From an uncultured Prochlorococcus sp. (GTDB taxonomy: Bacteria > Cyanobacteriota > Cyanobacteriia > PCC-6307 > Cyanobiaceae): a stretch of DNA of 36,042 nucleotides. Position 1 is the stretch's first letter. Each line of letters opens with the position of its first letter. The notes beneath the pieces were generated by a model. It had not been told where the DNA came from. It did not search any database and worked only from the letters and a program-made list of their open reading frames with translations. Shown here piece after piece: positions 1 through 36,042 of the stretch. The position numbers were made by a program, and so were the translations under genes. The stretch is taken from contig NZ_CACMSM010000015.1 in NCBI RefSeq assembly GCF_902616385.1, positions 1 through 36,042 on the forward strand. Direction: 5' to 3'.

Positions 1-79
1 TTCTTAACTTTTTAAAGGGAGAATGAGATTGTAATTCCTTACGCACTAAATGAAAAAAAACCTATAAATCGATAGTTGT

Positions 80-862
80 ATGGTACTAAGGAAAAAAAAT
101 AAATCTATTAATTTTCAAGGGAAAATAAAACTAATTATTAAGACTAAGTTTGAGTATTTCATAAATAAAGTGACAGATTCCATAGCTAAGTTATCCTCCG
201 AAAAAACTGGGATCTATCAAAATGTGATATGCAAAAGAGACCTTGATGCGCTAAATTCCTCAAATTTCCAAGAACAATACAATTCCATAGCATCTCAAGA
301 TCCATACCTTCGAAATATTAACAACATTAAACTAAGAACTCATTTCATTTTGCATTATTTTGATATTTCATATGCCTTATTAAAAAACTTAAATGAATCT
401 CAAAAAGTCAAATGTTGTTTCATGGGTGTTCGTCATGGCACAGTAGCCTCAGTTATTAGTAACTTAAGGAAAGAAAATGTTGAAAGTTTCTTCTTAATTG
501 ATAACTTTAAGGATATAAATGGCTTTGATATTATTCAAAATACAAAAAATAATTTAAATTCAAATACTAATGGAAAATTTAAATTATATTTTATTAAAGG
601 ATTTCTACCTGAAGCAATAAATGATTTATCTGAGGATAAATTTAATTTTCTTCACATAAATCTTGGAGATCCTACATGGGAAATTGAGAGCTTCAAAAAA
701 TTTATTCCTAAACTAAGTAGTTACTCTGTCTGCATAATAGATAATTATGGATTTTATCCAAAAGAAAAAAGGAAAGAACTAAGAAATTTATTAGAAGAAA
801 AAAAAATATACTACACTGAACTACCAACGCTTCAGATTTGTATCATGTCCGATTTAAATTAA
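80..862 (+). CDS. TylF/MycF-like methyltransferase, divergent
   Basis: A 260-residue protein with the layout of the TylF/macrocin O-methyltransferase family, which transfers a methyl group from S-adenosylmethionine (SAM) to sugars. Visible are a glycine-containing first loop (GVRHGT, residues 116-121), an acidic turn after the next strand (IDNF, 140-143), the GFLPEAI segment (174-180), FLHINLGDPTWE (190-201) where TylF proteins have FLHLDxDxYxxT, and CIIDNYGFY (218-226) matching the family's IIDDYG. Key acidic positions are changed (HINLGD for HLDxDxY, DNYG for DDYG), so substrate and activity are uncertain. The start is the ATG at 80. The gene runs convergent to the next methyltransferase with a hairpin between them. 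Its company suggests decoration of surface polysaccharide, which is inference. The family call is fairly good, the function weak. Confidence 0.6.
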   Translation: MVLRKKNKSINFQGKIKLIIKTKFEYFINKVTDSIAKLSSEKTGIYQNVICKRDLDALNSSNFQEQYNSIASQDPYLRNINNIKLRTHFILHYFDISYALLKNLNESQKVKCCFMGVRHGTVASVISNLRKENVESFFLIDNFKDINGFDIIQNTKNNLNSNTNGKFKLYFIKGFLPEAINDLSEDKFNFLHINLGDPTWEIESFKKFIPKLSSYSVCIIDNYGFYPKEKRKELRNLLEEKKIYYTELPTLQICIMSDLN

Positions 863-880
863 TAATTAAAATATTTTTAT

Positions 881-910
881 TATTTAAGTGGCGCTAAGCG
901 GACTTAAATA
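881..910. terminator. Hairpin between convergent methyltransferase genes
   Basis: A 9-bp perfect arm (881-889 with 902-910) encloses a second 3-bp GC stem (CGC/GCG, 892-894 with 898-900). It sits in the 81-bp gap between two convergent genes. T-rich sequence lies on both sides but there is no long clean T tract, so it is a plausible bidirectional terminator rather than a certain one. Confidence 0.5.
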
Positions 911-943
911 TCTATTAATTTCAGTTAATTCCTAAATGCCTAA

Positions 944-1870
944 TCAAAACTTAGCAATTGCTACTAGTAATCCTCCTGAATTAGTTATTTTTGAAAGCCC
1001 GTAATAAGCATTGAGAACTATAGACGTTTTTAGTTTTGATGGGGATGGGAACGATTGTCCAAATGATTTGTGATTATTTGTACAACTAAAAATTTTTAGT
1101 ATTTCAGGTTTTTCTTCTAGTTTATTGAATAGTATTTCTAAGGATTTTCTTTTATATCCTATTTGATGAAAAGGTAAAATAATTCCTCCAAACCTTTTAG
1201 AAGTTGGTCTCAGCTTATAATAAAAAGATGAGAGACTATCATGATTTGGTATATCAATATGAATTAATGAATTAGATTCCTTCAGTAATGATCTTAATTT
1301 AACTAGTAACTCTAAGGGGGTAAAAAAGTGTTCTAAAACTTGTGAAGCAAAAATGACATCAAAAGGGCCAATATCTTTTTGTTTGATAATATCTCCAAAA
1401 TAAATGTTTAAATTAGGATTTCTTCTTTTACCAATTGAGATTGCATCTTTATCAATATCTATTCCCATAACATTTTGACCTAACTTAGATAAACTTTCTA
1501 TAGCAAGGCCTGTACTACATCCAACTTCTAGTATCTTTAATTTGTCTGAAGGTTTTTTGCCTAAGATTTTTTTCCAATAGTTTAACCTTTTTGTAAATGT
1601 AGATAAATATATTGCTGACGTATTAATACCCTTTTCATAATTAGTAGATTTAAGATCATCTATAAAATCTTTAGCTGATCCTGTCGAATTAACTGATCCA
1701 GTAGAAGCATATGTTTCATCAAATTCCTCTTTAATAAAAGGACTCGCATAAGAAGTTTTACATTGTTTGCAAGAAAATATATTAGTGGTTTTAAATTTGG
1801 TTTTAATTTTTCTTTGCGACTTAGAAAAACAAACAGGACAATTAATAATTTCCATATAATTATTTTGCAT
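944..1870 (-). CDS. Zinc-ribbon class I SAM-dependent methyltransferase
   Basis: A 308-residue protein. The N-terminus has four cysteines in two pairs (C11/C14 and C34/C37), a zinc-ribbon pattern often found ahead of methyltransferases in polysaccharide clusters. A class I methyltransferase core follows: motif I ILEVGCSTG (113-121), the acidic end of strand 2 (GIDID, 136-140), FGD (158-160) and the DVIFASQVLEH segment (171-181), as in the Methyltransf_23 group. The remaining 120 residues are probably a substrate-binding region. The start is the ATG at 1870; an in-frame ATG at codon 6 would leave the zinc ribbon intact. The likely role is methylation of a sugar or lipid in cell-surface biosynthesis, inferred from the neighbourhood. 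The acceptor cannot be told. Confidence 0.75.
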   Translation of the reverse strand: MQNNYMEIINCPVCFSKSQRKIKTKFKTTNIFSCKQCKTSYASPFIKEEFDETYASTGSVNSTGSAKDFIDDLKSTNYEKGINTSAIYLSTFTKRLNYWKKILGKKPSDKLKILEVGCSTGLAIESLSKLGQNVMGIDIDKDAISIGKRRNPNLNIYFGDIIKQKDIGPFDVIFASQVLEHFFTPLELLVKLRSLLKESNSLIHIDIPNHDSLSSFYYKLRPTSKRFGGIILPFHQIGYKRKSLEILFNKLEEKPEILKIFSCTNNHKSFGQSFPSPSKLKTSIVLNAYYGLSKITNSGGLLVAIAKF

Positions 1871-2311
1871 TAAACAAAAACTTTAGATTATTTTTTCTAT
1901 ACAAAACTTCTACAGCTTCTTTTAAAATACACACAAAATTTTGCATTACTTCATTAATTATCTGGATGGCATTTAACATGTTCAATTTTGATTTGGCTCC
2001 CACATTATTGTAAGTGTTGCATTTATTTTTTTTATATTTGGGTAATATCTCTGCACAAAAACTTACACGCGGATTTCACGTAAAGACCAATTCAAGCTTT
2101 GTTGAAGCTTCACAGCTTCTTGTAGTTTCTTTTAAAAGATTAACTTTGGCTAACCTATAAAAACTAAAATTACTATATACACCTTATACATATTTGCAAG
2201 GGTTAATGCTCGCAGAGAGTGCATATAAAAACATATTTAGACAATAAAATGCATGATGTATTCTTATGTATTATCGTTCAAACAAATTGGTATAATTAGC
2301 GAATTTACTGA
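1871..2311. other. Non-coding stretch between methyltransferase and tRNA-Ala
   Basis: About 440 bases without a convincing gene. On the minus strand a frame is open from about 2070 down to a stop at 1860 and contains an ATG at 1979 that would give 39 residues (beginning MLNAIQIINEV) and overlap the methyltransferase start; it may be the tail of a lost gene. On the plus strand there is a 6-bp hairpin followed by T-rich sequence at 2104-2133, listed separately. Two copies of the palindrome AAGCTT lie at 2094-2099 and 2105-2110. No transposase, further tRNA or known riboswitch is visible. Confidence 0.4.
2104..2133 (+). terminator. Candidate intrinsic terminator in non-coding DNA
   Basis: GAAGCT (2104-2109) pairs with AGCTTC (2114-2119) across a TCAC loop and is followed by a T-rich run (2120-2133). 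No plus-strand gene lies just upstream, so if real it would end a short non-coding transcript. The stem is short and the T run is interrupted, so confidence is low. Confidence 0.25.
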
Positions 2312-2384
2312 TGGAGCCAAGCGGATTCGAACCGCTGACCCCCTGCATGCCATGCAGGTGCTCTACCAACTGAGCTATGGCCCC
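2312..2384 (-). tRNA. tRNA-Ala (anticodon GGC)
   Basis: Read on the minus strand, 73 bases fold as a complete cloverleaf. The acceptor stem GGGGCCA pairs with TGGCTCC (one G-U pair). The D arm is GCTC/GAGC. The anticodon stem CCTGC/GCAGG holds the loop ATGGCAT, giving anticodon GGC, which reads GCC and GCU alanine codons. The variable loop is GGGTC and the T arm is AGCGG/CCGCT with loop TTCGAAT. The discriminator base is A. The 3' CCA is not encoded (TCA follows), so it must be added after transcription. The tRNA lies among surface-polysaccharide genes and may mark an island boundary. Confidence 0.97.
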
Positions 2385-2804
2385 AAAGCTACAAACGTCG
2401 CTTATCATTCAATTGAAGATTTCTTTTATAACGTTCTTAATTCTCATAGTACTTTAATGTAAATTATTTATCAATCTCATAAAAAATACTAGAAAGTATG
2501 AGTTAAAGATACCGCGAAGCTAATAAAAATAAAGTTATTTATAAAAAAATTTTGTTATGTATTTTTCTCACCATATGAATAATTTGTAAATATGAAAGAT
2601 AATTAATTTTTGATTTTTGATATCCTAAATTTAAGACTATTTTTTTTGTAGTAAATAATAAATTTTGGAAAAAATAAAGATGCAATAGCCAGTAATACAT
2701 TTTGGAGGTTCAGGGACTAGATTATGGCCATTATCAAGAGAAAATTTTCCTAAACGATATTTAATCAAATTCCCGAAATTTATCTTAATTCTTAACTTTA
2801 GAAA
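2385..2804. other. Non-coding stretch upstream of tRNA-Ala, with gene remnant
   Basis: About 420 very AT-rich bases. The end next to the tRNA (2385-2440) must hold the tRNA promoter, but no box stands out. A weak inverted repeat (CTCATA/TATGAG) is centred near 2490. The far end carries a decayed piece of a ManC-type gene, listed separately. Nothing else can be supported here. Confidence 0.5.
2680..2781 (+). pseudogene. Remnant of a ManC-type mannose-1-phosphate guanylyltransferase
   Basis: Positions 2704-2754 translate on the plus strand as GGSGTRLWPLSRENFPK, the N-terminal nucleotide-binding signature (GGxGxRLxPLxxxxxPK) of sugar-nucleotide transferases. The LWPLSRE form is typical of ManC/CpsB enzymes, which make GDP-mannose. 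The frame continues to about 2781 (RYLIKFPKF) and stops at 2806. Just upstream, PVIHF corresponds to the PVIL strand that precedes the signature, but an in-frame TAG at 2686-2688 and an apparent 2-base loss separate it from an ATG at 2680. Intact enzymes are about 350-480 residues, so only the first 35 codons or so survive. This is a dead fragment, consistent with loss of a polysaccharide gene here. Confidence 0.75.
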
Positions 2805-3539
2805 TTAAAAAAATCTTTTTAAATCATTTTTTTTTAAATATATTTTATTAGCTAAATAATATAACCAAATACAAGCAATTGCTATTGAGGTTAATTCTCC
2901 AACTTCTTCAACAAAATAAAAAAGTTTGGCGAAAAAATCTTTCAAAATTAGTTCAGAATTAATTACTAAAAATGATCTAAAAAAATCTACAAATATCCCA
3001 AAAAATGACATTAAGAGAAAAAATTTACAATTATCAAAAATAAATTTTTTATTTTTTGATGAATTAATTAAAAAAGGAGGTATTGAAAAGAGTAAAAATA
3101 CTACACCAACAATAAGCCAATATGTAATTTCTGATATTTGTTCATAAGAGCCAAAATTAAAAGGTTTTAGTTGTTCAAATATTTTCAGAATATAATTACT
3201 TAAAACCCCATCATGAAGATAATAAAAGTCATCAAAAAATAAAAATAAATACGTCAAAGGGACAGATATTGACAAATATAATTTATTTTGAAAAATAATA
3301 TATGCTGATAAAAATGAGGACCAAATTAAAAAAATATACTGTAGATGTTCGAAATATCCTCTTTCTTGTCCAGGCTTGAAAAGGTCAGACATAAGTAAAT
3401 CACTATTATTAGTATTTATTAAATTGTCATTAAAATAATTAATTAAAGATCCAAATATATGAAGAATAACTATCAAAAAAATCATATATGAAAAAAGATT
3501 TAAATAATTTTTACTGAAATTTATTCTTTGCCTTTTCAT
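2805..3539 (-). CDS. Polytopic membrane protein of unknown function
   Basis: A 244-residue, strongly hydrophobic protein with about six predicted membrane segments (near residues 14-35, 66-85, 87-103, 138-158, 170-190 and 214-230, by eye). Between them lie conserved-looking polar motifs: EHLQY (64-68), DDFYYLHD (103-110) and EEVGEL (210-215). Clustered acidic and histidine residues at membrane borders suggest a metal-dependent membrane enzyme, but I do not recognise the family. The last residues are basic. It lies 148 bases downstream of the wzz-like gene on the same strand and may belong with the export genes. The start is the ATG at 3539. Base composition is as AT-rich as the rest of the island. 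Confidence 0.6.
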   Translation of the reverse strand: MKRQRINFSKNYLNLFSYMIFLIVILHIFGSLINYFNDNLINTNNSDLLMSDLFKPGQERGYFEHLQYIFLIWSSFLSAYIIFQNKLYLSISVPLTYLFLFFDDFYYLHDGVLSNYILKIFEQLKPFNFGSYEQISEITYWLIVGVVFLLFSIPPFLINSSKNKKFIFDNCKFFLLMSFFGIFVDFFRSFLVINSELILKDFFAKLFYFVEEVGELTSIAIACIWLYYLANKIYLKKNDLKRFF

Positions 3540-3687
3540 AAAAAAAATTGATAGAATTTTATAATAATATTTTATTTGCTTTGCCTAATAAGGTAAACTT
3601 GAAATTAATAATTTTCTAGTTAAAAACTAATTTCTCAATTAAAAACTTTTAAAGTTAAGATTTTCAAAAAATTGAATATAAATCAAG

Positions 3688-5373
3688 TTAAGTATCTTCA
3701 ATCATAATTATTCCATTTAATTCAAAATTTAAAAACTTTAAATGCTTTGTTAATTTATATATTTGCTTTTTATCTAACAGTTTCATATCTACTATCAGAT
3801 AAAAAGTTTGATTTTTATTAATTTTCTTTAAATTTTTTAAATTAGTCTGAAAAAACTTAATAGTTTTTTCTTCTTCATTATTAATTAAAGAACTAAAAGT
3901 GTTTACTCTACTTTCTAGTTCATCAGTTAAATAAATAAATACAATACTATTTTTAGAATTAAGACTAAAAAATGTTTCCAAGAATTTTATTTTATCTGAG
4001 GATGATATCAAATCATTTACATTCAAGTTCTCGATCAAGGGGATATTTAAAAGTTTTATTATTTCTTCAGTATCAAAAACTTTTCCTGATTTTTTTTCTC
4101 TATAAAAAGAAAATATTGAACTGATAAAGAAAGCAGTTAATAAACCTAAAAATGGAAATTTTATCCTAGATGGGCCTACGGGAAAAGTTTTTAAAGTTGG
4201 TTCTGTTATTAATTCCCAAGGGTCTTCTGCTCTCGCTTCCTCTAATTCAACTATTCTTAATTTATCTTCCAAATCGACTAATGTAGATTCATCTCTAGCT
4301 GCTTCTCTAATTAGTTCTTTATAATTGAGTATTACTCCTTTAGGCCTAATAGTTGATTCCAATAAGGTTTCAGCTTCTAATTTTTCTGATAATAGAAATT
4401 TAGTTACTCTATCTTTTAGATAATCAAGTGTAAGCTTTCTTTGCTCTAATAAATTGATTATGTTTATATCATCCTCAGTATATTTGGATCGTTCAGTAAT
4501 AAGTTCTCGTTCAATATTTTTCAGTATTGCATAATCTTCTTTTAAGAGTGATCCATCAACACCGCCAATAAATTGGAGAGTCGAAGAATCTTCCGTTTTA
4601 CTTATGTTTTTCAACCTTATATCAATCTCTTTTATCTTTTTTGCACTTTGAATTCTTATCTTTTCAATATCAATATTTCTATTTACAAAAATATCTTGCT
4701 TTCCTTCATTTTCAGCAGAATTTATTTGTGGATAATCAAGAACATTCTCAATTGCGTAATCCTGCATTTTCTTCAATGAAGAAGTACTTTTATCTTTAAA
4801 AAAAACAATTTGATCTTGCAAATAATTTTTGGTTAATTTTTGCAGTCTACGCTTTTTTTTACCAGAATAATCTTGATAAGCAAAGCTGATTTTTTTTAAT
4901 GCTGGAAGAATTAATTCTTTATCAGTATCTCTATAAGAAATATTTAAGACTGAAGTACCTTTTTTGAGAGTAATATCTAAATTACTTTTCCATGCGGAAT
5001 ATTTTCCTATATATTCTTTATCTTTTTTTATTTTTCTAGCAACAACAAAATCGAAAATTGGGATCAATACAGAGGGACTTTCTAAAATAGCGACCTCAGT
5101 CTTCAAATCATTATCTGGTTTAAGATCTAAAATTTTTTCCACTTTAGGATCTAAGCCTGAAAAAAATTCATTATTATTTAATACGATTTGAAATTGCCCT
5201 TCCCAAATCCGCTTGAGTGTTAATGAATAAAAAGAACATAATAAGAAAAAAATAATCGAACTAGTACTAATAAATAATTTATTTCTTCCCAAAAATTTAA
5301 AAAAAATTCTTAGATCAAATTCTTCATTTGAATTAAGAGGGTTTTGAGATTCACTTTTAAGATTGTTGTTCAT
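3688..5373 (-). CDS. Wzz-type polysaccharide co-polymerase with degenerate kinase-like C-terminus
   Basis: An inner-membrane protein expected to control chain length or export of a surface polysaccharide together with the Wza-like protein encoded just upstream. From the ATG at 5373 it has 561 residues: a Wzz N-terminal domain with first membrane segment (about 33-53), a long helical periplasmic region, and a second membrane segment (406-424) preceded by the proline-rich PVGPSRIKFP. A 130-residue cytoplasmic tail follows. The tail has the strand order of a bacterial tyrosine kinase but no Walker A: NSIVFIYLTDELESR (474-488) stands where GEGKS is expected. An earlier GTG at 5385 would overlap the upstream gene by 8 bases; AGGTG nine bases before the ATG favours the ATG. 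Confidence 0.8.
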   Translation of the reverse strand: MNNNLKSESQNPLNSNEEFDLRIFFKFLGRNKLFISTSSIIFFLLCSFYSLTLKRIWEGQFQIVLNNNEFFSGLDPKVEKILDLKPDNDLKTEVAILESPSVLIPIFDFVVARKIKKDKEYIGKYSAWKSNLDITLKKGTSVLNISYRDTDKELILPALKKISFAYQDYSGKKKRRLQKLTKNYLQDQIVFFKDKSTSSLKKMQDYAIENVLDYPQINSAENEGKQDIFVNRNIDIEKIRIQSAKKIKEIDIRLKNISKTEDSSTLQFIGGVDGSLLKEDYAILKNIERELITERSKYTEDDINIINLLEQRKLTLDYLKDRVTKFLLSEKLEAETLLESTIRPKGVILNYKELIREAARDESTLVDLEDKLRIVELEEARAEDPWELITEPTLKTFPVGPSRIKFPFLGLLTAFFISSIFSFYREKKSGKVFDTEEIIKLLNIPLIENLNVNDLISSSDKIKFLETFFSLNSKNSIVFIYLTDELESRVNTFSSLINNEEEKTIKFFQTNLKNLKKINKNQTFYLIVDMKLLDKKQIYKLTKHLKFLNFELNGIIMIEDT

Positions 5374-5377
5374 TAGA

Positions 5378-6511
5378 TTATTCACCTAATACTTTAAATA
5401 TTGAATATGTTGAAAAGATACCCATAAAAGGGCTTGTAAATTCATTTATGATTTCTGTTGATATTGACAAAGGACTAGAACCAACAATTATTAAGTCATT
5501 TCGTTTTAAATAAGGATTTCGAGAAGATCCTCTCAAGGCTGACTTATCAAAACGAAATTTTCTTTTTTCTAGTGTACCGTTATTTTGAATCCTCAAGAAA
5601 GAAATTTTACCTTTTAATGCTTTTGCTCCTCCAGCCAAACTAATTGCATCATTTAATGCAAGCGTCTTAGAGGCTATTATTTTACCTGGATAATTAACTC
5701 GACCAGATACAAAAACTTCAACAAATTTTGGATTAAGTCTGGAAAGAATTGATTTTTGCAAAATAAAATTATTTGATTTATCTCCTTTCTTGACTTTTAT
5801 TATGTCTTCATCATAAATTCTTATATTTTGAGAAATATCACCCTTTAAAATTACTTTTTCAAAATTAAGATTTGCAGTTATTTTTCCTCCCCCTTGCGAG
5901 ATTTTATTTTTTCTAATAATTTGTACTTGAGAAAGATCTGTAAATTCAGTTATTCCTCCACTACTTCTTATAGCGTCAAATACTGTGGGATAAAAATTTT
6001 CAATTTCACTTCTATTTTGTGCAGATATATTGCTAGGAATATTTTTTTCTTTTGAATTTAAAGAATTTAGAGAAAAAGAACCTTCTAATATTTGCATACC
6101 AGGATTTTCGACTTCTCCCTCTACAAAAACCCTTATTGGACGATAACGTAAAATTTCAACTTCTAGTTCTGGGAATTTTACAAACTTTTTATAAGCCTCA
6201 TTCAAAACCTGAGTAAGTTCATTGATGGAAAGATCTCTGACAAATATTCTGTTCAACTTTGGTAGTAAAATTGTCCCTTCCCCATCAACTCTAGCTACTG
6301 TAGTAAGCTCAGGGTAAAACCTTGAAACTATGATATTTAGTTCGTCACCTGGACCAATTATGTAATCAGTTTTAGGTCTCTTCTGCAAATAATCAGGAGA
6401 TATTGGTATATTAGAAGACTCCCTTTCATTATCTATTGAAGCTGAATTAACAGGAACAATACCTGAAAAAATCAAAAAAATTGACAAAATTGTATGGACT
6501 CTATTTTTCAA
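5378..6511 (-). CDS. Wza-like polysaccharide export protein (OPX family)
   Basis: A 377-residue secreted protein of the outer-membrane polysaccharide export family. Residues 1-24 form a signal peptide ending in a VNSA type I cleavage site. The Poly_export domain begins at DYIIGPGDELNI (49-60) and runs to about residue 123. A first SLBB domain starts at IRVFVEGEVENPG (126-138) and a second at FVEVFVSGRVNYPG (263-276). The C-terminal 25 residues could form the amphipathic helix that spans the outer membrane in Wza. No cysteine is present in the signal region, so it is not an evident lipoprotein, unlike E. coli Wza. It lies directly upstream of the wzz-like gene and is probably co-transcribed with it. 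Confidence 0.88.
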   Translation of the reverse strand: MKNRVHTILSIFLIFSGIVPVNSASIDNERESSNIPISPDYLQKRPKTDYIIGPGDELNIIVSRFYPELTTVARVDGEGTILLPKLNRIFVRDLSINELTQVLNEAYKKFVKFPELEVEILRYRPIRVFVEGEVENPGMQILEGSFSLNSLNSKEKNIPSNISAQNRSEIENFYPTVFDAIRSSGGITEFTDLSQVQIIRKNKISQGGGKITANLNFEKVILKGDISQNIRIYDEDIIKVKKGDKSNNFILQKSILSRLNPKFVEVFVSGRVNYPGKIIASKTLALNDAISLAGGAKALKGKISFLRIQNNGTLEKRKFRFDKSALRGSSRNPYLKRNDLIIVGSSPLSISTEIINEFTSPFMGIFSTYSIFKVLGE

Positions 6512-6619
6512 ATTTTTTTGATATATATGTTTATTCTAACTTACCAAGCAGGATTAACTTAATATTAATTTATCATTTTAGATCTCTAAACTCTTAAGTT
6601 GTGAAATTAAAAATGTTAC

Positions 6620-7237
6620 CTAGATACGCCTCCAAACAGCTAATAATTTTCCTTGAAAAACGACTTCATCTAGATTCAACTCAATTGGTTCATAAGCTGG
6701 ATTTGCTGCTTCAAGAAATATTTTTCCTCCTCTTTTAACAAAATACTTTAGAGTTGTCCCTAATCCTGGAACCAATGCACTAACAATAGTTCCGTTTCTA
6801 AGAGAGTATGAATCTGTAATTGGCTCCATCAAAACCATATCTCCATCTGCAATACATGCTTCTATCATAGAATCTCCATTAACTGTCAGAGCAAAAACAT
6901 TTTTCTTTTTTAAAACATCAGAGATATCTAAATTCTCTTGAACATCAGAATAAGTTTCAATTAAACCTCCAGCTGCGACTGAACCCATAATTGGTACACC
7001 TTCTATGATTTCATCAACTATTTGCATTGTTCTTGCTTTACCTTCTTGCCAAGAGATGTAGCCCTTTTCTTGCAAATGTTTTAAGCGACTTTGAATTGGA
7101 GCAGGAGATTTTAATCCCATAGCTTGCATCATTTGTCTAATGGATGGGCTATGTTGAAAGTTTTTCATATAATCTTTTATCCATGCATAGAGCTCATTTT
7201 GAGCTTGGGTAAGATCGCCTCCTGAAGAAGTTTCCAT
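6620..7237 (-). CDS. lexA: LexA repressor
   Basis: A 205-residue LexA. An N-terminal winged helix-turn-helix DNA-binding domain (about 8-72, with PSIRQMMQAMGLKS) precedes a self-cleaving S24 peptidase domain. The cleavage bond is Ala89-Gly90 (SVAAGG), the nucleophile is Ser123 (GDSM) and the general base is Lys164 (TTLKYF), so all residues for RecA-stimulated self-cleavage are present. The start is the ATG at 7237. Two near-consensus cyanobacterial LexA boxes lie immediately upstream, so it probably represses itself. It follows argF on the same strand by 57 bases. In some cyanobacteria LexA controls non-SOS genes; here the intact catalytic residues favour a classical DNA-damage role. Confidence 0.96.
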   Translation of the reverse strand: METSSGGDLTQAQNELYAWIKDYMKNFQHSPSIRQMMQAMGLKSPAPIQSRLKHLQEKGYISWQEGKARTMQIVDEIIEGVPIMGSVAAGGLIETYSDVQENLDISDVLKKKNVFALTVNGDSMIEACIADGDMVLMEPITDSYSLRNGTIVSALVPGLGTTLKYFVKRGGKIFLEAANPAYEPIELNLDEVVFQGKLLAVWRRI

Positions 7238-7267
7238 AAAACATATGTACTCTAATACATTTGTACC
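7238..7267 (-). promoter_or_regulatory. Two tandem LexA boxes upstream of lexA
   Basis: On the minus strand AGTACATATGTTTT (7251 to 7238) and GGTACAAATGTATT (7267 to 7254) each match the cyanobacterial LexA box RGTACNNNDGTWCB at all but one specified position; in both the C of GTWC is a T. Their starts are 16 bases apart, and the nearer box abuts the lexA start codon. The position fits autoregulation and implies a very short leader or a promoter inside the boxes. Confidence 0.7.
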
Positions 7268-7294
7268 CTTTTATTAATTAGTTCGCAAGTATTC

Positions 7295-8221
7295 CTATTG
7301 AAGGAGGCATGATAAAAGAGCTTGTTGAGCATGCAATCTATTTTCCGCTTGATCAAAAATTCTACTTTTGTGACTTTCAAATATTTCATCAGTTATCTCT
7401 TTTGATCTATACGCAGGAAGGCAATGAAGAATAATTGAATCTTTATCAGCCTTACTAACTAAATCATTGTCAATAGTAAACCCATTAAAAACTTTTTCTT
7501 TCTCATCTTTTTGATTTTCTTCACCCATAGATGACCAAACATCTGTATAAAGAACATTTGCTCCTAAAACAGCAGTATTAGGATCATTAGTGATTTTTAA
7601 CAAATTCTTATTTTCATATATTTCATATGCTTTATTGATCAACAATGAGTTAGGTTCATAACCTTTAGGACATGCAATCCTAACTTCTACTCCTAATAAA
7701 GCGCCACATAAAATAAGAGAATTTGCGACATTATTACCGTCTCCAATAAATGTCAAAACTAAATCTTTAAAATCAAGAAATTCCTCTTTGATTGTCATAA
7801 AGTCAGCCAAAGCCTGGCATGGATGTTCTAAATCAGTAAGAGCGTTAATAACTGGCTTAGAGGACCATTTTGCATACTCTTCCAAATCACTTTGTTTAAA
7901 TGTTCTTATAGCAAGAACATCGCAGTATCTACTTAGCACTCTTGCTGTATCTCTAATTGGCTCTCCCCTCCCGATTTGTGAAGTAGTAGGATTTAGATCA
8001 ACTGTGGTCCCGCCAAGTCTTGACATTGCCACCTGAAAACTAACTCTGGTACGAGTAGATGACTTATCAAAAATTAACCCTAAAACTTTTTCTTTGAGTT
8101 TTATATTTAGATCTTTATTTTTAAAATTTTTTGCTACCTCTAAAATATGAAGAAATTCTTCACATGAGGTATCCAAGCTTGTTAAAAAATCTTTACTTGC
8201 AAGCTTAGTCGGTTTTAACAT
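7295..8221 (-). CDS. argF: Ornithine carbamoyltransferase
   Basis: A 308-residue enzyme that joins carbamoyl phosphate to ornithine to make citrulline in arginine synthesis, cytoplasmic. The carbamoyl phosphate loop SSTRTR is at 54-59, HPCQ at 133-136, the ornithine-side DVWSSMG loop at 227-233 and HCLPA at 266-270, all intact. Length is normal for the family. The SMG loop separates it from aspartate carbamoyltransferase. The start is the ATG at 8221, 28 bases after the ftsH stop, so it may be transcribed with ftsH. lexA follows downstream. Confidence 0.97.
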   Translation of the reverse strand: MLKPTKLASKDFLTSLDTSCEEFLHILEVAKNFKNKDLNIKLKEKVLGLIFDKSSTRTRVSFQVAMSRLGGTTVDLNPTTSQIGRGEPIRDTARVLSRYCDVLAIRTFKQSDLEEYAKWSSKPVINALTDLEHPCQALADFMTIKEEFLDFKDLVLTFIGDGNNVANSLILCGALLGVEVRIACPKGYEPNSLLINKAYEIYENKNLLKITNDPNTAVLGANVLYTDVWSSMGEENQKDEKEKVFNGFTIDNDLVSKADKDSIILHCLPAYRSKEITDEIFESHKSRIFDQAENRLHAQQALLSCLLQ

Positions 8222-8249
8222 CTAACTTTATATAAAAACCTAAATTCTA

Positions 8250-10112
8250 CTATGCAGGCATTTTACTCTCTGCTAAGAGAGTTTTAAGATCCTCACCCTC
8301 TATAACTTCTTCTTGAAGTATTTTTTGAGAAATCGATTCAAGAAGGGGTAAATTATTTCTCAAAATATTAAGTGCTGTTTCGTGTGCATCATCAACTAAA
8401 TCTCTAACCTCTTTATCTATTGCTTGAGCGGTAGCATCACTAACAGATCTTCTTGGATTGTTTCCATTGCCTAAAAACTGACCACCACCTTGTTTGTCAT
8501 AAGCGAGGGGACCAAGAATATCACTCATCCCGAATGTACCTACCATTTGTTCTGCTATATCAGTTGCCCTTTGTAAATCATTTGAGGCTCCGGTAGTAAT
8601 CTTTCCAAAAACGACCTCTTCTGCTGATCTTCCTCCAAGAAGTGTAGCTATTTGTCCTTTTAATTCCTCTTTTGAATTCAAAAATCTTTCTTCTGTTGGC
8701 AATTGAAGAGTATAACCAAGTGCGCTCATACCTCTGGGTACTATAGAAATCTTGGCGACTTTAGAACCTCCTGGCATAAGATGACCAACAATTGCATGAC
8801 CGACTTCGTGATAAGCAACAACTTTCTTTTCATCATCTTGCAAAACACGGCTCTTCTTTTCCAAACCTGCAACAACTCTCTCAATTGCCTCGCTTAAATC
8901 TTGTTGTTCTACACTTTTTCTTTTAGCTCTTGCTGCTAATAGAGCCGCTTCGTTTACCATATTTGCTAAGTCAGCTCCTGCAAATCCACTAGTAGCTTGA
9001 GCAATAGAATCTAAGTCAATAGAGTCTGCAAGTTTAATTTTTTTTGTATAAATCTCTAATATAGTCTTTCTTCCAGACAAATCTGGTCTGTCTACTAAAA
9101 CCTGCCTATCAAATCTTCCTGGCCTTAGAAGTGCCGCATCGAGAACTTCGGGCTGGTTCGTAGCAGCAAGCACTATAACTGGCTTATCAGTTGAAGCAAA
9201 TCCATCCATTTCGGTAAGAAGTTGATTTAAAGTTTGTTCTCTCTCATCATTGCCTCCAACAACTCCCATTGAGCCTGAGCGACTTTTGCCAATAGCGTCT
9301 AATTCATCAATAAAAATAATGCAAGGGGCTTTTTTCTTAGCTTGTTCAAATAAATCCCTAACTCTGGCTGCACCTGCACCTACAAAAAGTTCAACAAATT
9401 CAGAACCTGAAATAATGAAGAAAGGAACTTCTGCTTCACCAGCAACAGCTTTTGATAGAAGAGTTTTCCCTGTTCCTGGAGGTCCTACAAGAAGTACACC
9501 TTTAGGTATTCGTGCGCCTATATCTGTATATCTTTCAGGTCTTTTTAAAAAATCAACAATTTCTGTTAATTCATCTTTAGCTTCATCAACACCTGCTACA
9601 TCAGCAAATGTTACTTTTGATTCATCATCGGGGACATAAACTTTAGCTTTACTTTTAGTAAAACTTAGAGCTCCTTGAGCTCCACCTCCTCCCATACTTC
9701 TTCTAGCAAAAAATTGTAAAACAAGAATAAAAATTAAAGGAGGAACAACCCAGCTCAAAATGGTTGAGAAGAAATTAGGCTTTTTAGGGGGAGCAGCTGC
9801 GAATTCTACCCCTTTACTCTCTAACCTTTGTGGAAGGTCCATATCGAAAATTGGGGTTGTAGCTAAAACAGACGGAGCTCCATCTTCAGCTCCGTTCAAC
9901 TCATATCTGATTTGTTCTTGAGTGATATATGCACGCTTAACTTCTCCATCATTAACCTGATCAATAAATAATGAGTAGGGAACCCTGGGGATTTGCATAT
10001 TTTGATTAGGGAAGAGGCTACTAAATAGAAGTAATGCTCCAACTCCTATCAAAATAATATTTATTATTCCAAATCTTCTATTAGGTTGATTATCGTCTTG
10101 TCTTATTGGCAT
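8250..10112 (-). CDS. ftsH: ATP-dependent zinc metalloprotease FtsH
   Basis: A membrane-anchored AAA protease. In cyanobacteria FtsH complexes act in thylakoids on photodamaged photosystem II proteins and other membrane proteins. From the ATG at 10112 it has 620 residues: two membrane segments (about 15-34 and 117-136) around a short lumenal domain, Walker A GPPGTGKT (210-217), Walker [10 protein letters not shown] (267-275), the second region of homology with RPGRFDRQ, and the zinc-binding HEVGH (435-439). An in-frame TTG at 10124 would add four residues and is less likely. Several FtsH paralogues are usual in cyanobacteria, so the exact paralogue is not assigned. Confidence 0.96.
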
Positions 10113-10226
10113 AGTTGGAATCAAATTTGAACTTATTATAAACTAAACGAACAGTTTCCGTATCTGTATTGTTTTTTTTGGGTAAGAACCGAACGGTACT
10201 TTAACCCATAGAAAATATTATGAAAA

Positions 10227-11321
10227 TCAATTTTCAAATGAACTTTTAACGCATATATCATTCCCAATCAAACTTAACTGAGAATCACTTAATTTAATAA
10301 TTTCGTGCATTTCTTTAAATTCAAAATCACCCAAAGGATTCATATTATTTTCTCCACCTAAAATTTTTGGAGCAATAAAAATAATAATTTCCTGAATACA
10401 TTTAGATCGAATAGCGGCAGTAGCCAATCCAGGGCCACATTCCCAAAGAACTTTATTACATCCTCTTTTAGCAAGTATTTTTGAAATCAACTCTGGATTA
10501 TCTGATGACACCTTTTCAACATCCACACATTTTGGAATCCTTGAGAGGTAGCTTTCATTTGCTGTAGAAGAATCATAAATAACTAAAGTTTTTGCCTCAC
10601 TACAATCCCAAAGATTAGATTTTGAAGGGAGATCTAAACTTTTTGTGAAAACAACTCGCAAAGGCTCAGGATTTTTTTTTCCTCTAGTAGTCAAAAGTGG
10701 GTTGTCTCTTCTTAATGTGTTTCCCCCAATGATTATTGCATCAAATTCTGCTCTAAAAGAATGAACCAAAGACCTTGATTCATCATTAGTAATCCATTTA
10801 CTTTTTCCATTTTTTAAAGCTATTCTTCCATCTATACTCATTGCCCATTTCAAAACACCAAATGCCTTTTTAGTAATATTCCTATGAATGAAAGCCTTAT
10901 TTAGATCTAAGGATTCTTTTTTGCATAATCCCAAATGAACTTTTATTCCAGCTTCTTTTAGAAGCTTAATACCTTTACCAGAAACTCTTTTATCAGGATC
11001 TTCAATAGATATATACACCTTTTTAATCCCAGAGGATATCACCTTATCTACGCATGGAGGTGTTTTACCTTGATGGCAACAAGGTTCAAGATTCACATAC
11101 ATTGTTCCACCGTTAGCATCCTTTTTTAAGTTATTAAAAGCCATTGCCTCTGCATGAGGCATTCCGGCCTTGAAATGAAACCCTTCTGCAATGAGGTGTC
11201 CATTTTTATCAAGTATCACTGCTCCCACCTTAGGGTTAGGACTCGTTGTATTTTTTCCTAAAGAAGCCAAAAAAATTGCTCTTTTCATCCATTGTGTATT
11301 GCTTACATTTTTTTTAGACAT
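10227..11321 (-). CDS. ribD: Bifunctional riboflavin biosynthesis deaminase/reductase RibD
   Basis: Carries out two early steps of riboflavin synthesis: deamination of the pyrimidine from GTP, then NADPH-dependent reduction of its ribose side chain. Numbered from the ATG at 11321 (364 residues), the deaminase half has HAEAMAF (56-62) and EPCCHQGKTPPC (79-90), giving zinc ligands His56, Cys81 and Cys90 and catalytic Glu58. The reductase half (about 145-360) has KWAMSIDGR and the IIGGNTLRRDNP segment. A TTG at 11327 would add two residues; GGAG touches the ATG directly, too close for a normal ribosome site. It ends the cluster with the DUF3122 and 83-residue genes. Confidence 0.95.
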   Translation of the reverse strand: MSKKNVSNTQWMKRAIFLASLGKNTTSPNPKVGAVILDKNGHLIAEGFHFKAGMPHAEAMAFNNLKKDANGGTMYVNLEPCCHQGKTPPCVDKVISSGIKKVYISIEDPDKRVSGKGIKLLKEAGIKVHLGLCKKESLDLNKAFIHRNITKKAFGVLKWAMSIDGRIALKNGKSKWITNDESRSLVHSFRAEFDAIIIGGNTLRRDNPLLTTRGKKNPEPLRVVFTKSLDLPSKSNLWDCSEAKTLVIYDSSTANESYLSRIPKCVDVEKVSSDNPELISKILAKRGCNKVLWECGPGLATAAIRSKCIQEIIIFIAPKILGGENNMNPLGDFEFKEMHEIIKLSDSQLSLIGNDICVKSSFEN

Positions 11322-11336
11322 CTCCAAAAATCAAAT

Positions 11337-11837
11337 TCAGTTTATTGATCTCCACTCTTTGACAACGAAAGGAGGCACAGGCAACTCAGAGAAAACCCCT
11401 GACAAAGATAATCTTAATGGTCTATTTTTATCTAAATTTTGTATCAATTCATCAAGATCAAATTCTGCAGCAGCTTGTCTTCCATCATTTGCTAATTCCA
11501 CATTAAGTAATGTTTTATCATCTAAAAACCACTGTTTTCTTCCTGATTCAACCCTCAAGTCAGTGGGATGATCAATTCTAAGATTTCCTGGATATCCTAT
11601 TACTCTCAAGATTAATTTATCTTCAAAAAGAGGTGATTTGTAAGCTACTAATTGCCAAGTTTCAAAGTCCAAGTCCCTTAAAAACTCACTAGTAGCATTT
11701 ATTAATTCCCCATTTATTTCTGTTTCTGCAACTTCTGCGGATACTTTTAATGGGTTAAAAATAAAAGATAACAGTAAAAATAAAGGTAATATCCCTTCTA
11801 AAAAAATTTTTTTATTTGATTTTGTAATTTTCTTCAT
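11337..11837 (-). CDS. DUF3122-like secreted cyanobacterial protein
   Basis: A 166-residue protein with a basic N-terminus, a hydrophobic segment (about 13-30) and a likely signal peptidase site at VSAEV (32-36), so it should be exported to the periplasm or thylakoid lumen. The mature part is mostly beta-like and ends with PVPPFVVKEW. It resembles the cyanobacterial DUF3122 proteins, whose function is not known to me. The ATG at 11837 lies inside the end of the preceding gene (26-base overlap), and ribD follows after 15 bases, so the three genes are probably translated from one message. Confidence 0.7.
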   Translation of the reverse strand: MKKITKSNKKIFLEGILPLFLLLSFIFNPLKVSAEVAETEINGELINATSEFLRDLDFETWQLVAYKSPLFEDKLILRVIGYPGNLRIDHPTDLRVESGRKQWFLDDKTLLNVELANDGRQAAAEFDLDELIQNLDKNRPLRLSLSGVFSELPVPPFVVKEWRSIN

Positions 11838-12063
11838 TTTCAGAATCCATCAGAGCATCTAGAGTTACAGCTGTTCTTACAATAGCTTGATATCTTTTGA
11901 TTATTTTACGATTTTTTTCTATAACTCGAGATAAATTCAAAGTGTCTTTTTCAGAATAGCTAGATGTTAAATCGCTAGAATCTTCCTCAATAAACTCAAA
12001 TTCACTATCTTTATTAATTAGAGTTAACAATAAATCATGTAATCTCTTTCTCCTTTCAGACAA
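11812..12063 (-). CDS. Small conserved-looking protein of unknown function
   Basis: An 83-residue, highly charged, probably helical and cytoplasmic protein: basic start (SERRKRLHD), acidic middle, then a KNRKIIKRYQAIVRTAVTLD helix. I do not recognise a family. The start is TTG at 12063, with an in-frame TAA immediately before it and no ATG until residue 72, so TTG is forced. It overlaps the DUF3122 gene by 26 bases and leads the ribD cluster. The promoter should lie in the 83 bases shared with divergent cobL. Confidence 0.6.
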   Translation of the reverse strand: MSERRKRLHDLLLTLINKDSEFEFIEEDSSDLTSSYSEKDTLNLSRVIEKNRKIIKRYQAIVRTAVTLDALMDSENEENYKIK

Positions 12064-12146
12064 TTAATTCACTATGGTAACTCGAGTAATAATAAGATAA
12101 TTTAATAAAACATTCAAACAATTTAGTTCTATTTCATTAAATATTG

Positions 12147-13421
12147 ATGACTGAAGTTAATAGAAAAATTCATGTAATTGGGATTAATTCTTTTAAATTT
12201 GAGGATCTATCTTTCAATTCACAAAATCTATTTTTAGAAACAGCAAATATTGCAGTTCCAAATTCATATTTTGAAGAAATTAAATCATGGAGCAAAAATA
12301 GTTTATTAAAAAAGAAATTATTTTTTTCGAGCAACAGTAATCAAGAACTTGTTAAATGGCTTAGATCTCAAAAAACTGATGTTATTTTAATTTCTAGAGG
12401 AGATCCACTTTGGTTTGGAATTGGGAGAATATTACTAGAAAATTTTTCAAAAGATGAATTAAATTTCTATCCTTCAAATACTTGCATTCAATTAGCATTT
12501 AGTAAGTTAAAGATTCCGTGGCAAGATACTGTTAATGTAAGTATTCACGGCAGAGATCCTACCAAGTTAGTTGAGGCTCTTAAAGCAAGGCCTTCAAGTT
12601 TGGCTATTATTACAGATTCAAATAAATGGAGTTTAGAAATAATCAAAGAAAACTTATCAGAATTAAATCTGATTAACTTCTATGATTTTTGGCTCTGTGA
12701 AGAAATAGGCTTTGACAAAGAAAATATAAGAAAATTAAATCTTAAAGAATCATTACCCTCTGATATATCAAGTTTGAACGTTGTGGTTCTTACAAAAACA
12801 AAGAAAAATTACTCAAATGATAATCTCCCTCTTTTCGGAATCAGTGACCATATTTTTAAGACTTTTGATGATAGACCAAACTTATTAACTAAAAGGGAGG
12901 TTCGTGTTCAAATCTTAGCTGATCTAGAGCTCCCAATAAATGGCGTAATTTGGGATATAGGAGCTGGTTGTGGGTCAATTGGGTTAGAGGCATTAAAATT
13001 AAGGCCTAACTTAGATTTGTTTTGTATCGATAAAAGGTTTGGCTCAAAAGCATTAATACTAGAGAACTCAGAAAGGCTTGGCGTTAAACCAAAACTTATT
13101 TTTGAAGAAGACATAAATAATATCTTGAATACAAAAAATTTAAGTCCTTTTGAAAAACCTAATAGAGTAGTAATTGGAGGCTGTGATATAAAGACTAAAC
13201 TTCAAATTATCAATTCCATGGATCAGTGGATGAATATTGGAGATATTATAGTTATCCCAATAATTGACTTTCAAAATATTAAAGAATTGAAAGAGGAATT
13301 AGAAGATAAAAATTTCAAAACAAATTTAAATTTAATTCAGACCTACAAAAGCTTAAGTATTGCCGAAGGAATGAGATTAGAACCAAATAATCCTGTTTTT
13401 CTATTAAAAGGGAAAAAATAA
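12147..13421 (+). CDS. cobL: Precorrin-6Y C5,15-methyltransferase (decarboxylating) CobL
   Basis: A 424-residue fusion of CbiE-like and CbiT-like halves. It methylates precorrin-6Y at C5 and C15 with loss of an acetate carboxyl during cobalamin (here probably pseudocobalamin) synthesis. The CbiE half carries the tetrapyrrole-methylase loop SRGDPLWFGIG (83-93) and IITDSNKW (154-161). The CbiT half begins at LTKREVR (247-253) and has the SAM loop DIGAGCGSIG (270-279). The start chosen is the ATG at 12147; a TTG just before it is also possible. It is convergent with nadK, with only 13 bases between the stops. No other cobalamin gene is in the window. Confidence 0.92.
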   Translation: MTEVNRKIHVIGINSFKFEDLSFNSQNLFLETANIAVPNSYFEEIKSWSKNSLLKKKLFFSSNSNQELVKWLRSQKTDVILISRGDPLWFGIGRILLENFSKDELNFYPSNTCIQLAFSKLKIPWQDTVNVSIHGRDPTKLVEALKARPSSLAIITDSNKWSLEIIKENLSELNLINFYDFWLCEEIGFDKENIRKLNLKESLPSDISSLNVVVLTKTKKNYSNDNLPLFGISDHIFKTFDDRPNLLTKREVRVQILADLELPINGVIWDIGAGCGSIGLEALKLRPNLDLFCIDKRFGSKALILENSERLGVKPKLIFEEDINNILNTKNLSPFEKPNRVVIGGCDIKTKLQIINSMDQWMNIGDIIVIPIIDFQNIKELKEELEDKNFKTNLNLIQTYKSLSIAEGMRLEPNNPVFLLKGKK

Positions 13422-13434
13422 ATTCAAATAATTG

Positions 13435-14343
13435 TTATTTGTTGGGTTTAGCAACATGTGGCAACCCCCAACCTAGTTTATTTCTTAAAATTTGGAAAAA
13501 TTCATGATCTTCAAGTCGAATAAACTTTACTGAATGTTTACTTTTTCTTATTAAAACTCTATCTTCAGGCCAAACATAACAACCAGCATTACCATCAACA
13601 ACCATTACCAACCTTTCAGGAGTAGCAGGGAAAACAGTTACTGGCTCTGAATCATTAAAGACTAGTGCCCTTGAGGCCAACGAATGTGGTGCAATTGGAG
13701 TTAATTGTACTACTGGACAATCAGGTGTAATAACAGGTCCTCCAGCACTCAGAGAATAAGCAGTAGAACCAGTTGGAGTAGATAAAATTACTCCATCAGC
13801 TGAAATATCTACAGGAGCATGACGCCCTATAGAAATCTCAAAGTGACACATACTTGTTAGAGGTTCTCTATGAAGAGCCATCTCATTAAGGCAAAGAGAC
13901 TCCCATCTCCTCTGATCATTCCTCATTACGCTAATAATAAAGCAAGTTCTTTCTTCAATATCCCAATTTCCAGCAATTATTTTATCTATAGCCTCATCTA
14001 GGTTAGATAAGTAAGCTTCCGCAAGAAAACCTAAATGACCAGTATTTATTGTAAGAATTGGAATTTTAGCAGGTGCCGTTTGCCTTGCCGCAGAAAGTAC
14101 AGTTCCATCTCCTCCAAGAACAATTGCAAATTCCATTGATGAATCAAACCCCTCAGGGACACAATTCGTATATCCCAAAGGACGAACATGTTGATCAGGA
14201 TTTGCGAAACCAACCATCCCTCCAGAGCTACTAACTCTTACAACTTCAAAATTAGATTTTTCTAATTTTTTTTGAACAGAAGTTGCAGTTTGAACAGCTA
14301 GTTCCTTTCCATCATTAACGATTAGTCCTACTTTACGTACCAA
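13435..14343 (-). CDS. nadK: NAD kinase
   Basis: A 302-residue cytoplasmic enzyme phosphorylating NAD to NADP. The diacylglycerol-kinase-like fold shows GGDGT (77-81), NTGHLGFL (100-107), NEMALHR and the substrate-binding [15 protein letters not shown] segment; all are intact. The start is TTG at 14343: an in-frame TGA lies directly upstream and the first strand (VGLIVNDG, 5-12) begins at once, so no other start is possible. It follows pheS by 70 bases on the same strand. Cyanobacteria often have two NAD kinases; this is the longer form, as used for NADP supply in photosynthesis or growth, but which paralogue is not settled. Confidence 0.93.
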
Positions 14344-14413
14344 TCAAAAAATTAAAAACTAGGACTATCTTAAACTAATTTGTTGGACAAACCTAATTTA
14401 AAATTAAATACTA

Positions 14414-15421
14414 TTAGAACTGTTCTAAGAATCTAATATCATTTGTATAAAATTTTCTGATGTCATCAATCTGATGTCTCACCATACAAAATCTCTCAAC
14501 TCCTAATCCTGCTGCAAAACCAGTCCATTTCTCAGAATCTATTCCTAATTTTTCTAAGACCTTTGGATCAACCATTCCGCAACCCATTACTTCTAACCAT
14601 TTACCTTTCCACTGGACGTCTACTTCTGCTGAAGGTTCAGTAAATGGGAAATAACTAGCTCTAAATCTTACAGGAATATCTCCAAAAAAGGCCTTTAAAA
14701 ATGTAAGAACTGTTCCTCTTAAATGACTAAAATTAATATCTTGATCAATACATAAAACCTCAACCTGATTAAATACAGGGGAATGAGTAGCATCTACTGC
14801 ATCTCTCCTATATACTCTCCCGGGAGCAATAATTCTTACTGGAGGAGGATTCTTCTCTAAGTACCTTATCTGAACAGGAGAAGTATGGGTCCTTAAAAGT
14901 CGATTTTCATCTAAGTAGAAAGTATCCTGCATATCTCTTGCAGGATGATTTTTGGGTATATTGAGAGACTCAAAATTATAAAAATCAGTTTCTATTTCAG
15001 GGCCACTTTCAACTGAGTATCCTAAACCACAAAAAATATCTATTATTTCGTCTTGAGTTGAAATTAAAGGATGTTTATTCCCAGGGGGTGTTCCAATTGA
15101 AGGAATAGTTACATCAATTTTTTCTTTTTTAATCTTTTTATCTAAGGCTTCGCTGTTTAGTTTATTTTTTCTTTCAGTTATTAGTTCTTGCAAATTTATC
15201 TTTATTAAATTTGCCTTCTGGCCAATAATTGGTCTATCAGTAGCAGATAATTGACCCATTGTTTTCAAAATAATTGATAAATCACCTTTTTTCCCTAGCA
15301 AGGAAACTCTCAATTGATCCAGTTCTTCATGAGTATTAGAATTATCTATATTATTTTGTGCTGTTAGAGAAAGATTATTTAGTTTTTCCTCAATTTGACT
15401 TAATGATTCAATTTGACTCAC
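14414..15421 (-). CDS. pheS: Phenylalanyl-tRNA synthetase alpha subunit
   Basis: A 335-residue class II aminoacyl-tRNA synthetase subunit that, with PheT, charges tRNA-Phe. The N-terminal coiled coil (about 1-90) binds tRNA. The catalytic domain shows [12 protein letters not shown], motif 2 around [17 protein letters not shown], the phenylalanine pocket [12 protein letters not shown] and motif 3 [16 protein letters not shown]. All are complete, and the length fits the family. The start is GTG at 15421; the next in-frame ATG would remove most of the tRNA-binding coil. pheT is not in the window, so the subunits are encoded apart. It is divergent from surE. Confidence 0.96.
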
Positions 15422-15489
15422 TGATATAGTAAAAATAAGTATTGCTTTATCTTACTTAAATATCGTCCATAAATAAAATGTCTTGATTA

Positions 15490-16299
15490 ATGAAACCATT
15501 AAATATATTAATTAGCAATGATGATGGTGTTTTCGCAGCAGGGATAAGAGCTTTAGCAAAATCAGCCAAAAAAAGAGGGCATAAGGTAAAAGTAGTATGT
15601 CCTGACCAAGAAAGATCAGCTACTGGGCATGGTCTTACTTTACAATCCCCATTAAGAGTGGAAAAAGCTGACGAATTATTTGGAGAGGGTATTGAAGCTT
15701 GGGGATGTTCCGGAACACCTGCTGATTGTGTCAAATTAGCACTATCTGAACTCTTGGATCATAAACCTGATCTGGTACTATCCGGAATAAATCACGGACC
15801 CAATTTAGGGACAGATATTTTTTGTTCAGGTACAGTCGCTGCAGCTATGGAAGGAACTTTAGAAAATGTTCCTTCCATGGCAATAAGTGTTGCTAGTTTT
15901 AAATGGAAAAATTTTGAATTTGCAGGAGAAATTGCAATGAATATTGCCGAACAAGCAATTAACGATAGTTGGCCAGCTTCACTTTTATTAAATTTGAACA
16001 TACCCCCCTGCGAAAAAAACAAGATAAAAGAATTATCCTGGACAAGATTATCGGTAAGAAAATATAAAAATCAATTTTCCAAAAGGGAAGACCCGAGGGG
16101 TGATGATTATTATTGGTTAGCAGGTGAAGTTGTCTTAGATCTTAAATCGAAAGGTTACGGTCCTAAGAATTGGCCTAGCGATGTATCTCAAATACAAGAA
16201 AATAAAATATCTCTTACACCTGTAGAACCAGATTTATTTTGGAGAGGTAATTTAGATGACTTACCTAAAATTAATAATTCATTTGTAAATCCTTCTTAA
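15490..16299 (+). CDS. surE: 5'/3'-nucleotidase SurE
   Basis: A 269-residue metal-dependent nucleotidase that removes phosphate from nucleoside monophosphates, a stationary-phase survival protein. Metal ligands are visible as Asp11-Asp12 (ISNDDG), Ser43 (ERSATGHG) and Asn101 (SGINHGPN), in the spacing typical of the family. The start is the ATG at 15490. Its last 21 bases overlap the end of the DUF3611 gene on the other strand. It is divergent from pheS across 68 bases. Confidence 0.95.
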
Positions 16300-16812
16300 A
16301 AGCCATAAAGAAAAGCAAAGTCCAAAAAAATGAGCAGCGATAACTTGCGTGTTACTGAGAACTGATAATATTTCAAGGCCAGTAATTGGGATATCAGATG
16401 TCGCTGTTATCAATTGTCCAGTAGTTTGAGAGGATGCTTGTATAAATAAGGCTCCCATAAGAGCTTGATATCCAATTAATCCAAACAAAATTCCAAATAA
16501 ATCAACTATTAGGCCTCGTTTTATCAATTTACCGGTTTGTCCTCTTGAGGGTCTTGCGTTGCTTGCGATTGCTCTTCCAGTTCTAACTATTAACCAACCT
16601 TGCCAAAGACTAAAAAGTAGTAAAATCAGAGATATTGTTGTAAGTGATAGACCAGGCGCTAAGCCAAGCTGTCCTTCGCTGTTATTTACAACATTTGAAA
16701 AAAGCAAAACAGCTGCAACAACGACACCTAAAATAGATTGAATCCAAAAGCGTATCCATCCAATGCGCCGCATTCCAAATGAAAGGGACTGAAAATCCAT
16801 TTTGTCAGACAT
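16279..16812 (-). CDS. DUF3611-like membrane protein
   Basis: A 177-residue protein with four membrane segments (about 21-42, 55-76, 100-125 and 150-172) and a basic loop ([18 protein letters not shown], 83-100). It resembles the DUF3611 family found in cyanobacteria and plastids. The function is unknown; a thylakoid or plasma membrane location is inference. The start is the ATG at 16812, with codon 5 of the same frame (MDFQSL) as an alternative. It overlaps surE tail to tail by 21 bases and is divergent from ribF. Confidence 0.75.
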
Positions 16813-16880
16813 TCATTTGATTTAATAAACTTTAATCAATCCAAATTTGCCACTAAAATCATAAAATTGCACGTAATCTT

Positions 16881-17804
16881 TTGATCTCTTTAATATCGCC
16901 ACCTGAAGTTAAGAGTCCTACCTCAATAGCTATTGGAAGTTTTGATGGCCTGCATGCTGGCCACAGACAATTAATAAAAAGTGTAGTTGAAGAAAATCAA
17001 TATACCCCAACAATTGCAAGCTTCTGGCCTCATCCCCGAGAAGTTCTTTACAAAGAAACGCGTCTTAGACTTGATCTCCCTAATGAAAAACTATCTATTC
17101 TTGAAGATCTGGGTATTGAACAATTAGTTCTGATTCCTTTTGATATGGCACTATCCAAATTAAGTGCGGAAAGGTTCGTAAGAGATATTTTGATAAATCA
17201 ATTACAAGCAAAAAACATTTCTGTAGGTGCTAATTTTAAATTTGGTTTCAGAAGAAGTGGAGATATAAATACAATAAAAAATATCATTAAGGATACCGAT
17301 ATTAAGCTAAAAATTATTCCAATTTTAGAAGACAAGGAAGGTAGAATAAGCAGCAGCAGAATAAGAGATCTATTAGAGAAAAGTGATCTGAAAAATGCTT
17401 TCAAAATTCTTAATAGGCCCTATAGTTTTAATGGAAAAGTTGTTAAAGGTAAAGGAATTGGAAAAAGTATAGGATGGCCTACCGCAAATCTTGAAATAGA
17501 TGGCAGAAAATTTTTACCTGGAGAAGGAGTTTACGCATCTTGGACAACCATAGAAAATTCCAACAAAAAAATTGAATCTGTTATGAATCTTGGCTCTCAA
17601 CCAACAATAAATCCTTTATTGCCTTCCGCAGTTGAAGTTCATTTAATAAATAAAGATATCGATCTATATGGTTTAAACCTATCTGTTGAACCAGTTGAAA
17701 AACTTAGATCTCAAATCAAGTTCAAAAATATAGATCAACTTTCTAATCAAATTAAAAAAGATAGAGATAATGCTCTGAAAATTTTTAAAAACTACAAAAA
17801 ATAA
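16881..17804 (+). CDS. ribF: Bifunctional riboflavin kinase/FMN adenylyltransferase
   Basis: A 307-residue enzyme making FMN then FAD. The N-terminal nucleotidyltransferase half has GSFDGLHAGHR (19-29), the ISSSRIRDLL-type segment (SSSRIRDLL) and the NFKFGFRRSGD loop. The C-terminal riboflavin kinase half (about 183-305) has GKGIGKSIGWPTANLE and GVYASW. All signature residues are present. The start is TTG at 16881; no ATG occurs before the catalytic GSFDG motif and a stop lies 27 bases upstream in frame. thiE follows after 7 bases, so the two are very likely co-transcribed. Confidence 0.94.
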   Translation: MISLISPPEVKSPTSIAIGSFDGLHAGHRQLIKSVVEENQYTPTIASFWPHPREVLYKETRLRLDLPNEKLSILEDLGIEQLVLIPFDMALSKLSAERFVRDILINQLQAKNISVGANFKFGFRRSGDINTIKNIIKDTDIKLKIIPILEDKEGRISSSRIRDLLEKSDLKNAFKILNRPYSFNGKVVKGKGIGKSIGWPTANLEIDGRKFLPGEGVYASWTTIENSNKKIESVMNLGSQPTINPLLPSAVEVHLINKDIDLYGLNLSVEPVEKLRSQIKFKNIDQLSNQIKKDRDNALKIFKNYKK

Positions 17805-17811
17805 ATTACAA

Positions 17812-18867
17812 ATGCTGAATTCCAATCCTAATGACGCTGAAGATTTAAGAATTTATCAAATTATTGACGCTAATCTTGATAGAGCCAGAGAAGGATTAAG
17901 AGTATTAGAGGATTGGGCTAGATTTGGCCTAGGCAAAGAAAAATATGTTGAAAAGATTAAAAATTTTAGACAAATTTTAGGAAAAAATCATTTAGAAGTT
18001 TATAAGCAATCTAGAAATCACATTGAGGACAAATGTAAAGGATTGAGTCATCAAGAGCAATTCAACAGAAACACTTCTGAGCAAATTATAAGTTCTAATT
18101 CAGCCAGAGTTCAAGAAGCATTACGAGTTATAGAAGAATTCTCAAGGCTGCAGAATCATGAGCTTTCAAAAATCGCTTCTGAAATTAGATATGAAATTTA
18201 TACTATTGAAATTGATTTATTAAGTTATAGCAAGTTTAAGAAGTCGGAGGAAATATTAAAAGAAAATGACTTATATGTAATAACAGATCAAAAAGACAAT
18301 TTATTAGAAATAATAGAAGAGATTTTAATTGCTGGAGTAAGAATTATTCAACATAGATTTAAAACGGGAACTGATCAAGATCATCTTCAAGAAGCAATTC
18401 AGATTAAAAATCTATGTAAAAGATATAATTCTTTGTTTATCGTTAACGATAGGATTGATATAGCTCTGGCATCTAACGCTGATGGGATTCATCTTGGTCA
18501 AGACGATTTAGATTTAAAAACCGCAAGAAAACTATTAGGATATTCAAAAATTGTCGGTATAAGTGCAAATAATGCAGTTGATATTTCAAATGCTCTTAAG
18601 GAGGGTTGTGATTACTTAGGAATAGGGCCAGTATTTGAAACTAAAACAAAAAAGAATAAAATACCTTTAGGTATTGAAAATATCAAAACATTGACAAAGG
18701 ATTTAGATATTCCTTGGTTTGCTATTGGAGGAATCAATTCAAATAATATTTCATATTTAAAAAGAAATGGGTTTAAAAAAGTTGCATTAGTTTCGCAATT
18801 AATGAATTCTGAAGATCCTAAAGAAGACGCTATGATGATTCTAAAAAAGTTGTCTCATGAAAATTAG
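17812..18867 (+). CDS. thiE: Thiamine-phosphate synthase with cyanobacterial N-terminal domain
   Basis: A 351-residue protein. The C-terminal 205 residues are a TIM-barrel thiamine-phosphate synthase, joining the pyrimidine diphosphate and thiazole phosphate: YVITDQ, IIQHRFKT, NDRIDIALASNADGIHLGQDD, GPVFETKTKK and FAIGGIN are visible. The first 145 residues are helical (ANLDRAREGLRVLEDWARF, NSARVQEALRVIEEFSRL) and correspond to the extra domain known in cyanobacterial ThiE proteins; its role is not established. In the barrel, QHRFKT has Phe where many homologues have Arg or Glu. The ATG at 17812 follows ribF by 7 bases, and thiS overlaps its end by 11 bases. Confidence 0.94.
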   Translation: MLNSNPNDAEDLRIYQIIDANLDRAREGLRVLEDWARFGLGKEKYVEKIKNFRQILGKNHLEVYKQSRNHIEDKCKGLSHQEQFNRNTSEQIISSNSARVQEALRVIEEFSRLQNHELSKIASEIRYEIYTIEIDLLSYSKFKKSEEILKENDLYVITDQKDNLLEIIEEILIAGVRIIQHRFKTGTDQDHLQEAIQIKNLCKRYNSLFIVNDRIDIALASNADGIHLGQDDLDLKTARKLLGYSKIVGISANNAVDISNALKEGCDYLGIGPVFETKTKKNKIPLGIENIKTLTKDLDIPWFAIGGINSNNISYLKRNGFKKVALVSQLMNSEDPKEDAMMILKKLSHEN

Positions 18868-19066
18868 GGTAAATGGAGAAGAAAAAAAAATAGAACTCGA
18901 TCAAGAAAATGCTCTACTATCTACTGCTCTTCAGAATATGGGATATAAACCAAACACAATTGTAGTGGAGTTAAATAATTTAATAATAAATTCAATGAAA
19001 TGGCAAAAAGTGAAGCTTAAAGATGGTGATAATTTAGAAATTGTTTCAATAGTTGGTGGCGGATAA
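18857..19066 (+). CDS. thiS: Thiamine biosynthesis sulfur carrier protein ThiS
   Basis: A 69-residue ubiquitin-like protein. It begins MKIRVNGEEKK and ends VSIVGGG; the terminal Gly-Gly is adenylated and made a thiocarboxylate that supplies sulfur for the thiazole ring. The ATG at 18857 overlaps the end of thiE by 11 bases, which fits translational coupling in one thiamine operon. thiG and thiF homologues are not in the window. Confidence 0.93.
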   Translation: MKIRVNGEEKKIELDQENALLSTALQNMGYKPNTIVVELNNLIINSMKWQKVKLKDGDNLEIVSIVGGG

Positions 19067-19178
19067 AAGAAAAATATTTAATGTATTAAAAATCTTCATA
19101 ATTTTTTAAGTTTAGGCTTGAAACAATAACCAAATTTCTCCTGTTTTCGTTTTATATTCTTAATACTTAAATTTAACA

Positions 19179-19346
19179 ATGAAAGAAAAAATTGATAGCA
19201 ACTCAAGGTCTCTAAAATGGGAACAAAATGGGGAGTTAGCACAAAAAGATCTCTCCGAGCTGATTGAAAGATTAAAAAATGTTGAAAGTGAACATACTTC
19301 ATCAGAACTTTCTAGATTAGGTACAAAATCAGACATAAAAGATTAA
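19179..19346 (+). CDS. Small hypothetical protein (55 residues)
   Basis: An open frame of 55 codons from the ATG at 19179. The product is charged and predicted helical (LAQKDLSELIERLKNVESE), with no membrane segment or cysteine, so it is presumably cytoplasmic. It follows thiS by 112 bases on the same strand. The opposite strand also holds a 68-codon frame here with hydrophobic, low-complexity content that looks like a shadow. Balanced amino-acid use with an amphipathic helix makes this one the better candidate. No family is recognised. Confidence 0.5.
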   Translation: MKEKIDSNSRSLKWEQNGELAQKDLSELIERLKNVESEHTSSELSRLGTKSDIKD

Positions 19347-19413
19347 ATTTGTTACTTAGATCTTGTTTTTATAAAAATTTGTACCAAATTAAAAATACTG
19401 AATATAAAAATAA

Positions 19414-19545
19414 ATGCCGAAAAGATTTCCAGAATGGGTAAATACAGAAGTCGTGATAAAAGCAATCAAAATGAGAGATGAAGGAATGCTATCAAAACAA
19501 CTAAATTTATGGATAGAAAACCTTTTAGAAATAGAAAAAAAGTGA
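19414..19545 (+). CDS. Small hypothetical protein (43 residues)
   Basis: An open frame of 43 codons from ATG at 19414 to TGA at 19545, giving a basic, helical product (MPKRFPEWVN at the start, LNLWIENLLEIEKK at the end). No family is recognised. Tryptophans at 8 and 33 and an amphipathic C-terminal helix suggest a real small protein rather than chance. It ends 4 bases from the stop of larB on the other strand, which fits the tight gene packing elsewhere. Confidence 0.5.
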   Translation: MPKRFPEWVNTEVVIKAIKMRDEGMLSKQLNLWIENLLEIEKK

Positions 19546-19549
19546 TTAT

Positions 19550-20206
19550 TTAGGAAATACTTTTAATAATTCTGAGAGCCGCCATTGCTGCTCCGTAACC
19601 ATTATCTATATTCATAACTGCAATACCTGGAGAACAGCTTGACAACATACTATTTAAAGCAGTTTCTCCATCCTTGCTAACTCCGTATCCTACTGACACA
19701 GGTACTGCAATTATCGGTTGAGCCAGCAATCCGCCCACAACTGTTGCCAAAGCACCTTCCATTCCAGCACAAACTATTAAAACATCATATTTATTAATTT
19801 CTTCTATCTGACTCATCAATCGATGAAGTCCCGCTACGCCAACATCTATAAAAGATTGACAATTCACTCCATAAATTTCGAGCGCTAATTGTGCTTCAAG
19901 TGTTACGGCCAAATCGCTTGAGCCGCCTGAAATTATGGCGACTTTTTTGTGCGTAATTATTTTATTAAAATTTTTCCCAATTGTTAGGCAATTTGCTTCT
20001 TCATAGAATCGTGCATCATCATACAAATCCAAAAGATAATTAGCCTTTTCACTATTAATCCTAGTAATGAAAACAACCTCATTTTTACTTAATACATTTC
20101 CACATAATCTTTCTAATTGGTCGATACTCTTATCTTGCCCCCAAATAGCCTCAATGAGTCCAAGCCTATCTCTTCTTTGAAAATCAAACTTGATATCAAA
20201 ATTCAT
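19550..20206 (-). CDS. larB: LarB-like AIR-carboxylase-fold protein
   Basis: A 218-residue protein of the LarB family. LarB carboxylates and hydrolyses nicotinic acid adenine dinucleotide as the first step toward the nickel-pincer cofactor of lactate racemase. Visible are the N-terminal RRDRLGLIEAIWG (11-23), then the PurE-like half with SGGSSD (93-98), CAGMEGALATVVGG (146-159), PVSVGYGVSKDG (169-180) and DNGYGAA (201-207). It is the last gene of the minus-strand cluster and overlaps its neighbour by 4 bases. Neither LarC nor LarE is in the window, so its role in this cell is open. The older name for this family is PurE-related or NCAIR mutase-like. Confidence 0.85.
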   Translation of the reverse strand: MNFDIKFDFQRRDRLGLIEAIWGQDKSIDQLERLCGNVLSKNEVVFITRINSEKANYLLDLYDDARFYEEANCLTIGKNFNKIITHKKVAIISGGSSDLAVTLEAQLALEIYGVNCQSFIDVGVAGLHRLMSQIEEINKYDVLIVCAGMEGALATVVGGLLAQPIIAVPVSVGYGVSKDGETALNSMLSSCSPGIAVMNIDNGYGAAMAALRIIKSIS

Positions 20207-20649
20207 TTTTGTTTGTCTAATTCTCCCTCATAAATCAATTCAAAAGGATTAACGCCTACATTTAGAGCAGCTTTAACATTATCTTCAAATTTTTGTTGAA
20301 CTACATTTACTTCTGACATTGGTATACTTTTCCATAATTTCTTGCTTTTCCAATTTACCAATATTAAAGCTTCTTCTTTTTCTTTATCCCAAAATAATTG
20401 TCTCCCCAAAAAACCATCTTGAGAAGATAACCATGGCTCCCATATTTCTTTTTCCGCATTTAGCCAAGCTGCTTTTACATCAGCAGGTACTTTAAGTCTT
20501 AATTCCTCTATGACCATTTCACTTTGAAAATTATCCATAGTAAGAGCTTTTAAATTGGGAATATCAGATTGAAAAATTAAAATTACTAAGCAAATTAATA
20601 ATAAACAAATTCTTTGAATTTTTTTTTTTAAATTTAAATTAAATCTCAT
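20203..20649 (-). CDS. TIGR03792-like cyanobacterial protein
   Basis: A 148-residue protein with a hydrophobic N-terminal segment (about 12-28), which may be a signal peptide or membrane anchor. The rest resembles the TIGR03792 family: [38 protein letters not shown] and [13 protein letters not shown], a ferredoxin-like fold as in antibiotic-monooxygenase-type domains. No catalytic role is known. It overlaps trmD-ispF and larB by 4 bases each, so it is surely part of that transcript. The start is the ATG at 20649. Confidence 0.75.
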
Positions 20650-21866
20650 TTTTTCTCAAGAAGAACTACTGAATGGCAACTTATACCCTCTTCTCTCCCT
20701 TCTGGACCCAATTTTTCATTCGTAGTTGCTTTAATCCCAATTAAATTTTCATCAATATTTAAAATTTCAGAAATATTTTTTTTCATTAGTTTTATATATG
20801 GCATGATTTTTGGCCTTTCCGCAACGAGAACACTATCAACATTATTTATTTCCCAACCATCTTGTCTTATCAGATCAATTACTTTTGATAACAAAAACAA
20901 GCTATCAGCATTTTTCCATTTTTCATCAGACGGGGGGAAATACTTTCCTATGTCGCCTAGCGAAAGTGCTCCCAACAATGCATCCATTATTGAGTGACTT
21001 AAAACATCAGCATCACTATGCCCATCCAATCCTAAACTTTCAGGATGATGCAATTTTACACCTCCAATAATTAAATCTCTATCCTCTACTAGTCTGTGAA
21101 TATCGTATCCATTACCTATTCTAAATTTCATGAATTGATTATTTTCTTTTATTATTCTCTTACTTTGTGGGGATTTTTTGAAGTTTTCATTTGAAATTAA
21201 GTCACTTCTTCTCTCCAATGTTCTTTCAAAACTTTTTATTCTTCTCCACGATTTAATCTCTTCATGATTACCGCTCACTAAAATATCTGGCACTTTCATA
21301 TCTTTAAAAGTTAAAGGCCTTGTGTATTGAGGATATTCTAATAAAGAGGAATTATGACTCTCATCGACTAAGGAGTCTGGATCGCCAAGAGTACCTGGTA
21401 ATAACCTAGTCAAACCATTAATTATTGATATAGCAGGTATTTCACCTCCAGAAAGGACATAATCGCCTATCGATATCTCTTCATCAGCTAAACATCTAAT
21501 CCTTTCATCAAAACCTTCATATTGACCACAAATAATTATTATTTGATCCAAAGTGGACCATCTCGCAAGATCCTTTTGCTTTAAAATTTTACCCTGAGGG
21601 GTCATCAGCAAAGTTTTGCTTTTAGGTGATTTTCTAATTGATTCATAAGCCTTATAAATAGGTTCAGGTTTCAATACCATACCTGCTCCTCCTCCGTAAG
21701 GCTTATCGTCTACTTGTCTGTAAGAACCTTCTCCATATTCTCTTAAATCATGTAAAATTACATCGATCAAATTCTTATCTAGAGCTTTTGTTATGACCCC
21801 TAAATTATTTAGTAATTCAAAAGCTTTAGGGAACAACGTAATTACATCAAAATTAAAACCACTCAT
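20646..21866 (-). CDS. trmD-ispF: TrmD-IspF fusion: tRNA m1G37 methyltransferase / MEcPP synthase
   Basis: One uninterrupted frame of 406 codons. Residues 1 to about 225 are TrmD, which methylates G37 of t[12 protein letters not shown] (57-64), [11 protein letters not shown] (112-122) and the knot segment [10 protein letters not shown] (136-145). Residues 246-406 are IspF, the isoprenoid (MEP) pathway enzyme making 2-C-methyl-D-erythritol 2,4-cyclodiphosphate: metal ligands Asp255, His257 and His291, DGHSDADV (281-288) and the [14 protein letters not shown] motif. The linker (about 226-245) is Lys/Asn-rich. Met246 (ATG at 21131) would start a complete 161-residue IspF, and no clear ribosome site precedes it, so separate translation is possible but unproven. 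The start abuts the era stop. Confidence 0.93.
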
Positions 21867-22778
21867 CTAGAAATCTTCCTCATAACCAAACTCAATTAAC
21901 CTTGATTCTTTTTTTCTCCAATTTGGAACAACTTTCACAAAAAGTTCTAGATGAACTGGGCCATCAATTAATTTTGACATATTTGATCTTGCTGACTGAC
22001 CAATCATTTTTAACATTGAACCTTTCTTTCCAATAAGAATGCCTTTTTGAGTTGATCTTTCAACAATAATACTAGCCAAAATAGCTGTAAAAACTTTGCC
22101 ATTTTTTCTTTTCATTTCCTCTCTCTTTTCTATTTTTACTGCGACACTATGAGGTACCTCTTCTCTTGTATTTTTTAATACCTGTTCCCTTACTAAATCA
22201 GATAATAAGTTATCTAATGGTTGGTCACAAATCGTCTCTTCGCCATAAAGTTTTGGACCCTCTGGAAGAAAATTAAGTGCCATATCGACTAGTTCAGAAC
22301 ATCCCTCTCCTTGAGAAGCACTTACAATTTGAAAGTTTCTATTAATTCCAAAAAATCTTCTATATTGATCTAATCGTAAATTCCTAAATTCTTTATTAAC
22401 CAAATCCCACTTATTTAATGCCACAATAAACTCAGTTTTATTTGCGATTAGAAAGTTCAAAATATATTCATCACCTCTACCAGGTTCTTCACTTGAATCA
22501 ATTACAAAAATTACTATATCAACTCCATTAATTGCAGATTTTGCGTTTTTCACTAATATCTCTCCTAGTCGATGGTGAGGTTTATGAACACCTGGCGTAT
22601 CAACAAAAATTATTTGGCCATTATCTGTAGTAAGTATTCCTTTTAATTTATTTCTGGTAGTTTGCGCTATTGGAGAAGTAATTGTTATTTTTTCTCCAAT
22701 CAATTTATTTATTAAAGTAGATTTACCGACATTTGGCCTTCCTAGTAAAGTTACAAAACCAGATCTATAATTAGCCAA
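21867..22778 (-). CDS. era: GTPase Era
   Basis: A 303-residue GTPase that binds 16S rRNA during small-subunit assembly. G1 GRPNVGKS (13-20), G3 DTPG (60-63) and G4 NKWD (122-125) are present, followed by a C-terminal KH RNA-binding domain with IGKKGSMLKMIG. Length is normal. The start must be TTG at 22778: no ATG precedes the G1 loop, and an in-frame TAA lies three codons upstream. It heads a tight operon in which trmD-ispF begins on the base after its stop codon. Confidence 0.96.
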   Translation of the reverse strand: MANYRSGFVTLLGRPNVGKSTLINKLIGEKITITSPIAQTTRNKLKGILTTDNGQIIFVDTPGVHKPHHRLGEILVKNAKSAINGVDIVIFVIDSSEEPGRGDEYILNFLIANKTEFIVALNKWDLVNKEFRNLRLDQYRRFFGINRNFQIVSASQGEGCSELVDMALNFLPEGPKLYGEETICDQPLDNLLSDLVREQVLKNTREEVPHSVAVKIEKREEMKRKNGKVFTAILASIIVERSTQKGILIGKKGSMLKMIGQSARSNMSKLIDGPVHLELFVKVVPNWRKKESRLIEFGYEEDF

Positions 22779-22816
22779 AGACTTTTAATGCATCAATAAT
22801 AAAATTCTGATCAAAA

Positions 22817-23344
22817 ATGGAAAAAAAAACCATAAATTTAAAAGAAGCTTCGTTCACGCAAGCAATAAACATATCTGCACAGTGGTGCAAAGAGTGGGGT
22901 GAAGATTTAGTCAGCGAAGAGGTTTTAGCAGATAGAATCGCAGAGCTAACTAAAACAAGAAATGGACTCAGAGGATTTTTTGCATACGCTTTATCAGATA
23001 AAGATTGTCATTTGTTAGATAAACTTCCTTATTCACTAATTTACAAACTGAATGAAAGTGGTGATGCTGTAACAGAAATAGTAGTAAAAAATTTAATAAT
23101 GAGTTCCGCTCAAATTATTATTCATCGAAGAGATAATAATCATGAATATGAGATAAGATCAGAAAACATTTCAAATAGATGTAAGGCTATTTTAAGACTG
23201 CTAGAAACTAAGTCAGTTACAAAGTCTGTCAATCAAGTCCTTAGAGACTTAGATGATATGGGCAATAGTTTTGATGATTCAGTAAAGTATGACTCAGAGC
23301 AAAAGGAATTTATAAAAAAACAAATTCTTGATATCGCCCAATAA
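22817..23344 (+). CDS. Conserved-looking protein of unknown function
   Basis: A 175-residue soluble protein, mixed charged, without membrane segments. The order by eye is a helical N-terminus with a WCKEWGEDL patch (23-31), a segment ELTKTRNGLRGFFAYALSD (44-62), a central beta-like VTEIVVKNLIMSSAQIIIHRR (84-104), and a C-terminal helical part (RCKAILRLLE, VNQVLRDLDDMG). I do not recognise a family. The ATG at 22817 is divergent from era across 38 bases, and the gene ends at a bidirectional terminator. Codon use and spacing match the core genes around it, so it is probably real. Confidence 0.7.
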   Translation: MEKKTINLKEASFTQAINISAQWCKEWGEDLVSEEVLADRIAELTKTRNGLRGFFAYALSDKDCHLLDKLPYSLIYKLNESGDAVTEIVVKNLIMSSAQIIIHRRDNNHEYEIRSENISNRCKAILRLLETKSVTKSVNQVLRDLDDMGNSFDDSVKYDSEQKEFIKKQILDIAQ

Positions 23345-23345
23345 A

Positions 23346-23371
23346 AAAGCGTAGAAACAAATCTACGCTTT
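23346..23371. terminator. Bidirectional intrinsic terminator
   Basis: A perfect 10-bp stem (23346-23355 with 23362-23371) with a 6-base AACAAA loop lies between two convergent genes. Read on the minus strand it is followed at once by a T tract (complement of 23343-23348, partly within the stem), so it should end the BI-1-like transcript. Read on the plus strand it is followed by T-rich sequence and should end the 175-residue gene. Confidence 0.85.
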
Positions 23372-23394
23372 ATGTTATTTATTTAGTTATGTGT

Positions 23395-24156
23395 TTAGTC
23401 TCTTCTTCCACCGCCTTGTAGTGCAATCATTAATCTCAATATAAAAACAAAAAGATTTATATAAGTTAGATACATACCTAAAGCTCCTGCAAGGTATTGA
23501 TCATCATTGTATCTTCTTGGCATTGTATAGAAATCAACGAAAGACATTGCAACAAATAAGACAGTTCCAAATCCTGCAATTATCAATTCGATTCCTGAAC
23601 CTCCAAAAAATCCTGGAGCAAAGAATCCTCCAAGTAATTGGACAAACATTGCTATAAGCAGTCCTATTAATCCAAGACCAACTACTCCACTTAGTGCTTG
23701 CCCAACACTATCACTCATTCTTTGGCCAGTATAAGAAGCAATAACGAAAGTTATACCAGTAGCTAAGGCAGCTGTTCCAACCGAACCAATACCAATTGTT
23801 CCTATTGCTAAAGCAACTATTCCACTTAATGTGAATCCAGTTAACAAACTAAATCCTGTCAACAATGGCAGGGCCTTCGCATTATTTGCATTATTTGCAG
23901 CACTTGTGGCTATAAAAAACAAAATCAATTCTGCAATTAATGCAACTATTGAAAGAGGCTGGAAAAGACCAGGATTTGTTGCTATTAGCGAGACCCCTGC
24001 TAAAACTCCTAAAGAAGTTAGAACCATACCTCCACCTACATAAGGTAAAGCTTTTTGAACAACATTTGGTCCAACAATTGAGCTAGTTTGTGCTTCACGA
24101 ATAGCTTGATTGAAATTACTACTTGCTGGCATTTTCTTTATTAAATATGAACCCAT
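23395..24156 (-). CDS. Bax inhibitor-1/YccA-like membrane protein
   Basis: A 253-residue protein with about seven membrane segments and a short polar N-terminus (NFNQAIREAQTSS), resembling the Bax inhibitor-1/YccA family. Relatives include calcium-leak channels and regulators of FtsH in E. coli; the role in cyanobacteria is unknown. The C-terminal YINLFVFILRLM segment is family-like. The first ATG is at 24156, but the ATG at codon 9 (24132, giving MPASSNFN) is at least as likely, since eight residues upstream look unlike the family. phoH lies upstream by about 50 bases, and the gene ends at a clear terminator. Confidence 0.82.
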   Translation of the reverse strand: MGSYLIKKMPASSNFNQAIREAQTSSIVGPNVVQKALPYVGGGMVLTSLGVLAGVSLIATNPGLFQPLSIVALIAELILFFIATSAANNANNAKALPLLTGFSLLTGFTLSGIVALAIGTIGIGSVGTAALATGITFVIASYTGQRMSDSVGQALSGVVGLGLIGLLIAMFVQLLGGFFAPGFFGGSGIELIIAGFGTVLFVAMSFVDFYTMPRRYNDDQYLAGALGMYLTYINLFVFILRLMIALQGGGRRD

Positions 24157-24205
24157 TCTACTTGATTTTTAAAATTTCAGGGTACGGATCTCCAGAGTTA
24201 TAAAT

Positions 24206-25162
24206 TTATTGATAAGCCTCAATAATTTTCTGAACTAAAGGATGACGAACTACATCTTCAATAGTTAAATAACAAAATTTTATACCCTGAGTTTCAGAAA
24301 AAATTCTCGATGCTTCGATGAGGCCGCTTTCCTGATCTTTTTTTAAATCAATTTGTGTAATATCTCCATTAACAACCATTTTTGATCTCTCTCCTAATCT
24401 GGTCAAAAACATTCTCATTTGAGAGCAAGTAGTATTTTGTGCTTCATCTAGGATAACTATGGAGTTGTCTAAGGTTCTGCCTCTCATAAATGCCAAAGGA
24501 GCAACTTCAATAATTCCCTTATCAATTAACGAATTTGTTCTGTCAATCCCGAAAATACTATGTAAAGAATCAAAAAGGGGTCTTAAATATGGATCTACTT
24601 TTTGTTGCAAATCACCAGGTAGGAATCCCAAACTTTCACCAGCTTCTACAGCTGGTCTGGTTAAAACAATTTTTTCAATTTTTTTCTCGTTCAATAGTCT
24701 TGCCGCGCAAACAGTTGCTAAAAATGTCTTACCAGTTCCAGCTGGACCAATCGCAAAGGTAAGATCAAAATTTTCAATTGATTCAACATATTCTTTTTGC
24801 CTTATAGTTCTTGGTCTTAAGTATCTTCCTTCTTTGGAACGCGCAAGAATTTTTTTTCCTAGTTCAGCATGTGAAGATGACTCTCCCAAATTTAAAGAAC
24901 TTAAAGCCGCTTTAAGATCTACCTCTGGGACTTCTAACCCTTGTTCCCAAATTGGTCTTGTTAGTTCTACTAATGCTGAGGCTCTCTCAATTTTAGATAT
25001 AACACCGTTCATCTCAAGTTGTAAGCCTCTTATAGTTAAAGAAACTCCTGTAAGAGACTCAAATTTTTTTAAGAAAGAATTACCAGGTCCAGATAATGCT
25101 GTAGCGGCATCAGAGCTTGGCAAATCTATTTTGAAGTGACCAGTTTTGGAAACTTCCTTCAT
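24206..25162 (-). CDS. phoH: PhoH-family ATPase
   Basis: A 318-residue P-loop ATPase. Walker A GPAGTGKT is at 139-146 and Walker B VILDEAQN at 236-243; LTRPAVEAGESLGFLPGD (167-184) is characteristic of PhoH. The first 110 residues resemble the small RNA-binding-like N-terminal domain of PhoH-like (YbeZ) proteins. These are linked to RNA metabolism and ribosome maturation; the link to phosphate is historical and not seen here. The start is the ATG at 25162. It lies between rpsP and the BI-1-like gene, same strand. Confidence 0.92.
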   Translation of the reverse strand: MKEVSKTGHFKIDLPSSDAATALSGPGNSFLKKFESLTGVSLTIRGLQLEMNGVISKIERASALVELTRPIWEQGLEVPEVDLKAALSSLNLGESSSHAELGKKILARSKEGRYLRPRTIRQKEYVESIENFDLTFAIGPAGTGKTFLATVCAARLLNEKKIEKIVLTRPAVEAGESLGFLPGDLQQKVDPYLRPLFDSLHSIFGIDRTNSLIDKGIIEVAPLAFMRGRTLDNSIVILDEAQNTTCSQMRMFLTRLGERSKMVVNGDITQIDLKKDQESGLIEASRIFSETQGIKFCYLTIEDVVRHPLVQKIIEAYQ

Positions 25163-25198
25163 CTAGTTATTGAATAAGAATAAAAATTTATCAACTCA

Positions 25199-25564
25199 CT
25201 AGCTTTCAGCTTCATTACCCTCGCTTTCAACTTTACTACTATCATTTTCTTTGTCTTTAGTTTTAGCCTTAGCTAATTTTTCCTTCTCTAACTTTGCTTT
25301 GCCAATCGTGATAGAGGGTCTTTCTTTTTTTTCTAATAACCCTCCCTTTTCTAATAAAGTTCTCACAACATCAGTTGGCTGAGCACCCTGAGTAAGTCTT
25401 GTTCTTAAAGCTTCTGTGTCAAGCCTGGTTTCCTTAGTTCTTGGATTATAAAAACCTAGTTCTTGCAGGGGTCTACCATCTCTTCTGGAAGTACTGTTGC
25501 ATGCAACAATTCTGAAACTTGCCTCTTTTTTCTTTCCAAAGCGCTTAAGGCGCAATTTAATCAT
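25199..25564 (-). CDS. rpsP: Small ribosomal subunit protein bS16
   Basis: A 121-residue protein. The first 80 residues are the S16 core, starting [20 protein letters not shown] and including [13 protein letters not shown]. The tail beyond about residue 88 is a lysine-glutamate-rich extension with no clear fold, longer than in bacteria such as E. coli (82 residues) and often seen in cyanobacteria. It is cytoplasmic, part of the 30S subunit. It sits 54 bases downstream of ffh. Confidence 0.97.
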
Positions 25565-25618
25565 CTTAAATTAACGTATTTTTAATAATAATATCATTTA
25601 AAGGTAAAAATATAGAAA

Positions 25619-27088
25619 CTATAAATCGGCAAAACCTTTTTTCTTTTTATTATTTTTTTGTTTTTTCATCGGTTTATTACCATTCATTCCTGGCATTCCA
25701 CCCATTGCTGGCATTCCGCCCATTCCTGGCATTCCGCCCATTCCTGGCATACCGCCCATTCCTGGCATACCGCCCATTCCTGGCATTCCTCCGTTCGACA
25801 TTTGTTTCATAAAGCCCCTCATTCTTTGAAAATCAGCTAATACTTTATCTACATCTTTTGCTTCATAACCGCTACCCTGAGCGATTCTTTGTCTTCTTGA
25901 AGGTTGAGCAGCAAGAACCTCAGGTTTTTGTTTTTCCTCAAGAGTCATTGATGAGATCATAGATTCTATTTTCTTAAGTTGATCCTCCCCATCTTTTATC
26001 ATCCCATCATCGATTTTATTCATTCCAGGAATCAATTTAATCAATCCACCAAGTGATCCCATCCTTTTAATTAATCTCATTTGCTTAACAAAATCATTAA
26101 AGTCAAAAGTTGCTTCTTGAAGTTTCTTTTGCATCGCTTCTGCATCAGCAAGTTCAACTTCTTTTTGGGCTTTTTCAACAAGTGTCAATACATCACCCAT
26201 GCCTAAAATTCTGCTAGCCATTCTCTCTGGATGGAATGGTTGCAGTGCCTCTATTTTTTCACCTACACCTATAAATTTGATTGGTTTACCACTTATTTTT
26301 CTTATTGATAAAGCAGCACCTCCTCTTGAGTCTCCATCTAACTTAGTTAATATCGCCCCTGAAATTCCTACTTTTTCATGAAATGACTTTGTTAAGTCCG
26401 CAGCTTCTTGCCCAATCATTGAATCAACAACGAGCAAAACTTCATCAGGGTTAGAAACTTCTTTTATTCGAACCATTTCACTCATCATGGAATCATCAAT
26501 TTGCAATCTTCCTGCGGTATCAATAATTATCGAATTAAAATCATTTTCTCTAGCAAAATTCAATGCTTCCTTCGCTATTTCTTCTGGTTTGCTATTTTTT
26601 TCTTTAGCTGAAAAAACTTCCAATTCATATTGACTTCCCAATGTTTTAAGCTGCTCTACAGCTGCTGGTCGATAAATATCTGCAGCAACCAAAAGAACTT
26701 TTTTATCTTTTTCTTTTAAATAAAGTCCTAATTTTCCTGTTGCAGTTGTTTTACCCGCTCCCTGAAGTCCAGCCATCAGAATGACTGTAGGACTATTTTC
26801 ATTTTCGTTTAATGGAGAATTTTCATTCCCCATAATTTTAATCAATTCTTTATTTACAACTTCTATAAATTTTTGACCTGGGTTTACACCCCTAACTACT
26901 TCTTCTCCTATAGCTTTATCTTTGACATCTGATATAAACTCTTTCACTACAGACAAACTAACATCTGCATCAAGGAGTGCTCTTTTAACCTCCTTCAATG
27001 CATCGTTAATATTATTTTCACTAATTTTTGCTTCGCCTCTTAAACCCTTTACTGCGTCTTCAAAGCGTGAAGAGAGTTCATCAAACAT
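25619..27088 (-). CDS. ffh: Signal recognition particle protein Ffh (SRP54)
   Basis: A 489-residue GTPase that binds signal sequences and 4.5S RNA and delivers nascent membrane proteins to FtsY. The N and G domains carry GLQGAGKT (107-114), DTAGR (190-194) and TKLDG (248-252); the methionine-rich M domain covers about 300-432. At the end are six tandem copies of a GGMPGM hexapeptide (433-468) followed by a lysine/asparagine-rich tail (469-489). The repeat lengthens the methionine-rich tail; repeat number is likely to vary between strains. The start is the ATG at 27088. ftn2 lies upstream, rpsP downstream. Confidence 0.96.
   Translation of the reverse strand: MFDELSSRFEDAVKGLRGEAKISENNINDALKEVKRALLDADVSLSVVKEFISDVKDKAIGEEVVRGVNPGQKFIEVVNKELIKIMGNENSPLNENENSPTVILMAGLQGAGKTTATGKLGLYLKEKDKKVLLVAADIYRPAAVEQLKTLGSQYELEVFSAKEKNSKPEEIAKEALNFARENDFNSIIIDTAGRLQIDDSMMSEMVRIKEVSNPDEVLLVVDSMIGQEAADLTKSFHEKVGISGAILTKLDGDSRGGAALSIRKISGKPIKFIGVGEKIEALQPFHPERMASRILGMGDVLTLVEKAQKEVELADAEAMQKKLQEATFDFNDFVKQMRLIKRMGSLGGLIKLIPGMNKIDDGMIKDGEDQLKKIESMISSMTLEEKQKPEVLAAQPSRRQRIAQGSGYEAKDVDKVLADFQRMRGFMKQMSNGGMPGMGGMPGMGGMPGMGGMPGMGGMPAMGGMPGMNGNKPMKKQKNNKKKKGFADL
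25685..25792 (-). repeat. 18-bp tandem repeat in ffh, six copies
   Basis: Six in-frame 18-bp units encode GGMPGM hexapeptides (one copy reads GGMPAM). Units differ by one or two bases, mostly at third codon positions. The repeat is coding and in frame, so changes in copy number would not break the gene. It is not a CRISPR array. Confidence 0.95.
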
Positions 27089-27135
27089 TATTAAAAAGTA
27101 ATTTTAATTATTATAGATGATCTTGAAGTTTGTAA

Positions 27136-29241
27136 TTACAAGCCGCTTACGAAATCAACCAATTTCCATGATTTATTTGAAAAACCTAAAATGTATTTAA
27201 CTTTAAGTGGACTCAATGATGTTTCGTTAACAAATTCTCCCGAATTCTTTATAATTCTCTCTAGATAACTTAATTCAACTAAAACAACTATCCGAGATGA
27301 AGTTTGTGATTCCAAATCAATCCTGAGTATTTGAGAATTAATTTCTTTATAAATTCCCTTTTTAACATCGTTCTGTCTTTCTTCGATTGTTCGAGCAATC
27401 AAACCTTTACTAACAATTTTAGAAAGATTAATTTCACTCTTTCCAGCTAAGTAATTACTCTTACTTAGAAGCCATCCATTAATTAAATTCTTAATATCTT
27501 CCAAAGCAGGTGATGGAGTATTAAGTTCTTTAAATTCATAGGATCTAATGGAAGTAGATTTCTCAGGAATAGAATTCAATTTGCTTGAAGGATTTTTTTT
27601 AATTTCTTGAATAATATCTTTCTCAATAATCTTTTGATTTTTATCTATGACAATTAAAGGTTTTTCAGAAATAGCTTCGTCCTGAGTTGATTTTTTTAAG
27701 TTATTTCTTAAAAATCCAACCCCAATACCAAATACAAATAAGATCAAAAAAGCATAAATGTAAAGCAAATAAGGTGACCGATTAATAATCTCTTTATTCT
27801 CCAAGAATTCCCCAAAACTAAACTTTAATTCAGCAATTTTTTCGATTAAAAAATTATAAAACTCTAATGGTTTTTTCTTAAAGTATTGCTCATTGAATTC
27901 GTTTTCTTTAACCTCAACCTTTTCAAAATCTTGTTTTATACCACCAGGCCAAGGTAATCTCCTTTCATCAATATTGCCTAATTTATTATCAAAATCTTCA
28001 GTGGTTCTTGAAAAGGATTCCTTCTCAATCCTTTGGTTTTGAAGATTAGACCTAATTGCAATTTTATTTGATTTCTTTTCTAATTTTTCAATAAATTCTT
28101 GAATTTCCCTATCTTCAAACCAAGAATCTAAATCTACCTCTTTTGAGTCAATGTCTCTATAACCAACTAAAACATCATTCTCTAACCAATTTTTACAGAA
28201 AATACATATCGCTTCTAACTTATTTCCAGGATAATTATTAAGCCAATCTCGTAGATTTTCATCAGAACTACTTGAAAACCTTGCAGAGGCCTGGTCAATA
28301 TCAGCTAAAAGCAAGTCTAAACAACCCACTAGAGGCATTGAATCAAGACCGGATAAATTTAGTTTCTTTAAAATTCTCCTCGCTTCAAATAATTTTTCTG
28401 GCTTTCTTCTAGAGAAACCAATAGCTGTTAAGGATAGAAAAGCTAAAAATCCTGCTTCTAATGATCCTCTTTTTTGCAACTCAAGAAACAAATCAATCTG
28501 TTCTTGCACTGTCAAAAATGGCTTAATTTGTTGAAAAAAAGCTTCAAACTCTTGCTGATTTAAATAATCTTTATATTCAGATTTATTACTACCTTCCAAA
28601 CCTCCTCTTTTGATTATTAAATTTTCCAACATACTTAACCCTTTTTTATGGGACTCTTGATCATTTAGATCCCTACTAAGAAGATCTAGGATTCTGTAAG
28701 GAAGCAACGCAAGCAAGTCTTCTTCAAGTTCTTTTCTTATATCTCCAAGCTTTCCCATTCTTTGGAGAAGTTGTATACCTTCATTTAAAAAGTCTGCCGC
28801 GTTCGAATAGGATCTAAGCTGTTGTTCTTGAATTGCTGAATCTCTAGCTGTTAAAGCCGCCAATAATGTTAAATCAGATTCTCTACTACTTCCTAAAGCT
28901 GGAGTTTGTGGGGGCTGCAATGCTTTTCTGGTGATTTTAAAAGCTTCTTTTGGTGAACCCGATTCCCAAAGAAGTATTAATCCTGCAACTTCTCTATTTG
29001 AGGAAAAATCCAATCCAGAATTCCCATTTAATAACAAATTTTCGTACTCTCTTCTGCTTTCTGGATCTGTAAGCAGATCGGCAGTGAGGCGTAGCAACTC
29101 AGATCTTTGGGTTAAAACTTCATAAGTAAAACCTTCATCGGGTGTTTTATCTAACCGCAATTGAAACGCCCTTAATATTTCCTCAGAAGTTGCAGAGGGG
29201 CTTACGCCAATTAAACGAAAATGGTCTAAAGGAAGTTCCAA
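27136..29241 (-). CDS. ftn2: Cell division protein Ftn2/ZipN (ARC6 homologue)
   Basis: A 701-residue cyanobacterial divisome protein, related to plastid ARC6, thought to tether FtsZ at the inner membrane. Residues 1-70 form a J-like domain (DHFRLIGVSPSATSEEILRAF) without an HPD motif. A long helical cytoplasmic region follows to about 485, then one membrane segment (490-510), a low-complexity linker, and a C-terminal ARC6-type domain (about 580-701) likely in the periplasm. The start is TTG at 29241, with AGGA about 8 bases upstream and a TAG six codons before it in frame. It is divergent from pdhA across 113 bases, and ffh follows 47 bases downstream. Confidence 0.9.
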   Translation of the reverse strand: MELPLDHFRLIGVSPSATSEEILRAFQLRLDKTPDEGFTYEVLTQRSELLRLTADLLTDPESRREYENLLLNGNSGLDFSSNREVAGLILLWESGSPKEAFKITRKALQPPQTPALGSSRESDLTLLAALTARDSAIQEQQLRSYSNAADFLNEGIQLLQRMGKLGDIRKELEEDLLALLPYRILDLLSRDLNDQESHKKGLSMLENLIIKRGGLEGSNKSEYKDYLNQQEFEAFFQQIKPFLTVQEQIDLFLELQKRGSLEAGFLAFLSLTAIGFSRRKPEKLFEARRILKKLNLSGLDSMPLVGCLDLLLADIDQASARFSSSSDENLRDWLNNYPGNKLEAICIFCKNWLENDVLVGYRDIDSKEVDLDSWFEDREIQEFIEKLEKKSNKIAIRSNLQNQRIEKESFSRTTEDFDNKLGNIDERRLPWPGGIKQDFEKVEVKENEFNEQYFKKKPLEFYNFLIEKIAELKFSFGEFLENKEIINRSPYLLYIYAFLILFVFGIGVGFLRNNLKKSTQDEAISEKPLIVIDKNQKIIEKDIIQEIKKNPSSKLNSIPEKSTSIRSYEFKELNTPSPALEDIKNLINGWLLSKSNYLAGKSEINLSKIVSKGLIARTIEERQNDVKKGIYKEINSQILRIDLESQTSSRIVVLVELSYLERIIKNSGEFVNETSLSPLKVKYILGFSNKSWKLVDFVSGL

Positions 29242-29354
29242 ACAAATATCCTATTGAAAATTCTTAGATAAATCTTATCAAGTTAAAAATTTTTTTCACA
29301 AGGTCTTACAGAGTTATTAAAAAAAATCATGAAAATCGCCCTTCACAGCTTAGA

Positions 29355-30428
29355 ATGTTAACAAATCAAAACTTCGTTAAGGTATTTTTCTTGGAAACAC
29401 ACGTAGAGAGAATTTCAAATCTTCAAGACAATAAAAAAGCCGAATTAGATCGAGAAACCGGATTATTTCTTTATGAAGACATGACGCTTGGTCGTAGATT
29501 TGAAGATAAGTGTGCAGAAATGTATTACAGGGGGAAAATGTTTGGTTTCGTTCATTTATATAACGGTCAAGAGGCTATAAGCACGGGAGTAATTGGCGCA
29601 ATGAAAAAGAAACATGATTGGTTTTGTAGTACCTATCGCGATCATGTTCATGCACTAAGTGCGGGGGTTCCCTCATTTGAAGTAATGAGTGAACTTTTTG
29701 GTAAAGCCACTGGTTGTAGCAAAGGCCGAGGTGGATCTATGCACTTATTTTCAAAAGAGCATCACTTACTAGGAGGATATGCATTTATTGGAGAAGGAAT
29801 TCCAGTTGCCTTAGGGGCCGCCTTTTCAAGTAAGTACAAAAAGGAAGTTACTGGTGAGAGTAATAGTGATGCAGTAACTGCAGCATTCTTTGGGGATGGG
29901 ACTTGCAATAATGGGCAGTTTTTTGAATGTTTAAATATGGCCCAGTTATGGAAATTACCCATAATTTTTGTTGTTGAAAATAATAAATGGGCTATTGGTA
30001 TGGCTCACGATAGAGCTACCAGTAATCCTGAAATCTGGAGAAAAGCGTCTGCTTTTGGTATGCACGGCGAGGAAGTTGATGGAATGGATGTATTGGCAGT
30101 TAGAGGAGCTGCACAAAGAGCAATAGAGCGCGCTAGAGCAGGAGAAGGTCCCACACTTTTAGAATGTTTGACTTATAGATATAGAGGACATTCTCTTGCT
30201 GATCCAGATGAATTAAGGTCAGAAAAGGAGAAAGAGTTTTGGGGGAAAAGAGATCCTATTAAGAAATTAGCGAAAGAAATTATTGACGGTAAATTAGCAA
30301 CGGAAGAAGAATTAAAAATTATTGAAAAGAAAATTGATGCAGAAATATCGGAGTCAGTTAAAAATGCTATTGAAGCGCCCGAACCCCCTTCAGAAGAATT
30401 AACTAAATATATTTGGGCAGAAGATTAA
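29355..30428 (+). CDS. pdhA: Pyruvate dehydrogenase E1 component, alpha subunit
   Basis: With PdhB it decarboxylates pyruvate using thiamine diphosphate and passes the acetyl group to E2. It has 357 residues from the ATG at 29355. The cofactor motif runs from GDG (180-182) to NN (209-210), with [10 protein letters not shown] between. Other family segments are GGSMH (126-130), GEGIP (146-150) and [11 protein letters not shown] in the phosphorylation-loop region. The first 12 residues ([12 protein letters not shown]) look unlike the family; a TTG at codon 13 (29391) with AAGG just upstream is a credible alternative start. It ends one base before the sigma factor gene on the other strand. Confidence 0.95.
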
Positions 30429-30429
30429 A

Positions 30430-31371
30430 TTAAATACCACTAGGCAATTTTCTAGTTAAATTTCTTAATTTCCTTAGTGCTTTAAGTTCAACTTGTCTAA
30501 CTCTCTCTCTAGAAACTTCTAATAATCTTCCAATTTCAGCAAGTGTATGTCTTTCATTTGCATCAAGTCCAAACCTTAATTTGAGAACATGTTGTTCTTG
30601 CTCGCTTAAGTGACTTAGCCACTTACCAAGTTGCTCTTGATACATTTTTTGTTCAACTTGATCTAAAGGTTCTTCATTGTTACTATCTGCAATTAAATCA
30701 CCTAAAAAACTCCTACCGTCATCACCATTTACTGGAGCATCTAAACTACTCGTCGATAAGGCTTGTCTCAAAACTGAATCCAATTCTTCTACATCAATTT
30801 CCATCGCCTCTGCAATTTCAATCCTGCTTGGCATTGCACCAAGTTTATGAGCCAAATCTCTACTAACTTTTCTAATAGAAGCTAACCTTTCACTTAAGTG
30901 AACAGGTAAACGGATTGTTCTTGATTGACATGCAATTGCTCTTGTCATACTTTGTCTAATCCACCAAAAAGCATAAGTAGAAAATTTATATCCCCTTGTC
31001 GGATCAAATTTTTCAACAGCCCTTTCCAACCCAAGAGAACCTTCTTGAACTAAATCAAGAAGTTCCAGTCCTTTACCTTGATATTTTTTTGCCACACTGA
31101 CAACTAATCTTAAATTAGCTTTCATCATTCTCTCTTTAGCTCTTCGACCTATTTTTATTGTTCTTTTTTGCTGAGTTGTAAATTCATTAATCTTTTCATT
31201 TAGTTGTCCATCTTCTGTAAGAATCATCATTTTTTGGACTTGATTGCCCAACTCGATCTCCTCGGCAGGTGTTAATAAAGGAACTCTACCTATATTTTGC
31301 AAATACCAGCTGATTGGATCATTACTCCTCCTTTTAGGTTGTTCTGCTTGTGCTGGAGATGATGTAACCAT
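30430..31371 (-). CDS. Group 2 RNA polymerase sigma-70 factor
   Basis: A 313-residue sigma factor. It lacks the long region 1.1 of the primary sigma but has region 1.2 (NDPISWYLQNIGRVPLLTPAEEIELG, seen at about 17-42), regions 2.1-2.4 (about 81-151, with YAFWWIRQSMTRAI), region 3 (159-235) and the region 4.2 helix-turn-helix (TLAEIGRLLEVSRERVRQVE). That makes it a group 2, non-essential-type sigma of the kind cyanobacteria use for light, stress or nutrient responses. Which group 2 paralogue it is cannot be told from the window. The start is the ATG at 31371. A weak LexA-like sequence lies about 85 bases upstream. Confidence 0.93.
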   Translation of the reverse strand: MVTSSPAQAEQPKRRSNDPISWYLQNIGRVPLLTPAEEIELGNQVQKMMILTEDGQLNEKINEFTTQQKRTIKIGRRAKERMMKANLRLVVSVAKKYQGKGLELLDLVQEGSLGLERAVEKFDPTRGYKFSTYAFWWIRQSMTRAIACQSRTIRLPVHLSERLASIRKVSRDLAHKLGAMPSRIEIAEAMEIDVEELDSVLRQALSTSSLDAPVNGDDGRSFLGDLIADSNNEEPLDQVEQKMYQEQLGKWLSHLSEQEQHVLKLRFGLDANERHTLAEIGRLLEVSRERVRQVELKALRKLRNLTRKLPSGI

Positions 31372-31509
31372 TTTTTGACCTTTTAGGTATTAAAACTTTC
31401 CTACATTTTTAAAGAAATAGCCAAATATTTAATGTACGCTTCAGATTTCGAGTAATATTTGTACACTTATGTGTTTAAAACTATAAATAACTCTCTTAAA
31501 TTGTTTCTT

Positions 31510-33075
31510 TCAAGATATTTGTCTCATTTTTAAATTTCTCATTAATTTTGATAATTCGTCACCAATAGCAGAAGCATTTGACCCTTTTTTGCATTTTGAT
31601 GCGGCAAATGAATGCAACAGTACGTATTTTGCAAAAAAATCTGTTGTTATATTTCTACAAAAAGTTAAATCAATAGCAGAACTACCAGCTATAAATCCAG
31701 ATAAAAGATCACCCAATCCAGCTCTAGCTGTCTGAGAATCTGTTCCAAACAGCTGCCAAACTTTTTTATTATCAGCAACTATGCTATTAGCTCCCTTTAA
31801 CAAAACACTTATGTTAAATTCTTGCGCGGCATTAAGAGCTTTTTCAACATTAGTCTCGCATTTAATATTAGGGAATAACCTCGAAAATTCTTTGCTATGA
31901 GGTGTTATCCATGTCTTAAATCTTCTCTCTAAGAAGAATTTTGAACATAATTTAGATTCTGAAATTCTATTAAGTGCATCCGCATCCAAGATCAATAATC
32001 CTTCAAAACCAGTGAGAATGTCTTTTGCTTTTTGCCAATCATCATTATCAATTCCTATTCCTGGGCCGACAGCTACTGAATCAAATGCACTTAAATCAAT
32101 ATTTTTTAATGCACTAAATAAAGATGCATTTCCATTTTGATTAGATTGCATCGTATCCTTTAAAACTATTTCTGGAGCAACTTGCCAAATAGATTCAGCA
32201 ACTAACTCAGGCAAGACAGCCGAGATATAGCCTGCTCCACTTGATATCGCCCCTTTTAATGCTAAGTATGCAGCACCAGGATATTTTTCACTTCCAGCTA
32301 TTAATAATGTTCTACCTCTTTTATATTTGTTGGAATTTCTTGGTAAAGAAGGTAAATCAATATTTTTTAAATCTTTGTAAGAAACCTTAAAAATCTTTTT
32401 ATCAACTTTGGAAAGTATATTAATAGGCACCCCTACATCTATATGGTGCAATTCTCCAATAAAAGGTAATGCAGAATCTTGCATCAACCCAATCTTATTA
32501 AGACCAATTGCCAAGGTATGGTCTGCCTTTACTGCGTTATCTAAAAAAGGCTCTCCTTTATCAGGACATAATCCTGTTGGAATATCAATACTTATTATCT
32601 TGCCATGTTTGTTATGAAATTTTTGATTAAAAAGTTTAATTAATTTATTATCAACTTTTCTTGTTTGATTATTACCAAAAACCGCATCAATCCAAAGTTC
32701 TTTTCCATTTGCATCAGGGGGCTCTACTAATTTTGTGACACCAATAGATGTAAGATAATTAAGGTGGTTATTTGTTAATGTTTTTTTTATGGGAAATGGA
32801 CACCATACCTTTACTAAAAAACCTTTCAAAAAAAGCTCTCTAGCTATTACTGCACCATCCCCACCATTATGCCCAGGACCTATAAAAACAATTATTCCAT
32901 ACTTTAGAAGAGGTTTCCTTTTCAAGAGCCATCTACTAATTTGAATACCTGCTTTTTCCATCAATGCTTCTTGAGGCATTCCATCAGAAAACATTTCTTT
33001 CTCTAATATCAACATTTGCTTTGAATCAACAATTAAATGTTTAGAGTCAATTGTTGGCCATACAATTTCGTTCAT
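31510..33075 (-). CDS. nnr: Bifunctional NAD(P)HX epimerase/dehydratase
   Basis: A 521-residue repair enzyme that returns hydrated NADH and NADPH to usable form. The N-terminal YjeF_N epimerase half (about 1-220) has GPGHNGGDG (66-74) and DIPTGL (164-169). The C-terminal carbohydrate-kinase-fold dehydratase half (about 235-521) has VGPGIG (336-341), LDADALN (363-369), TPHSKEFSRL (391-400) and GLGD (453-456), whose Asp is the expected catalytic base; many homologues have GTGD or GSGD. The start is the ATG at 33075, divergent from mnmA across 45 bases. The sigma factor gene follows after 138 bases. Confidence 0.93.
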   Translation of the reverse strand: MNEIVWPTIDSKHLIVDSKQMLILEKEMFSDGMPQEALMEKAGIQISRWLLKRKPLLKYGIIVFIGPGHNGGDGAVIARELFLKGFLVKVWCPFPIKKTLTNNHLNYLTSIGVTKLVEPPDANGKELWIDAVFGNNQTRKVDNKLIKLFNQKFHNKHGKIISIDIPTGLCPDKGEPFLDNAVKADHTLAIGLNKIGLMQDSALPFIGELHHIDVGVPINILSKVDKKIFKVSYKDLKNIDLPSLPRNSNKYKRGRTLLIAGSEKYPGAAYLALKGAISSGAGYISAVLPELVAESIWQVAPEIVLKDTMQSNQNGNASLFSALKNIDLSAFDSVAVGPGIGIDNDDWQKAKDILTGFEGLLILDADALNRISESKLCSKFFLERRFKTWITPHSKEFSRLFPNIKCETNVEKALNAAQEFNISVLLKGANSIVADNKKVWQLFGTDSQTARAGLGDLLSGFIAGSSAIDLTFCRNITTDFFAKYVLLHSFAASKCKKGSNASAIGDELSKLMRNLKMRQIS

Positions 33076-33120
33076 AATTAGTACAAAGCAATTGAAGTAC
33101 TGTTCAAAATTTCAACTTCC

Positions 33121-34278
33121 ATGTTAAAGACACAAAAGGATAAAAAATTAGAGAACTTTTTTTCTTCTAATGATAAAACTAAAAAGAAGAAAAATATAAT
33201 TGTAGGTCTTTCTGGTGGCGTAGATAGTTCCCTTTCAGCTGCTCTTCTTGTAGAAAGAGGCTGGAATGTTGAGGGACTTACTCTTTGGCTAATGAAAGGA
33301 CAAGGCTCCTGTTGTTCTGAAGGATTAGTAGATGCTGCTGGCCTTTGTGAAGATTTGGGAATTAGTCATAAAATAATAGACTCAAGAGAAATTTTCGAAA
33401 GAGAAGTAATTAAAAAAACTACTGAAAGCTACGAAAAAGGATTCACTCCACTTCCATGTTCGATGTGTAATAAGAATGTGAAGTTTGAAGAGATGCTTAA
33501 TTACGCAATAAACAAAAAAGACTTTACTCGTATTGCGACCGGACATTATGCAAGGATAAAAAAATCATCTTATGCTGAAACACTTGATTGCAAGAGCTTT
33601 GTATTTAAGGACTTCCTTCTTCTAAGAGGTGCTGACGAAAACAAAGACCAAAGTTATTTTCTTTATTCTCTTTCACAAGAAGTACTGAGCAGATTAGAAT
33701 TTCCTCTTGGTGAAATGAAAAAAGAAGAAACAAGAAAGGAAGCCCTGAGATTAGGCCTCAGAACTGCTCAAAAACCAGAAAGTCAAGATTTATGTTTAGT
33801 TGAGCATTATGGATCAATGCAGATATTTATCGATAAACACATTGAACCCAAAAAAGGAGAAATTGTGCATGTAAATGGGAAAGTCCTTGGAACGCACAAT
33901 GGTATTCAGCACTTTACGGTAGGTCAAAGGAAAGGGTTAGGCATTGCTTGGCCAGAACCATTATATGTAAAAAGTTTAGACAGGTTAAAAAACATAGTTT
34001 ACGTAGCAGATAAAAGTGATCTACTTAAAAGGGAGGCAATAATTAGGAAGGTTAACTGGGTTTCAATCGAAGAACCTAAGCAAGAGATACAAGTAGAAGC
34101 ACAAATCAGATATAGAAGTCATCCAGTAAAAGGAACTTTAATCCCTTTGAAAAATTTTGATAATCCAACTAAAACGTTTAAATTAATATTTGATGAAAGT
34201 CAAAGTTCGGTAACACCTGGACAAGCTGCTGTTTTTTATAAAGGAGAAATTTTATTAGGTGGCGGATTAATTAATTAA
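33121..34278 (+). CDS. mnmA: tRNA-specific 2-thiouridylase MnmA
   Basis: A 385-residue enzyme that puts sulfur on U34 of tRNA-Lys, -Glu and -Gln. The ATP PP-loop SGGVDSS is at 31-37. The catalytic cysteines are Cys116 in MCNKNVKF and Cys225 in SQDLC, as in E. coli Cys102 and Cys199. The C-terminal part has [18 protein letters not shown] and the beta barrel ending in [10 protein letters not shown]. An extra GSCCSE (62-67) is also present. The ATG at 33121 begins a basic leader of about 25 residues before the core. The last 8 bases overlap the end of lnt on the other strand. Confidence 0.96.
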
Positions 34279-35758
34279 TTTTCCAAAAGAAATTTAATCC
34301 CATAAAAAATATAAACAATAACAAAATAGGTTTATCTCCAAATTTTGTATAGAAGGTCTTGTCGTATGAAAAATTGGGGAAAACTACTTTATTTTGCTCC
34401 ACATTTAAATCTAGAAGTTGTATTATTTTCCCATCATCGTTAACTAAACCCGAAGGACCAGTGTTTGATACAAGTAGATTATCTTTTTTATTTTCTATAC
34501 TTCTCAATCTTGCCAAAGACAGGAATTGATTATAAAGCTTTGTTGGATAGGGATCTAAATTAGCTGCAGTTATTATTAGTTTTGCACCGCTATTAATAGC
34601 CTTTCTTATTTTCAAGCCATCACTAATTTCATAACAAATAGCCACTGCTAGAGGTTGTGTAAATTTAGGATCAAACAATCTTGAATCAGAGCCAGATTGA
34701 ACCCCTCCTACAGCAGATAATCCTTTTGAAAAACTATCTAAAAATCTAGGTGTTTTTTCACCTAATGGAACAAGTCTATGTTTATCTATAGATGATGTAA
34801 AAGATTTATCTCCAATTTGAAATCCAAGTAAAGAACTTCTTAACTCATTATTAGAATTTCTGAAACCTCCTGCCAAGGTATTAAGCTTAAAGCCTTTAGA
34901 TAAATAAAAATTACTATTTAAAGTTCCTTCAGGAGCAACAAGAAGTTTCACTTTGTTTGATAAAGCATACTTTTGAGCGGTAGATAGCTTTTCTTTAATA
35001 AATTCATCATTTATTTTTAATTTTTCTCTTGTTGGGAGGTTGGTTTGCCAAATAGCCACAGGATATTCATAATTTCTTTTAATTGGAGTTGTTAAACCTC
35101 CAAATAGATGTAAGAAAAAAATAATAAAAAGTCCGTAAATAAATATTTTTTTAAAGTGAAGTTTTCTTTCCCATCTACCTTGAATATAAAAAATCCAAAA
35201 TCCAATCAATATTTGTAATACGCATAAACCACTTGCACCAATCCATCTTGCTAAACCAGCAAGATAAATATCACCTGGGATAAGACTCTCTCCTAAACCT
35301 ATCCAAAAAAAAGGTGTTTGAGAAAGTATCAATTCACCAATACCCCAAGTCAAAGATAAAAAAATTACTTTTACTGTTAAAGATAATATTTTCATTTTGA
35401 AAACATCTTCTTTCCAGAGAATAATTTCAACAAACCAACCCCATAAATAAACTAATAACCCACCCAGAAAAGCACAAAATAATAATATTGAAATGGTGAT
35501 TATTAAACTTGCAAGCCATGAAAAACCTAGCCATGTTAGTGGATGAAGATCATAAAGCCAAGAATGACTTATCAAGATAAAGAAAAAACCCCAACAAAAA
35601 TTTGCTATTCTCCTCTCACTTCCCTTCCATAAAATAAATAATGATATCGGCATAAAAATCAGCCAAAAATGAGTTGAAACTGAAATTCCCCCTAAAATCC
35701 CTCCTAAACAAGGGTAAAAATATTGTCTTAGACTTTTAATTTGAGTTGGGATTAACAA
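34271..35758 (-). CDS. lnt: Apolipoprotein N-acyltransferase
   Basis: A 495-residue inner-membrane enzyme adding the third acyl chain to lipoproteins. The N-terminal 220 residues hold about seven membrane segments. The nitrilase-fold domain (about 232-475) shows a catalytic triad: Glu277 in VAPEG, Lys326 in [10 protein letters not shown] and Cys375 in AICYE. A last membrane segment ([14 protein letters not shown]) closes the protein. The start is TTG at 35758: a stop lies six codons upstream and the first ATG inside is at codon 36, after the first membrane segment begins. It is divergent from the secreted-protein gene and overlaps mnmA by 8 bases. Confidence 0.94.
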
Positions 35759-35844
35759 TCTGTAATTACGAAATTAAATATATAATCACCCATTTATTGT
35801 ACCTTCATTCTGTAGACTAGGTTTTAGTAACTTTCAAAATTTAA

Positions 35845-36042
35845 GTGAAAGAAGTCTTTATTAGTTTTGCAGTTTTTGTCTTTTGTGTTTCATTAACTCT
35901 TTTCAGTCAATTTAATTCACCTCAAGTTGTTAGTGCTGCTGAATCAGAAACTCAGTCAGTTCAAGTAACACCTGTTGCAAAATCATCAAATGTCTCAAAT
36001 AATAATTTATTTGAACTAGACCCATCAGATCCAAATCCTATA
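35845..36042 (+). CDS. Secreted protein, 5' end only; possibly FKBP-type peptidyl-prolyl isomerase
   Basis: The first 66 codons of a gene that runs off the window. The start is GTG at 35845, with an in-frame TAA directly before it. Residues 1-32 are a signal peptide (KEVFISFAVFVFCVSLTLF, then VVSAAE), so the protein is exported. The mature part begins with a Ser/Thr/Gln-rich linker and LFELDPSDPNP. This layout resembles the start of picocyanobacterial FKBP-type isomerases encoded beside lnt, but the catalytic domain lies beyond the end, so the family is a guess from context. Confidence 0.55.
   Translation, partial: MKEVFISFAVFVFCVSLTLFSQFNSPQVVSAAESETQSVQVTPVAKSSNVSNNNLFELDPSDPNPI

Follow-up and report, generated by a model that had tools for sequence, protein, structure and literature searches.

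What became of the gene whose first codons seem to lie beside tRNA-Ala in this contig, and has GDP-mannose synthesis gone with it? The window, by which we mean the whole stretch of DNA analysed (36,042 nucleotides), is an entire draft contig (C15) of Prochlorococcus genome G000, an assembly of 45 contigs, 1.50 Mb (1.498 Mb) and 96.5% completeness, and its position 1 is a contig end lying 2.3 kb past tRNA-Ala. From tRNA-Ala to ftsH the gene order is a manC stub (+) followed by genes for a 244-aa protein, Wzz, Wza, LexA, ArgF and FtsH (all -; Table 1). The original prediction saw in the segment the fossil of a ManC-type guanylyltransferase, and our analysis arrives at much the same reading: with a probability of roughly 90%, the segment is the 5' stub of manC (mannose-1-phosphate guanylyltransferase / mannose-6-phosphate isomerase), a remnant of cassette turnover.

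Table 1. Features at the tRNA-Ala end of the window (positions are those of the window)
Feature	Position	Strand	Profile match
tRNA-Ala (GGC), island edge	2310..2385	-	
Upstream region of tRNA-Ala, conserved in many relatives	2386..2475	-	
manC 5' remnant: start codon and ~26 conserved N-terminal codons	2680..2764	+	TIGR01479 positions 3-28
In-frame TAG, codon 3 of the manC remnant	2686..2688	+	
Rest of the manC-remnant frame up to its TAA (2806-2808), no convincing ManC homology; junction to the membrane-protein gene	2765..2808	+	
244-aa protein, family unknown, probably membrane-bound (judged by eye)	2805..3539	-	
Wzz-type chain length determinant	3688..5385	-	PF02706
Wza-type polysaccharide export protein	5378..6511	-	PF02563
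lexA, conserved flank of the island edge	6620..7237	-	

The stub holds the 5' end of manC only. Its conserved part is PVIHFGGSGTRLWPLSRENFPKRYL (~26 codons), and the frame at 2689-2805 translates to PVIHFGGSGTRLWPLSRENFPKRYLIKFPKFILILNFRN, within which the 17-residue signature GGSGTRLWPLSRENFPK occupies 2704-2754. Given that the piece is short, we considered whether AT-rich non-coding DNA might resemble a nucleotidyltransferase motif by chance; however, an NCBIfam profile search matched TIGR01479 (GMP_PMI) with an E-value of 1.1e-7 at positions 3-28 of 467, the correct N-terminal register, and the DNA matched at 90% over 60 bases to the manC of G281 and at 78% over 100 bases, including upstream DNA, to that of G049, leaving coincidence with next to no credibility. 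These matches bore out the predicted ManC-type remnant beside tRNA-Ala, as did a match to Pfam NTP_transferase (E-value 4.3e-5) at the very N-terminus of the profile. The hits of one DNA search showed the stub to be 74-90% identical to intact manC genes of the genus; small AT-rich matches at 2586-2632 were found in several genomes by DNA search. Across all six reading frames of the window, the pattern GG.G[TS]R[LM].P matched once, at the stub. In a search of its own genome the stub scored 27.6 bits against TIGR01479, below the curated cut-off of 372.95 for a functional ManC, and it is not full-length. The stub keeps GGxGTRLWPLSR..PK, which we take to be the nucleotide-binding signature of ManC / GMP_PMI, while the edge positions L, C/S/A and Q are broken. 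A first search of relatives with the 39-residue piece gave matches at an E-value of 1 or less in 78 of 99 genomes; apart from the window's own, every match with an E-value below 1e-3 lay in an open frame of 478-506 residues (61 genus genomes, that of the window included), making the stub a homolog of a gene that is intact in relatives.

Reading from the ATG at 2680, which is in frame with the signature, gives M Q stop P V I H F, then the signature, then R Y L. Thus, contrary to what had been supposed, there is no frameshift before the signature; codon 3 is a TAG. No in-frame ATG, GTG or TTG follows the TAG in the stub, so no ordinary start could give a peptide, and the stub has no open reading frame from a start codon. 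An intact small gene at 2689-2805 was ruled out for the same lack of a start. In several DNA matches the alignment begins at 2662-2673, extending 16-27 bases beyond the conserved CCA codon (2689) on its upstream side, which indicates that the start region of the gene itself is preserved and now contains a nonsense codon. At the other end, the early stop that was predicted after the signature is there (TAA, 2806-2808), but protein homology already stops near 2764; a gapped DNA match to G010 extends to 2803 and is weak at its end. The remnant amounts to ~28 of ~480 manC codons, and with ~78 coding bases it is too short for the parent manC to be placed. Nor was the signature perfect all round: its 17 residues are present, yet three positions at its edges deviate from 50 intact ManC proteins that we collected from the loci by a motif fixing GG.G[TS]RLWP and leaving residues 4, 5 and 23 free (which left out variants lacking this motif, e.g., that of G010). 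Residue 4 is H in the stub versus L in 50/50, residue 5 is F versus C, S or A in 50/50, and residue 23 is R versus Q in 50/50. When each intact protein was left out in turn, 40 of the 50 had no unique residue, nine had one and one had four, as against three in the stub. Judged from its letters the stub is decaying, with three conserved positions broken; since one intact protein has four unique residues, these positions are not decisive by themselves, and it is the TAG and the truncation that are. They also uphold the prediction that the segment is not an intact gene. The preservation of the signature over 25 codons might suggest a short functional element (a leader peptide, regulatory DNA or a small protein) that reuses the start of manC. 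The TAG at codon 3, the missing later start and the broken conserved residues speak against such an element, and no shared stub was seen: among the matches listed to 2689-2764 in 266 genomes, the fetched loci that could be read carry intact manC. We consider a functional element very unlikely and infer that the manC stub makes no protein and has no present function.

The relatives indicate where the gene would have stood. The window LexA is 84-97% identical to the LexA of 80 named loci (Prochlorococcus and a few Synechococcaceae), the best 80 of 217, which were taken with flanks of up to 10 kb either way and many of which are cut by contig ends. A tRNA-Ala match of at least 60 bases follows lexA in 39 of the 80 (68-69 bases in 8 of the 39), and an intact manC follows lexA in six of the 80. 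The closest layout is that of AG-355-K03 (L142, the contig of G049 C18, L064; QCDS01000018.1), which reads lexA-fcl-gmd-manC-glycosyltransferase-like ORF-tRNA-Ala(GGC), the glycosyltransferase-like ORF being named by eye; an intact counterpart of the stub thus lies at the syntenic place, oriented as the stub is, between lexA and tRNA-Ala. Intact manC also lies within 2 kb of tRNA-Ala in G037, beyond the tRNA; in G039, with the tRNA in the opposite direction; and in G010, where the fetched stretch has no lexA. These relatives match the expectation of strains that keep manC near this tRNA, and of gene turnover at the island edge. In the window a wza-wzz-membrane-protein block stands where G049 has manC-gmd-fcl, and no gmd or fcl piece was found in the window at 45% identity or more; L131 and L097 are among the loci that likewise have a wza-wzz pair between lexA and the tRNA. 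We propose that a manC facing away from the tRNA formerly lay between lexA and tRNA-Ala(GGC), probably belonging to a GDP-sugar cassette (manC-gmd-fcl) such as one relative keeps, and that exchange or deletion of surface-polysaccharide genes at the island edge removed all but its first ~28 codons, through a recombination event and an enzyme that we infer. The removal shows in what is left: only the 5' end remains, and the wza-wzz-membrane-protein block occupies the place that manC-gmd-fcl has in G049. Six nearer relatives that we fetched (G102, G043, G018, G027, G041 and G121) have lexA directly beside tRNA-Ala, as do 8 of the 80 named lexA loci, with overlap between the two sets, so the manC cassette is not necessarily ancestral and may have been a passing guest at the edge that came and went. 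One further locus (L244, from G002), fetched as another tRNA-Ala match, proved to be a TGC/Ile pair and was set aside. The 244-aa protein next to the stub had no Pfam or NCBIfam match and is rare, occurring in 8 of 265 genus genomes including its own (7 of 264 others, at 28-39% identity). One of these relatives (L243) was scanned for tRNA, manC, gmd, fcl and a glycosyltransferase-like ORF, and the seven relatives did not clarify the junction between the stub and the 244-aa gene.

A search of 139 loci and the window with the 50 ManC proteins, together with a repeat search at a looser limit of 26 genomes (chosen for weak or multiple matches, with four that had none), found five C-terminal manC stubs with stops or broken frames; because the 26 genomes were hand-picked, no stub rate can be derived from this number. 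The G178 stub lies 1.2 kb from tRNA-Ala, directly beside gmd and fcl leading to lexA, and is an independent manC decay at the same place. The stubs of G008, G115 and G147 lie 2.9, 5.2 and 13.8 kb from tRNA-Ala, respectively, and that of G043 lies ~4 kb from its own intact manC, with tRNA-Ala on another contig. A stub and an intact manC occur together in G147, G178 and G043; no intact manC was found in G008 or G115 (81% and 66% complete). All of these are decayed manC pieces like the window stub, but the others are C-terminal and that of the window is the sole N-terminal one seen. It is conceivable, though we rate it improbable, that manC stubs recur in the tRNA-Ala/lexA island because surface-sugar cassettes are exchanged by homologous recombination preferentially at manC, with its conserved signature regions, such a seam leaving N- or C-terminal scars. 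The following were left out of the stub count: seven partial ManC matches that run into a contig end (G235, G203, G257, G298, G252, G180 and G031); other nucleotidyltransferase-like frames that matched at 25-35% (G004, G160, G178, G201, G232, G302 and G057); and weak matches at 23-32%, which mainly covered the C-terminal cupin part in short frames (G225, which is L160, G201, G057, G235 and G105), which may be separate small proteins, the one in G105 having one stop. At G244:C6:8473-9895, manC is in two overlapping pieces (query 4-187 and 179-478), either a frameshifted gene or an assembly error.

Whether the loss reaches beyond this locus is a separate matter. The prediction that a GDP-mannose gene was lost held for the local manC; it is unproven for GDP-mannose synthesis genome-wide, as a distal manC may lie past the contig end. 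In the assembled own genome neither ManC nor Gmd was found over the curated cut-off. In the genus, 181 of 266 genomes match the 480-aa ManC of G049 at an E-value of 0.001 or less (a few weakly), as do 74 of the 87 that are at least 90% complete, one of these being the own genome through its stub. Where tRNA-Ala and an intact manC share a contig, they are 26-75 kb apart in 17 and <2 kb apart in 4 of 21 genomes among the matches listed, and with a contig ending 2.3 kb past the tRNA the absence of manC cannot settle whether the pathway is lost. We give an even chance to a refinement of our explanation, rather than a replacement of it, in which only a second, edge-located manC decayed and the main manC sits in unassembled island DNA, with GDP-mannose synthesis kept. 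In its favour, manC usually lies at a distance that would put it beyond such a contig end, and G000 at 1.498 Mb is smaller than the 1.6-1.8 Mb of genus genomes in four contigs or fewer (first search of relatives); G147, G178 and G043, with one stub and one intact copy each, are examples of the arrangement. Against it stands the lack of ManC and Gmd at 96.5% completeness, yet assemblies without a ManC match are not rare (13 of 86, counting the other genus genomes with a completeness of 90% or more).

The loss had also been called recent, which our estimate supports only roughly. Two of the three odd residues fall within 14 codons that are invariant in all 50 intact proteins, or 2 changes in ~31 nonsynonymous sites (0.065, with a wide 95% interval of 0.008-0.233). 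For the nearest relatives fetched, the Jukes-Cantor distance at fourfold sites of ftsH, argF and lexA is 0.37, or ~0.18 per lineage; compared with this value, the 0.065 places the loss probably after the divergence from those relatives, the width of the interval leaving room for an older loss.

Part of the literature on tycheposon-type tRNA-bound elements gives a tyrosine recombinase beside the tRNA as their criterion (PMC10872708). Pfam found no integrase or tyrosine recombinase among the nine proteins of 80-11327, and in locus L101 a clear PHROG integrase likewise went undetected by Pfam. The window was also compared with tRNA-Ala for an att scar; apart from the tRNA itself, the best candidates were a 17-base match within the tRNA and an 11-base match at 6820-6830, and both were rejected. 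A phage collection gave 297 records against 2000-3600, and the 20 matches listed cover the tRNA stretch only. In L101 (Prochlorococcus AG-355-G23), positions 10683-17273 hold what looks like a phage-satellite-like element integrated between lexA and tRNA-Ala(GGC), in the order 5'-half tRNA copy by lexA, AAA ATPase, integrase, intact tRNA-Ala and 3'-half copy. Its ATPase has weak primase/helicase-type PHROG matches, and its integrase matches PHROG 1 (E-value 5.9e-20) with no Pfam match at 0.01. This element suggests that tRNA-Ala(GGC) is an attachment site. Partial tRNA-Ala(GGC) copies, mostly of 42-53 nt, lie near lexA or the intact tRNA in nine of the 80 loci (L088, L091, L094, L101, L102, L116, L118, L124 and L134) and are possibly integration scars.

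No paper on a manC fossil at tRNA-Ala appeared among the titles and opening lines of abstracts listed from the open-access literature searched. The stub is direct sequence evidence for the removal of a GDP-sugar gene next to tRNA-Ala in Prochlorococcus, where a named relative still has the intact locus, and decayed manC copies of this kind help to show the turnover of genes that are core and yet lie in islands; an ecological effect, e.g., on phage attachment, would be hypothetical. As an ordinary trace of the rapid surface-sugar gene swapping known in Prochlorococcus, the stub can be set beside the closest known systems. With intact Prochlorococcus ManC / CpsB, GMP_PMI (TIGR01479), it shares the N-terminal nucleotidyltransferase signature and the start region. 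With the intact manC of AG-355-K03 it shares orientation and a place between lexA and tRNA-Ala, but it is cut to ~28 of ~480 codons and has a stop at codon 3. Part of Delmont and Eren (2018; PMC5804319) places mannose-1-phosphate guanylyltransferase and GDP-mannose 4,6-dehydratase in hypervariable Prochlorococcus islands and the former, as a high-light and low-light core gene cluster of the isolates, in islands rich in sugar genes; there, the islands are described from present genes and read recruitment, whereas the case in the window is a gene fossil.
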